Below are positions 1 to 44,957 of a DNA stretch of 44,957 nucleotides, in pieces; the first letter of the stretch is position 1, and each line of letters begins with the position of its first letter. Under the pieces are notes generated by a model. That model worked only from the letters and a program-made list of their open reading frames with translations, made no database searches and had not been told where the DNA came from. A program made the translations under genes and the position numbers. Origin of the DNA: a virus. The stretch spans positions 1-44,957 of IMG/VR virus record IMGVR_UViG_3300046791_000199; one strand, given 5' to 3'.

Positions 1-1814
1 TAGTTTTGCCCGGCCGTCACGGCCACCGACGTAGCCGTGACCGTGGCCGTCGTCCCGTCGCAAGTGACCGTCCGGAAGAACACCGTGCCATCCCTGGCCG
101 TGTCGTAGGAGAACGCCGCTACGTCCTGCGTCGTCGGGGTCGCAATCCCCGTGAGATCCGCTGAGGTAAGGCCAGTCCAGAAGCGGTAGCTCGTGATCGT
201 GTTGCCGATGGCAACGTTGAAGTTGGCCTCGTAGCACCACCCCGAGCGCGTGATCTCGAAGGCCGATAGGAGCCCGCCAGAGTTGCCCGTGGAGCCGCCC
301 GTAACGCTCCGAATGGTCGGGCGCGTCGCGGAGTCCTGATTTGAGATCGTCGTCCCCGAGACTGTTGGGGCAGTCAGGAACCCGACCTTCGTTCCGGTCG
401 TCAGGCCCGGATCGGAGTTCCATTGAAGCTCGCGCTGGAAGCGGATGCCCTCTGCAACCCAAGCCGGTGACGACACGCCCGACTTGAGCGTGTAACCATA
501 CGTCCCGTTTGCTAGCGCCGCAGTTGCAGAGAGCGTGCCTCCGCCGGCCGCGTTCTGGTGGTTGTGGTTGGCGTTCGTGAAGCTGGCGACGGTCGGCGTA
601 ACCAGCGTCTTGTTCGAGAGGCTGTCCGTAGTCGCAAGGCCAACGAGCGTGTCGGTGGCGTCGGGAAGGCCGAGCGTGCGGTTGGCTGAGATGCCGGACA
701 TCTGGAGCGTCCCGACGAATCCACCGCCTCCGCCGGCAAGTTTCATCTGGGCGTTCGTGCCGTCGCCGATCGTGAACGCCGTCTGAAGCGTTCGCAGTTC
801 CATCCCGTCGATCGCACCATCGGGAAGGACGCTGATCTCGCCAACGGCAGCGTCCGATACGAGTATGAGACCGATGCGCTGCTTGATCGTCAGGCCAGTC
901 GGCGCTGTCGCCGTAAGGCCGCCGGCCACCGTGGACGAGACGTACACCGTATCGCCAACAGCGAACGCCGAAGTGTCTACGCCGGTCAATCGCCCCGCGA
1001 TCATCACGCGCCCAGTCGAGTTCGCGGCGATGATCTCCATCGCTATGCCGATTGCCGGCATGGTGCTGACGGCATCGGCTTTGGCCGTATTGATCGACGG
1101 AAACCCGGATGATGTACCGACGACCCGAACCGGTGCGCCCTTGCCGATGTTCCCGATGCCGCTCTTGCGACACACCATGATGATGTCGCCGCCGAGCTGG
1201 TAGAGCAGCCCGCTCGAAGTCAGCGCGTTTATCTGGCTGAACCCGCCGTAGCTGAACCCGTACATCCGCGACAGGCCGGCGGACGGATTGGACGGCTTCG
1301 AGGCATCCGTGTAGTCGAGGTACTGCGTAACAACGTCGGCTTGGAGGGTCTTGTTGGTGAGCGTCTGCGTGCCAGAGATCGTCACAATCTCGACGCCGTT
1401 CGCCTTGACGAGTCCAGCGCCCGTGCTTTGGAGGTCGAGACTTGACGGGGACACGCCGGCCGCCGCAATGCTTACATCGGCGGCGTTCGCGTTGATGTCG
1501 AGGCCAGCCGGGCCGGTTGCACTAAACCCGGCGACCAGAACCCCGCTATTGCCGTATATCTGTCCGATTCTCGGCCGTGTAATCGTCGGCTCTATCTGGA
1601 GCACGGCCGCGCCGGTCCCGGTGACAGGGGTAAGCGCGACGATTGGCGTTAGCTGCCCACCCTGCCCGGCCGTTGTCGAGTGCGTGTGATCCGGCACCGC
1701 AACCCCAGCCGTCGCGGCCCAGCTCATCACGCCGTCCGCGTCGAGCGTCAACGGCATCAATCCGCCCGTGGGCGTCGGCGCGAGCTGTTCGGCGTCGAGG
1801 GGACCGCGATCCAT
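1..1814 (-). CDS. Tail fibre / lectin-like appendage protein, 3' end cut by window edge
   Basis: The frame opens at ATG 1812-1814, two bases after the stop of the gene at 1816, and stays open to base 1, giving 604 codons. The N-terminal part holds phage-fibre hallmarks: an HTHS stretch near residue 42, then LTNKTL (about residue 152) and LSNKTL (about residue 398), motifs common in repetitive fibre and collar proteins. The last 150 residues (RFWTGL, AAFSYDTARDGT, FRTVTCDG) look like a concanavalin-type beta-sandwich found on many virions, suggesting sugar binding on the host. A GGAG ribosome site precedes the start. The missing C-terminus is probably the fragment at 44766-44957, which continues in frame if the 5-base terminal string TAGTT is merged. 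Family seen by motif; receptor binding is inferred. Confidence 0.75.
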   Translation of the reverse strand, partial: MDRGPLDAEQLAPTPTGGLMPLTLDADGVMSWAATAGVAVPDHTHSTTAGQGGQLTPIVALTPVTGTGAAVLQIEPTITRPRIGQIYGNSGVLVAGFSATGPAGLDINANAADVSIAAAGVSPSSLDLQSTGAGLVKANGVEIVTISGTQTLTNKTLQADVVTQYLDYTDASKPSNPSAGLSRMYGFSYGGFSQINALTSSGLLYQLGGDIIMVCRKSGIGNIGKGAPVRVVGTSSGFPSINTAKADAVSTMPAIGIAMEIIAANSTGRVMIAGRLTGVDTSAFAVGDTVYVSSTVAGGLTATAPTGLTIKQRIGLILVSDAAVGEISVLPDGAIDGMELRTLQTAFTIGDGTNAQMKLAGGGGGFVGTLQMSGISANRTLGLPDATDTLVGLATTDSLSNKTLVTPTVASFTNANHNHQNAAGGGTLSATAALANGTYGYTLKSGVSSPAWVAEGIRFQRELQWNSDPGLTTGTKVGFLTAPTVSGTTISNQDSATRPTIRSVTGGSTGNSGGLLSAFEITRSGWCYEANFNVAIGNTITSYRFWTGLTSADLTGIATPTTQDVAAFSYDTARDGTVFFRTVTCDGTTATVTATSVAVTAGQN

Positions 1815-1815
1815 G

Positions 1816-2205
1816 TTAGGGCTCCTTGGAAATCTCACCAACGCCCACCTGCGCGTTGATGATGTTCGTGGCCGCCGCGAACGCTCGCACGATCGTCCCT
1901 GCCGCGAGCTTCAAGTCAGGCACCACGAGGACCAATCCCCTTTGAGGCCCCATCGAGATCACAATCTTGTCCTTCGTCGCCGTCCCTCCGAACTCGATCG
2001 TCAGCAGCCTGTTCACCGTGTCGATGTTGCAGGCCCATATCTTGACTCGCTGGTACTGCAACCCCGACGACGGGACCGTGTGGAGCGTCGTCCCAGGGCT
2101 CGACGTTGCGGCCACCGCAATCATCGTCCCACCCGTCGAGGCGGAGCCTACTATCAGGTCCGAACTCGTCGGGCTCGATGAGGGGTTCTTGAACTGAGTC
2201 GGCAT
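1816..2205 (-). CDS. Small virion structural protein, possible decoration or neck protein
   Basis: 129 residues, starting at ATG 2203-2205, lying between a connector-like gene and the fibre with gaps of only 1-3 bases. The sequence is rich in Ser, Thr, Val and Gly, without membrane segments or cysteine clusters, and alternates short hydrophobic strands (for example KIWACNI and LLTIEFGG), so an all-beta fold is likely. Head decoration, neck or fibre-adaptor roles are all possible from position. I do not recognise a named family; only the structural-module context is secure. Confidence 0.6.
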   Translation of the reverse strand: MPTQFKNPSSSPTSSDLIVGSASTGGTMIAVAATSSPGTTLHTVPSSGLQYQRVKIWACNIDTVNRLLTIEFGGTATKDKIVISMGPQRGLVLVVPDLKLAAGTIVRAFAAATNIINAQVGVGEISKEP

Positions 2206-2208
2206 TCA

Positions 2209-3162
2209 TTAGCTCGGAGGCTGGAACGTGAACGAGTATGACGGAGAAGAACGCATCCCAGCAGCGCCTCCGCGCATCTGTCCGTATCCAGCTTGCATGG
2301 AGCCGTCAGACCTAACAGCCGCCGCGAACTCTGGCCCGCCGCGAACCTCCATGAGCCGCGCCTGCATCGAGGCCATGTCGAACTCTTCGTATCCGAGCGC
2401 GACCGCCCTCACGATCTGGAGGTACAGGAACTCCATCCCGAACAATGACGGCAGCGGGACCGTATCGGCGTCGTCCGAGAGGTCCACCCAATCGGCGCGG
2501 TAGTGAATGCGGAACGCTCCGAGAACGTCATCACCAGGCGCGGGCCAAATCTCCAGTCTCGGCGTCGGATGCGCGCCGTTCGTGGCCGTGCTCGTATTCC
2601 AAAGGATCGCTCCAAAGTAGCCGGTATCGAAGCCGCTCCCGCTGACGCCAGAGCGAATCTCCAGTAGCTCCTGCGCCGTTACCATCGTGAGCGTGCGCGT
2701 GGACTCCGATGCGATCGGATCCACGATGAGCTGGCGGAAGTCGTCCGGCAGCTCCATCGAGTCAAGCGTGACGGTCCCGAGAACCGTAGTCGCGCCGCTG
2801 CCGATGCTGGTATCCAGCGTGATCGCCATTGTCGAGACCCTGGATGCGATGCGGTAGAAGCCGAGCGTCGCGCCGGTCCCGCCGGTCACCTCAACCTCGT
2901 CCCCTTCGACCCAGACGTAATCCGCGAAGATCGCCGTCGCGGCAAGGATCATCAGCGAGGATTCGGTCCAGGTCGCCGAGGTGATCGTGATCGTCGCTCG
3001 CAAGTTCAAGCGGCCGAGCCGCTCCATGCATCGCCAATCGTGCATCGAGGCCAGGTAGTGCCCCGCCTGATTGGCGATTGAACGTCCGTTGCCCTCGACG
3101 GAGCTATCCCCGCCGAGGGCATTTCGGATGTGCGCCTCGACCGTTTGAAGGGTCAGGGCCAT
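2209..3162 (-). CDS. Putative head-tail connector / tail tubular protein A-like
   Basis: 317 residues. The N-terminus (TVEAHIRNALGGDSS, then ANQAGHYLASMHDWRC near residue 31) and the later MELPDDFRQLIVDP stretch resemble connector proteins of podophages, the gp11/tail tubular A type, where an N-terminal helical part precedes a LPDDF-containing beta region. The middle contains paired short repeats about substrate-like values (VEGDEVEVTGGTGATLGFYRI). A methionine- and glycine-rich tail ends the protein. It lies four bases downstream of the previous gene's stop. In the T7 family this protein joins the portal to the tail hub. The family call rests on short motifs and position. Confidence 0.5.
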   Translation of the reverse strand: MALTLQTVEAHIRNALGGDSSVEGNGRSIANQAGHYLASMHDWRCMERLGRLNLRATITITSATWTESSLMILAATAIFADYVWVEGDEVEVTGGTGATLGFYRIASRVSTMAITLDTSIGSGATTVLGTVTLDSMELPDDFRQLIVDPIASESTRTLTMVTAQELLEIRSGVSGSGFDTGYFGAILWNTSTATNGAHPTPRLEIWPAPGDDVLGAFRIHYRADWVDLSDDADTVPLPSLFGMEFLYLQIVRAVALGYEEFDMASMQARLMEVRGGPEFAAAVRSDGSMQAGYGQMRGGAAGMRSSPSYSFTFQPPS

Positions 3163-3166
3163 CTAA

Positions 3167-3778
3167 TCACGGACCCGTGGCGACCGCCGCCAGCGTTTCG
3201 CCAACCGAGTAGGTCACCGTCATGAACGTGCGGCCAGCCGTGGTCGCAGGCGTTCCAACGGTAATCACTCCGATCACGGAGCCGGTCGAGCTGTTGCCCG
3301 TGCCGGATCCGCCAGTTTGGACGCCCTTGCGTCCCGTCGTGGCATCAAGGTATGCGCCCTGCTTGCCGCCCCAGTTCTCCGAGTTGGTGATCGAGAGAAC
3401 CTCGCCGACAAGAAGATCCGTAGCCTTCAAGTTCACGCCGGTAAACCAGCCGTCATCGTCCGTCCCGTCGCCGACCTTCATCGTGGCCGTTCCACCAGTC
3501 CAGAGGACCGTAGACACCACTCGAACGTCGTGAATGTGAGCGCCGGAAGGAAGCGTCACCGTGCCGGTGTGAATCGTGTTCGTAGCGTTCTCGGTGAACG
3601 CGACCGTCTTTGAGACGACGAACCCAGTTCCAGTCGGAGCGGTGAGTACCGGAGTAGCCAGGGCCGCAGAGGTGATGGCCGTCCCGGAAGGGATGGTCAT
3701 TGTCCCCGTGAACGTCGGGTCAGCCTTCGTTGCGAAGTACTGATCGACGTAAGCCTTCGTCATGAGATTGCTAGGCAT
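3167..3778 (-). CDS. Head fibre or decoration-like structural protein
   Basis: 203 residues with start ATG 3776-3778. The N-terminus MTKAYVDQYFATKADPTFTGTMTIPSG resembles the repetitive openings of phage fibres that trimerise (NYVDxYFATKADP-FTGT style), after which come Thr/Gly-rich beta stretches, including ATTGRKGVQTGGSG. No cysteine, no membrane segment. It follows the capsid and putative decoration gene, so a head-bound spike or collar appendage fits. A strong stem-loop (3793-3812) sits directly in front of it. The exact role is unknown. Confidence 0.6.
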   Translation of the reverse strand: MPSNLMTKAYVDQYFATKADPTFTGTMTIPSGTAITSAALATPVLTAPTGTGFVVSKTVAFTENATNTIHTGTVTLPSGAHIHDVRVVSTVLWTGGTATMKVGDGTDDDGWFTGVNLKATDLLVGEVLSITNSENWGGKQGAYLDATTGRKGVQTGGSGTGNSSTGSVIGVITVGTPATTAGRTFMTVTYSVGETLAAVATGP

Positions 3779-3792
3779 GTGTGTGTTCGGCG

Positions 3793-3812
3793 AGGGCTGG
3801 ATTGCTCCAGCC
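3793..3812 (-). terminator. Perfect 8-bp stem-loop with GCAA loop, possible terminator or processing site
   Basis: The arms GGGCTGGA and TCCAGCCC pair perfectly; on the minus-strand transcript the loop is GCAA, a stable GNRA tetraloop. It fills the 48-base gap between the putative decoration gene (stop at 3827) and the next gene (start 3778). No T tract follows, so a classic intrinsic terminator is not demonstrated. It may limit read-through from the capsid genes or protect the upstream mRNA end. Confidence 0.5.
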
Positions 3813-3826
3813 CCCGCCGCCTTTCA

Positions 3827-4381
3827 CTAGCTCGCGGCCTCGGCCTGACCGACGCCCTCGATGCCGTTCCACAAAAGCAAAGCGTTCGTGGCGGCAGTCG
3901 TGGTGTTTTGCAGGAGACGCCCGAGCGGCTTGCCGCCCAAGAGGAACGTAGCCGTGAGAGTCTTGACCGCTCCAGCGCCGTACACGGGCTTGCCGTATTC
4001 GCCAGCGCCAACGGTCGAAGCCATCCGGCCGTAGACGATCCCCTTCCAGCAAACGTGGACCTGAGTATCGTCCGCCCCGGCACCCGACATGACATCATCG
4101 ACGATGCCCATGTAGGCTCCAGGAGTCGCGCCGTTGAGGGCTCCATCGCCCACGACGGTCGGGACAAGGACCTGCGCCATCGGGTGCAGTTCATTGCCGA
4201 ACGTCTGAGCGACGTAAGCCGCAGCCGAAGCGTTGCCGCCGAACCCTGCGTCAGCCGCAAGGTGATCGACCATCACCACTTCGCCAACGGTCAGAGTCGT
4301 TCCGGTGCGGTTGTAGACAATCCCACCGATGTAGTCGGGTTGGTATCCAATCCCCGAAGCAAGGAAATTGCGAGTAGTCAT
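3827..4381 (-). CDS. Probable capsid decoration protein
   Basis: 184 residues directly downstream of the capsid gene, with a good ribosome site (GGAGG, about 8 bases before ATG 4379-4381). The protein is beta-rich and Gly/Ala/Val-rich, with a VVMVDHLAADAGFGG segment and repeated GAGEYGKPVYGAG type turns, similar in style to the small head-stabilising or head-fibre base proteins encoded next to major capsid genes. The decoration role is inferred from position and composition only; a minor capsid protein is the main alternative. Confidence 0.55.
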   Translation of the reverse strand: MTTRNFLASGIGYQPDYIGGIVYNRTGTTLTVGEVVMVDHLAADAGFGGNASAAAYVAQTFGNELHPMAQVLVPTVVGDGALNGATPGAYMGIVDDVMSGAGADDTQVHVCWKGIVYGRMASTVGAGEYGKPVYGAGAVKTLTATFLLGGKPLGRLLQNTTTAATNALLLWNGIEGVGQAEAAS

Positions 4382-4395
4382 GTGTCAGCCTCCGA

Positions 4396-5613
4396 TCAGC
4401 TGATGTCAACGCCAGGAGTGATGATGGCGTGACGCTGCCTCGATCGGCAGACGAGGTTTCCCCAGGTGTCAAGGTACTTGACGTGCTGGGTGGGGATTTT
4501 GGGATCAGTCATCACGCCAAGGTCCGCTAGGTAGCGTTCCGAGTGGAACACGCTGCGAAGGTACTTGGGCTGAAGAACAAAGAAGCGCGGGCCGGCGAAT
4601 GTGGTGCCCGTGCTGGTACCGTCCGTTTCGGTCGAGAGGTTCGCCGCGCCAGAGACGCCGGCACCAGTCGGGTAGATCGCGGCCGAGTCAAGCACCGCGA
4701 CGTACACGAACGGTCGGCCTCCATAGAGGGGCATTCCGTAGGGATCGAGCGTGTTCTCCCAACGGTCGTTCTGGATCCGGTAGGAACGCTTGACCTCGGC
4801 CATGCCGACCGAAGAACACGCGATGAAGCCCCAGGGTTGCGCCGAGGGCGACTCGAAGTACTCCCGAGCCACCGGGGGCGGCTGGAAGTCGAGTTTCATG
4901 TACGCCTTGTCCAGCGCGGTCAGGAGACCATCAACACTCGCCGTGTCAGTCCCGCCGTGGTCCGCGTTGTCATAGGTGAACTTCTGCGGAACCCAGTTCG
5001 TCTTGCCCGAAGCGGTCGGGTCGATCTGCTGAACGGTCGTCCACGATCCACCCGGCTGGTTAGCCGAGATCGGGAGACCGTTCGTGTACTCGTTCACGAA
5101 ACACGGAATCGAGTACGGGAGATCACCGTCGGCCGCCTCCATGCGGGACTTGTCCGGGACAGCCCAGTACGAGTCCTCCATGAAGTTGCACCAGTCGGTG
5201 TACCCCTCTTGCTGGATCGACATCCATTCCGAGTAGTACTGCTGGAAGCGCGTCTCGCGCACCATGCCCTTGCCGCCGTTCAGCTCGACCGTTTGATCGA
5301 GCCAAGTCATCGGCGTGAGCCAGAAGCGCCACGGAACCGTCCAGGTGGTGGCGAGTTGCGGGTTGGCGACGGACTCTTCCGCACCAGGAGAGTAGGCGTG
5401 CGTCACGCGCGTGACGGACAACAGAACCTTGTCCTTGATCGTCGCCCCGAATTGGAGCGTCTCGTTCATGGACTGCCCGCGCAGCATGTAGCCGAGCGTG
5501 CGATAGTTGGTCTTCTGAGCGTCGTTTACACGCTCCTTCGGACCAGAGAAGTAGGTCGGCCCGGTGTCATCGACAAACCGAGCAAACCCAGAAAGCGGAG
5601 TGCCAGAGGCCAT
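4396..5613 (-). CDS. Major capsid protein (putative, HK97-type expected)
   Basis: 405 residues, the usual size for a phage major capsid protein, located after the scaffold-like gene and before decoration/connector genes, as in most tailed phages. The start ATG 5611-5613 has an upstream AAAGGTGG ribosome site. The N-terminal third is charged and helical (KERVNDAQKTNYRTLGYMLRG), followed by long mixed alpha/beta regions with many aromatic residues (WRFWLTPMTWLDQ). The downstream SERYLADLGV and TWGNLVCRSRQRH segments are typical of a folded P/A domain end. I see no protease gene beside it. The assignment is mainly by gene order, size and lack of a better candidate. Confidence 0.7.
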   Translation of the reverse strand: MASGTPLSGFARFVDDTGPTYFSGPKERVNDAQKTNYRTLGYMLRGQSMNETLQFGATIKDKVLLSVTRVTHAYSPGAEESVANPQLATTWTVPWRFWLTPMTWLDQTVELNGGKGMVRETRFQQYYSEWMSIQQEGYTDWCNFMEDSYWAVPDKSRMEAADGDLPYSIPCFVNEYTNGLPISANQPGGSWTTVQQIDPTASGKTNWVPQKFTYDNADHGGTDTASVDGLLTALDKAYMKLDFQPPPVAREYFESPSAQPWGFIACSSVGMAEVKRSYRIQNDRWENTLDPYGMPLYGGRPFVYVAVLDSAAIYPTGAGVSGAANLSTETDGTSTGTTFAGPRFFVLQPKYLRSVFHSERYLADLGVMTDPKIPTQHVKYLDTWGNLVCRSRQRHAIITPGVDIS

Positions 5614-5643
5614 TGGATAGCCCCACCTTTCACGAGTGCGTCG

Positions 5644-6621
5644 CTACCGGATGCGTGCCACCTCTTCGTCCGTCGCACCTTCTTCCCGAGCCAAGAACTT
5701 CCGTCGCGCGACTTCCTCTTGCGACAGAGCCTTGGGCGGGGAGTTGTTCGACTTGACGATCGGCTGCCCGTTGTCACGAGCGCGACTGATTGACTGTTTC
5801 TTGGGATCCGCACCCGGCTTTGGCTTGAAGATCAACCCGCACGCATCCTCCATGCAGGATCGCGCTCCGGCTCGAACGGTGGGCGCACTTGAATACGCTC
5901 CGGTCGCCGCCAAAACGCCCATCTTCTCGACCACTTGACCGAGCTTGGTATCGTCGTCCAGCTCAGGGAAACTATCCCGAAGCTGCGCCCTCGCTTGCTC
6001 GATGAGAAGTTCTCGCGTTGCCATCGTGCCCACGGACATCTCGCCAAAACGCTTCGCGTACTTGGCTTCGACCCGTGCTTCGGCTTTCGCAATGAGCTTC
6101 TCCGCGAACGACGCGAAGGGCTTTTCCATGTCCGGTCCGAGGGCATCGGCCAGCGGGGCGTAGATATCCGAGAGGTCCGCAGTTTCGGTGGGCACTCCGC
6201 TTGAAGGCTCCGAAGGTTTCGCGGTGGCCGTCTTGGACAGTTCATCGACTCGCTTTTTGAGGTCAGATCGTTCCTGGAACGCGCTCTGGATGTCGGCGGC
6301 GCGCTTCGCCTCCGTCTGGCTCCATCGAACCAGATCGGCCCGCTTCGCGTTCTTGAGAACGCTTGGCGGTACTCCGGCCTTGAGTAGATCCTGGAACGCC
6401 GTGTCGAATTCGGCATCGGGCTCCTGGGGATCTACCTTCTCGGCCGGTTGTTCTTGTGTCTCTGCCTTTGTCTGCGGCTCGGGCTTCTTCTCGGATCCGG
6501 GCTCCGGCCCGAACAGCCGATCAAGCTGATCCGCCGTGGGCGTGGGCGTCTCGTCACGCGCGAGAGCCGCAACGGGCGACGCCTCTACCGGCGACGCTTC
6601 GATTGTCTCGGTGTCGCTCAT
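5644..6621 (-). CDS. Putative scaffold protein
   Basis: 325 residues between the co-chaperonin/portal genes and the major capsid gene, the normal place for a scaffold. The first 75 residues are acidic and proline-rich (EPGSEKKPEPQTKAETQEQPAEK), the middle is long charged helix (KRAADIQSAFQERSDLKKRVDELSK, then AEARVEAKYAKRF), and the C-terminus is basic and helical (SQEEVARRKFLAREEG), like scaffolds whose basic tail binds capsid. The start overlaps the stop of the upstream gene as ATGA. A role in procapsid assembly is inferred from these features. Confidence 0.65.
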   Translation of the reverse strand: MSDTETIEASPVEASPVAALARDETPTPTADQLDRLFGPEPGSEKKPEPQTKAETQEQPAEKVDPQEPDAEFDTAFQDLLKAGVPPSVLKNAKRADLVRWSQTEAKRAADIQSAFQERSDLKKRVDELSKTATAKPSEPSSGVPTETADLSDIYAPLADALGPDMEKPFASFAEKLIAKAEARVEAKYAKRFGEMSVGTMATRELLIEQARAQLRDSFPELDDDTKLGQVVEKMGVLAATGAYSSAPTVRAGARSCMEDACGLIFKPKPGADPKKQSISRARDNGQPIVKSNNSPPKALSQEEVARRKFLAREEGATDEEVARIR

Positions 6622-6950
6622 TCGCGCTCCATCCTGGTCGCCAAGATGTTGCCCTCGAACACGAGGAGCATCTCCGGATCGTTCACGTCGAGCGAGAGGC
6701 CCGCCGGTTCCGAGTACAGGATGACATCGCCAACCTTTGCGTCGATCGGGATCATCGTCCCGTTGTCGAAGTAGCGCGCCTCGCCGACGAGGACAACCTC
6801 GCCCTCACGAAGCGACTTCGCCATGTTGCTCTTGCCGTCCGCCTGAGCCTGGACGATGTGCAAACCGCCATCCGAGACGCTGCGCTCGCGTCTGCGAACG
6901 AGAACGTGCCCGCGCGCCGGCCTGTACTTCGGGGCCTTCGGGTAAGTCAT
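6618..6950 (-). CDS. GroES-like co-chaperonin
   Basis: 110 residues from ATG 6948-6950, with GGGAGTGGAG just upstream. The sequence follows the Cpn10 pattern: RPARGHVLVRRRE at the N-terminus, a mobile-loop-like SDGGLHI around residues 26-32, the EGEVVLVG core, the AKVGDVILYS strand and a LLVFEGNILATR ending like LxEEDILA of GroES. The family caps GroEL and assists folding; phage T4 gp31 does this for its capsid protein. Here it lies between the portal-proximal gene and the scaffold, overlapping the scaffold by 4 bases, so help in capsid or scaffold folding is likely. A longer in-frame start exists to 7169 but lacks support. Confidence 0.8.
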   Translation of the reverse strand: MTYPKAPKYRPARGHVLVRRRERSVSDGGLHIVQAQADGKSNMAKSLREGEVVLVGEARYFDNGTMIPIDAKVGDVILYSEPAGLSLDVNDPEMLLVFEGNILATRMERE

Positions 6951-6984
6951 CTCCACTCCCGCCCCATTCACCAATGCCAGTCCT

Positions 6985-7296
6985 CTACTCAAATCTGAAC
7001 CCTCCGCCCATGTGGGCAATCCTCGCCTGTAGCTCTCCGACCTGTTTCTTGCTTGTGAACACGGGCCGATTCTTCTCATCGAAGTGCGGCCAGTACGGAT
7101 CGTTCGGGTCCACGCGCGGGAGTGAGTGCGATACATGCCGGTACTCATGAACGATGCCGGCCTGCTCACTCACGATGCGGCAAAGCCGATTGCCGTCCTC
7201 GTCCGTGACGGATCCGACCTCGGGAGCGTCCGCCATCGCGTAGTAACGATCGACGATCTCGCCGCTCTGCTCGTCGCGGAATTGGTAGATCGGCAC
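6985..7296 (-). CDS. FmdB-like small protein of the head module
   Basis: 103 residues; GTG start at 7294-7296 overlaps the portal's TAG stop by one base. The opening MPIYQFRDEQSGE and the late FDEKNRPVFTSKKQVGELQARI segment match small phage proteins usually listed as FmdB-type zinc ribbons. Only one cysteine remains, so the paired zinc-binding CxxC motifs expected of FmdB are missing and zinc binding is unlikely. Such genes often sit between portal and capsid genes in environmental phages. The function is unknown. Confidence 0.6.
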   Translation of the reverse strand: MPIYQFRDEQSGEIVDRYYAMADAPEVGSVTDEDGNRLCRIVSEQAGIVHEYRHVSHSLPRVDPNDPYWPHFDEKNRPVFTSKKQVGELQARIAHMGGGFRFE

Positions 7297-9254
7297 TAGT
7301 AAGTTCCTCCGCCAACCGCCTGCGCCTGCTTGGCCTTCTGAGCGCCGAGCGCGGACCTGTTCTGATTCGGCTTCGGAGCCTGTGCCCCACCAGAAGACAT
7401 CCCGCCCTTCATCCCGGATCCGAGCTGTCGCGGCAGCCCAATGTCACCCGCGAGCCTCGGCTGCGGCATCTCCATCGGCGCGCCTTGGCCGCCTTGAGCC
7501 TGCCCCGGCCCCTGCCCCTGCGGCTGTCCAGGTTGCCCGCCAGCCCCAGACATCGCAGCCATCATCGCCAGCCCAGACGCGATCACGTCCTTGACCTTGA
7601 CGATCTGTGCGAGGTCCGGAATGCCGAAGCCTTCACCCACTTCATTGACCATCGCCTCCCAACCAGCGCCAGGGAACTGGAGCATCATCGGGAACCAGCT
7701 AGTCACGATGCCCATAGCCTGAAGCACGCGCTCCCGCTGCTGGACCTCATCGACGAGTGCCATTGAATTGGCCTCGATGTCCAGCTCCAGGTCATCGAAC
7801 GTGAATCCCGATCCGTCCTCGTATGTCCCGCCGTGATACCAGGGATCGGGGATCTGGAGTTCCTGCGCGGCCTCTTCTCCGAGCGGGAAGGCCACGCGGT
7901 CGTCGTGGTACAGATACCATGCGACCTTCTTGCACGCCTCGCTTAGCTGATCGTTGAACTTGGTGCGATTCCATCCAAGCCGCGACCCAGCCGAGCCCGC
8001 CGCAATCGCATTCTCGGTTGCCGTAGCCGCTCCAGTTACCGTGCCGCGAACCGCGTCGGACGTTCCGAGCGCGTTATCCAGGTTTGACTCAAGATCCATG
8101 ATCGAGAGCCGCTGTTCGGCGGTCGGCCCGCCCATCTCGGCCTCGATGAAGTTCTTTTGGATGTCGGCCGTGTTGGCCACGACAACATCGCCGTCCTCAG
8201 CATTCTTCACCGCCTCTTTGAGCAGGGAATCGTTCGCACCGACGATGGCGATCTTCTTGCGCCGCGCGGCACTTCGCAGGTATGCGCGGGCGTGCGTGTT
8301 CAGCTCTTGGTTCTGCGCCTCGACGGCCGTGAGCGTGCCTAGCGGCGTCGGAGAGTCCGGGACGTAGTACATCCCGATCACCTGGTACGGCCCGCTCGGA
8401 GGCCCGTAGTAGGGCTGCGGGTCGCGTATCTCCATGCCGTCCGTCTCGCCCGTAACCGACTGCCCTACGGCAAGCGTAAAGATGGTTCCGTTGAACCCGG
8501 CCTCGCGCCACGAGCTAGCCTTGTACTTCTTCTTTTCGGCCTCGCCGAAGTTCTCCTCGTGCTCGGGCACCCAGACGGAATAGCCGACCAGCTCGGAGCG
8601 GCCGGCCAGTTCATACGCCTTGTCGCGGTGCAGCTTCTCGATGCCGATGTCGGCCGCGAGCGCGGATATCGCATCGATGCGCCAGCCCTCATCGGGCTTC
8701 TCTTTCGCGCGCTTCTCCAGGTCTTCCTTGTCGATCACAAAGACATGGAACATGAACCGCGCGTCTTTCGCGTCCTTCGCAAGCGCGTCCATCCCAAATT
8801 CCTTCTGGGATTTCCGGTGCATCTGCGGACGCATCGAAGGCTCGCGCGGCCCCTGATCGCTCATCGGCGTCGGGGCCTGGACCACACACAGCACGCCGTA
8901 GGTGAACTGCGCGTCGGTCGCAACTTGCTCAACAACCGTTTTGATATTCGTGTCGCGCGCCCAACGATTCATGCCGTGGCGCATGGCCTCGGCAATCAAG
9001 CGTTGAGCCGGTCCGCGTTTGGACCGGATCGAGAACCTCGGATTCTTGCCGGCAACCTCCGGCAGGAAGCGGGCGATGAACTGGAACCCGCGATTCTTGG
9101 GGTCGTACTCAAGATCATTCCACTTGTACGTTCCCTTCCATGCTGGCCCGTGGAAGCGCGCAATCTGTTGCCCAAGCGACGAGAGATGCTCGTCGCGGCA
9201 CTTCTCGGCCGAGTTGATCTCCAGCAAGAGGTTCGTGGCCGAGGTGTCAAGCAT
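7296..9254 (-). CDS. Portal protein
   Basis: 652 residues from ATG 9252-9254, which overlaps the end of terL by 8 bases (ATGCTTGA); in-frame starts at 9275 and 9287 would give deeper overlaps. Size, position after terL and layout fit a podophage-type portal: an N-terminal helical region with SSLGQQIARFHG, a central RAYLRSAARRKKIAIV segment, the GNGTSDAVRG-like ALGTSDAVRGTVTG and ENAIAAGSAGSRLGWNRTKF region, and a Gly/Gln/Pro-rich low-complexity tail (about residues 580-650). It would form the dodecameric DNA entry channel at one capsid vertex and bind the terminase. Confidence 0.85.
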   Translation of the reverse strand: MLDTSATNLLLEINSAEKCRDEHLSSLGQQIARFHGPAWKGTYKWNDLEYDPKNRGFQFIARFLPEVAGKNPRFSIRSKRGPAQRLIAEAMRHGMNRWARDTNIKTVVEQVATDAQFTYGVLCVVQAPTPMSDQGPREPSMRPQMHRKSQKEFGMDALAKDAKDARFMFHVFVIDKEDLEKRAKEKPDEGWRIDAISALAADIGIEKLHRDKAYELAGRSELVGYSVWVPEHEENFGEAEKKKYKASSWREAGFNGTIFTLAVGQSVTGETDGMEIRDPQPYYGPPSGPYQVIGMYYVPDSPTPLGTLTAVEAQNQELNTHARAYLRSAARRKKIAIVGANDSLLKEAVKNAEDGDVVVANTADIQKNFIEAEMGGPTAEQRLSIMDLESNLDNALGTSDAVRGTVTGAATATENAIAAGSAGSRLGWNRTKFNDQLSEACKKVAWYLYHDDRVAFPLGEEAAQELQIPDPWYHGGTYEDGSGFTFDDLELDIEANSMALVDEVQQRERVLQAMGIVTSWFPMMLQFPGAGWEAMVNEVGEGFGIPDLAQIVKVKDVIASGLAMMAAMSGAGGQPGQPQGQGPGQAQGGQGAPMEMPQPRLAGDIGLPRQLGSGMKGGMSSGGAQAPKPNQNRSALGAQKAKQAQAVGGGTY

Positions 9255-10704
9255 GGCCGATAACCTCTGCATGGCGCAGACGATCACCTAGCGAGCCTGG
9301 AGCAAATCGCTTGGGCGGAGGCACGTCCGATAGATCCTTGCCCCAAATGTAGTTCTGCGCGTAGCGGATGCAGTCCATCGCGTGGTCCGCAACGGACTTG
9401 TCCGTGTTCTCTCCGACCGGACGGCCCTCGTCGTCCAGCTCGTAGGTGTACTGCGGGAACTCCATCTCCGCGCACCAGGGGAGGCCAGCCTCGACAAGCG
9501 CCTCATCGCGTTCGCGCAGCGCATTCTTGATGAGGAATAGGCGCTTCTCGTGCAGCCGCACGCGCACGAGGTCCAATCCCGAGAGGTCGCCCGTGCCCGA
9601 GCGCGTTTTTGTGTTGTCAGCACCGCGAACGATATGCGGCAGAGAGCGCGACTTGATGTGCGAGCCCAGCCGCGTGTTCATGTGCGTAATAGCATCCGGC
9701 CTTGAGGGGTCGGCCACGATCGCGCGGAACGGCTGGAACTTGTCGTATGCCTCGACGACCTTATCCGCCCACCAATCAAGACTGCGATCGGCCGCGTACC
9801 ACTCGCAAACTCGATAGGCGTTGTTGTCGCCGTCAACGCCCCAGATTTGGAGTGCGCCCGGATGCTGCGTTCCCCAGTCCTGCGAACCGCAGTACCAAGA
9901 AGGATCACGGTGCGGCTTGTCGATCAGGTGAACGGACGGGTTGTAGGCGCGCCAAACAAGGCCGGCACGGGCGCTCCATCGGCCCCAGCGCAGTCGATCC
10001 TTGTCCGGCCCTTCCGGCATCGCATCGAGGCTGGCGATGTATGCAGAACCCTCCGGGTGCGGCATCCCCTTGCGATCGTAGAGCTTGGGGTTGTGCTCGT
10101 GTTTGGATACGAGCCGAACCATGTGCCCGCGCTCGGCCCGCAGATTGAGCCAGTTCGTAGGCTCCACCGGGTTCACATCCGCAATCAGGAGAAGCATCTT
10201 GAAGCCTGGATGCCCGAAGTTCCGCAGCCGCGTGCGGAGCTTCATCCACGTTGCAAGGTCAATCTGCTCCGTCTGCTGGACGTAGATCCAATCGAAGTCC
10301 GTGGAAAGCAGGTTGCCAGGCTCGTCGAGGCCACCGAGAACGATCTCGCTTGAAGGGCCATCCCAGTCGGGCGGCTTGATCTTGTAGCTGTGTCGATTCG
10401 TTCGGGATGCCCCGTCGAGTATCGGATCCCCAGGCGGAAGGATGTCCTCCTCCCAAGTCTTGAGGAACGAGTCCGTAAGGCTCTTGCGCGTCCACCGCAG
10501 TACGAGCCCGCGCGTCCCTGGATACGTCATGGCAATCCAGAGCAGCACCTCGCCTACGCCCCTGGACTTGCCCGTGCCGGCAGGGCCTTCGATCAAGTAC
10601 TCCCGGACTGTCGGCGGGCCAGAGTGGCCCATGATGTCGTCCAGGAGCCGCAGCGGAGCCCCGCGCAGCTCTACCGGCATCTCAAGTACATCGGCTTCCG
10701 TCAC
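9247..10704 (-). CDS. terL: Terminase large subunit
   Basis: 485 residues. The ATPase half carries a Walker A motif GPAGTGKS (residues 40-47), an LRWTRKSL segment near 69-76, a Walker B-like IYVQQTE ending in E146, and a coupling ADVNP stretch near 175. The nuclease half has candidate acidic residues in SQDWGT (D276), VADPSRPD (D332) and DHAMDCIRYA near the C-terminus, as in RNase H-fold terminase nucleases. The GTG start at 10702-10704 overlaps the TerS stop (GTGA). It powers DNA translocation and cuts the concatemer. Confidence 0.93.
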   Translation of the reverse strand: MTEADVLEMPVELRGAPLRLLDDIMGHSGPPTVREYLIEGPAGTGKSRGVGEVLLWIAMTYPGTRGLVLRWTRKSLTDSFLKTWEEDILPPGDPILDGASRTNRHSYKIKPPDWDGPSSEIVLGGLDEPGNLLSTDFDWIYVQQTEQIDLATWMKLRTRLRNFGHPGFKMLLLIADVNPVEPTNWLNLRAERGHMVRLVSKHEHNPKLYDRKGMPHPEGSAYIASLDAMPEGPDKDRLRWGRWSARAGLVWRAYNPSVHLIDKPHRDPSWYCGSQDWGTQHPGALQIWGVDGDNNAYRVCEWYAADRSLDWWADKVVEAYDKFQPFRAIVADPSRPDAITHMNTRLGSHIKSRSLPHIVRGADNTKTRSGTGDLSGLDLVRVRLHEKRLFLIKNALRERDEALVEAGLPWCAEMEFPQYTYELDDEGRPVGENTDKSVADHAMDCIRYAQNYIWGKDLSDVPPPKRFAPGSLGDRLRHAEVIGHA

Positions 10705-11051
10705 GGGCTGTCTGCTGACTCACCCCGCACGATGACCTTCGAGATCATCCGGGCGCGGATGTCGATTCGCTTCTCAAGCACGCCGTCTACGCGGTCCCAG
10801 GCTATTCGCTGACAGGCTGCATCGCCCCCGACACAGCCGTCCACCAATCCGCGCACGATCTCCATGCGCTTATCGGGATTGTCTCTCAGGTATCTAAGCA
10901 GCTCATTCCGAAGCCGCTTCTTTACCTGCTTGGTTCCTCTCGGAAGTCCGCCAGGATTGCCACTTGCGCCCGGCTTGAACCGATGCTCGACGGGGGGTAC
11001 GGAGCCCTGCTTTTCAGGGGCAATAGAGCCATTCCCATTCCCCTCGCTCAC
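10701..11051 (-). CDS. Terminase small subunit-like protein (DUF5681 type)
   Basis: 116 residues, immediately upstream of and translationally coupled to terL. The basic segment FKPGASGNPGGLPRGTKQVKKRLRNELL (residues 25-52) matches the KPGxSGNPxGRPKG motif of DUF5681 proteins, which are often found beside terminase genes. The C-terminal half is helical and could form the ring or DNA-binding core. A role in recognising phage DNA for packaging is inferred from motif plus position. Confidence 0.75.
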   Translation of the reverse strand: MSEGNGNGSIAPEKQGSVPPVEHRFKPGASGNPGGLPRGTKQVKKRLRNELLRYLRDNPDKRMEIVRGLVDGCVGGDAACQRIAWDRVDGVLEKRIDIRARMISKVIVRGESADSP

Positions 11052-11350
11052 GCTTCCGCCCCCGCGTACTTCGGATCAACCGCCTCGATCCACGATCGCA
11101 CATTCGCATCGGCGTAGTCCGTGCGGCATCCGGCGTGGTCGATGCACAAAGGCTGGCGGACCTTCGTGTAGTGCAGCCCGAGCTTGTAATTGCGGTTGGT
11201 CTTGCGGACCTCGACGTTCCAGTAGAACTCCGAGGCGCGGCCGCATGTCTTGCCGGCGGCGTCCACCTGCCATCGGCAGGGGATGAGGCCGCGTCGCTCA
11301 AACCCACGAAAGGGCGGCGCGGCCTTCTTCGCAACCAGAGTTCCCGACAC
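11048..11350 (-). CDS. Cysteine-containing hypothetical protein upstream of terminase
   Basis: 100 residues from GTG 11348-11350, overlapping the TerS gene by 4 bases (ATGA type). Four cysteines lie in CRWQVDAAGKTC (about 25-36) and LCIDHAGC (about 68-75), a spacing that could bind zinc, with a Trp/Tyr-rich middle (SEFYWNVEVRKTNRNYKLGLHY). Being first in the terminase operon it could help packaging or regulate the operon. The family was not recognised. Confidence 0.6.
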   Translation of the reverse strand: MSGTLVAKKAAPPFRGFERRGLIPCRWQVDAAGKTCGRASEFYWNVEVRKTNRNYKLGLHYTKVRQPLCIDHAGCRTDYADANVRSWIEAVDPKYAGAEA

Positions 11351-11418
11351 GGGCTCGAAGGTTGAGCCCTACCCGTTGTGCTAGCTAGGAGAAAGGACGC
11401 TAGCTGTGGTGTCTCGCC
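11351..11418 (-). promoter_or_regulatory. Short intergenic region with duplicated GCTAGC palindromes
   Basis: Sixty-eight bases separate the early operon's last gene from the terminase operon. They hold GCTAGC at 11380-11385 and again at 11399-11404, 13 bases apart; each is itself a palindrome, so the pair forms both a direct and an inverted repeat around an AGGAGAAAGGAC spacer. No convincing -35/-10 pair was found. This could be an operator or attenuator at the early-to-late boundary. Confidence 0.35.
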
Positions 11419-11892
11419 CTATCCGGTTGCGGCGGTTTGACTTAGGCGTGCCTGGGGCTCGGGAGCGCCGTTTCTGGCATATCCATCGCCGAGGCGGACG
11501 AGCTGGCTTGTGACCTTGCCGGGCTTCGCGTTGCCGCGCTCCTTGAGGCTGCCCGCGTTGCGGAGCGCGCGGAGCTGGCGGTACATCGCCTGGAGGTGGG
11601 CGTTGCGCTCGCGCTTTCTGCCTTGGTCGTTCGCCTGCCAGGCCATCCGCATCGCCTGGGATGCGGACTCCCAGACCTCCGTGACCTCTTTTGGCTCGTC
11701 CGTTGGGATGAGGCGTCTCCAGGCTTCGGGCGAGTCGTGTTGGTTCATGGTTGGGAAGGGGGCCGGCCCGCCGGGCCTGGAGTCGATCTTTGCCTGGATG
11801 GACTCCTTTCTTGGTTGTGGCGGACCGGCCGGAAAGAGCCCACCCGGCTCAAGACGACGATGTGGAAGGAAGAGAGAGAGCCCTTGAGGCAT
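11419..11892 (-). CDS. Hypothetical basic protein, end of early operon
   Basis: 157 residues from ATG 11890-11892, which has GGAGAA about 9 bases upstream. The first 48 residues are Pro/Arg-rich and may be non-native; a second ATG at 11746-11748 (MNQHDSPEAWRRL) would give 109 residues but has no ribosome site. The rest is charged and helical (QANDQGRKRERNAHLQAMYRQ), ending in a Gln/Ala/Ser-rich tail. No domain was recognised. It is the last gene before the terminase cluster. Confidence 0.5.
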   Translation of the reverse strand: MPQGLSLFLPHRRLEPGGLFPAGPPQPRKESIQAKIDSRPGGPAPFPTMNQHDSPEAWRRLIPTDEPKEVTEVWESASQAMRMAWQANDQGRKRERNAHLQAMYRQLRALRNAGSLKERGNAKPGKVTSQLVRLGDGYARNGAPEPQARLSQTAATG

Positions 11893-11913
11893 CGCCGCTT
11901 TCTCCGGGTGGGT

Positions 11914-12048
11914 TTACAGAGCGCCTAGGGCCTCGTGGACGGGCCTCCAGAGCCGTATGAGGAGAAGGGCCAGGGCGGCGAGCAGCGCGAGCGTGGAGGC
12001 CCCTACGATCGCGTAGAAAGGCAGGCGGTCGGCGTGGTCGAGCTTCAT
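11914..12048 (-). CDS. Small single-pass membrane protein (44 aa)
   Basis: ATG 12046-12048 gives 44 residues with one clear membrane segment (FYAIVGASTLALLAALALLLI, about residues 11-31), flanked by a charged N-terminus (KLDHADR) and a C-terminal LWRPVHEALGAL. A longer in-frame reading to 12198 lies inside the neighbouring gene and is not needed. Likely in the inner membrane; the function is unknown, and a holin-like role is only a possibility. Confidence 0.55.
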   Translation of the reverse strand: MKLDHADRLPFYAIVGASTLALLAALALLLIRLWRPVHEALGAL

Positions 12049-12056
12049 GGGGTGGG

Positions 12057-12446
12057 CTACGCGTTGTTTAGGTCGGCGAGCGATTCCCACCCACACGACA
12101 CACGCCTTCCGGCCGCGCTGGCCTGATGCACGGTCAAGAATTGGATTGGCTTCGGCCCGCCTGCGACCGCTCGCTCGAATGTAGGCGCATAGACCCACGC
12201 CTCAGATCCGTCGTATTCGGAGCGGTGCATCGTGGCTCCATCCGAGAATGCAATCTCAAGATCGCTGGCAACTTCCTGTGCCCCGTAGCCCGCATCATAG
12301 CCTGTATCCGCGAGTCGCTCGAACTCAGCCCATGTGCATTCGTGGCCGGATCGCCGCGAACCGATGAAGATGATTTCTTCCGGCTTTCGGAAGTAGTTGG
12401 CGAGCGCCTCGCGGGTCTCGGCCAGTAAGTTCTGTTGCTCGCTCAT
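12057..12446 (-). CDS. Hypothetical early protein
   Basis: 129 residues, coupled to the upstream gene by an ATGA overlap at 12443-12446. It begins with a helix (MSEQQNLLAETREALANYF), followed by a mixed alpha/beta region with two DAGYGAQE-like turns and a Trp-containing DGSEAWVYAPTFERA. Two cysteines (near 37 and 118) are far apart. No known motif was recognised; it is most likely a small cytoplasmic early protein. Confidence 0.6.
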   Translation of the reverse strand: MSEQQNLLAETREALANYFRKPEEIIFIGSRRSGHECTWAEFERLADTGYDAGYGAQEVASDLEIAFSDGATMHRSEYDGSEAWVYAPTFERAVAGGPKPIQFLTVHQASAAGRRVSCGWESLADLNNA

Positions 12447-12757
12447 GGCTTCGTGATCTCCGCGAGCACGTTGCGGGCGCGCACGAACGGCTCGGATGGG
12501 ATGCGCCCCAGATTGTAGGCGTCGCGGCAGGCTTCGATGAGGTCCATGAGAGCCTCGCAGGCTTGGCGGAGGCGCGGGTCCGTTGTCGGGAGCATGTCCG
12601 GCTCCGCCAGCTCATCCTCCGCGTCCAGCGCCGTTCGGTACGCGCGCTTTGTGGCGGCGTCGATCCGGGCGTGGGCGGCTGCGGCATTCGCGTTGAGGCC
12701 GGCGCGCCTATCACGCCATCCGTCCATGTCGTTCGCCAGTTCGTCGAAGGGCTCCAT
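12443..12757 (-). CDS. Hypothetical helical early protein
   Basis: 104 residues from ATG 12755-12757, placed 2 bases after the stop of the 39-residue membrane protein. The protein is acidic and helical: AAAHARIDAATKRAYRTALDAEDELAEPD in the middle, then RQACEALMDLIEACRDAYNLGR. It has two cysteines and no membrane segment. An extended reading to 12988 overlaps the upstream genes and is rejected. Similar helical segments occur in neighbours at 16816 and 18580, suggesting loosely related helper proteins. The function is unknown. Confidence 0.55.
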   Translation of the reverse strand: MEPFDELANDMDGWRDRRAGLNANAAAAHARIDAATKRAYRTALDAEDELAEPDMLPTTDPRLRQACEALMDLIEACRDAYNLGRIPSEPFVRARNVLAEITKP

Positions 12758-12759
12758 GA

Positions 12760-12879
12760 CTACCTCCTCGCTTTCCGTGATAGATCCCACACGCCGAGCG
12801 CCACGAATCCGACCGCGCAGGCGGATCCAACGCCAACGCCGATGATGAACCGCCAGCCTTCGGGTAGGAACTGATCCAT
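12760..12879 (-). CDS. Very small membrane protein (39 aa)
   Basis: Reads MDQFLPEGWRF then a Gly/Ala/Val membrane segment (IIGVGVGSACAVGFVALGVW) and a basic end DLSRKARR. The ATG at 12877-12879 overlaps the upstream TGA by one base (TGATG) and the TAG stop is 2 bases before the next start, so it fits the operon spacing exactly. The positive C-terminus suggests an N-out, C-in orientation. The function is unknown. Confidence 0.55.
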   Translation of the reverse strand: MDQFLPEGWRFIIGVGVGSACAVGFVALGVWDLSRKARR

Positions 12880-13178
12880 CACGCACCCCTCTTCCACGAG
12901 CCCGATGCGTCCAGGCGGATTTCCTCGCCCGATCCGTCACACAGGCGATCGTGGCCGCCGATCCCGCCGCAATCCTCGCATTCGTCATCGAAGCGAGCGC
13001 GGGGCTTGCCGTCCAGGTAGGGAGCGAGCGCCTCGATCATGGAGGATGCGAGGCGTTGCCGCTCCGAGCGGTCGCCGTCCGTAGGATCCGATCCGTCTCC
13101 GAAGTCGATGTAGACCTCATCATTTTGGATGCCGACCGAAGGATCCCCGGCGGTGTAAATGGTGAGGCGCATGGTCAC
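12879..13178 (-). CDS. Small acidic protein with zinc-ribbon-like cysteines
   Basis: 99 residues if the GTG at 13176-13178 is used (GTGA overlap with the upstream gene); an ATG two codons later (13170-13172) is the alternative. The N-terminal half is beta-rich and acidic (EVYIDFGDGSDPTDGD), the C-terminal half has CEDCGGIGGHDRLCDGSGEE, resembling one half of a DnaJ-type CxxCxGxG zinc-binding repeat. It may bind zinc or act as an adaptor. No family was assigned. Confidence 0.6.
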   Translation of the reverse strand: MTMRLTIYTAGDPSVGIQNDEVYIDFGDGSDPTDGDRSERQRLASSMIEALAPYLDGKPRARFDDECEDCGGIGGHDRLCDGSGEEIRLDASGSWKRGA

Positions 13179-13414
13179 GCACCGCCTTCCTGGCCGGCGC
13201 GGAGGGCGAGATTGGCCTGATGCTTCGCGGCACCCATGCACTCCTCATGCGCCAGCGCGTGATCGAAGTCCGACGCCTCCGAGTAGACCATTTCGAGCAG
13301 CTCGCGGAGCGCGCGGTCCTTACGCTCCATTGCCGCCGCCGCGCGCTCTCCGAGTCCCGTTCCCGTCTCCCTCAGCTCTTGCGCGAGGGTCTTGGGCTTC
13401 ACTTCGGTCTTCAT
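13175..13414 (-). CDS. Hypothetical basic helical protein
   Basis: 79 residues from ATG 13412-13414, preceded by AAAGAGAGAG; a GTG five codons upstream (13427-13429) is possible. The first half is basic (KTEVKPKTLAQELRE), the rest helical with RKDRALRELLEMVYSEASDFDHAL and a HEECMGAAKHQANLALRAGQ stretch. The AHEE..GAA pattern is also seen in the gene at 18055 (AHEEVCFRAGFLAALKLA), so the two may share a helical motif. The function is unknown. Confidence 0.55.
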   Translation of the reverse strand: MKTEVKPKTLAQELRETGTGLGERAAAAMERKDRALRELLEMVYSEASDFDHALAHEECMGAAKHQANLALRAGQEGGA

Positions 13415-13438
13415 GGCTCTCTCTTTCACGGCTCGGAG

Positions 13439-13774
13439 TTAGAAGGTCGGATCCCGCCACTCGCGGCGCGTGCCGACGAGGCACCGCGTCGCCGCCAGCG
13501 TCCGGTTCACCCATCCGTTCTTCTCCGAGAATCGGTAGGTGTCGATCGTCGCATCCGAGTCTCGCTCGTACAGGTACTGCTGATCCTCGCTCTGGCCGTT
13601 GCGGTCGATCCGAGTCGCGCGGTCGCGCTGAACCTTGATCGTCTTGCCAGAAGGCGAGACCCACGCGACCGTCGCCGCGTGCGAGTCGGAGTAAAGGAGC
13701 AGGGTGCAGGGGTCCCCAACCTTCGCGGTCGTTTGTCCGTTTCGGCTCAGGTGTTCGAGGCTGATCGTTGCCAT
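13439..13774 (-). CDS. Hypothetical beta-rich early protein
   Basis: 111 residues from ATG 13772-13774, first gene after a strong promoter (13830-13858). It reads as a small beta-barrel-like protein: GDPCTLLLYSDSHAATVAWVSPSGKTIKVQRDRATRID, then an acidic Tyr-rich stretch and a C-terminal REWRDPTF. The leader contains AAAGAGAGA near the start. Its own promoter suggests it is needed at a distinct level or time. The track of frame extends to 14218 but that part overlaps the HNH gene and is not coding here. No family was recognised. Confidence 0.65.
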   Translation of the reverse strand: MATISLEHLSRNGQTTAKVGDPCTLLLYSDSHAATVAWVSPSGKTIKVQRDRATRIDRNGQSEDQQYLYERDSDATIDTYRFSEKNGWVNRTLAATRCLVGTRREWRDPTF

Positions 13775-13829
13775 GTTCTGATCTCTCTTTCTCGGCCCAC
13801 CACCATCGGCGAGCCATTGACTACTTCGG

Positions 13830-13858
13830 ATGGTAGAGCCCCTTTCTGAACCTGTCAA
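13830..13858 (-). promoter_or_regulatory. Sigma70-type promoter for the 13439 gene and downstream early genes
   Basis: On the minus strand TTGACA (13853-13858) is followed after exactly 17 bases by TACCAT (13830-13835). The predicted start is near 13823, leaving a leader of about 49 bases before ATG 13774. The -35 box overlaps the stop codon of the HNH gene, so it acts as an internal promoter of the early operon. A full consensus -35 makes this the clearest promoter in the window. Confidence 0.75.
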
Positions 13859-14361
13859 CGGAAAAAGATGGACCTTTCCGCCCGCCAGACCTCGAAAGCC
13901 GCATGAGCCCGCCTGGAAGCCCCTTCCGCAGGCCCGCCGATGTCCACGGGGTCCAACGTAAGGGAACGGTGGCATGGCGAGCAGACGCCTAGACCGTTCA
14001 ACTCTGGCGAGTGGCGGTCCTGCCAGCCGACGCAGCGGGCGCGGCGGACCAGGTGGTGCGGCTCTAGCCGCCCCGCTCCGACCTTGCAGCCGCAACGCTC
14101 GCAGGAATCCCCAGCCCGCTCCATGAGCCGCTCTCGGAAGGCGACGATAGCGGGCTTCTCGCGCGCCTTCACCGCTCCGATGGGCTTGAGGCGGGAGCGG
14201 CGCTTCGGGACGTGCCATAGCACATCCTCTAACTGCCGGCCGGCCTTAGCCAACATCCGATTGACCAGCTTGTTGTAGAGCACGAGTTTTTCTTCGTGTG
14301 TGAGCTTGGGCTTCACGCGGGCGCGGAGCGGCGTGCGCTTCATGGGGGCGGAGCGCTTCAT
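13855..14361 (-). CDS. HNH endonuclease
   Basis: 168 residues. The basic N-terminus (MKRSAPMKRTPLRARVKPK) is typical of phage HNH proteins, and the core has CERC at 87-90, LEPHHLV with the paired histidines 102-103, an N at 122 in PELNGLGVC, and CSPCH at 127-131: a zinc-stabilised beta-beta-alpha metal nuclease. The ATG start overlaps the upstream stop (ATGA). Such enzymes nick or cut DNA; near the terminase they can help packaging, elsewhere they act as homing enzymes. Here it is inside the early operon. Confidence 0.85.
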   Translation of the reverse strand: MKRSAPMKRTPLRARVKPKLTHEEKLVLYNKLVNRMLAKAGRQLEDVLWHVPKRRSRLKPIGAVKAREKPAIVAFRERLMERAGDSCERCGCKVGAGRLEPHHLVRRARCVGWQDRHSPELNGLGVCSPCHRSLTLDPVDIGGPAEGASRRAHAAFEVWRAERSIFFR

Positions 14362-14585
14362 GGATCAAGTCTCGTTCCGAGAAGTGCGTAGGGCGGCTCG
14401 CGCTCGAACCACAGGAAGAGCATCCCGCGCGAGGTCAGCACGGACTCCTGAATGTAGGCCCCGCCGCGTTCGTCTTCGGCGATCCGCGAACGGATCTTGT
14501 CGATGCAGCCCGGCTTGAGCATCTCCAAGTGCTTGCGGTTCACGCGAACGGGTTTGCCGCCAACCTCGGGTTTCGAGCGACTCAC
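14358..14585 (-). CDS. Hypothetical protein between two nuclease genes
   Basis: 75 residues; GTG start overlaps the upstream nuclease stop (GTGA) and the stop overlaps the HNH start (ATGA). The sequence is basic at first (SRSKPEVGGKPVRVNRKHLEMLKPGC), then YIQESVLTSRGMLFLWFEREP, a hydrophobic strand near the end. The tight position between a Vsr-like and an HNH nuclease suggests a linked role in DNA processing, but nothing in the sequence proves it. Confidence 0.6.
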   Translation of the reverse strand: MSRSKPEVGGKPVRVNRKHLEMLKPGCIDKIRSRIAEDERGGAYIQESVLTSRGMLFLWFEREPPYALLGTRLDP

Positions 14586-14992
14586 CCCTTCACCTTCTTC
14601 CTTCGCGGCTTCTTCGCCTTCACGGGGACGGCGCGGAGGCCCAGAGCCGCTTCAACGAGCGCGAGCCCGGTTCCGTCCTCGACCATCTTGGCCGTGAGCT
14701 GGAGAACGCGCCAGCCGAGCGCCGCCGCATAGCTCGCCTTCTCCATGTCGCGCTCGGAGCCAGCGCCCGTGTTGTGCCGACCGTTGATCCACGTTCCGCC
14801 GTTGATCTCGACCATGATCGGCTCTGGGCGGACGCGGCTGTAGTCGGGAAGATGATCGATCGCACCGGCCCACACCTGGAAATCCGCACGCCACTTCCTG
14901 CCGACATGCTCGGCAAACGGGACCTCGCTCTTGAACACGAGCCCAGCCGCTTTGAGCTGCGCGGCGAACAGCGCCTCAAGGGAGCTACGCAC
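14582..14992 (-). CDS. Vsr/PD-(D/E)XK-like endonuclease
   Basis: 136 residues from GTG 14990-14992. Matches a nuclease pattern widespread in phages: E6 in LEALFAAQLKAAGLVF, GRKWRADFQVW with D37, VEINGGTW with E62, GRHNTGAG with H73, and the helix EKASYAAALGWRVLQLT. This is the Vsr/very-short-patch-repair-like branch of the PD-(D/E)XK fold. The usual lysine of the ExK motif is replaced by asparagine (E62-I-N64), which is common in Vsr-like enzymes. It could process recombination or packaging intermediates. The C-terminus is strongly basic (KAKKPRRKKVKG). Confidence 0.75.
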   Translation of the reverse strand: MRSSLEALFAAQLKAAGLVFKSEVPFAEHVGRKWRADFQVWAGAIDHLPDYSRVRPEPIMVEINGGTWINGRHNTGAGSERDMEKASYAAALGWRVLQLTAKMVEDGTGLALVEAALGLRAVPVKAKKPRRKKVKG

Positions 14993-16634
14993 GCTGCACC
15001 TGCGCTACGATTCCGGCGCTCCCTCTCGGGTCCGAGAAGTTGGGATTGATCCGCTGCGCTGCGTCGATCCATCGCTGGTGATCGGCCGGGTTCACGACGG
15101 CCGCGAGCGTGCATCCGTGGTGAACGTGTGAGCTGTCGCCCGAGTTGGGCTGGCCCGCGTTCTTCCCACTCGTCACGGTCGGATACGGAGATCCACCGCG
15201 AGCGGCGACGTAGGCGTACTGCGGTGGACCGACGCCGCCGTAATAGGGGAACAGCGGAGCCTCTTCATACAGGCACTCCGCGAACCGCTGTGGATTCGCA
15301 ATCGGGCGCACGCCGTAGGTGGAACATCCGATTGCGCCGTTCCACAGAATCGGCACCTCGAATGAGTGCGCCGTTGAATTGGCCGGGTCGTACCAGACGC
15401 TCGCGGGATTCTGCTCGTCGCAGCGCGAAAGGATCCCATTTGGCATCGTCGCCGTTTCCACGAACTCCGCGAGCATCGCGGCCCACGGCTTGTTCTCCTG
15501 CGCGCCCGCGCGCTTGATCGACTGCGCGATGATCGCAGCCGGCCAGCCGATCATGCGGCCCGTGTCTTGGCCGAAGTGGCCGTTGTGCGGTGCGTTGCGC
15601 GCCCAGCTGAGCCAGGTGCGGAGAGCCGGGGGCGTGTAGCCGCCGCTCGGGTGCGGGCCTCGATCGCTGTACTGCAAGCGGAATTGCGCTGCGACGGTTC
15701 GCAGCATCCGCTTCACGGCGGGCGAGTCCATGCACTCCGAGAGGAAGATCAGGTCACGAAATCCTCGGATGGAGTGGCTCGCGTCGTAGGGAAGCGGAAG
15801 CGGCTCGGGCCAGGGCGCAACGCCGACGAACTCGGGAAGCCAACCGTTGTTTGGATCGCCCGTTCCAGCTTGATACATCGGGCCTGGGTCGCCGTAGTTG
15901 TAGACGGTGATCGGATTGCCCGTGGAACGATCGTAGGCGCTCCACGATCGCTCGTAGCAGCAGACGGCCTTGAGCCATGAATACGCGGGCGAGTCGGGCG
16001 CTTGCTCCCAGCCCGTGTAGAAGAAGATCCCCGATCCGGCCGGCGCTCCGCGATCAGGAATCCCCCACGGCACCCAGCCGTCCTTGCGGATGTAGATGCC
16101 GTCCTCGCTGTCCTCGATCCCTCCGGTGAGTCCCGTAGTCGAGGCGAGGATCGTGCGGAGATGCGAGAGCCAACCGGAGACCTTGAAGGCTTCCGAGGCG
16201 GCTTGGTTCACGGAGAGATCCGGTAGCGGCGTGTTGCACGCGCCGTAGGCGAGCCGACCACGCCGCCACTTCTTCAGGTCGTAGGTCCCGCGCGCAGCTC
16301 GCTCCGCCTCCGGGCGAAGATCGGGCCTGTCCTTCGGATACAGCGCGAACCTCCGCATCGCCGCGTGCATGGGCCACCACACGCTCGGGAGCGGACGATC
16401 ACAGTCCGCGACGAGAACGTATCCGCGCGGAGGGTCCACTTCGACGGCGCACGAGAACGCGGCCGAGCCCTTGATCGTCGGGTAGAAGCTCGCGTTCGAG
16501 AACTCCACTTCATGCGTGACGACGCCGGACAGCGCCTTGCGCGTCGCGGTCCAACGATCGGGCTCTGCGGATCCGCGCGTCCAGGACTCGGACCAGAGAA
16601 GCGGGATCGTCGGGATTGCCGGGATGTGGATCAT
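14985..16634 (-). CDS. Unclassified 549-residue protein in early operon
   Basis: By far the largest gene of the early operon, ATG-coupled to both neighbours (ATGA at 16631, 8-base overlap at 14985). It is Trp-, Tyr-, Pro- and Gly-rich. Segments include WWPMHAAMRRFALYPKD, KKWRRGRLAYGACN, DGWVPWGIPD, then repeated helix pairs such as HSIRGFRDLIFLSECMDSP and KRMLRTVAAQFRLQY, AALRTWLSW-like repeats, and HNGHFGQDTGRMIGWPAAIIAQS. Alternating helices with aromatic loops suggest an (alpha/alpha) toroid, as in some glycan-active enzymes, but I see no catalytic signature. No signal peptide was seen. It is a real gene by length, coupling and codon use; the function is unknown. Confidence 0.75.
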   Translation of the reverse strand: MIHIPAIPTIPLLWSESWTRGSAEPDRWTATRKALSGVVTHEVEFSNASFYPTIKGSAAFSCAVEVDPPRGYVLVADCDRPLPSVWWPMHAAMRRFALYPKDRPDLRPEAERAARGTYDLKKWRRGRLAYGACNTPLPDLSVNQAASEAFKVSGWLSHLRTILASTTGLTGGIEDSEDGIYIRKDGWVPWGIPDRGAPAGSGIFFYTGWEQAPDSPAYSWLKAVCCYERSWSAYDRSTGNPITVYNYGDPGPMYQAGTGDPNNGWLPEFVGVAPWPEPLPLPYDASHSIRGFRDLIFLSECMDSPAVKRMLRTVAAQFRLQYSDRGPHPSGGYTPPALRTWLSWARNAPHNGHFGQDTGRMIGWPAAIIAQSIKRAGAQENKPWAAMLAEFVETATMPNGILSRCDEQNPASVWYDPANSTAHSFEVPILWNGAIGCSTYGVRPIANPQRFAECLYEEAPLFPYYGGVGPPQYAYVAARGGSPYPTVTSGKNAGQPNSGDSSHVHHGCTLAAVVNPADHQRWIDAAQRINPNFSDPRGSAGIVAQVQRA

Positions 16635-16819
16635 GAAACGATCTCGATTCGCCCCGCCGCCGCCATCGACCAGAAACGCTTGGCCGCGCGCACGGCGTCA
16701 ATTTTCCTGGAGTATAGCTGCGAGGTGGACGACCAAAGGATCTTCTTCCCCGAGTAGATCGTCGATGTCCAATACTTCCCGGTCTTGTGAATGACGATGC
16801 GGTGCGTCGGCCTCTTCAT
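16631..16819 (-). CDS. Small hypothetical protein, DUF1508-like look
   Basis: 62 residues; ATG 16817-16819 has AAGGAAA a few bases upstream. The sequence RIVIHKTGKYWTSTIYSGKKILWSSTSQLYSRKIDAVRAAKRF has the beta-beta-beta-alpha rhythm of YegP/DUF1508-type domains (short strands, then SxxYxxKxxAxxAA helix). This likeness is weak and no function follows from it. It is coupled to the 549-residue gene by ATGA. Confidence 0.6.
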   Translation of the reverse strand: MKRPTHRIVIHKTGKYWTSTIYSGKKILWSSTSQLYSRKIDAVRAAKRFWSMAAAGRIEIVS

Positions 16820-17625
16820 GGTTTCCTTTCGGTGTTAGCGTCCTTCGGCAGCAGCGCGCGGATGGCGGCGAGCGTGTGAGGGATTTCCTCTCCGTGATTG
16901 CCCGCGTCCTCCTTGAGTCGCTCGATCGCCTCCCTGATCCCCGCCTCCCTCGCGGCGCGGAGTTCGGAGAGGAGCGCCGCTGTGGGGTGCGAAGAGTGCG
17001 TAGCGTCCCGCGTTCCGCCGTAAGCATAGAACAGGTGCTCCAGCGCCGCCTCCGCGCTCCAGGGGGTCGCCGACGCGGGCTTGATCTCTCCCTGCTCGTC
17101 GAAGAAGCGAACCTGTCCTGGCGTCAGCTTGACGAACGACGCTGCCTTGATCTCCGCGTCCGTCCAGCCGCCGCGCAGATTCACCACCTTCGCTTCGAGC
17201 GCGGCAAGGCGCTTGTCGAACCCATCGTGGGCGATGTCCAGTCGCGCGTGAACGGCCAGCTCTGCCTCATGGATCCTCTCCCGAATCCGCTCCTCGGTGA
17301 GCGCGGCTTCGAGGGCGGCGAGCTTCGCCTCAATGGCGATGATGCGCTGAAAATGACCGTTCAAGCGCTGCTCGATAGTGGCCGGTGAGAGGCCGCGACG
17401 AAGCCCGTAGTCGTCGAGTTCGCGGTCGATCATTTCCCGCACCCTCTCCTCGGTGAGCGCGGCCGGGGCGGGCGTGTCCGCTGGGGATGAGGCGAGGGCG
17501 TCGAGGGCGCGAATCGCATCCCGCAGCGCGATGTAGTCGCCCGACTCAATGGAGTGGATGCTCCCGGTGGTGTAAATGCGCCGCGCCGCCTCCACGACTC
17601 GATCTCGCGCTTCGTCGATGGTCAT
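16816..17625 (-). CDS. Long helical hypothetical protein
   Basis: 269 residues from ATG 17623-17625, overlapping both neighbours. It is dominated by amphipathic helices: DEARDRVVEAARRIYTTG, then two copies of an ALTEER motif (ALTEERVREMIDRELDDYG and ALTEERIRERIHEAELAVHAR, about 55 residues apart), EAKLAALEAAL, and a C-terminal LRAAREAGIREAIERLKEDAG. The duplicated ALTEER-R-REMI element suggests an internal repeat and coiled coil. A central YAYGGTRDATHSSHP loop breaks it. A scaffold-like or adaptor role is possible; no family was recognised. Confidence 0.65.
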   Translation of the reverse strand: MTIDEARDRVVEAARRIYTTGSIHSIESGDYIALRDAIRALDALASSPADTPAPAALTEERVREMIDRELDDYGLRRGLSPATIEQRLNGHFQRIIAIEAKLAALEAALTEERIRERIHEAELAVHARLDIAHDGFDKRLAALEAKVVNLRGGWTDAEIKAASFVKLTPGQVRFFDEQGEIKPASATPWSAEAALEHLFYAYGGTRDATHSSHPTAALLSELRAAREAGIREAIERLKEDAGNHGEEIPHTLAAIRALLPKDANTERKP

Positions 17626-17828
17626 GCCAGATATCCCTCCTTCACTTCCGCGCCCTCGATGACGCCTCGGAACCACTCACGGAGGCGATCGGTCGCGCGA
17701 GCAACGGCGTGCGCCTCGTTCTCGGCATGAACGCCTTGGGACACGCGCGCGTTGCAGGATTCGTACGCGCGCCACCACCGCAGGCGCATCTCCACGACGT
17801 AGGGCTTCCACTTCAACGGGTCGCTCAA
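17622..17828 (-). CDS. Hypothetical protein with TTG start
   Basis: 68 residues; the start codon is TTG at 17826-17828, overlapping the upstream TGA (TTGA). The sequence SDPLKWKPYVVEMRLRWWRAYESCNARVSQG is basic and aromatic, followed by a helix ENEAHAVARATDRLREWFRG and an acidic end. It overlaps the next gene as ATGA. No domain was recognised. The rare start codon is supported only by the operon-wide overlap pattern and continuity of the frame. Confidence 0.55.
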   Translation of the reverse strand: MSDPLKWKPYVVEMRLRWWRAYESCNARVSQGVHAENEAHAVARATDRLREWFRGVIEGAEVKEGYLA

Positions 17829-18058
17829 CTCGTCACCTCTCCTTCGATCGTCTCGCCTTCGGGCTCGGGGAGGGGAACGTCGGCTTCGATGAAGCGGACG
17901 TGCTCACACCGAATCGGAATGTCATGCGGATCAAAGCCGTCCTGCGTGGTGATGCGGAGCATTTCGTCGTCTGCTCCATTCCAGCCGCAGGCATTGTAGC
18001 GACCGCGATCATCCACCACGACGCACACGCGCACGCGGACGGTCTTGGGCGGGGTCAT
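17825..18058 (-). CDS. Hypothetical small acidic protein
   Basis: 77 residues, ATGA overlap with the upstream gene. A beta-rich N-terminus (KTVRVRVCVVVDDRGRYNACGW) leads to NGADDEMLRITTQDGFDPHDIPIRCEHVRFIEADVPLPEPEG, similar in style to small phage proteins of unknown role that repeat the phrase 'ADV-PLPEP'. Three cysteines are widely spaced. No membrane segment. The function is unknown. Confidence 0.6.
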   Translation of the reverse strand: MTPPKTVRVRVCVVVDDRGRYNACGWNGADDEMLRITTQDGFDPHDIPIRCEHVRFIEADVPLPEPEGETIEGEVTS

Positions 18059-18327
18059 GCGGCACCGGCTTTCAATGCGGCGAGGCGCTCGGACATCCCT
18101 CGGTGCAGTTCATTCCAACCGACGATCTGATTGCGCTCCCATGGGGCTGCGTCGGTGTCCTCAAGCCGCTCGCTCGGCATCTTCTCCTCCGCCAGCTTCA
18201 GCGCCGCGAGGAAGCCCGCGCGGAAGCAGACCTCCTCATGCGCGAGCGTCGTCTTGTAGATGCCGTCCGCGTCCATTCGGTTCCGCTTCCACGTCTCCAG
18301 CGCCTTCGAGTAGTCGGTGTCGGTCAT
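18055..18327 (-). CDS. Hypothetical helical early protein
   Basis: 90 residues from ATG 18325-18327, one base after the stop of the previous gene (TAG at 18329). The sequence KALETWKRNRMDADGIYKTTLAHEEVCFRAGFLAALKLAEEK is helical and shares the AHEE-C-AGF-AA pattern with the 13175 gene, then DAAPWERNQIVGWNELHRG. Its stop overlaps the next start (ATGA). No family was assigned. Confidence 0.6.
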   Translation of the reverse strand: MTDTDYSKALETWKRNRMDADGIYKTTLAHEEVCFRAGFLAALKLAEEKMPSERLEDTDAAPWERNQIVGWNELHRGMSERLAALKAGAA

Positions 18328-18328
18328 G

Positions 18329-18583
18329 CTACTTCCCCCTCTGCTTCTTCCGGGCCGATCGGTCGGCGGCGACGGCGGCTCGGATCTCGCGGGCGATGGC
18401 GCGAATCGCCTTATACGCAACGCCGCGCGCGAGCTGTCCGCTTGAACAGCTATCGTCGGCGAAGATCGGATCGCCTCGATGGTCTTGAACGTAGATTGCC
18501 CAGCGCCGCGGGCTGTGTAGCTCCTCAACGTTCACGAGCCTGCGCGCCCGCTCCTCCGCCGTCACCGTCTTGGGCTTGGTCAT
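18329..18583 (-). CDS. Hypothetical basic early protein
   Basis: 84 residues, ATGA overlap with the upstream gene. Basic ends (MTKPKTVTAEERARRLVN and VAADRSARKKQRGK) surround RWAIYVQDHRGDPIFADDSCSSGQLARGVAYKAIRAIAREI, which looks like two beta strands and a helix. The strong positive charge suits nucleic-acid contact, but no known motif was seen. Confidence 0.6.
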   Translation of the reverse strand: MTKPKTVTAEERARRLVNVEELHSPRRWAIYVQDHRGDPIFADDSCSSGQLARGVAYKAIRAIAREIRAAVAADRSARKKQRGK

Positions 18584-19068
18584 GGCGCGCTCCGGGAACG
18601 AATGGCGCGTTCAATCGTGTCGGCTGCGCCGTTCCACCCACGATCGTATGCGTTCTCAGCGGGTGGCTTCCTGATCTCGTAGCAGAGCTTCACGCACGCC
18701 TCCCGCTCCTTCGCAACCTCCTCGGCGACGAGGGCGACGAGGGAGCGTTGTCGAGTCATCCACGGGCGATCCTCAATTCGCAGAAGGTCGCACAGCTCGC
18801 CCCAGCGGGCGTGCAATCGTGCCCCGTCCAGCCTCTCGGCTTCGTCCATCGCTGACGTATTCTTGTCCCAGGCAGCGCCATCGGCAGCATTGCGCAGCCT
18901 TCGCGCCGCAGCCTTCACGAGAGCCAGCGCCTTCTCCAGCTCCTCCACCCTCGCCGAGAGCGTGATGACGGCGCGGGCGAGGGCAACTTCGTTCTCTGTC
19001 GGGCCGACGATTCGGGGATCCTTGTCGTCAACCAACACTTTCTCCGCCATCTCGCGGATCGTGGTCAT
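18580..19068 (-). CDS. Hypothetical helical protein, 162 aa
   Basis: From ATG 19066-19068, coupled on both sides by ATGA overlaps. The first half has a heptad-like helix (LARAVITLSARVEELEKALALVKAAARRLRN); the second half EERLDGARLHARWGELCDLLRIEDRP, LVALVAEEVAKEREACVKLCYEIRKPPAENAYDRGWNGAADTIERAI. The EREACxxLCxxIR-GWN-AAxxI pattern is common in phage-encoded helical proteins of no known role. The longer reading to 19302 overlaps other genes and is rejected. Confidence 0.6.
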   Translation of the reverse strand: MTTIREMAEKVLVDDKDPRIVGPTENEVALARAVITLSARVEELEKALALVKAAARRLRNAADGAAWDKNTSAMDEAERLDGARLHARWGELCDLLRIEDRPWMTRQRSLVALVAEEVAKEREACVKLCYEIRKPPAENAYDRGWNGAADTIERAIRSRSAP

Positions 19069-19229
19069 CGGCGTTGCTCCTCGCGAAGTTCCCAATAGCT
19101 CGACCACAAGATCCCGGCCCCAGAGCAAGCGAAGATCATCACCCAGAAGTCGGCGTGCATCGCGGTCAGAAAGGCAGCGACCAACATCCCGAGCCCTAGC
19201 GACCCAAACGCATAAAGCAGCTTCGTCAT
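19065..19229 (-). CDS. Small two-pass membrane protein (54 aa)
   Basis: Too short for most gene callers but placed perfectly: ATG 19227-19229 overlaps the upstream stop and its TGA (19065-19067) overlaps the next ATG. It reads MTKLLYAFGSLGLGMLVAAF, then an ADFWVMIFACSGAGILWSS hydrophobic stretch and a charged end YWELREEQRR. Two predicted membrane segments with a short loop, like small holin or superinfection-type proteins, but no function can be assigned. Confidence 0.6.
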   Translation of the reverse strand: MTKLLYAFGSLGLGMLVAAFLTAMHADFWVMIFACSGAGILWSSYWELREEQRR

Positions 19230-19597
19230 CGTGATTCCTTTCGCAGCGCGGCGCGAGCGGCCTTGATCTTCTCCCAGCGCGCGGCATCTTCCGGTGGCGC
19301 ATCCATCGGGTCCATGTAATCCATCAGAAGTTCCTCGGCTTCGTTCGCCCTCGCCTCGGCCGCGTCCAGGCGACGGCGGAAAGCATGGAGTTCGATCTGT
19401 CCGCCCATCGCGCCGGAGAGCGCCGCGTCCTTGAGGAAGTGGAGCCTGCGCAGTTCCTCGCGGGCGGCGTCGATTGTTTTCCGCGCAGCGTTGCCGATCT
19501 GTCCGTCCGGCGTGATCTGGTACTCGATGTAGACCTGGAGCACTCGGTCCAGCGCCGAGTCCTCGGGACGCTGCGGGGGCGGGGTGGGGGAAGTCAT
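19226..19597 (-). CDS. Hypothetical early protein, 123 aa
   Basis: ATG 19595-19597 overlaps the upstream TGA. After a Pro-rich start (TSPTPPPQRPEDSALD), the protein is almost all helix: RVLQVYIEYQITPDGQIGNAARKTIDAAREELRRLHFLKDAAL and a coiled region HAFRRRLDAAEARANEAEELLMDYMD. Basic at the end (KAARAALRKESR). The function is unknown. Confidence 0.6.
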   Translation of the reverse strand: MTSPTPPPQRPEDSALDRVLQVYIEYQITPDGQIGNAARKTIDAAREELRRLHFLKDAALSGAMGGQIELHAFRRRLDAAEARANEAEELLMDYMDPMDAPPEDAARWEKIKAARAALRKESR

Positions 19598-19881
19598 GGG
19601 GAGACCCTCATCACGGAGCGCAAGGCCGAAGCGAGCGCCCTCTTCTGATCTTCCAGGCTATGTTCCGAACACCAGCGGCCTAGACCATCCGACTTGATGG
19701 TGGCGCAAACATGATCCCATGCGGCGACAACCGCGCGCTGTCCGTAGCCGGAAAGCTGGCTACACAACGCCTCGTTTATTACGTAGCTGTCTGACCCGTA
19801 CTCCGTCAGATTGTTGAGCGCGTCGGATAGCACGCACTTCACTATTCCACGATCAACCGGAGGCTCCTTTATTCGGCTCAT
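19594..19881 (-). CDS. Hypothetical early protein, 95 aa
   Basis: ATG 19879-19881 overlaps the previous TGA. The sequence SRIKEPPVDRGIVKCVLSDALNNLTEYGSDSYVINEALCSQLSGYGQRAVVAAWDHVCATIKSDG has three cysteines and mixed helix/strand character; the end is basic and helical. The stop overlaps the next start (ATGA). No recognised motif. Longer reading to 20175 lies over neighbouring genes in another frame and is not used. Confidence 0.55.
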   Translation of the reverse strand: MSRIKEPPVDRGIVKCVLSDALNNLTEYGSDSYVINEALCSQLSGYGQRAVVAAWDHVCATIKSDGLGRWCSEHSLEDQKRALASALRSVMRVSP

Positions 19882-20081
19882 TTCTCCCCCTCCCTCTCCG
19901 GCGGGGAGAGAGCGGCCACGCGGGCGATCTCTTCGCGCCTCAACTGCTCGGCGTCGGCCCTGTATCCGACCACGCACGACTCGCACAGCCGCGCGTCGAA
20001 CTCCTCGTACCAATCGCCGGGAGCGATCTCTCCGTCGTGGTAGCAGTCGTCGCAACATTCCAGTTCGGCGGGTCCGCTCAC
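19878..20081 (-). CDS. Zinc-ribbon-like small protein
   Basis: 67 residues from GTG 20079-20081 (GTGA overlap). CCDDC at 9-13 and LCESC at about 32-36 form a C-x2-C ... C-x2-C pair about 20 residues apart, around EIAPGDWYEEFDARL, a normal zinc-ribbon layout in which the -GDWYxEFDARLCxxC- phrase is frequent in phage proteins. The C-terminus is a charged helix (EQLRREEIARVAALS). Zinc binding is likely; the partner is unknown. Confidence 0.65.
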   Translation of the reverse strand: MSGPAELECCDDCYHDGEIAPGDWYEEFDARLCESCVVGYRADAEQLRREEIARVAALSPPEREGEK

Positions 20082-20533
20082 GATGTCTCCTTCCCCGCGC
20101 GTCGGGCGGCGGACTCGGCGCGGATGGCGCGGTAGAGACGTTTAGCCTTCGGAGGAAAGTCGCGGACGACATCAAGGCCGAACTGATCCGCCCATTCCTC
20201 GCCCGCCTCCCGCAGCTCCGCCAGCTCGGGCGGGTCGCGGCGGGATTCGAGGGCGGCGATCTTCTCCAGAATGGGCTTGTGAGAGACGCTCAGGTGCGCC
20301 TTGAGAATGCTGCACGCTACCTCATCGGCAACCACGCGCACCCTCGCCTCCTGCTCCGGAGTGAGGGCGGGCGCGGGATCCGCAGGGACGCCGGGGGGAT
20401 GGGCGCGACGATATGCGTCGGCCTTCTCATGCAATCGATTCCAAGGGCAGTCGTGATTTCCGACTGGTCCGCAGTAGTCGCGCAGCACCAGCGCCGCCTC
20501 GATCAGTTCCTTGGTCGTCGCGTCCAGGCTCAT
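20078..20533 (-). CDS. Hypothetical early protein, 151 aa
   Basis: ATG 20531-20533 overlaps the upstream stop (ATGA). The N-terminus is helical (TTKELIEAALVLRDYCGPVG), followed by NHDCPWNRLHEKADAYRRAHP, a Pro/Ala-rich hinge (GVPADPAPALTPEQEARV), then helices to the basic C-terminus RAESAARRAGKETS. Two cysteines (about 20 and 29) could be functional. A Leu/Ala-rich QFGLDVVRDFPPKAKRLYRAIRA segment ends the fold. No family was recognised. Confidence 0.6.
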   Translation of the reverse strand: MSLDATTKELIEAALVLRDYCGPVGNHDCPWNRLHEKADAYRRAHPPGVPADPAPALTPEQEARVRVVADEVACSILKAHLSVSHKPILEKIAALESRRDPPELAELREAGEEWADQFGLDVVRDFPPKAKRLYRAIRAESAARRAGKETS

Positions 20534-20859
20534 CGGTAGCTCCCCCGCGCATGATCCCGCGCCGCACGCATGTCCGCACCTTCGCGGCACGCACCGCACC
20601 GCCCCGAGGCCGCGATGCACGCATCATGCGACCGCTCGCTGCATCCTCGGCACGTCTTCATCTCGTCCTCGCACCCCCACACCTCGCAGCTCTCGCACTT
20701 CACGAGAGAATCAACGTGCCACCACCCTCCGATCGGCAGCTCGTCCAGATCATGGAGCGGGGGAATGTGGATCGGGGAATGCCCCTCGCACCACGCTTGC
20801 TCCTCGCCGGCCTTGGCAAACTGCGCCTCGTTCACGCATCCTCTTTGACTGCACTTCAT
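20530..20859 (-). CDS. Cysteine-rich, double zinc-finger-like protein
   Basis: 109 residues from ATG 20857-20859. The cysteines cluster: C3 and C8 in MKCSQRGCVN, C24, then CESCEVWGCEDEMKTCRGCSERSHDACIAASGRCGACR in the second half, with His residues interspersed (H78 region). Such C-x2-C/C-x2-C/H-x-C spacing looks like a RING- or PHD-like treble-clef cross-brace, unusual in a phage. It is the first gene after promoter 20884-20912 with AGGAGG upstream. Zinc binding is very likely; a protein- or DNA-binding role is inferred. Confidence 0.7.
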   Translation of the reverse strand: MKCSQRGCVNEAQFAKAGEEQAWCEGHSPIHIPPLHDLDELPIGGWWHVDSLVKCESCEVWGCEDEMKTCRGCSERSHDACIAASGRCGACREGADMRAARDHARGSYR

Positions 20860-20883
20860 GGCTCTCTCTGACCTCCTGCCCCA

Positions 20884-20912
20884 GTAGTATCGGCTGGCGC
20901 GGGCCGCGTCAA
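20884..20912 (-). promoter_or_regulatory. Sigma70-type promoter upstream of the cysteine-rich gene
   Basis: Minus strand TTGACG (20907-20912) and TACTAC (20884-20889) with a 17-base spacer; a GATACT overlapping the -10 by four bases gives a 15-base alternative. The expected transcript starts near 20877, just upstream of AGGAGG (20872-20877), leaving a very short leader before ATG 20859. The -35 box lies over the 3' end of the winged-helix gene. Confidence 0.6.
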
Positions 20913-21400
20913 GGGACTTTCTTGGATCTTTCGGCGCGGTACTCCCACAGGCTGGACGTGCGCCGCCGCCGCTCCACGACGTAGCCAGCCCTGCGTAGGT
21001 CCCGAAGGCGGGCGCTGATCGAGGCTTCCGGGTCGCCCGTCTCCGCCGCGATCTCCCGGAGCGTCCGCCATGCCCCCTCGTCCATGATGGAGCGGACGCG
21101 GAGGAACTGCGCCCCGAGGCGGGCTCCGTCCAGCTTCTCGGAGTAGGTTGAGCCGAGTACGGGGGGCGCGCCGGATGCGTCCAAGTACGGAGCGGGCGGC
21201 GCCGGCGGCGTGTCCAGCTCGCCGCGCACGAACGGCTCATATAGACGCTGGATCTTCTCCATCGTCAGGCCGGGCGGATTGAGGATCTCGCCGCTATGCG
21301 GGCCGGGCGGGTCGAACTCGATTGCATCGAACAGCCGATCCATCGCTGCGAACATCCCCAGGTCGTCGGGGGGATCCTCGGGGGCGTATCTCTTCGTCAT
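20909..21400 (-). CDS. Winged-helix DNA-binding protein
   Basis: 163 residues, coupled to the HNH gene by ATGA (ATG 21398-21400). After an acidic Pro-rich N-terminus (EDPPDDLGMF) and a linker, residues 90-155 form a winged helix: FLRVRSIMDEGAWRTLREIAAETGD as helices 1-2, PEASISARLRDLRRAGY as the recognition helix, VVERRRRTSSLWEYR as the wing. It could regulate the early operon or act at the replication origin; it is the only clear DNA-binding regulator in the window. Which target it binds is not visible. Confidence 0.75.
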   Translation of the reverse strand: MTKRYAPEDPPDDLGMFAAMDRLFDAIEFDPPGPHSGEILNPPGLTMEKIQRLYEPFVRGELDTPPAPPAPYLDASGAPPVLGSTYSEKLDGARLGAQFLRVRSIMDEGAWRTLREIAAETGDPEASISARLRDLRRAGYVVERRRRTSSLWEYRAERSKKVP

Positions 21401-21903
21401 GGCTTGGCCTCGTGGAAAGGGAGGACGCTTCCGGCGGCACGCTTGGCTGCCGCCTCTCGCGTGTGGTGTTCGCAATGATGCGTGCGGCATAGCCATCGGA
21501 CATCGAGCGGCTTGGAGTAGTCGTCGTGGTGGCCGTCCACCTCGGCGGCCCCACAAACCTCGCAGGGGGAGCGCACAAGCTCTCCGCTTCGAAGCGCATT
21601 CGCCACGGTCCAATGCGCCCTGAACCTAAGCGGCTTGGACGCGCGCTTTTTCTTCGTTGCCTGATAGTCGGCGGCCTTCCTCTCTGGAAGTTTTGCCCGC
21701 TCTCTATCGTGAGCCCTCCACTTCTCAATATTCCTGTTCCTACACCTGATTGCGTTCTCGCGCATACACGGCTTGCACCACGACAGGTGCCCATCCTTTG
21801 TTGCGCGGCTTCTGTGGTATCCAGAAAGTGGACCAGACCACCCGCATTTTGTGCAGGCCTTCACGATTCGGCTCTCCGCGTCATCGTGGTGTTTCCGCTT
21901 CAC
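21397..21903 (-). CDS. HNH endonuclease with N-terminal zinc ribbon
   Basis: 168 residues from GTG 21901-21903 (GTGA overlap). An N-terminal zinc ribbon (C17, C20, C43, C46) with GYHRSRATKDGHL between the pairs is followed by a helical basic region, then the nuclease core: CEVC 114-117, VDGHHDDYSKPLDVRWLCRTHH with H125-H126, C139 and H142-H143. The HHDDYSKPLxVxWLC phrase is the hallmark of phage free-standing HNH enzymes. It likely cuts DNA at specific sites; a homing or packaging-linked role is possible. An upstream longer reading (to 21966) is rejected. Confidence 0.85.
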   Translation of the reverse strand: MKRKHHDDAESRIVKACTKCGWSGPLSGYHRSRATKDGHLSWCKPCMRENAIRCRNRNIEKWRAHDRERAKLPERKAADYQATKKKRASKPLRFRAHWTVANALRSGELVRSPCEVCGAAEVDGHHDDYSKPLDVRWLCRTHHCEHHTREAAAKRAAGSVLPFHEAKP

Positions 21904-22067
21904 GGCTTCCCCTCCCGCCCGTACCGAACCATCGGCTTCACCCAACGGCTTCCGGCCTTGCTGCAATCGCGCGAGCAGAAAACCCGGCGCGCGTACTGCG
22001 CCTCGCTCTCCCAGGCTTTGCGCTCCATCAGGCGGTGGCAGTTGGGGCAGGCGCGGAGGGCGGTCAT
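21900..22067 (-). CDS. Small zinc-finger protein (55 aa)
   Basis: ATG 22065-22067 overlaps the previous stop (ATGA); the stop overlaps the HNH start (GTGA). It has CPNC at 7-10 and CSRDC near 30-34, separated by HRLMERKAWESEAQYARRVF, a classic treble-clef/zinc-ribbon spacing, and a basic end (SRWVKPMVRYGREGKP). Phages often carry such mini zinc fingers near HNH genes. A DNA-binding helper role is an inference. Confidence 0.65.
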   Translation of the reverse strand: MTALRACPNCHRLMERKAWESEAQYARRVFCSRDCSKAGSRWVKPMVRYGREGKP

Positions 22068-22189
22068 GGCTTCCTCCTGGCTCGGCGCTTCCTCTGATAG
22101 CACGTTGAGCAGACGCCCAGGGCGTGGACGGGCTTGCGGCCGTGCCCGCGCGTCGGGCAGCGCGGCTTGCGAATCGTGATCGTCCTCAT
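22064..22189 (-). CDS. Very small zinc-finger protein (41 aa), first gene of early operon
   Basis: Start ATG 22187-22189. It reads MRTITIRKPRCPTRGHGRKPVHALGVCSTC then YQRKRRARRKP. The C-x4-H and C-x2-C cysteines with the GxCSTCYxRxRR ending match the small 'LCxxCYxRxRR' zinc fingers of many phages. It sits immediately at the predicted transcript start (22190), so its mRNA may be leaderless. Strong positive charge suggests nucleic-acid binding. Confidence 0.65.
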   Translation of the reverse strand: MRTITIRKPRCPTRGHGRKPVHALGVCSTCYQRKRRARRKP

Positions 22190-22196
22190 GGCTGGG

Positions 22197-22226
22197 AACC
22201 TACCCCTTGACGGAGGGGCCTGTCAA
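22197..22226 (-). promoter_or_regulatory. Minus-strand promoter of the early operon
   Basis: TTGACA (22221-22226) and TAGGTT (22197-22202), 18 bases apart, on the minus strand. The predicted start is at about 22190, right at the ATG (22189) of the first gene, which would make a leaderless or nearly leaderless message. The -35 box lies within the CTGTCA-AG-TGACAG palindrome, so a repressor there would block it. Confidence 0.6.
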
Positions 22227-22233
22227 GTGACAG
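22220..22233. promoter_or_regulatory. 14-bp perfect palindrome, candidate operator between divergent genes
   Basis: CTGTCA-AG-TGACAG has perfect 6-base arms. It lies between the leftward early operon and the rightward gene at 22235, overlaps the minus-strand -35 box and ends one base before the ATG of the plus-strand gene. One bound dimer could therefore affect both genes. As RNA it would fold between GGAGGGG (22212-22218) and the ATG. The regulator is not known; the winged-helix protein is one candidate. Confidence 0.5.
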
Positions 22234-22234
22234 C

Positions 22235-23182
22235 ATGGCGTCCGTGATCGACCCGATAGACGCCCTCGCAACGGCAGCCCGCGATAGATTTCGGCACCTC
22301 GTTCCCCTCATCATGGATGCGGCCATCTTTGATCTCCGAGAACACTTCGAGGAACGCTTTGCTTGGTGGCAGGCAAACCGGCTGACAATAGCCGACGACA
22401 TGGCGGCCCACTTTTTCATGCCGTTTCCAACGGTGATCGTTCGCCATGCCACGGGCGCTACACTCATTCATCGTCGGGTAAGCGAGATCGGCCTTGAAAG
22501 CACAACCTTCGTGGCCGCCGAGTGCATGTTGATCGAGAGCGACCCGCGCTCGTGCATTATCGTCTCGATGCACCCAGAGATGCGATATCGCGGCCCCGCG
22601 ACATACCAGATAGACGTGATGGCCGACTCGGCCGTGGCCGTCACCCTTGGCCGTGTCGTCACCATTTACCGTGACGAAACCCTAGCAGACATGCTGCTCG
22701 ACATTGGAAACTTCCGGCGTCTTCAAGGCGGTGGCCCTCTCGGTAAAAACGTCAGCCCTCTCGTTATGAACTTCACCACCACATTGGACGACATGTGGTG
22801 GGCTCTCCAGCCGGCGAACTGGATCGTGAAGAAATCTCCAGAGATCGCGCACAGAATCCAGCGTGGAGCGCAGATCCCGGCCCATCTCCGCGAGCGATTC
22901 ATCGTCATGTCGCAGAAGGCGATGGAGCGCACGTTCCGGCTCCCGAATCCCGAGAACGCCGGCCGCACGCTCAAAGTCGGACACCGCCGCCGCGCCTGCT
23001 GGCACACCCTCAAACACGAGCGGTGGGGAGAGCGGATCGGCCAGCGCATCCACGTCCAAGGCTGCTGGGTCGGTCCGGAAGAGGTAGTCGTCGGCGGGGA
23101 ACGCTACCGCGTCCTGCTCGACTCGCCCGGATACAACCCGAACGATCTGCCCGAGCTGCCGCCCGACGCGGTGCAGATCTGA
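22235..23182 (+). CDS. Plus-strand 315-residue protein; C-terminus resembles AcrVA2-family proteins
   Basis: The only gene of its size on the plus strand. Layout: helical N-terminus (IDALATAARDRFRHLVPLIMDAA), a FMPFPTVIVRHATG strand region near 65-78, a beta-rich middle with RYRGPATYQIDVM, a helical part, and a basic C-terminus with VGHRRRACWHTLKHERWG (about 253-270), then QGCWVGPEEVVVGG. The HxRRxxWHT phrase followed by a W-V-P strand is found at the C-terminus of AcrVA2-like proteins of phages and plasmids (AcrVA2 blocks Cas12a production). That shared end is wide-spread, so an anti-CRISPR role is only a hypothesis. No clear ribosome site next to the ATG; GGAGGGG is 16 bases upstream, across a palindrome. 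Confidence 0.7.
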   Translation: MASVIDPIDALATAARDRFRHLVPLIMDAAIFDLREHFEERFAWWQANRLTIADDMAAHFFMPFPTVIVRHATGATLIHRRVSEIGLESTTFVAAECMLIESDPRSCIIVSMHPEMRYRGPATYQIDVMADSAVAVTLGRVVTIYRDETLADMLLDIGNFRRLQGGGPLGKNVSPLVMNFTTTLDDMWWALQPANWIVKKSPEIAHRIQRGAQIPAHLRERFIVMSQKAMERTFRLPNPENAGRTLKVGHRRRACWHTLKHERWGERIGQRIHVQGCWVGPEEVVVGGERYRVLLDSPGYNPNDLPELPPDAVQI

Positions 23183-23329
23183 TCCCATCGCGCTACGCGC
23201 TCGGGCTTAGCTCTATGGGACTCCGCTTCGCTGGGACGGGGGGAGGAGACGCGCTCGCGCCTAGGGGCGCGGCGCGGGAGGCTTCAAGTCCGACCGTAGC
23301 ACCTGAGCCGAGGGAGCGGTGGCAGGGAA

Positions 23330-23351
23330 GGGGCCTCCATTTGGAGACCCC
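23330..23351. other. Stem-loop GGGGCCTCC / GGAGACCCC with ATTT loop
   Basis: Nine-base arms pair with one C/A mismatch around an ATTT loop. About 150 bases after the stop of the plus-strand gene. No T tract follows on either strand, so it is not a textbook terminator, though it could slow polymerase or end the upstream mRNA. Confidence 0.4.
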
Positions 23352-23533
23352 GTTAGAGCACCCTCGCCGTCGGTCGGGCTGTCAGTCGGGTAACTGGTTG
23401 CACCTTTTCGCCAGCTGCGCGGTAGCCGTTGTCTCCGCGAGCGCCTCTCGGCGCTGACCCCGGCCAGACCCATCGGGACGGGGGACGTTGCAGCCCATCA
23501 GACCGGGCTCGATGCGCGCTATGCGGATCTTCC

Positions 23534-23561
23534 TTGATCGGCGCGCTGGAGCCCCTATACT
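23534..23561 (+). promoter_or_regulatory. Plus-strand sigma70-type promoter in gene-poor region
   Basis: TTGATC (23534-23539) and TATACT (23556-23561) with a 16-base spacer, expected transcript start near 23568. No protein gene lies downstream on this strand before the minus-strand gene ending at 23775, so it would make a non-coding or antisense RNA. Confidence 0.5.
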
Positions 23562-23567
23562 CGCGCC

Positions 23568-23705
23568 TGCTTGACTACTAGGGGGCACCCTACCCCCGGC
23601 TGGGGCGGCTCGCAAGGGCCGCCCTACGCATTTCTACGGGGTGGGAATCCCTATTTCCCCGGAGCTTCCCCGCTGCTCCCCCCGTGGCCGCGCAGGATGC
23701 GCTAG
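23568..23705 (+). ncRNA. Candidate non-coding RNA with four hairpins
   Basis: Starting at the predicted promoter above. Hairpins in order: 23603-23624, nine-bp stem with one G-U pair and a GCAA (GNRA) tetraloop; 23637-23661, CGGGG/CCCCG; 23661-23679, GGAGC/GCTCC; 23690-23702, GCGCA-GGA-TGCGC. The GNRA loop appears on the plus-strand copy, agreeing with the promoter's direction. The 3' end is not defined by an obvious terminator. In GC-rich DNA some hairpins arise by chance; the family is unknown. Confidence 0.35.
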
Positions 23706-23774
23706 GGCGCACGGAAAAGGCGCAGGCCGCCCCATCCCTCACCAGGACGGAGCGGCCCGCTGAATCGACCCTAG

Positions 23775-23972
23775 CTATCGAACCTGCGCGAGATTGAAGC
23801 TGGACGAAGTTGTTGGGTTCGATGTGATGGCGGTGTAAACCGGAAGTGGATTTCCAACCCATCCTCCAGCCATCGCCACGGGAAACTCCTCAACCGGAGC
23901 GCGTCCATGCTTCTTGGCGAGCTTGGCCTTGAGTTCAGCCTGCGCCTCGCCCCCTGGACGGGGGCCGGTCAG
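23775..23972 (-). CDS. Possible 65-residue protein with CTG start
   Basis: The frame follows the 66-residue gene and would start at CTG 23970-23972, overlapping its TGA as CTGA, mirroring the operon-wide NTGA pattern. It reads a basic helix (AQAELKAKLAKKHGRAP), then VEEFPVAMAGGWVGNPLPVYTAITSNP and a Ser/Thr-rich end NLAQVR. An ATG within the frame would leave a shorter form. The start codon is very rare, so the gene remains doubtful although its composition is not shadow-like. Confidence 0.35.
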   Translation of the reverse strand: MTGPRPGGEAQAELKAKLAKKHGRAPVEEFPVAMAGGWVGNPLPVYTAITSNPTTSSSFNLAQVR

Positions 23973-24169
23973 AAAGGGCGAACGAGCACCTGGATCCGGT
24001 CCATCTTGTCCAGGTACTTCGCGTCCAGGTCGCGGCCCGCGAGCATCGCCGCAGCCTGATCGGACGGGGCCATTTTCCAGGTCGGATCCATGATGAGCTG
24101 GACGCTCGCGCCGCTCTCGGCCTCCTTGTCTGTCGGGGTCAGGATCATTGCCACTTGAAACAGTTTCAT
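23969..24169 (-). CDS. Small hypothetical protein of recombination cassette
   Basis: 66 residues from ATG 24167-24169, with GGAGACC upstream. The sequence MKLFQVAMILTPTDKEAESGASVQLIMDPTWKMAP then AAMLAGRDLDAKYLDKMDRIQVLVRPF is a compact alpha/beta pattern similar to small phage proteins of unknown role that begin with MxxFxVAMILxPT. It lies downstream of the Gp157-like gene, after a long perfect hairpin. The function is unknown. Confidence 0.65.
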   Translation of the reverse strand: MKLFQVAMILTPTDKEAESGASVQLIMDPTWKMAPSDQAAAMLAGRDLDAKYLDKMDRIQVLVRPF

Positions 24170-24200
24170 TTGGTCTCCGTGCCGGACGATCGGTTGAGAT

Positions 24201-24240
24201 GCGGGCCGCCAAGCTGTCCGGAAGTCGCTTGGCGGCCCGC
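24201..24240. repeat. Perfect 13-bp inverted repeat, strong hairpin
   Basis: GCGGGCCGCCAAG (24201-24213) and its exact reverse complement (24228-24240) flank a 14-base loop. It fills the gap between the Gp157-like gene (stop at 24261) and the 66-residue gene (start 24169). No T tract follows on the minus strand, so it is not an ordinary intrinsic terminator. It could be a terminator-like stop, an mRNA stabiliser or a protein binding site. Confidence 0.8.
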
Positions 24241-24260
24241 TGGGGGAGCGTGGCGGCGCT

Positions 24261-24752
24261 CTACTTGATCCGCAAAGAGCGCCCTTGCTCTAGGTGCGCG
24301 CCGGGGACTTCGGTTCCGGCCTTGAGGGCGGTGGAGATCGCGGCCTTGTCGAGCGTCCGCGTTTCCTTCCAGAAGTCCTCGGGCAGTTTCTGCTCGTCGT
24401 CCACGACGACCTTCGGGGTTGAGTCCTGGACGCTCACGAAGAAGCGCGGCCCCTTGATCGTTCGGAGCCCCATTTCGTCCAGCTCGAACATTGCGTAGCG
24501 GCGCAGGCGCTCCCGGTTCGCCTCCGATGCCTTGCGGCGCTCGGCTAGGCGGACCTCTTCCAGGCGGAAAGCGTCCGCCTCAAGCTCCATCGTTCGGAGA
24601 ACGGCCGCGATGTTGTCCACCTTCGTGGTGATGTCGCCCTCAAGGGACTTCATCGTGTCGGCGAACGTGGCATCATCGACCTCGCCAGCGGCGAGCATTT
24701 CCTGGAGACGCTGATACTGGTCCCCCAAGGCATACAGGGCCAGCCCGCTCAT
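24261..24752 (-). CDS. Gp157-like siphovirus protein
   Basis: 163 residues, fitting the Gp157 pattern throughout: LYALGDQYQRLQEMLAAGEVDDATFADTMKSLEGDITTKVDNIAAVLRTME at the start, a coiled middle (EEVRLAERRKASEANRERLRRY), then the conserved KGPRFFVSVQDSTPKVVVDDEQKLPEDFW and DKAAISTALKAGTEVPGAHLEQ end. Gp157 proteins lie in recombination/replication cassettes of temperate and virulent siphoviruses. The exact biochemical role is not established. Coupled to the upstream annealing-protein gene by ATGA. Confidence 0.85.
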   Translation of the reverse strand: MSGLALYALGDQYQRLQEMLAAGEVDDATFADTMKSLEGDITTKVDNIAAVLRTMELEADAFRLEEVRLAERRKASEANRERLRRYAMFELDEMGLRTIKGPRFFVSVQDSTPKVVVDDEQKLPEDFWKETRTLDKAAISTALKAGTEVPGAHLEQGRSLRIK

Positions 24753-25696
24753 GACGGCTCTCCATCGGATTCACGATCAGCGGCGGCCATCTCTTCCTCG
24801 GTCAGCGGGCAGGTAGATTCGACGCCAGAACGTCGCTCCAGGAGCCGCTCCCAGGCAAGCAGGGCGCGCTGCGCGGCCGGAAGCGGAACGTTCGGCCGCC
24901 CCTCATCCTTCGCCTTGTTGTGTGCGATGAGGATCTGATTCACGCCGGCTTCCAGCCATTCCGTGAACGGCGACGGATCGGGCTGGGTATCGACCTCGGC
25001 CCAGGTCAGCTTCGCGTATGGACCTTTGCCTTTGATCGGGAACGAGCGCATCCCGACCCACGACTCGGGAATGGTGATGGGAACGCCCCGGACGGATCTG
25101 GGTTGCTTGGTGTGTAGATCCGCAGCAAGCGGGAGTCCTGCTTGTCCGTCCGGGGTTTGCGGCTTGCGATCCCACACGGGATCCGCGTGGAGCTGCTCCA
25201 GGTTTGCCGTGCGCGCTCCGGGGATCGTCTCCGTCTCCGTCTCGTCGAGCATCCCGAGCCCGCACATGGAGAGGATCGCGCGGCGCTTCGCCTTCGTGAC
25301 GGCCTTCATCATGGCATTGGCGAGCGCCTCTCCCCCGAGCCCCTTCACGGACACGGCTCCGATCTCGTCGGTTGCGCGCCCGTCCCGCGTCGAAGCGCGA
25401 ACGTGGACCACGCGAAGCTCCATCTCCGTCACTTGCGAGACGATCTCCACCTTGATCCCGTGGACGCGCGAGAGCTGATCCGTGCATCCCTTGGAGGCGT
25501 AGAGCGTGAGTTTCCCATTGAGGTTGATGTACTGGAACGGCTGCGCGGCTGGATCGAGGCCAGCGGCGCGGCAGCGCGCGGAGTAGTATTCGAGCCGCTG
25601 CGCTGGATTGAGCCGCGCGAGGTCGCCCCCCACAACAACGGCCTCCAGGGTAGCGGCGGACAGCTCGGCGGGGTGAGATACGGCATTCTCGGTCAT
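24749..25696 (-). CDS. Putative RecT-like single-strand annealing protein
   Basis: 315 residues from ATG 25694-25696, with AAGGAAAG about 6 bases upstream; an in-frame start at 25792 lies in the promoter and is rejected. The core LNPAQRLEYYSARCRAAGLDPAAQPFQYINLNGKLTLYASKG (about 29-70), then DQLSRVHGIKVEIVSQ and TKAKRRAILSMCGLGMLDETE (about 134-154), follows the RecT/Bet pattern (a short helix, a 'kltLyaxKgctdql' sheet, and a 'K-AKRRA' helix). It sits with Gp157, as such recombinases often do. It would anneal ssDNA for recombination-dependent replication or repair. The Pro-rich C-terminus may bind a partner such as SSB. Confidence 0.6.
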   Translation of the reverse strand: MTENAVSHPAELSAATLEAVVVGGDLARLNPAQRLEYYSARCRAAGLDPAAQPFQYINLNGKLTLYASKGCTDQLSRVHGIKVEIVSQVTEMELRVVHVRASTRDGRATDEIGAVSVKGLGGEALANAMMKAVTKAKRRAILSMCGLGMLDETETETIPGARTANLEQLHADPVWDRKPQTPDGQAGLPLAADLHTKQPRSVRGVPITIPESWVGMRSFPIKGKGPYAKLTWAEVDTQPDPSPFTEWLEAGVNQILIAHNKAKDEGRPNVPLPAAQRALLAWERLLERRSGVESTCPLTEEEMAAADRESDGEPS

Positions 25697-25763
25697 CGGA
25701 CTTTCCTTCGTCGGGCGGGATGGCCGGGGCGGTATTGCCTCGGGATGGCCGTCCGACCCCAGG

Positions 25764-25792
25764 AGTATCGGCACCCCATCCCGCCGCGTCAA
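25764..25792 (-). promoter_or_regulatory. Minus-strand promoter of the recombination cassette
   Basis: TTGACG (25787-25792) and GATACT (25764-25769) with exactly 17 bases between. The predicted start near 25757 gives a leader of about 61 bases before ATG 25696. It closely resembles the 20884-20912 promoter (same TTGACG, C+G-rich spacer). Confidence 0.7.
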
Positions 25793-25803
25793 CGGAAATT
25801 CCG
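25793..25803. promoter_or_regulatory. 11-bp palindrome CGGAAATTCCG, candidate operator
   Basis: CGGAA-A-TTCCG directly abuts the upstream edge of the minus-strand -35 box, in the divergent gap between the recombination cassette and the plus-strand island. It may bind a regulator acting on either side. No plus-strand promoter was found for the genes at 25850. Confidence 0.4.
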
Positions 25804-25849
25804 GTTTCCCCCTCGCCCGCCCGCCCCCGGCCCGCTAGGCTCCATTCCC

Positions 25850-26074
25850 ATGACCGACAAAGAGAAGCTAGTGCTGGGGCCGCTCTACCCCGATTCCGTA
25901 GCCGCCGAGAGACGAGCTTTCTTGGACAAGGCGGCGCTGGCGGCGCTGCCGAAAGTGGTCTACTACGACGGCCTAGGTGAACGCTACACCGTTGAAGCGA
26001 CGGACGTTTACGCCATCGCCGCCCTCATGTTGCGCGAGCGCGACCGCCGCCACGCAGAGGAGGCCAAGTCTTGA
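25850..26074 (+). CDS. Hypothetical protein, first gene of plus-strand island
   Basis: 74 residues from ATG 25850-25852. The sequence TDKEKLVLGPLYPDSVAAERRAFLDKAALAALPKVVYYDGLGERYTVEATDVYAIAALMLRERDRRHAE is a helix-strand mix with no cysteine or membrane segment; acidic and basic stretches alternate. It overlaps the next gene as TTGA. A longer reading from 25142 runs through another gene and is rejected. The function is unknown; an accessory role is likely because it lies in a plus-strand island. Confidence 0.6.
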   Translation: MTDKEKLVLGPLYPDSVAAERRAFLDKAALAALPKVVYYDGLGERYTVEATDVYAIAALMLRERDRRHAEEAKS

Positions 26075-26286
26075 GCGCGCCCGAATCGAGACAACTGGCC
26101 TGGATGCGCGCGAAGGTAGCCAAGGGGCTGTGCTCGTGCTGCGGGGCGCGCCCGCTCGCCAAGGGATCTAAGGCTAAGTGCTCCTGGTGTCTCAAGAAGG
26201 ACCGGACGACGCGGAGGGCGAGGAAGGGGTATCGGAAGTGGAGGCCGGGAAGGCGGGGCAGGCCGCCGCTCGAAAGGAAGCGATGA
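26071..26286 (+). CDS. Basic zinc-ribbon protein with TTG start
   Basis: 71 residues; TTG at 26071-26073 overlaps the upstream TGA. The core CSCCGARPLAKGSKAKCSWCLKK has two C-x2-C pairs 14 residues apart, a zinc ribbon of the RNA/DNA-binding kind, with a very basic end (RRARKGYRKWRPGRRGRPPLERKR). It overlaps the next gene as ATGA. A nucleic-acid-binding role is inferred; no family was recognised. Confidence 0.65.
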   Translation: MSAPESRQLAWMRAKVAKGLCSCCGARPLAKGSKAKCSWCLKKDRTTRRARKGYRKWRPGRRGRPPLERKR

Positions 26287-26615
26287 GCGAGCAGGACATC
26301 GAGGCTCTGGCGAGGGCGGCGCTGGAGGATGCCGAGAAAACGACGCTGCCGTTCGAGCTATCCGTGCCGTGGTTCGAGGAACAGGGCGGCCCGATGCCGA
26401 GACGCGACGCCGCGCGGAGAAACCTGGAATGGTTCGGGGCAGCGCGTGAACGCGAGCCCGCCCTAGCCCGCGAGGTGCTGCGGCTGCGGGCGTGGATGCG
26501 TCACTTCCAAGGCTGGACGTTCGGCGACTGGACACAAGACGACCTAGAGGCTGGGCTGCGCGAGGCGTTCGAGCCAGCCCTTCGCGGCGACCCCGCCCCG
26601 GAGCCCGCGCCGTGA
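26283..26615 (+). CDS. Hypothetical acidic plus-strand protein
   Basis: 110 residues from ATG 26283-26285. The helical sequence EQDIEALARAALEDAEKTTLPFELSVPWFEEQGGPMPRRDAARRN, then a Trp-rich LRAWMRHFQGWTFGDWTQDDLEAGLREAFEPAL and a Pro-rich end. It overlaps the next gene as GTGA. No known family. Confidence 0.6.
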   Translation: MSEQDIEALARAALEDAEKTTLPFELSVPWFEEQGGPMPRRDAARRNLEWFGAAREREPALAREVLRLRAWMRHFQGWTFGDWTQDDLEAGLREAFEPALRGDPAPEPAP

Positions 26616-26785
26616 GCTGGGCTGCCTATCCGACGAAAGGCGAATGGGAGACGATGGTCTCGCGCGCTCGCCTCCTCCTCCTGCGCGAAGCGTGCGACTA
26701 CTTCATCGGCACGACGACCGTCGAGGTCGCGCGCATGTCTTGGATTGAAGCCTGCGCGCTCATCGCGAGGGATGGGAAGCCGTGA
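26612..26785 (+). CDS. Small plus-strand protein
   Basis: 57 residues from GTG 26612-26614 (GTGA overlap). The sequence SWAAYPTKGEWETMVSRARLLLLREACDYFIGTTTVEVARMSWIEACALIARDGKP is helical, with a leucine-rich stretch (RLLLLREA). Its stop overlaps the start of the next gene. The function is unknown. Confidence 0.55.
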   Translation: MSWAAYPTKGEWETMVSRARLLLLREACDYFIGTTTVEVARMSWIEACALIARDGKP

Positions 26786-27024
26786 GCTGGAGCAGGGAAG
26801 CGCCGAATGAGCCGGGCATCTACCACGCGCGCATTGATTGGGCTGGAGAAACGCTCGCCTCGGTTGTCCAGGTAGACGACGACGACCATTGGACCGAGGG
26901 GTTCTATGGCTATGAGTCGGTCCACTACGACTGCGCGGACGCCGTGATTTGGTTCGGTCCGCGCATCGAGCCGCCCGCGTGGCCGAGGATGGAGAGCGAT
27001 CCTAGCCAGACTTCCGCGCCCTGA
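26782..27024 (+). CDS. Hypothetical plus-strand protein, end of island
   Basis: 80 residues from GTG 26782-26784. The sequence REAPNEPGIYHARIDWAGETLASVVQVDDDDHWTEGFYGYESVHYDCADAVIWFGPRIEPPAWP is acidic and beta-rich and looks like small phage proteins described as 'EPGIYxAR' single-domain proteins of unknown role. The end overlaps the 3' end of the minus-strand gene at 27002 by 23 bases, so transcription converges here. Confidence 0.6.
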   Translation: MSWSREAPNEPGIYHARIDWAGETLASVVQVDDDDHWTEGFYGYESVHYDCADAVIWFGPRIEPPAWPRMESDPSQTSAP

Positions 27025-27442
27025 TCTTGGTCTCAAACGCCTTCATGGCGATCCCGGATCCGAGCGTCGATGCTAGCTGCGCCTCGAACTCCCAGCGAAG
27101 CACGCGCCCGCCGTAGGCCGATCCCGAGTCAAGCTGGGAGATGTCCGGGAGATAGAAAGCGTTGTAGCCCGTACGGTCGGCGCTCCATCCGTCCGTTTGG
27201 AGCGTGTCGTACATGAGCGTTCGCCCGTTCGCGCTCGTCGTGCTCGTCGGATCAAGGCTTGAGAGCGTGAGAACGGCCGTGTTTGGATCGTCGGCGGACA
27301 GGTCGTAGACGCGGAGCGTGATCCCGTTCGCCAGCACGCTCGCGCGCGTGAACGCTACCCCGAATCCATCGACCCAGCGCCAGAAGAAGTACGGGGCAAC
27401 GTCCTCGTCGATCGTGCCTCGGGTGACATCAACTTCACTCAT
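27002..27442 (-). CDS. Virion structural protein (small, beta-rich)
   Basis: 146 residues, immediately downstream of the repeat-containing structural gene. A beta pattern is visible throughout (VAPYFFWRWVDGFGVAFTRASVLANGITLRVYDLSADDPN, VLRWEFEAQLASTLG) with acidic loops and a basic end (KIRARKSG). Likely a tail or appendage component. The start ATG 27440-27442 follows directly on the previous stop. It ends where the plus-strand island also ends. Confidence 0.55.
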   Translation of the reverse strand: MSEVDVTRGTIDEDVAPYFFWRWVDGFGVAFTRASVLANGITLRVYDLSADDPNTAVLTLSSLDPTSTTSANGRTLMYDTLQTDGWSADRTGYNAFYLPDISQLDSGSAYGGRVLRWEFEAQLASTLGSGIAMKAFETKIRARKSG

Positions 27443-28531
27443 CTAATCGCATCCTATCTGGCCCTTGGCGGCCATCGTCCATCCGATCAATCCAGCATCG
27501 GGCGCGGTCACGGTAATCTGTCCTGCGACGGAGCGGCTCGTTTGCACAAGCCCCTCGGGGCAGCTCGTCGGCTGCTCCTCTTCCGGCGGCGGAGCATCGC
27601 CTTCATCCCACAGCCCCTCAATTGTGTCCTGCGTGACGAAGATGCGCGGGATGTTGACGGGGACTTCATCGTAAAGTCCCTCGAACGTATCTTGGGTGAA
27701 GTGCAGCTCGGCATCGGCTCCTCCGCCAACGGCGATCAATCCCTCAAACGTGTCCTGCGTGAATCGCAGCGTACCGACGCCAGTTGTTCCATCGTCGTAG
27801 AGGCCCTCGAAGGTGTCTTGAGTGAGGCGAAGCGCCGGGACGTTGACGGGGACGAACGAGAGCGTAGTCGTGGCGAGGTTGAGCCACGGGCGAAGCGTCG
27901 ATCCCGTTGTCGTATCGTCAACCGGGAGATCGCCAGTTCCAGCGTCTCCGAATTGGAGCGTCGTGTTGTGGCCGTTGATCTGGACGGCCAAGCTCGGCGT
28001 GCCGCTTGAACCGATCTCCAGGCAGAGGCGACTATTCAGCGGGGCCGATACCGACGTTGACGTTAGTGAGTCGCCGCGATTCGTGAGCGTTGTTGTGAAC
28101 TCGGTTCCATCGACGCGCAACGAAACGAGCGTCCCGCTGGCGACGGCCGCGCCAGCCGAATCGACGAGAAACAGCTTCCACGTTAGAAACTGGTCGTCGG
28201 CCGCGCGCAGTTCCGATCCCTGAATCTGGAGTGAAACCGTCTGCGCGGGGATGCTCTGAGCCGTGAGCGGATCGCTGACGTACCGGCGCGATAGCGCGTT
28301 CCCGGCCACGAGGTGATCCGCCGAATCGAACGTGCGAACGATCGGCGTGAGGGTGGTGCTGGAACGGGTGACGACGAGCCGGCGAGCCTCCGCCGTTATC
28401 CCACCACTCTGGCCGTTGCCGTGATCATCCGCACCCGTCCAGCTAGACGAGATCGGAGGGACCGCGTAACTCGACCCGTTCCAGGTAGCTACCGGGAGCG
28501 CGACGTTATCGAAGTAGAGGCGAGTCGCCAT
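27443..28531 (-). CDS. Structural protein with four TQDTFEGL repeats
   Basis: 362 residues. The N-terminal part is a beta-sandwich-like region (LYFDNVALPVATWNGSSYAVPPI, then RLVVTRSSTTLTPIVRTF, SLQIQGSEL), the middle includes a lectin-like AVQINGHNTTLQFGD, and around residues 230-305 four short units follow, each with TQDTFEGL or TQDTIEGL about 21 residues apart. A Pro/Glu-rich linker and a C-terminal AGQITVTAPDAGLIGWTM segment end it. Phage appendage proteins often contain a similar TQ-x-VEVL unit. Probably part of a tail fibre or neck; the repeat's role is unknown. Confidence 0.65.
   Translation of the reverse strand: MATRLYFDNVALPVATWNGSSYAVPPISSSWTGADDHGNGQSGGITAEARRLVVTRSSTTLTPIVRTFDSADHLVAGNALSRRYVSDPLTAQSIPAQTVSLQIQGSELRAADDQFLTWKLFLVDSAGAAVASGTLVSLRVDGTEFTTTLTNRGDSLTSTSVSAPLNSRLCLEIGSSGTPSLAVQINGHNTTLQFGDAGTGDLPVDDTTTGSTLRPWLNLATTTLSFVPVNVPALRLTQDTFEGLYDDGTTGVGTLRFTQDTFEGLIAVGGGADAELHFTQDTFEGLYDEVPVNIPRIFVTQDTIEGLWDEGDAPPPEEEQPTSCPEGLVQTSRSVAGQITVTAPDAGLIGWTMAAKGQIGCD
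27605..27835 (-). repeat. Four tandem coding repeats (TQDTFEGL)
   Basis: Within the 27443 gene. The four copies of TQDT(F/I)EGL(Y/W/I) are separated by 10-14 residues and encoded by clearly different synonymous codons (for example GTGTCTTG, GTGTCCTG, GTATCTTG on the plus copy), so they are conserved as protein rather than by recent DNA duplication. Confidence 0.8.
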
Positions 28532-28537
28532 CCCGCC

Positions 28538-29800
28538 CTAGAGGATGTCAACCGACTCGAATAGGCCGTGAATCGCGTTGACCGTGGCAACGCTCCAGAC
28601 ATCCGTCCCGCCCGTGGTGAACTGCGCGAGGTGCCCCTGTCTCGGATAATAGAGAGAGGTATTGCCGTCGCCCGCGCCTTGTTGCAGCCCAGGTGAATAC
28701 GTCTGCCCGAACGAAGGGGCGTTCGCCAGCGAGTAGTCGAAGAAGTTTGTGCTTGCGGGCGTGTCCGCAGCGCCCGAACGAATCCCCGAGCGCGCGAGGA
28801 TCCCGGAGCTTCCAGCTTGGAACGTCCGCGCCCAGCATGTCCGTTGCACCCAGCCCACGCGGGTAGCCGCCGCCGGGAGGTCCGTGTATCCCTGCCCGAG
28901 AATGTTCCCGGCAACGTCCGCTCCTCCACCGTCGTTCTGATTCTGGACGTAGAGCGTGTCGTCAATCGGGGCATCCGCAAGGTTCGTCGGGTGCGTGCCC
29001 GCGCCGTTCGTCCAGTTCGCCCCGCCGACCGTTCCGCCGCCAACGTTGTAGGCGTTGAATGGGGCCGCAATCGAGTTCGGGACGAGCAGGTACTTCTTCT
29101 TGATCCCGAGGAAGTCCGATTGATCGACGAATGCCGTGCCGCCGCTCGGAACGGTAGTCCAAAGCGCGGAGTGGTTCTTCTGCCACCAGTAGTAGAGAAC
29201 CGGAGAAGCCTGCGTTCCCTCATTCATCATCGCGCGCGACATGGCGGCCGTGCCGCCAGCGCCCGCCGCGATCGACGATGAGAGCGCGCCGGCAGATTGG
29301 CCCGTGGCCGCCGTGAAGTTGTCCGTCGTGAGCGCCGGGACACGCGCCCCGTTGAGTCGCACCTCGCTCCTTACGTTTCCGCCAGAGGTTCCATATGCGA
29401 ATTCAACCGTGTAATAGGTCGTATTCACCAGCCCGTGGGTGTACGTCGCGACGGTCGATCCTCCGACTTCGAGGAGGATGACGGAACTTCCAATGTAGAT
29501 CCGGGCGACAGAGGCATTTCCGGCCGTCCTGAATCCCCAGCGCGATCCAACGCCACCCTGCATTCCGCGCCCCTCGAAGCCGAGCATGGCGAACGCTGAC
29601 GCCGTATTGAACGCTTTGTACGTTTCGTTCGGCGTGGCGACGCGCTCGCCCAAATGCCCGAAGTTGGTCGGGTCATTGCCAATCAGGCCGCTGTAACCTC
29701 CAGTCCATAGCTGCGATTCATCCGCGATTGTTCGCACGGCCGCCGCGTCCGAGCTGGCGGAACCCCAAGTGGTCATGAATCCCTGAATCATGGTTGCCAT
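28538..29800 (-). CDS. Large appendage / tail structural protein
   Basis: 420 residues starting at ATG 29798-29800. Gly/Thr/Ala/Tyr-rich beta-type protein: FLTTWGSASSD-type opening, VARIYIGSSVILLEVGGSTVATYTHGLVNTTYYTVEFAYG near 95-135 with concanavalin-like strands, then GTAAMSRAMMNEGTQASPVLYYWW, and a Gly/Pro-rich end. It matches the style of virion lectin-fold proteins in the appendage module and resembles the fibre gene in composition. A host-contact or baseplate role is inferred. Confidence 0.6.
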   Translation of the reverse strand: MATMIQGFMTTWGSASSDAAAVRTIADESQLWTGGYSGLIGNDPTNFGHLGERVATPNETYKAFNTASAFAMLGFEGRGMQGGVGSRWGFRTAGNASVARIYIGSSVILLEVGGSTVATYTHGLVNTTYYTVEFAYGTSGGNVRSEVRLNGARVPALTTDNFTAATGQSAGALSSSIAAGAGGTAAMSRAMMNEGTQASPVLYYWWQKNHSALWTTVPSGGTAFVDQSDFLGIKKKYLLVPNSIAAPFNAYNVGGGTVGGANWTNGAGTHPTNLADAPIDDTLYVQNQNDGGGADVAGNILGQGYTDLPAAATRVGWVQRTCWARTFQAGSSGILARSGIRSGAADTPASTNFFDYSLANAPSFGQTYSPGLQQGAGDGNTSLYYPRQGHLAQFTTGGTDVWSVATVNAIHGLFESVDIL

Positions 29801-29808
29801 GCGTTACC

Positions 29809-29853
29809 TCACTTCTTCCCGTAGTTCCCGACGCCCATGCCGAGGATGCCCAT
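29809..29853 (-). CDS. 14-residue micro-ORF
   Basis: MGILGMGVGNYGKK, with the ATG at 29851-29853 one base after the TAG of the giant gene. Composition is Gly-rich and basic at the end. It lies in the tight spacing of the operon between two structural genes, but it is so short that chance is a serious alternative; it may be the remnant of a longer gene or a small peptide. Confidence 0.25.
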   Translation of the reverse strand: MGILGMGVGNYGKK

Positions 29854-29854
29854 G

Positions 29855-32800
29855 CTATTTCTTCCTATCTTCGTAGTGCGCCACGCGCATTCCCAGGAAG
29901 TTGAGCAGGTTGAGCGCAGCGCCCTCGCTGAATCCGTGCGCCTTGAAGATCGTCGATACGTCATTCCACGCCATCGGCGTAATGACGCGCGGCAGATAGG
30001 GCGGCTCGCCGCGCGGGCCAAGCTCTGAGGCTACGGAAGCGGGGCGTCCCGTTACGTCCTTCTTGTCCATGACGTTCGCCAGAGTGGCCCAGGCCGGGAG
30101 TAGCTTCCCACGCCCGTAGCGCACGACATCATCGAAGCTCATCTTGTGCGCCTTGTCGTTGACGCCCAGCGTCGCCTCGTCGCGGATCGACCTGCCGAGC
30201 TTCTCGTCCGCGACCTCCGCGATAGCCCCGGCTGCCGTAGTCGCAGCTCCGATGCCCATGCGCGCAGCCGATCCAATACCCCCAAGCGGATTGACTCGCG
30301 TATCCCCGAATCGGATGCTCGGTCCGCCTGGTTGTCGCGGATCAAGGTCCAGCTCACCACCCAACGCCTTGCCGGCCGCAAAGACGGTTGCGATTCCGAT
30401 AGCCGAACGGACGGCCTGCTGTGCCATGACTCGGCGCGTGGCTGGAGTCGTGCCTTTGCCGTAGAAGGGCGAGCCCGCGAGGATCTGCCATTGAGAGAGG
30501 TAGAGCCGAGGGGCCGTGACGAAATAGCCCGCCGCGTTCGATAGCTGCGCGTAGCGTCCCGGATCTCCCCGCCCCGTCATGATGCCCGCGTTCAGGGCGA
30601 GCTTCTTCTTCTCTGCACGACTGGGCTCGTAGGGCATCGCGTTCTCCCAGTTGTTGTACATCTCAACGCGGATCTGATTGAGGTACGAGGAGAACGCGCG
30701 ATCCGAACCCTTCACCACGGATCCGACCCCAGGAATGGCCTTGAGCCATCGGGTGCGGAACATCTCCTCCTGCGGTCCGAGCCCGTCGCCGGGAGACGAC
30801 AGCGGGACTCCAGCCTCAACAGCCTTCTTCCCTTCCGGGCTGTCGCGCAACGCGATGTCCTGCTCGCGCGCCGCCTTTTCCGAGAAAGCTGCGCGGGTCG
30901 CCCTGCTGAGCCACTTGGGCACCTTGGTCGCGTTCTTCGGATCGAGGGTCGCAAAGAGCCCCTGGGCGAGCGTCGCGCTTGCATCGGCCGAGAAGGTGAT
31001 AGCGCGCGAGGCTTCGGTTAGCTCCTTGATCCCGCCGCCGAACTTCTGGAGCGGTGTTCTCCGCGCGGCTTCCGCGTCGGCGATGTGCTTCTGAAGCTCC
31101 TGGCGAACCATTTGCTTCTCGGCCTCAAGGCGGATCATCGCCGGAGTCTTAGGGAGTTCCTGTCTCTCGGGGCGCGGGCCGAAGTCTCCCGTCTCGATCC
31201 TGCGGCGCATCTCGTCGATCGTTTTCTTGGAGCGCGACTCGGAGGCTTTCTGGCGCATCGCAACCCGCTCTGAGTCCGCCAGCGCCAGTTTGGCCTTCTC
31301 GAAGATGTCCTGGAGATGCGGCTTGATCGTCTCCCCGAACTCCCCGAGCATCTTGCCCGACCAATCAGCAAACGTCTTGATGTCGCGTGCGAGGTAGTCC
31401 GCGCCGATGATGATGTGATCCGCGAAGGTCTTGGGATCGAATGGGATTCCCCCGAATGCTTGCGGGCCGCGCGCCTTGATGCGGGCGCGAGCTGACTCGG
31501 CTTGCTTGCCGATGTACTCCAGGATCTTCGCCTGCGGCGCAACTGCGGCTTCCTGGCCGAAGCGGGGAAGCCCCTGCTCCATCGCCACGGTGCGGAGAGC
31601 GGGGGTGATGGGGAGGGAGTGGATGGCTGTCTGTCCAGACGAGGCCGGTCCAAGCATTTGCTCACCGGGCTGGTCTGGATTATCAATCCAGGCGCGACCG
31701 CTCTCTCCATGAATGCCGTCCGGGGCTGTATCAATCCTTGCCTCCCCCACTTCCGCCCCGCCGACCTTCCCAATCTTGTTCGCTGCGGCTGGGAGCATCT
31801 TGTCGTAGAAGCCCTGCATTCCCGCCCCGCCGATGGCGAGCCCTTCGCCCTCGAACGTCTGCGCCTCGGAGGGCTTCGAGCGGATCTTGTCCGCGATGTC
31901 CTTGCCTACGACATCCTCTAGGGCAACGTCGTGGCCGTGGATGTTGGCCTGCCCTGTGAGCGGAACCTCTGCGCCGAAACGTTCCTGTCCGCCTTTCCAT
32001 GCCTTGACGTAGACAGTCTGCGGGCCTTCCGGCGCGGGCACCGGCTCCCACTTGCGCCCGCCGTCCGGTAGATCGACGAGGCGCTGCCGCGTGGTGATAG
32101 CGGATCCAGGGCGCGGCTCCACCTCGATCTTGTCCACGTTCTGCCGCATCGCTTCGTTGTAGCGATCGACTTGCATCTCCCCCGTTGTCCACCCCACGGA
32201 GTCATACCCGTTCTCGGCTGCGTAGCGGATAGCGCGCTTGAGGGCCAGTTCGTGCCAGGTCTTCTTGAAGGGGGCGTCGGGGAGACCGGATCCCTGTCCA
32301 GCGGTCGCGGCAGAAACAACTTCGGCCTCTGTTCTGAACGGTCCAACGGCGCGACCCAGGCCGCTCCATCTGCCAATAAACCGCCCGTCATCCAGCTTCA
32401 CGATATCCAGATCAGCAGGCGGCTTGGTGCTCGCGTACCCAAACCCCTCCGGCACGCTATCGAGAACCGCCTGATACTCGGGCGACGGCTTCTCGCCCTT
32501 CTTCGGAGGCGCGATCCCCTTCTCTTTGAGTCGTCGCTTGATCTCGTCCCGGCGAGCCTCGCCGCCCTTCTGGTGCCAATCGCTCTGTACCTCCTCGATA
32601 AACAGCATCCGCTTGCCGTCTGCGGTCGTGCGGTCGTTTACTCGGAGGTGCGCAAGGACGTTGGGGGTGTCGGAGAAGTGACCGCCGGTGAAGTTGGGGC
32701 GTTCTCGGTTCAACTCCCCGTGTGCAAGATTCGCATACGCTTCGTGGACATCCGCGCTTGCTGTGTACGGATCAACTCCGCCCTTCCGCATTAGCTCTAG

Positions 32801-35800
32801 TCCGCGCTCGGCGAACTCCTGCCTCGTGTACGTCTTTTCCGGCAGCGTCAGCAGCAGCTCCCGGTAGTTGGAGCCGCCGGGGAGCTGGTATTGCTCGAAC
32901 TTGCCCTTTGACGAACGGATGCTGTCTTCGATCTCTTTGCGCTCTGCGAGCAGAGAATCGCCCAGGTCCGTGTTCGCCTTCATCCGCTTGATCCAGTCCG
33001 GCGGCTCGTCGAAGTGCTCGTAGCCCTTGCTGCGCTTCTCCTGCTGCAAGGCTAGGCGCTCCTCGCTGACGGCCTTCATTTCCTGATCGATGCCGCGCAG
33101 GCGAGCCACGGATCCTGTCGGCTGCGCCCCAAGCGCCTTCTCCTCCACCCTCACGTTGCTCTGCTTGAGGAAGTCCAGCACCTCGGACTTCTTCACAACG
33201 AGCTTGCCCTTGAGGAAGTCCCGCAGCCCGCTCCAATCCAGCTCCTCCGGGCTCACCCCCGCTTGATTCTCCAGCGTCTTGAGAACCTGATGCGACGGCG
33301 CTTTCTCGGGCAGCTTCGATTCGGCTGCGTCTTGAAGAAGCGAGCGCAGGCCCAATTCATCCGGGGCCGACTTCGACGCCTTATCCCCGAGGATCGCGTC
33401 CCGGTGGATCCCGCGAGCTTGCTTGAGAATGTCCTCGATGTGCGGGCGGATCGACTCGCCAAAGTCTTTTACGAGCTGCGCCGTCGCGTCGATGCCATGA
33501 GCGATGTGCGACGCGGCGATCCGCGCTACGTCCGCGATGTCCTGCGGGTCGAACGGGAGTCCACCGCCAGCGCGACCGCGCTTGGCCGCGAGCCTCGCTC
33601 TTGCCTCGTTTGCTTGAGCATCGAGGAAGGAGAGAACCCGCGCCTTGCGTTCCGGGTTAACCTTTGGATCGGCACGCTTCGCTTGTGTCTCCGCCTTCGC
33701 GTCCCGCTCCGCGATGAGAACGTCTACCTGCTTCTCAAGGTCCGAGAGCTTCTTGGAGATGCGGTCGGCGGTAGCCGTTTGCTCCGGGGTTAGCGGAGCG
33801 CCGCCGTTGGCGATGCGGAGACTCGTTTCGATCCCGGCCAGCGAGTAATCCTTATCCGCTAGCATCTTGAACGAGGAGAGCCCGCGTCCTCGGTCTGCGC
33901 TCTCGCGCACGCGCGCAGCCTCGACCGCCAATCGCTCGTCCGAGAGCGCCTTGGCGCGTTCCTCCAGCGCCTTGATCCCTTCCGTATCCGCGCGCTGGTA
34001 GGCCGTCGTCAGTTGTTCCTTGAGAGTGTCTCGCTCGTTCGAGAGCCGGACTTTCTCGCGCAGGATGACGGCGTTGCGCTCGTCCGAAGAGAGCCCCTGA
34101 ACCGCGTCACCCTTGATAACGCGCTCGGTTACGGTCGGGTCCGCCTCGACCTTGGCCTTGGAGTTCTCCCAGCTCACCCCGAAGGCCTTGGACGCCTCGC
34201 GCTCAATCGGGCCGTAGCCGTGCTGCGCGTGCTCTGCTTCGACGGCGGCTCGCTTGATGCCGATGGGCGTCTCCGGAGGCCGCGCCTCCTGCCACACCGG
34301 AGAGGGAGTCGGGGCAGGAGGGGCCTTGGAAGTGTTCGGGATCTCCGAAGGGTTGGGGGCGGGAGTCACGGACTGCTTTGTCTCTACCAGAGGTTCCCAG
34401 CCTTGATCCGTGAGGATTTCGATGCTTGAGGCCGGCACCTTCTTGTATGTGTAAATGTCTCCCGTTGACTCACGGCGGAATGCGGCGGAACGCTTGGAGC
34501 GCAATACGACGGGCTTGCCCTCTGTAGGCGCAAACTGCCAGACGTTGTTGGCCCGCTCGCTCCAATACGACCGCTTGCGCGTCTCGCCATCAGGCCACGC
34601 ATTCTGTTCAGTTCCGAAATCTGGCGGGAACGTGTCGAGACTGCCCGACTCGGCTATGTCTCCAGCCCGCTCTTGATTCGTGGCGTGGTAAACGTATCCG
34701 GGCTCCGTTTTCGTCTCTCCCGACGGGGCGACCGCGCGAGCGTGCGGTGGTTCGGCGGGCGCTGTGACCTTGGGCTCGGGAACGGCCTCCTGTACGGGCG
34801 CAGGTTCGACGCGGGCGGGCTCGGACGGCATCGGAGCCGCTTCGGGCGCGGGCGCAGCCTGGGGCGTTCTAGCGAGTTTAGGCGGTTTGGCTGGGTTTAC
34901 CGGCTCGCCAGCCGGCTTGGCCTTCCCCGGCTTCGCGGCTGCGATGTCGCCGATGTCCTGGGGCGTCAGAAACTCCTTGAGGTTGTCCTGGAGCTGCTCG
35001 CGGATGTCGAGCTTGCGGCGCTCGCTGGCCGTCTCGTACTCGCCGGCAAGGGCCTTGAAGTCCTTGTTCCGGGCGGCCTCGATCAGCGAGGGGCGGACTT
35101 CCCGTGGCGGCTCGGGCCGGCGCGGCTCGGCGACCGTGGCGAGCTGGATTCGGTTCTCCGGGGTCGGCTCGGCCGCGTACTTCTTGGCGGCTTCGACGAT
35201 GGCGGCGTGTTCCTCGGGAGTGGGCTCGGCGGGACGGGCTGCCGCTCGGATGGACGGGCCGGCCTCGCTCGCCAGCATCTCGCCAGGGAGTGCCGCCGCT
35301 TCCGAGGGCATGGCCGCCGGCCGCTCCCCGATCGGCGTGGACGGTCCCGGCTCCGTTCCGGCGAGGGCGCGCTGCGTCTGATCCGCGAGCGATCCGGAAG
35401 GCTCCGGCGCGGCCGTTCCAGGGGAGGGCGGTGACGCCCCCCCGGGGCCACCGCCATCCGGCCGCGCCTCGGCCTTTGCTTCGACCTTCGCGGGCTCTCC
35501 GGGTTTGGCCCCAGCCACGGCCCCCATGAAGGCGAACAGCGGCCCGTAAACGGCTGCGTCCTTCCCGGCGAGCTTGAGCCCACGGGATAGGGCTTCTCGG
35601 AGGTCCGCCCGGTCCCCCTCGACAACGTGGTCGTGGACCACTTCCCCGAGGATGGTGGCGCTACCGATCCCGCCGATGCCCACGAGCCCGCCCTTGACCG
35701 CCTCCTCGATGATGGACCCAACCGGCCCGCCCGCGAGCTTGCCGAACACCCGCCCGAACGGGAGAGCCATAGCAACGCCCCCAGGAACGTTCAAGAGCGC

Positions 35801-36406
35801 GGCTTGGGCAGCCTTGGCCGAATCCCCTGTTTCCGCCAGGACGCGATCGTAGGCCCCCTGGACGTGCTGGCCGCCGATCGCAGCGGCGATCGCCGGAGTC
35901 GCGGCCCCGCCCGTAGCCAGTTCAGCCGCCGCGTAGGGTACGAGCCCGCCCGCCGCCCCGGCGAACCGCTCCGGGTAGGTCTTGGCCTCCGGGCCTTGCG
36001 CCTCGCCGAACCGCCGGACGGCCGTTCCAGCGCCCTGGAGCGCGCCCATCGTGGACCGGCGAACATCCGCCAGCGGGTCGTTCGGAGCGCCCGCGATGGC
36101 CGCCCCCTGCTTCCCGGCGAACTCCATGAGCGAGCCCGTGGAGGTGGCCGCGTCCCGGGCGAAGACTTGGGCCAGACGCGCCGTCAGCCTCGGCGCGATG
36201 GCCCCAGCGAGCCCCCCGCCCATCATCGCCGCCGCCGCGCGCTCCTCTATGCTTCCGGCTGGCAGCACGGAGGTCTTGCGGGCATGGGGCTTCGGCGGTT
36301 CGCCCGTGTCGATCATGTCGAGAAGCGTCTGCTGCTCCGATGGCCGGAGCGGAGCCGCCTCCGTGTCGATCATGTCGAGCAGGGATTGTTGGGGATCTTG
36401 GACCAT
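29855..36406 (-). CDS. Giant polyvalent internal virion protein (2,183 aa)
   Basis: Start ATG 36404-36406, 4 bases after the previous stop. N-terminus: a duplicated QQ(S/T)LLDMIDT unit (residues 6-15 and 25-34), then Ala/Gly-rich helical, membrane-like region to about 310. An ART-like fold candidate lies near 569-680 (GYVYHATNQERAGDIAESG). Two similar segments of about 50-55 residues at about 946-996 and 1651-1706 (FDP(Q/K)xxADxxx..FGE(S/T)I(R/K)PHxxDI). A domain at about 1165-1560 includes NVLAHLRVNDRT and IEEVQSDWHQ. The C-terminus from 1786 resembles LPD38, common in phage internal proteins. It probably is ejected with DNA; enzymatic roles are inferred. Confidence 0.85.
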   Translation of the reverse strand: MVQDPQQSLLDMIDTEAAPLRPSEQQTLLDMIDTGEPPKPHARKTSVLPAGSIEERAAAAMMGGGLAGAIAPRLTARLAQVFARDAATSTGSLMEFAGKQGAAIAGAPNDPLADVRRSTMGALQGAGTAVRRFGEAQGPEAKTYPERFAGAAGGLVPYAAAELATGGAATPAIAAAIGGQHVQGAYDRVLAETGDSAKAAQAALLNVPGGVAMALPFGRVFGKLAGGPVGSIIEEAVKGGLVGIGGIGSATILGEVVHDHVVEGDRADLREALSRGLKLAGKDAAVYGPLFAFMGAVAGAKPGEPAKVEAKAEARPDGGGPGGASPPSPGTAAPEPSGSLADQTQRALAGTEPGPSTPIGERPAAMPSEAAALPGEMLASEAGPSIRAAARPAEPTPEEHAAIVEAAKKYAAEPTPENRIQLATVAEPRRPEPPREVRPSLIEAARNKDFKALAGEYETASERRKLDIREQLQDNLKEFLTPQDIGDIAAAKPGKAKPAGEPVNPAKPPKLARTPQAAPAPEAAPMPSEPARVEPAPVQEAVPEPKVTAPAEPPHARAVAPSGETKTEPGYVYHATNQERAGDIAESGSLDTFPPDFGTEQNAWPDGETRKRSYWSERANNVWQFAPTEGKPVVLRSKRSAAFRRESTGDIYTYKKVPASSIEILTDQGWEPLVETKQSVTPAPNPSEIPNTSKAPPAPTPSPVWQEARPPETPIGIKRAAVEAEHAQHGYGPIEREASKAFGVSWENSKAKVEADPTVTERVIKGDAVQGLSSDERNAVILREKVRLSNERDTLKEQLTTAYQRADTEGIKALEERAKALSDERLAVEAARVRESADRGRGLSSFKMLADKDYSLAGIETSLRIANGGAPLTPEQTATADRISKKLSDLEKQVDVLIAERDAKAETQAKRADPKVNPERKARVLSFLDAQANEARARLAAKRGRAGGGLPFDPQDIADVARIAASHIAHGIDATAQLVKDFGESIRPHIEDILKQARGIHRDAILGDKASKSAPDELGLRSLLQDAAESKLPEKAPSHQVLKTLENQAGVSPEELDWSGLRDFLKGKLVVKKSEVLDFLKQSNVRVEEKALGAQPTGSVARLRGIDQEMKAVSEERLALQQEKRSKGYEHFDEPPDWIKRMKANTDLGDSLLAERKEIEDSIRSSKGKFEQYQLPGGSNYRELLLTLPEKTYTRQEFAERGLELMRKGGVDPYTASADVHEAYANLAHGELNRERPNFTGGHFSDTPNVLAHLRVNDRTTADGKRMLFIEEVQSDWHQKGGEARRDEIKRRLKEKGIAPPKKGEKPSPEYQAVLDSVPEGFGYASTKPPADLDIVKLDDGRFIGRWSGLGRAVGPFRTEAEVVSAATAGQGSGLPDAPFKKTWHELALKRAIRYAAENGYDSVGWTTGEMQVDRYNEAMRQNVDKIEVEPRPGSAITTRQRLVDLPDGGRKWEPVPAPEGPQTVYVKAWKGGQERFGAEVPLTGQANIHGHDVALEDVVGKDIADKIRSKPSEAQTFEGEGLAIGGAGMQGFYDKMLPAAANKIGKVGGAEVGEARIDTAPDGIHGESGRAWIDNPDQPGEQMLGPASSGQTAIHSLPITPALRTVAMEQGLPRFGQEAAVAPQAKILEYIGKQAESARARIKARGPQAFGGIPFDPKTFADHIIIGADYLARDIKTFADWSGKMLGEFGETIKPHLQDIFEKAKLALADSERVAMRQKASESRSKKTIDEMRRRIETGDFGPRPERQELPKTPAMIRLEAEKQMVRQELQKHIADAEAARRTPLQKFGGGIKELTEASRAITFSADASATLAQGLFATLDPKNATKVPKWLSRATRAAFSEKAAREQDIALRDSPEGKKAVEAGVPLSSPGDGLGPQEEMFRTRWLKAIPGVGSVVKGSDRAFSSYLNQIRVEMYNNWENAMPYEPSRAEKKKLALNAGIMTGRGDPGRYAQLSNAAGYFVTAPRLYLSQWQILAGSPFYGKGTTPATRRVMAQQAVRSAIGIATVFAAGKALGGELDLDPRQPGGPSIRFGDTRVNPLGGIGSAARMGIGAATTAAGAIAEVADEKLGRSIRDEATLGVNDKAHKMSFDDVVRYGRGKLLPAWATLANVMDKKDVTGRPASVASELGPRGEPPYLPRVITPMAWNDVSTIFKAHGFSEGAALNLLNFLGMRVAHYEDRKK

Positions 36407-36410
36407 CGCC

Positions 36411-37748
36411 CTATTGCTTGAGCTTGGCCCCAAGCTCGGCAGCACGCTTCTTCAACTGCTCGGGCGTCGTGATCTTCTTCGCCTTCACCTCTGCGGCGAG
36501 CTGATCTTCCGGCGTCGGGCCGCCCGCGCCGTTCTTCGTGCCCATCAGCTCATCCGCCCGCGCCTTGATGTCGCCCGGCTTCGCTTCGTCGCCAAGTTCC
36601 GTCTTTGCAATCTGCGTTGCCCGCGAGCGATCAAGGATCGCGTTGGGGCCGCCCGACTGGCCGCGAGGGAGCTGGAGCTTTCCTTCCGCCCGCGCGTCCG
36701 AGAGTCCCGCCGCCGCGTCGCGTTGCCGTCCAAGCGAGCCCGTCGCGCGTTGCTGCTCTTGAATCAAGCTGATCTGCGCGAGCGTCTTTTGCAGCGCAAC
36801 CGCCGATTCCGGCGTCATCTCCAGCATGTCGCCGCCACCGAAGCTGAACGGGTTGGGCACCTGCACCGTGCCCCGCAGGATCCGCTCGACCTCCGCATCC
36901 ACCTTGTTCGGCGGGATCATCCCCTCTTCGAATCCGACGTTCGCTCCGAGTGATCCAATCCGCGCCTTCTGATCCGTCGTCAGCCGATTCCCAGCCTCCG
37001 CCGCGCGCGTCTCGATCGTGTGGCGAGCCGCCGCAACCGCCGCGTTCTTCGTGTTCCTCTCTGTGATGTCCCTGCGGATCGCCATCCGCGTTTTGTTCGC
37101 GTAGTCGAGGACTTTTACCTTGTCCTCGGCACTCACATCCGGCCCCTGCGCCGTCTGAAGCGCTTGAAGCACGCCCTTCATCGCCTCCTGATAGGTCGGG
37201 TCAGCTTCCGTGCTATTCGGATCCGTGACGGTGTAGGTCCCCGGCGTGGTCAATCCCTCGCCGATGTCCTTCGTCATCTTCGTGATGCCGCGATCGGCCA
37301 CGAGCCTGTGAAGGTTCGCCTGTTCTTCGTCGAGGAACCGCTTGGCGTACTCCATCCCCTTCGCGGGGTCCGCCTTGGCGATCTCCGCCGCCATCTTGCC
37401 AGCGCGCTCCGTGTTGGCGCGGATTGAAGCCTGGAACTGTGCATCCTCGCTGTTGGGATCGGACGGGCCGACCATTCCGGAGTCGGGCTGATTGGGCTGC
37501 GCGGGTCGATCGAACATCCCGCCGATCATCCCCGGCACGGTCGCGCGCTGCTGCTGGAGCACGCCGTATTCCGACGCTCGCCGCTTCTCTTCCGCAGCGT
37601 TCAGATCCATGTCCTGCTCGACCTTCTGGCGGAGCGTCTCGTAACGATCCTTCTCTCGCTGCTGGTCGCGCGCCTTGAAGATGATCGCGGCCATGTCGTT
37701 GCCAAAATTGTCGAAGTTGGCCCCGCCGTGGCTGATGACGATGCCCAT
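36411..37748 (-). CDS. Internal virion protein, gp15-like position
   Basis: 445 residues from ATG 37746-37748, with GGAG about 8 bases upstream; a TTG start five codons upstream (37763) is less likely. Sequence is charged helix with many Glu, Lys, Ala, Gln: KARDQQREKDRYETLRQKVEQDMDL, then a Pro/Gln-rich piece (RPAQPNQPDSGMVGPSD), KAGKMAAEIAK, QTAQGPDVSAEDKV. Such helix-rich proteins line the portal or form a DNA-ejection channel. It lies between two other internal protein genes in T7-like order (gp14-, gp15-, gp16-like). Confidence 0.6.
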   Translation of the reverse strand: MGIVISHGGANFDNFGNDMAAIIFKARDQQREKDRYETLRQKVEQDMDLNAAEEKRRASEYGVLQQQRATVPGMIGGMFDRPAQPNQPDSGMVGPSDPNSEDAQFQASIRANTERAGKMAAEIAKADPAKGMEYAKRFLDEEQANLHRLVADRGITKMTKDIGEGLTTPGTYTVTDPNSTEADPTYQEAMKGVLQALQTAQGPDVSAEDKVKVLDYANKTRMAIRRDITERNTKNAAVAAARHTIETRAAEAGNRLTTDQKARIGSLGANVGFEEGMIPPNKVDAEVERILRGTVQVPNPFSFGGGDMLEMTPESAVALQKTLAQISLIQEQQRATGSLGRQRDAAAGLSDARAEGKLQLPRGQSGGPNAILDRSRATQIAKTELGDEAKPGDIKARADELMGTKNGAGGPTPEDQLAAEVKAKKITTPEQLKKRAAELGAKLKQ

Positions 37749-37766
37749 GCTAGATGTCTCCAATCA

Positions 37767-38318
37767 TCACAAGAACGCCGCCGTGCCCAGCTTCATCAAT
37801 TCGGCTAGGTAGTTCGTGCCGCCCGTGTGCTGCACGCCGCCAAAAATGTTCGCCAGCGAGTTGATGTTGCCCTGCTGGAATCCGGCCTGTCCCGTCAGAA
37901 GCCCAGCCCGCATCCGAGCGATGTCCTCATTGATCCCACCGAGCGTCCGCAACGTGTCCGAGTGAATGCCACGCTCGACAGCCGAACCAACGGTAGATCC
38001 CGAGAGCCCCATTCCCTGGAGGCCCTGCGTCGTGTGCGCGACGTACTGTTTTTCCTTCGAGAGTGCGTCCGCCTTGGATGCCGCGCCGACCCCCTCGATC
38101 GACTTCAGCGCCTCGTCGTACTTTTGGTTCCCGTACCCGATGATGCCCAGCGGCCCGAACGGAGCGCCCTCTCCGCCGTAGAACAGCGACTTGATGAACG
38201 CCAGATTGTTCTTGTTGGCCTTGTTGGCGGACTTCTGCCCGCCCGTGAACTTGTCCGACTGACTTCCAGCCCCGCCACCACCAAACAGTCCACCCATCAC
38301 CGCACCTGCCTTTCCCAT
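37767..38318 (-). CDS. Internal virion protein, gp14-like (Gly-rich N-terminus)
   Basis: 183 residues. Begins with MGKAGAVMGGLFGGGGAGSQSDKF, the glycine-rich opening typical of podophage internal proteins that interact with membranes during ejection, then GGQKSANKANKNNLAFIKSLFYGG, and a helical region. Its end, NSLANIFGGVQHTGGTNYLAELMKLG, resembles the gp14/injection protein end. Overlaps the GNAT-like gene by 22 bases. The role in DNA ejection is inferred from style and synteny. Confidence 0.6.
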   Translation of the reverse strand: MGKAGAVMGGLFGGGGAGSQSDKFTGGQKSANKANKNNLAFIKSLFYGGEGAPFGPLGIIGYGNQKYDEALKSIEGVGAASKADALSKEKQYVAHTTQGLQGMGLSGSTVGSAVERGIHSDTLRTLGGINEDIARMRAGLLTGQAGFQQGNINSLANIFGGVQHTGGTNYLAELMKLGTAAFL

Positions 38319-38725
38319 TCCGCCCGAGTAAGAGCAAACAGCTTTTTGCCATTCGCCTCACCGCGCAGCCTCGCGCCGACCATCCGATTGAACATATGGC
38401 CGCGCACGTTATCCGATGGAGTCCAGCCGGCCACTCTCGGGCATGGCGTGTTCTCAAAGAACCACGAGACAAGAGCCCGCATCGCGTCGATCGCTCGCCG
38501 ACCTCTGGCCCATGGAAGGACGGCCAAGTGGACGAACACCGAGTAGTCCTTGCGGACCTCCGCTCCGAACACGAGCCCAGGAGCTACGAACAGAGCGAAG
38601 TCGTCCAGGTCGTCCGGGATCGCCCCGAACGTCGGAGCCACGGACGGATCCGAGACGATCGCCCGAACCTCATCCATGTCGTCCGGCCCGGCGAGCCGGA
38701 GCTGCTCGTTCATCTGCGCGATCAT
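38297..38725 (-). CDS. GNAT-like acetyltransferase fold, gp13-like position
   Basis: 142 residues, ATGA overlap with the upstream gene. The sequence follows a GNAT layout: AGPDDMDEVRAIVSDPSVAPTFG, VAPGLVFGAEVRKDYSVFVHLAVLPWARGRRAIDAMRALVSWFFEN, WTPSDNVRGHMFNRMVGARLRGE, where the LPWARGRRAI segment is the (V)xPxxRGxG-like acetyl-CoA loop (here RGRRAI). T7 gp13, an internal virion protein, also belongs to this class. Whether it binds acetyl-CoA is unclear. It lies between the hub and internal proteins, exactly where gp13 lies in T7-like phages. Confidence 0.6.
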   Translation of the reverse strand: MIAQMNEQLRLAGPDDMDEVRAIVSDPSVAPTFGAIPDDLDDFALFVAPGLVFGAEVRKDYSVFVHLAVLPWARGRRAIDAMRALVSWFFENTPCPRVAGWTPSDNVRGHMFNRMVGARLRGEANGKKLFALTRAEWERQVR

Positions 38726-39000
38726 GGCTCCTGCTCCATCAATCCCCTCGCCTTGAGGTTGGCGATAATCTCGTTCACCTTGACCACGAGCTTCTCCAGC
38801 TCGACCTGTATGCCCAGCGGAACCGCCGTGTAGTCGAGCGCGAGGTTATCGACGCCGCGCGCCGTTCGCCGATTCGTGGCGAGGAGATTCTGCTGGCGCC
38901 GCAGCCTCGGATCCATGAGCCCAGGGCGGCGCATGAGCGTTGAGGAGAGGCGGGCGCGGCCTACGGGGCCGGCCTTGCGCTTGGGGTCAATGGATGCCAT
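38722..39000 (-). CDS. Small virion-associated protein
   Basis: 92 residues from ATG 38998-39000, overlapping the hub gene by 14 bases (stop at 38987); the longer reading to 39213 runs in the hub gene and is not used. Basic N-terminus (MASIDPKRKAGPVGRARLSSTLMRRPG), then RLRRQQNLLATNRRTARGVDNLALD and a helical VELEKLVVKVNEIIANLKARG end. The basic part may bind DNA or the portal. No family was recognised; located between hub and internal proteins. Confidence 0.6.
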   Translation of the reverse strand: MASIDPKRKAGPVGRARLSSTLMRRPGLMDPRLRRQQNLLATNRRTARGVDNLALDYTAVPLGIQVELEKLVVKVNEIIANLKARGLMEQEP

Positions 39001-41878
39001 GTGCCCTGCCCGCCGGGAACGCATCGACCGTGATGCTTTCGACCGCCCAGCGTTCGGATAGAGCGGGCACGCCGCTGCTCGTCCGCGTCGCCGACCGAAG
39101 CTGCATCCAGCAGTACGGACCTCGGCATTGAATCGGGAGCCTGAGATTCCGTCCCGGCCCGACGCGCACCTGATCCTTCGGCATCTCCGGCGTCTCGGCC
39201 GTCTCTGAGGCAAAGAACTTCACATGCACGCCGCCAAGCTCGCGCGCAAGAATCACGCTCGGCCGCTTGAAGCGCGCCTCGAAGTCGCCTTCCGGTCCGG
39301 CGATCGGCCCAATGAGCACCCGCGCGTCGATCGGCTGCGAGTCGTCGCCGGATGACAGCGGATCCCACTTCAGCACGCGCCCATCCTCCGTTCCGAAGAT
39401 CATCACGCGCTCGGCCGCCGTGTCCCCATCGATGACGTGAACGGCCGTGGGCTGCATCTCCGTGATTGCCGTCGTTCCGAACTCCATCGGGAACCATCCG
39501 CCCGTGCGCTGACTCCAGAAGTAGTGCCGAACCTGCACTCCGCCATCCTCGTAAGGAAGGATCCAGACATGGAGCCCGTTATCCCTTGAATTCCAGGTCA
39601 TTTCGACGCGGTACGTCGAGAGGTCAACGTCCGAAATCTCCTCCTCGATCGTGTCTCGCGTGAGCCATTGAAGCTCGCCGGTCGGGCTCATGACGTAGAC
39701 GCCGCCGCTCGAACCGAAGAAGTAGATCCGCCCCTCGGGGTCCTTGCACCACGGCGAGCCGAAGGCCATGCCGATCTTGTCGGACACGACGGAGATCCGA
39801 CCGCCGGCCATCGGGTCGCCATCGACGCGCAGGATCGAACGCGAGCATCCGATGAAGAGGAGATCATCCGACCATGGAACGAGCGCGTGAATCAGATCGG
39901 GAGAGTCCCCGGCGGCCGGGAGCGCCTGTCCGCTGACCGCCTGCGTTTCGAGCGGTTCGGGCGGGAATAGATCCCAGTCGTAGGGGTCGTTGTAGGCGCT
40001 CATGTGCCACGACCACGGCGAGTCTGCCGTGTGGGCGAGCACGATTCGATTCCGCCAGCGGCAGATCAGGCGAGCGCGCGGTGGGATCAGGCCGAGGCTC
40101 GTCGCGCGCCACTCGACGATCTCGCCGTCCGGGTTCGTCGCGTCTCCAGGAAGCGGCCGATACACCGCGTAGTCCTGCCCGTCCGTCCAGAACACTTCTC
40201 CGTCGAAGTCGGCTGCCTGGACGAAACGCGAGTTAGTGCTGAGGACCGGAGAGCGCCCCGTGCTGTTCGTCGGGTTCGTGACTCCGGCCGTCGTGAACCT
40301 GTAGATGGCCCCGTTGGCAACGCCCAGCCGACAGATCGCCCGCGAGGATGTTTGAAGCGCGGTCTCCAGGAGCGTGTCGTAGCCCTGGATCGAGCCGCCC
40401 GTGGTCTCTGAAGTGAGCGTGACGACGTTCGTTCCCGAGATGAACACCGTGTCCGTGACCGGGTAATCGTCGGGCTGGTAGTCGGGGTGCGTCGTCGGAA
40501 CCGCGACGGCTCGCGTCTCGTTTGCCGTGACCGTGGGCACGCCAGCGACGTAGACGTACTGAACGATCGACGAGTAGAGCACGCCGCTCGGCTTGATAAT
40601 CTTCGCTGCCGCTACGCTCGTCGAGCTGACGCAGGTAGGCACGACGAGATTGCTTGAGTAGTCAAGGGCGATCGACGGGTAGCTGTAACCCGGATTCGTA
40701 GCCGCCGCTCCGAGGTCCGTCGCGTTCGCTCGCTCCCAGACCTTGAGCCACGCCGTCGTCGTGTCCGAGAGCATCCTGACCCACGAACCGGAAGAGGGAT
40801 CGCCCGTCGCGCGCCGGCCCATGGAGTAGACGTTGCCAGTTACATCGACCGCGACGGCGAAACCGACTCCACCGCCGCGAACGGCCGACACGGCGACCTC
40901 GTTGTTCACGAAGCAGTAATTGGCCGAAAGGGTGAAGTCGCTCTTGATCTTGAGCTGCGCCCAGACTCCAGAGGAGGCATCATGGACCGTTCCAACCGCG
41001 ATGATCCAGGACGTTTCACCGACCGTCCGCATCGCCATGTCGTGGCCGAATACGGCAGTACCGCCAGCGGGGAACAGCGCATCGAGCGCCGTGATCGCGG
41101 CGTTGTCGATCGTCAGGTGGTCGTATCGGTCCCCCGTTCCAGGCCCGGACGCCGTGTTGATGTTCTTGTATTCAACCAGGCGCGCCGAGCAAACCGTGGT
41201 TGAGACGTACTGCGTTTCTAGCGTCCACAGCGAATCACCGGCAACGTGCATCCCCTGAACGAGGCTCGGCGATGAGTTTGTGAAGACGTGCCAGACTATC
41301 TCCAAGCCCCTGTTGTCGGCGGCCAGTTGAAACTTGTAGATATGGCCCGGGCCAACTCCGGAAAGGGTTGAAATCCAGTCGGAAGCGGCGACGTAAATCG
41401 CGCCGTCTTCCGCGACGTGAATCTTGCCGACGACGAACAGCGGACCGCTTGCCCCAATGGGGAGGCCTGGAATGTCGATGGCTCCAAGCTCAATCCCGTA
41501 GCGCGAGTAGTGAACAAGCCTCGTCTTGTCTATGACTGCGAAGAAGTCGTCATACAGGCCCGACTCGATGACTGAGACCGTCGAGGCTTGCGCCAGCGAC
41601 ACCGCCCATAGCTCATTCGGAATCGGATCGGCCGAGTAGCTGACGTGCCTCGCTTGGTACGGGAACGAGTGGAGCGCCTGGACCTTGTGGCCGATCCCGG
41701 CCATGTAGCCGGAGAAGTAGGCCGAGGAGCCCGAGCGGATCGAGCCGCGCAGCCGGCCCGTGGTCCAGTCAACCGGCACGACGTTGACGAGATCCCGGCT
41801 CGTCTGCGGCGGCTGCTCCGATAGGCGGCCGTTTTTGTTCAAGCCCTGGAAAGGGAATGAGAGGGGAAGGCGGCTCAC
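38987..41878 (-). CDS. Tail hub / tail tubular B-like protein (963 aa)
   Basis: From GTG 41876-41878, overlapping the TGA of the preceding gene (GTGA); the longer reading to 42046 includes out-of-frame upstream sequence. The N-terminus SRLPLSFPFQGLNKNGRLSEQPPQTSRDLVNVVPVDWTTGRLRG contains the common 'sxxNxxPxdwxxGrlR' start of podophage tail-hub proteins (P22 gp10, T7 gp12-like). The rest is rich in beta-strands and GG/NG turns in a propeller pattern. The C-terminal half holds DPYDWDLFPPEPLETQAVSG and YFFGSSGGVYVMSPTG. It would join the connector to fibres and the needle. The precise orthology is an inference. Confidence 0.65.
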   Translation of the reverse strand: MSRLPLSFPFQGLNKNGRLSEQPPQTSRDLVNVVPVDWTTGRLRGSIRSGSSAYFSGYMAGIGHKVQALHSFPYQARHVSYSADPIPNELWAVSLAQASTVSVIESGLYDDFFAVIDKTRLVHYSRYGIELGAIDIPGLPIGASGPLFVVGKIHVAEDGAIYVAASDWISTLSGVGPGHIYKFQLAADNRGLEIVWHVFTNSSPSLVQGMHVAGDSLWTLETQYVSTTVCSARLVEYKNINTASGPGTGDRYDHLTIDNAAITALDALFPAGGTAVFGHDMAMRTVGETSWIIAVGTVHDASSGVWAQLKIKSDFTLSANYCFVNNEVAVSAVRGGGVGFAVAVDVTGNVYSMGRRATGDPSSGSWVRMLSDTTTAWLKVWERANATDLGAAATNPGYSYPSIALDYSSNLVVPTCVSSTSVAAAKIIKPSGVLYSSIVQYVYVAGVPTVTANETRAVAVPTTHPDYQPDDYPVTDTVFISGTNVVTLTSETTGGSIQGYDTLLETALQTSSRAICRLGVANGAIYRFTTAGVTNPTNSTGRSPVLSTNSRFVQAADFDGEVFWTDGQDYAVYRPLPGDATNPDGEIVEWRATSLGLIPPRARLICRWRNRIVLAHTADSPWSWHMSAYNDPYDWDLFPPEPLETQAVSGQALPAAGDSPDLIHALVPWSDDLLFIGCSRSILRVDGDPMAGGRISVVSDKIGMAFGSPWCKDPEGRIYFFGSSGGVYVMSPTGELQWLTRDTIEEEISDVDLSTYRVEMTWNSRDNGLHVWILPYEDGGVQVRHYFWSQRTGGWFPMEFGTTAITEMQPTAVHVIDGDTAAERVMIFGTEDGRVLKWDPLSSGDDSQPIDARVLIGPIAGPEGDFEARFKRPSVILARELGGVHVKFFASETAETPEMPKDQVRVGPGRNLRLPIQCRGPYCWMQLRSATRTSSGVPALSERWAVESITVDAFPAGRAHGIH

Positions 41879-42420
41879 GCGCTGATCGCCTCCGGTCGCT
41901 TCGGCCAAATCAGAATGTGAAACGCCCATCGCGCGGCGAGGCTCCAGCGCTTTGCCAGGAGCGCCTTGATGAGCTGTGGGAAGTTGTGGAGATTCCGCGT
42001 CACGAGCCCAGCGAGAAGGATCCTGACGGCCCAGGTGCGCGTCCATGACGTGGACTGCTCAAGAAGCTGGAGCGAGCGTTCCTTCACTTGAAGCTCGCCC
42101 TGGGAGAGCATGAGAAGCGCCTTGAGGTGCTCGTTCTCTTTGTCGCCCGCACCTTCGCCTTGAAGCGTTCCCTCTCGCAGTTCGGCGTTCTCGCCCACGG
42201 AGTGCCCGACGACGGCCCCAACCCCAGCGCCCACGACGGTGCCCGCTGGACCGACCACAGAGCCCGCCAGCGCACCGGCCGCAGCGCCACCGGCTGGCAT
42301 GGCGGACGCCCTGACGCTGCTCCACAGTCCAGCGCAGGACGCCAGCCATACGGCCGCAGCCGCAGCTATGAGCGCGGCCACGGACCAGTTCATCACCTTG
42401 AGGGCGCGGTCGGGGGTCAT
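41875..42420 (-). CDS. Membrane protein with glycine-zipper
   Basis: 181 residues from ATG 42418-42420 (ATGA overlap); the 273-residue reading to 42696 includes sequence antisense to neighbours and is rejected. A first membrane segment (NWSVAALIAAAAAVWLASCAG, 11-31) is followed by a Gly-rich zipper AMPAGGAAAGALAGSVVGPAGTVVGAGVGAVVG (about 40-72), then soluble helices ending HNFPQLIKALLAKRWSLAARWAFHIL, a possible second segment. Gly zippers often mediate membrane helix packing; a role in exit or ejection is possible. Its stop is coupled to the hub gene. Confidence 0.6.
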   Translation of the reverse strand: MTPDRALKVMNWSVAALIAAAAAVWLASCAGLWSSVRASAMPAGGAAAGALAGSVVGPAGTVVGAGVGAVVGHSVGENAELREGTLQGEGAGDKENEHLKALLMLSQGELQVKERSLQLLEQSTSWTRTWAVRILLAGLVTRNLHNFPQLIKALLAKRWSLAARWAFHILIWPKRPEAISA

Positions 42421-42530
42421 CGCCAACGCCCAATCTGATGTCTGTGATGAAGGCACAGCGCCATCCACCACAGCCAGAGAGCCGTGAGGCCGAGGCCAAC
42501 AGCCGCGCCGATCTTGTCGCCGTGGGTCAC
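42417..42530 (-). CDS. 37-residue membrane protein with GTG start
   Basis: GTG 42528-42530 overlaps the previous TGA, and its own TGA (42417-42419) overlaps the next ATG. Reads VTHGDKIGAAVGLGLTALWLWWMALCLHHRHQIGRWR, one hydrophobic segment (IGAAVGLGLTALWLWWMALCL) and a basic end. Too short for most gene callers. The perfect spacing argues for a real gene; likely an inner-membrane peptide of unknown role, perhaps part of a lysis module. Confidence 0.5.
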   Translation of the reverse strand: MTHGDKIGAAVGLGLTALWLWWMALCLHHRHQIGRWR

Positions 42531-42898
42531 TTGGGTTTCGCCTCGCCAGGAATCTCCGGCTTCGGAGCGGGAATAGGCGGCAGCGGAGGCGGCGCGCTGT
42601 CCATGATGTTGCGATAGTGCTGCTCTGCACGCACCCGCTCACGGATCCGCTCCTCGGCCGCCCACCGACGCGCGGCGAACGGCTCGATCTCGACATAGAC
42701 GGCCTGGGAGTCGGTGTCGTTATTCACCTTCCCGCCGCGAGCGTCATAGCTGCCGTCGCCGTAGACCCAACCGACGCGGGTGGTCAGCGCGGACACCTGC
42801 CACTCCTCGGCGGTCGTGCAGCTCGCAAAGAAGCACATCACCACGATGGCGAGGCCGATCGCAAGCCACACGAACCGATCGTACTTGCTCGACCTCAT
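42527..42898 (-). CDS. Putative lipoprotein
   Basis: 123 residues from ATG 42896-42898; upstream extension to 43030 lies over the next gene and is rejected. N-terminus MRSSKYDRFVWLAIGLAIVVMCFFASC with a lipobox-like FFASC at about 23-27, then TTAEEWQVSALTTRVGWVYGDGSYDARGG, and a charged helix EERIRERVRAEQHY. The last 20 residues are Pro-rich (PPPLPPIPAPKPE), as in outer-membrane spanins that span the periplasm. A spanin-like role is a possible inference; lipidation is predicted. Confidence 0.55.
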   Translation of the reverse strand: MRSSKYDRFVWLAIGLAIVVMCFFASCTTAEEWQVSALTTRVGWVYGDGSYDARGGKVNNDTDSQAVYVEIEPFAARRWAAEERIRERVRAEQHYRNIMDSAPPPLPPIPAPKPEIPGEAKPK

Positions 42899-42900
42899 GG

Positions 42901-43053
42901 CTACTTGCCTCCGGGGATCAGCCCGTCGATCACATCGAGCAAGCCCTTCGCGGCATGGATGAGCGGGTGACCGATTGCGATGACGATAAGCGCCGTGATG
43001 ATGCAACCGGCGGCCCACTTCCAATTCCAAGTCGTAGGATTCAGGACAGTCAT
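42901..43053 (-). CDS. 50-residue membrane protein
   Basis: ATG 43051-43053, preceded by AAAGGAAGTG. Reads MTVLNPTTWNWKWAAGC then IITALIVIAIGHPLIHAAKGL and DVIDGLIPGGK. One membrane segment and a short Gly-rich end. Located between the protease and lipoprotein genes. The small size and position suggest part of a lysis or membrane module, such as a holin, though this is not shown. Confidence 0.55.
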   Translation of the reverse strand: MTVLNPTTWNWKWAAGCIITALIVIAIGHPLIHAAKGLLDVIDGLIPGGK

Positions 43054-43070
43054 GGGATCACTTCCTTTCG

Positions 43071-43916
43071 TTAGGGTTGGGCGGCGAGCACCGCCGCTTC
43101 CGCGTTCACCACGAGACCGGCTCCCATCGGAGTCGCCGTGGAGATCAGGATGTCTTGGACTTCCTCGCCCGTGAGCGAGGGGTTGACGGCGAGGACGAGG
43201 CCCGCGACGCCGAGGACATATGCGCCGGCTTGGCTCGTCCCGTCACCGGCTCCGAACGTGTCGGGCGGTGCGGTCGAGGTCGCGTGACCCGGAGCCCAAA
43301 GATCGACTGGGTTCCCGAAGTTTGAGTAACTCGCCTGGGAACCGTCCAGCCCGCAAGCACCGACCACGAGTATATGAGGGTCGTTACGACCACCGAGGTT
43401 TTGACCTCCGGCCCAGACGTTTCCGGCGGGGACAATCGCCAGCCGGTGCCCGTCGTTCCACAGCGCATCGAGCGCACTCTTGAGCGGTTGTTGGCGGGCA
43501 ATGGGGAGGATCTCTCTTTCGATCAGGACGACCTTCGCGGTAGTGGTTGTGCGCGCCCGGTCGATCGACGCTGCGATGCTCCCGCGCGTGTACCCGGCGC
43601 TGAACACGGTGAGATCGGACTGCCAGAGAATCCCAGCGATGCCAATTCCGTTGTTGGCGTCGGCGGTGATCGTGCCCGACATGAGCGTTCCGTGCTGATC
43701 GCAGTTGTCCCACGGATCGCTCGCCGGGTTCAGGTGCGTCAGGTCCGGGTGATCGAGCTGCACGCCGGAGTCGATGTCCACGAGCGGGACGGACGCGCTA
43801 CCCGTGGTGATCTCCCAGGCCGCAGGCACCCCGATCAGTTGGAGCCCGAACTGCGCGGGGAAGATCGGATCGTTGGGAGCCTGGACGCACAGAGCAAGAG
43901 CGATGGCGGTCAGCAT
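43071..43916 (-). CDS. Subtilisin-like secreted serine protease
   Basis: 281 residues from ATG 43914-43916, with AGGAA upstream. After a short hydrophobic N-terminus (MLTAIALALCVQA, likely a signal peptide though lacking positive residues), the S8 fold follows: VDIDSG with D49, DQHGTLMSGT with H75, IVPAGN with oxyanion N166, ASYSNFG and WAPG near 195-210, and GDGTSQAGAYVLGVAGL with S228. All four key residues are present. There is no propeptide: the mature-type start NDPIFPAQFGL follows directly. S8 enzymes cleave proteins outside the cytoplasm; in a phage this could attack host surface proteins, or assist release or entry. Confidence 0.9.
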   Translation of the reverse strand: MLTAIALALCVQAPNDPIFPAQFGLQLIGVPAAWEITTGSASVPLVDIDSGVQLDHPDLTHLNPASDPWDNCDQHGTLMSGTITADANNGIGIAGILWQSDLTVFSAGYTRGSIAASIDRARTTTTAKVVLIEREILPIARQQPLKSALDALWNDGHRLAIVPAGNVWAGGQNLGGRNDPHILVVGACGLDGSQASYSNFGNPVDLWAPGHATSTAPPDTFGAGDGTSQAGAYVLGVAGLVLAVNPSLTGEEVQDILISTATPMGAGLVVNAEAAVLAAQP

Positions 43917-43918
43917 GG

Positions 43919-44194
43919 TTATTCCTGGTCGATGGGGTGAAGTTGAAGCTCCTCGGCCACGACTCCAGCGTGCCGGATGAGCAGTTCCTTGTCGGTTTCT
44001 CCCAGGTTGCGAGTCGTGGTGACGGTGCGGACGATCCCCCCGGACTTCCAGGAGGTGGTGAGGCTGTTGCCGGCGACGGTGATGGACATGGTTTCAGCGA
44101 TCCTTTCGAGCACGCGGTACTGACTGAACTGGATGGCGACGATCCCGACGACGAGGACCGTAATTAGGACCCGCCAAGCTGCCGCGACCTTCAC
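43919..44194 (-). CDS. Membrane-anchored small protein
   Basis: 91 residues from GTG 44192-44194, two bases before the protease gene. An N-terminal membrane segment (VAAAWRVLITVLVVGIVAIQF, 2-22), then a soluble part with VLERIAETMSITVAGNSLTTSWKSGGIVRTVTTTRNLGETDKELLIRHAG. Could be a partner of the protease (for example an anchored inhibitor or chaperone), since a co-located small protein is adjacent to a propeptide-less protease. That is an inference from context. Confidence 0.6.
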   Translation of the reverse strand: MKVAAAWRVLITVLVVGIVAIQFSQYRVLERIAETMSITVAGNSLTTSWKSGGIVRTVTTTRNLGETDKELLIRHAGVVAEELQLHPIDQE

Positions 44195-44227
44195 GCATGG
44201 ATTCCGAGGCTTCCCGCTGGAAAGTTC

Positions 44228-44521
44228 TCATTTTCCTGCACTTCTCGTGAGCGCATCTACGGAGGTCTTGATCTTGTCCAGGTCGCGCCCCTGCGCCTCG
44301 ACCGTGAATGTGAGCGCCTGGATCTGGAGAGCTACCGCGCGCGATTGCTCCGCCAGCTTCTCGTTCGTGGCGTAGCTGGAGAGCGTGATCTGCTTTTCCA
44401 GGTCGCCGTACTTCGTAGCTCCGAACCATGCGAGGCTGGCAAAGGCGACGGAGAACCCCCACGGCACGAGAGTCTCGCGCGTCAGGATCGGCCGTCGCCC
44501 GTTGCCGTTCTCGTCAGCCAT
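44228..44521 (-). CDS. Small membrane protein with coiled coil (holin-like?)
   Basis: 97 residues. A hydrophilic start (ADENGNGRRPILTRE), one membrane segment (TLVPWGFSVAFASLAWFGATK, about 16-36), and a helical amphipathic tail with EKQITLSSYATNEKLAEQSRAVALQIQALTFTVEAQGRDLDKIKTSVDAL, the layout of several phage holin-associated or membrane-tethered proteins. The ATG at 44519-44521 overlaps the previous TGA by one base. Its function is not proved. Confidence 0.6.
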   Translation of the reverse strand: MADENGNGRRPILTRETLVPWGFSVAFASLAWFGATKYGDLEKQITLSSYATNEKLAEQSRAVALQIQALTFTVEAQGRDLDKIKTSVDALTRSAGK

Positions 44522-44766
44522 CAGGGAGTTTGAATCGCAGCGACAGCAGCCGCGTTCGCATTCTCGGCCGCGACGGCGGTATCGAGATTGGCCGAGACGG
44601 TCGTGGTGATCGCGGCCACTCGGCCGGCGAGGTCTTGGATTGCGGCTGCGGTAGCCGCCTGTGAGGCTGCGAGGTCCTGGAAGGTAGCCATGAGAATGAG
44701 TCCTATCGTGACGATGGAAATGAGGATGAAGATGAGGAGGAGAACGATGAGGTTGATAGGGTCCAT
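44521..44766 (-). CDS. Small membrane protein with Ala-rich helix
   Basis: 81 residues from ATG 44764-44766, overlapping the fibre stop by one base. It starts MDPINLIVLLLIFILISIVTIGLILMATFQ, one strong membrane segment (5-28), then an Ala/Thr-rich helix (AASQAATAAAIQDLAGRVAAITTTVSANLDTAVAAENANAA), heptad-like coiled coil. First gene after the fibre C-terminus. Possibly a fibre-linked chaperone or lysis component; unknown. Confidence 0.6.
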   Translation of the reverse strand: MDPINLIVLLLIFILISIVTIGLILMATFQDLAASQAATAAAIQDLAGRVAAITTTVSANLDTAVAAENANAAAVAAIQTP

Positions 44767-44957
44767 CAGATGCTCATGATCGCCACGCGGCTGAAGTCGA
44801 TTCGGCGCGTCGCGTTGGTAAGGGTGGTGCAGGACATCTGGAACCCGAGAATGACAGACGTTCTTGGAGTGTGCGTCGTCATGTTGTTCGTGAGTACGCC
44901 GTCGATGTAGAAGTCGATCGACGTGGAGCTGTTGAAGATGATGCGGAGGTTGTAGTT
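44766..44957 (-). CDS. C-terminal fragment of lectin-like fibre protein, 5' end cut by window edge
   Basis: 63 residues and a stop, entering from the right edge in frame at AAC. It reads NYNLRIIFNSSTSIDFYIDG, then VLTNNMTTHTPRTSVILGFQM and the end RIDFSRVAIMSI, the last strands of a concanavalin-type beta-sandwich. It matches the missing end of the fibre gene at 1-1814: the last complete codon there is also AAC, and merging the shared TAGTT string gives VTAGQNYNLRIIF in one frame. Confidence 0.75.
   Translation of the reverse strand, partial: NYNLRIIFNSSTSIDFYIDGVLTNNMTTHTPRTSVILGFQMSCTTLTNATRRIDFSRVAIMSI

Follow-up and report, generated by a model that had tools for sequence, protein, structure and literature searches.

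What can a subtilisin without a propeptide do in a phage genome in which no endolysin is recognisable? This question is raised by IMG/VR virus record IMGVR_UViG_3300046791_000199, analysed here over its whole length of 44,957 nucleotides (hereafter, the window), where a gene for an S8 subtilase-fold protein lies in a cluster of genes for small membrane proteins and lipoproteins. The open reading frame (ORF) at positions 43071-43916 on the minus strand, encoding 281 aa, is a real gene: it has an ATG start, an AGGA-like site upstream and no alternative start further upstream, and its GC content by codon position (0.67/0.51/0.78) is like that of neighbouring genes. The product matches most of the Pfam domain Peptidase_S8 (PF00082; E=8.2e-23, 81.6 bits against a cut-off of 21.8) and the PHROG protease family phrog_3677 (E=2e-26). 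Its AlphaFold2 model (pLDDT 87.8, pTM 0.90), which was computed from an alignment of S8 proteins and is thus not independent of the sequence match, superposes by residues 12-281 on mature deseasin MCP-01 (Z 39.0, rmsd 1.6, 264 aligned residues) and by residues 12-278 on mature thermitase from residue 1 of the latter (Z 37.8, rmsd 1.5, 255 aligned residues). The positions of the catalytic quartet are occupied by Asp49, His75, Asn166 and Ser228. Since residue 12 corresponds to mature residue 1, only 11 residues precede the catalytic domain, leaving no room for the I9 propeptide, which in classical secreted subtilisins is located between the signal peptide and the mature domain. On both points, the complete set of S8 catalytic residues and the missing propeptide, the earlier note on this DNA was right. 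A propeptide supplied in trans by the 91-aa protein encoded directly upstream was considered and set aside, its position being the one argument for it.

In whole fold, catalytic quartet and start of the mature chain, the window protein is like the thermitase/deseasin-type secreted subtilases of PF00082. It differs from them not only in the absence of a propeptide, but also in the loss of two conserved residues (BPN' numbering). Ser125 of the substrate strand, present in 118 of the 121 compared domains, is replaced by E135, and Pro225, which follows the catalytic Ser in 112 of 121, is replaced by A232. Among 93 S8 domains the window protein is the most divergent: 16 of 43 conserved columns are changed, more than in any other sequence, and in the tree it forms the longest branch (2.33, compared with a median of 0.24), its position there not being firm. 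Judging by sequence, the window copy may retain proteolysis. Because the quartet is present without the usual substrate strand, it may be an active protease whose specificity has changed, or it may be in the course of becoming inactive.

The probable export signal is the hydrophobic leader MLTAIALALCVQA (43878-43916, minus strand), which is followed by PNDP. It is atypical, in that it has no basic residue, its core is short and a Pro comes after the obvious cleavage site. What had been described as a likely signal peptide is therefore better called plausible but atypical; its hydrophobic character stands. Export is nevertheless made plausible by leaders of like kind at the same place in the orthologues described below, namely MLLSMLLALAIQAPNDP in L318 and ...LVLLALAAFALTAGSARAQAPNDP in L353. 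The S8 ORF of L353 is continuous with an N-terminal transmembrane (TM) segment, unless an internal GTG is the translation start. Unlike viral S8 proteins related to intracellular subtilisins (ISPs), the window protein has no LIPY-type motif at its N-terminus and thus does not belong with the ISPs. It shares a small phage-encoded S8 domain with these proteins and with those of Bacillus phages (the Goe3 group and vB_BcoS-136), but their N-termini are LIPY/LLPY-like or otherwise non-hydrophobic, identity to them is about 28-30%, and their genomic context is different.

The S8 gene is surrounded by genes for five small single-TM proteins (37-97 aa), as the earlier note had it, and two lipobox proteins, where it had counted one, all on the minus strand. 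Upstream are a 91-aa single-TM protein (43919-44194), whose stop codon lies 2 bp before the S8 start and which by eye resembles short proteins encoded upstream of the L318 S8 gene; a 97-aa TM and coiled-coil protein (44228-44521) with a weak TM score and a weak likeness to a protein of the related virus G053 (phmmer E=7e-3, profile E=0.28); and an 81-aa protein with one N-terminal TM segment (44521-44766). Downstream are a 50-aa single-TM protein (42901-43053), a 123-aa lipoprotein with the lipobox FASC and a Pro-rich C-terminus (42527-42898), a 37-aa single-TM protein (42417-42530) and a 181-aa glycine-zipper lipoprotein with the lipobox LASC (41875-42420; PF13488). A strong hydrophobic segment is found in six of the seven small ORFs of the cluster, compared with two of 34 elsewhere (Fisher p=4e-5), and this is the only membrane-protein cluster in the genome. 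It is located between a tail-fibre gene and the gene for a tail nozzle-like protein (38987-41878, minus strand), which is conserved in relatives and named from its position and sequence pattern. By position, the former is probably the 3' end of a fibre or spike gene that remains open at the contig end (44766-44957, minus strand). It is possibly one and the same gene as the ORF open at the other contig end (3-1841, minus strand; 613 aa), which appears to encode a tail-fibre-like protein, given a match to the virion structural family phrog_692 (E=1e-4) and its similarity to a fibre-like ORF of G053. Phage lysis genes are often found near tail-fibre or other tail genes.

By its matches for terminase, portal, capsid and adaptor, the window belongs to a podovirus-like lineage in which the gene order terminase-portal-capsid-adaptor-nozzle is conserved. 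The gene for the conserved SU10_adaptor-like protein (2209-3162, minus strand; PF24175, E=2e-5, just under its cut-off) is close to the nozzle gene in the relatives examined, whereas in the window the two lie at opposite contig ends. The genome is therefore probably nearly complete and permuted, with the fibre/membrane/protease block between adaptor and nozzle, which agrees with the earlier suspicion that the stretch may be a full genome. Bacterial genome assemblies contain eight relatives of the terminase, of which five come from assemblies named as planctomycete or Phycisphaerae, and one assigned to Candidatus Brocadiia, which we take to be planctomycete, would be the sixth. Two of the eight also have portal, capsid, adaptor and nozzle genes in this order, and both are Planctomycetota. 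These assemblies being metagenome bins, a planctomycete is the likely, rather than the established, host. In 392 Planctomycetota genomes, the capsid profile matched a single genome, in two copies, and a profile of the S8 orthologues matched none. The closest cellular sequences are full-length chromosomal S8 proteins of planctomycetes, with 30-39% identity in the part that matches; their open frames are longer, and the proteins compared keep His, Asn and Ser. An apparent phage match, MT837317 (L008), was rejected, as its neighbours look like SusC/SusD and it was read as a Bacteroides-type bacterial fragment.

Scanning viral contigs with single sequences, those of the protease, the terminase and the nozzle protein, gave no match, and the orthologues of the window S8 protein were reached by profile searches. 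A profile combining the window protein, the S8 protein of phage contig L234 and planctomycete S8 proteins retrieved L318, and a second profile retrieved L353 and L354. The three are 48-49% identical to the window protein, and L318 (48%) has the same N-terminus. The family thus comprises four members found, two of which (L353 and L354) are nearly identical. All four lack the I9 propeptide and both Ser125 and Pro225. The quartet is intact in the window protein, but in the three orthologues Asp alone is kept: His, the oxyanion Asn and Ser are replaced by F, E and K, respectively, in L318, and by L, T and A in L353 and L354. Substituted catalytic residues make these three S8 pseudoproteases, which the window protein is not. 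In the set of 121 S8 domains used for comparison with the window protein, His is intact in 117, Asn in 118 and Ser in 118; the exceptions are L318, L353 and L354 for all three residues and, for His only, L234. The model of L318, likewise built from an S8 alignment, keeps the full fold (pLDDT 88.1, Z 38.0 to deseasin MCP-01). Between L318 and L353, which are 70% identical, dN is 0.24 and dS 0.80, and the resulting dN/dS of about 0.3 indicates that the inactive form is under purifying selection; the ratio for L353 and L354, with four differences, is uninformative. Since conservation has persisted in orthologues with a dead catalytic site, proteolysis is not the conserved activity of the family, nor does the family depend on it.

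The S8 gene appears to move between phages, since the phages encoding it have three different portal families, phrog_156 (weak match) in the window, DUF4055 in L318 and PF04860 in L353, the three orthologue contigs accounting for two of these families. Parts of the neighbourhood recur with it. The glycine-zipper lipoprotein is common to the window and L318 (51% identity over 102 aa, E=1e-21). L318 and L353 share a spike-like protein encoded directly after the S8 gene and an OMP-like protein (names given by eye, Pfam having no match). A protein with a TM segment and a coiled coil, ending in VPEVR, is present in L353 and in the window relatives G053 and G064, the 97-aa protein of the window being at most weakly similar to it. 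The S8 protein of phage contig L234 (G394) is also reminiscent of this arrangement: it is 36% identical to the window protein, has an APNDP start, and is encoded downstream of tail genes and beside small TM proteins and a lipoprotein. It differs, however, in having a propeptide-like N-terminal region and a His to Tyr replacement, and its phage encodes a long tape-measure-like protein. At this locus (L234 5728-6912, at a contig end) HGT has become YGT (GYGTAVAG).

Apparent export, lipoprotein and spike neighbours, and conservation after loss of the active site are best explained by a protein that binds the host envelope. We therefore tentatively favour, without granting it even odds, a propeptide-less exported S8-fold protein of host origin, carried in a shared late envelope/spike cassette and having binding as its conserved role. 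The gene would probably have been captured from secreted S8 proteases of a planctomycete-type host and would reside in a late cassette of small membrane proteins, lipoproteins and a tail fibre or spike, which recurs in unrelated phages. Made late, the protein would cross the inner membrane by means of its hydrophobic leader and, in the periplasm or at the outer membrane, bind an envelope protein or peptide, so that exit is helped or re-adsorption blocked. Speaking against this reading, Asp, His, Asn and Ser are all retained in the window copy, although a protein without activity would have no need of them, the leader is atypical, and the four family members include two that are nearly identical. 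A broader formulation, to be held a little more guardedly still, is that of a mobile envelope cassette in unrelated phages, at least one of which probably infects planctomycetes, where the exported subtilisin fold has been repurposed for non-proteolytic binding and the window protein is a transitional, still-intact member of a series leading from protease to pseudoprotease.

An active secreted exit protease, as envisaged by the earlier note, is the alternative that fares best, though we consider it unlikely. Released late, it would degrade S-layer, wall or outer-membrane proteins to let the progeny escape, the membranes and peptidoglycan being breached by an enzyme not yet recognised or by the small membrane proteins. 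The intact quartet and full fold are as such a protease would have them, its gene is surrounded by those for membrane proteins and lipoproteins, close to tail genes, in the only cluster of this kind, and the reported absence of a canonical endolysin was borne out by profile searches. No muralytic Pfam family was matched at E<=0.01 in the 70 ORFs of the window, a search that a divergent enzyme may escape. Two PHROG matches were rejected: that of phrog_7348 ('endolysin') covers about 50 aa of a 2196-aa protein read as polyvalent-type, and that of phrog_1047 ('tail associated lysin') is a glycine-zipper match. As possible holin- and spanin-like proteins there are the small TM proteins and the lipoproteins, and the family matches in Pfam and PHROG are only weak. 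The cluster is similar to holin-endolysin-spanin cassettes in its position near tail genes, its small TM proteins and its lipoproteins, but differs from them in having no recognisable endolysin and no confident holin or spanin match, and in encoding instead an S8 fold with putative export.

Several observations argue against an exit protease. Its orthologues are dead yet conserved, and the window copy has lost the substrate-strand Ser125 and Pro225. Moreover, no S8 gene was found in about 96 related virus records (50, then 46), and relatives without it imply that the S8 protein is not the general endolysin replacement of the lineage. The absence of a recognisable endolysin may extend to these relatives: Pfam scans of four near-complete ones gave no muralytic family, a weak negative given that some wrong-strand ORFs were picked in these GC-rich genomes, and the matches of a six-frame Amidase_2 search were confined to G026 and G045, which are more distant records, and to two bacterial genomes. 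Finally, planctomycetes possess lysozyme-sensitive peptidoglycan sacculi (PMC4432640), so that a protease alone is not expected to free the progeny, and a wall made of protein only is a poor premise for the likely hosts. For a phage lineage with probable planctomycete hosts and no recognisable endolysin, the mechanism of exit becomes a testable question.

The earlier note also raised action on the surface at entry and the processing of virion proteins as options. A role in adsorption or in the virion, where the protein would assist the tail fibre or spike and either bind the cell surface or act on it at entry, seems to us quite unlikely. Fibre or spike genes adjoin the S8 gene in the window, L318 and L353, and BFVD matches show S8 domains in certain tail and baseplate proteins of cyanophages, but a virion protein would not be expected to carry a hydrophobic export leader, and the window gene has those for five membrane proteins and two lipoproteins around it. 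Superinfection exclusion is improbable. Here an exported surface protein, acting together with the lipoproteins and, in the case of L318 and L353, the OMP-like protein, would mask or alter the receptor after infection: this would account for the clustering of exported proteins and lipoproteins with receptor-binding genes, yet from a late position it would act late. That a recently captured host protease is decaying neutrally without any function in the phage, as its sparse distribution and the host-type secreted S8 proteins closest to it might suggest, is very improbable, because in unrelated phages that have neighbouring genes in common the inactive forms remain open and are conserved (dN/dS of about 0.3).

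The binding reading has a precedent in the S8 pseudoproteases CspA and CspC of Clostridioides difficile, in which the subtilase fold is kept for a non-catalytic role (PMC6636752). In CspC, Asp is retained, while Thr replaces His and Gly replaces Ser (PMC6636752); L318 and L353 likewise keep Asp and lose His and Ser. CspC functions in spores and carries both a prodomain and a jelly-roll domain, whereas the phage proteins are compact, have no prodomain and belong to a phage envelope cassette, and in the window copy the quartet is intact. S8 pseudoproteases are thus already known; in the literature searched, no description came up of a phage S8 pseudoprotease or of a lysis cassette containing a phage subtilisin. 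A phage family with the quartet intact in one member and lost in the others, all without a propeptide, would provide a natural series for studying how subtilisin folds without a prodomain and what a non-cutting fold binds.

Several minor observations accompany these results. Two further phage S8 proteins, encoded in an unrelated context in L267 (5989-7014) and L287 (4905-6083), have a typical signal peptide but lack a propeptide; they group together in the tree. In the alignment, about 24 viral S8 proteins (many of L319-L351) have Glu in the column of the catalytic Asp, which may reflect a local misalignment or a real variant. In the window, the 2196-aa protein (29855-36445, minus strand) has weak PHROG matches (phrog_3147 and phrog_7348) and no Pfam match; the matching region in relatives encodes giant proteins of 1655-3478 aa, with LPD38 in at least two relatives, and we read the window protein as an injected polyvalent-type protein. 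Another ORF of the window matches the GroES co-chaperonin (Cpn10, E=2e-12; phrog_3188), and that at 24261-24752 (minus strand) encodes a Mu Gam-like end-protection protein (phrog_253, E=4e-48). The planctomycete MAG G098 contains, on contigs C283 and C38, two different relatives of the capsid gene of the window phage. In L353, a large ORF upstream of the portal gene (9029-12631), read as the terminase by position and sequence, contains an intein and a LAGLIDADG domain (PF14890, PF14528).
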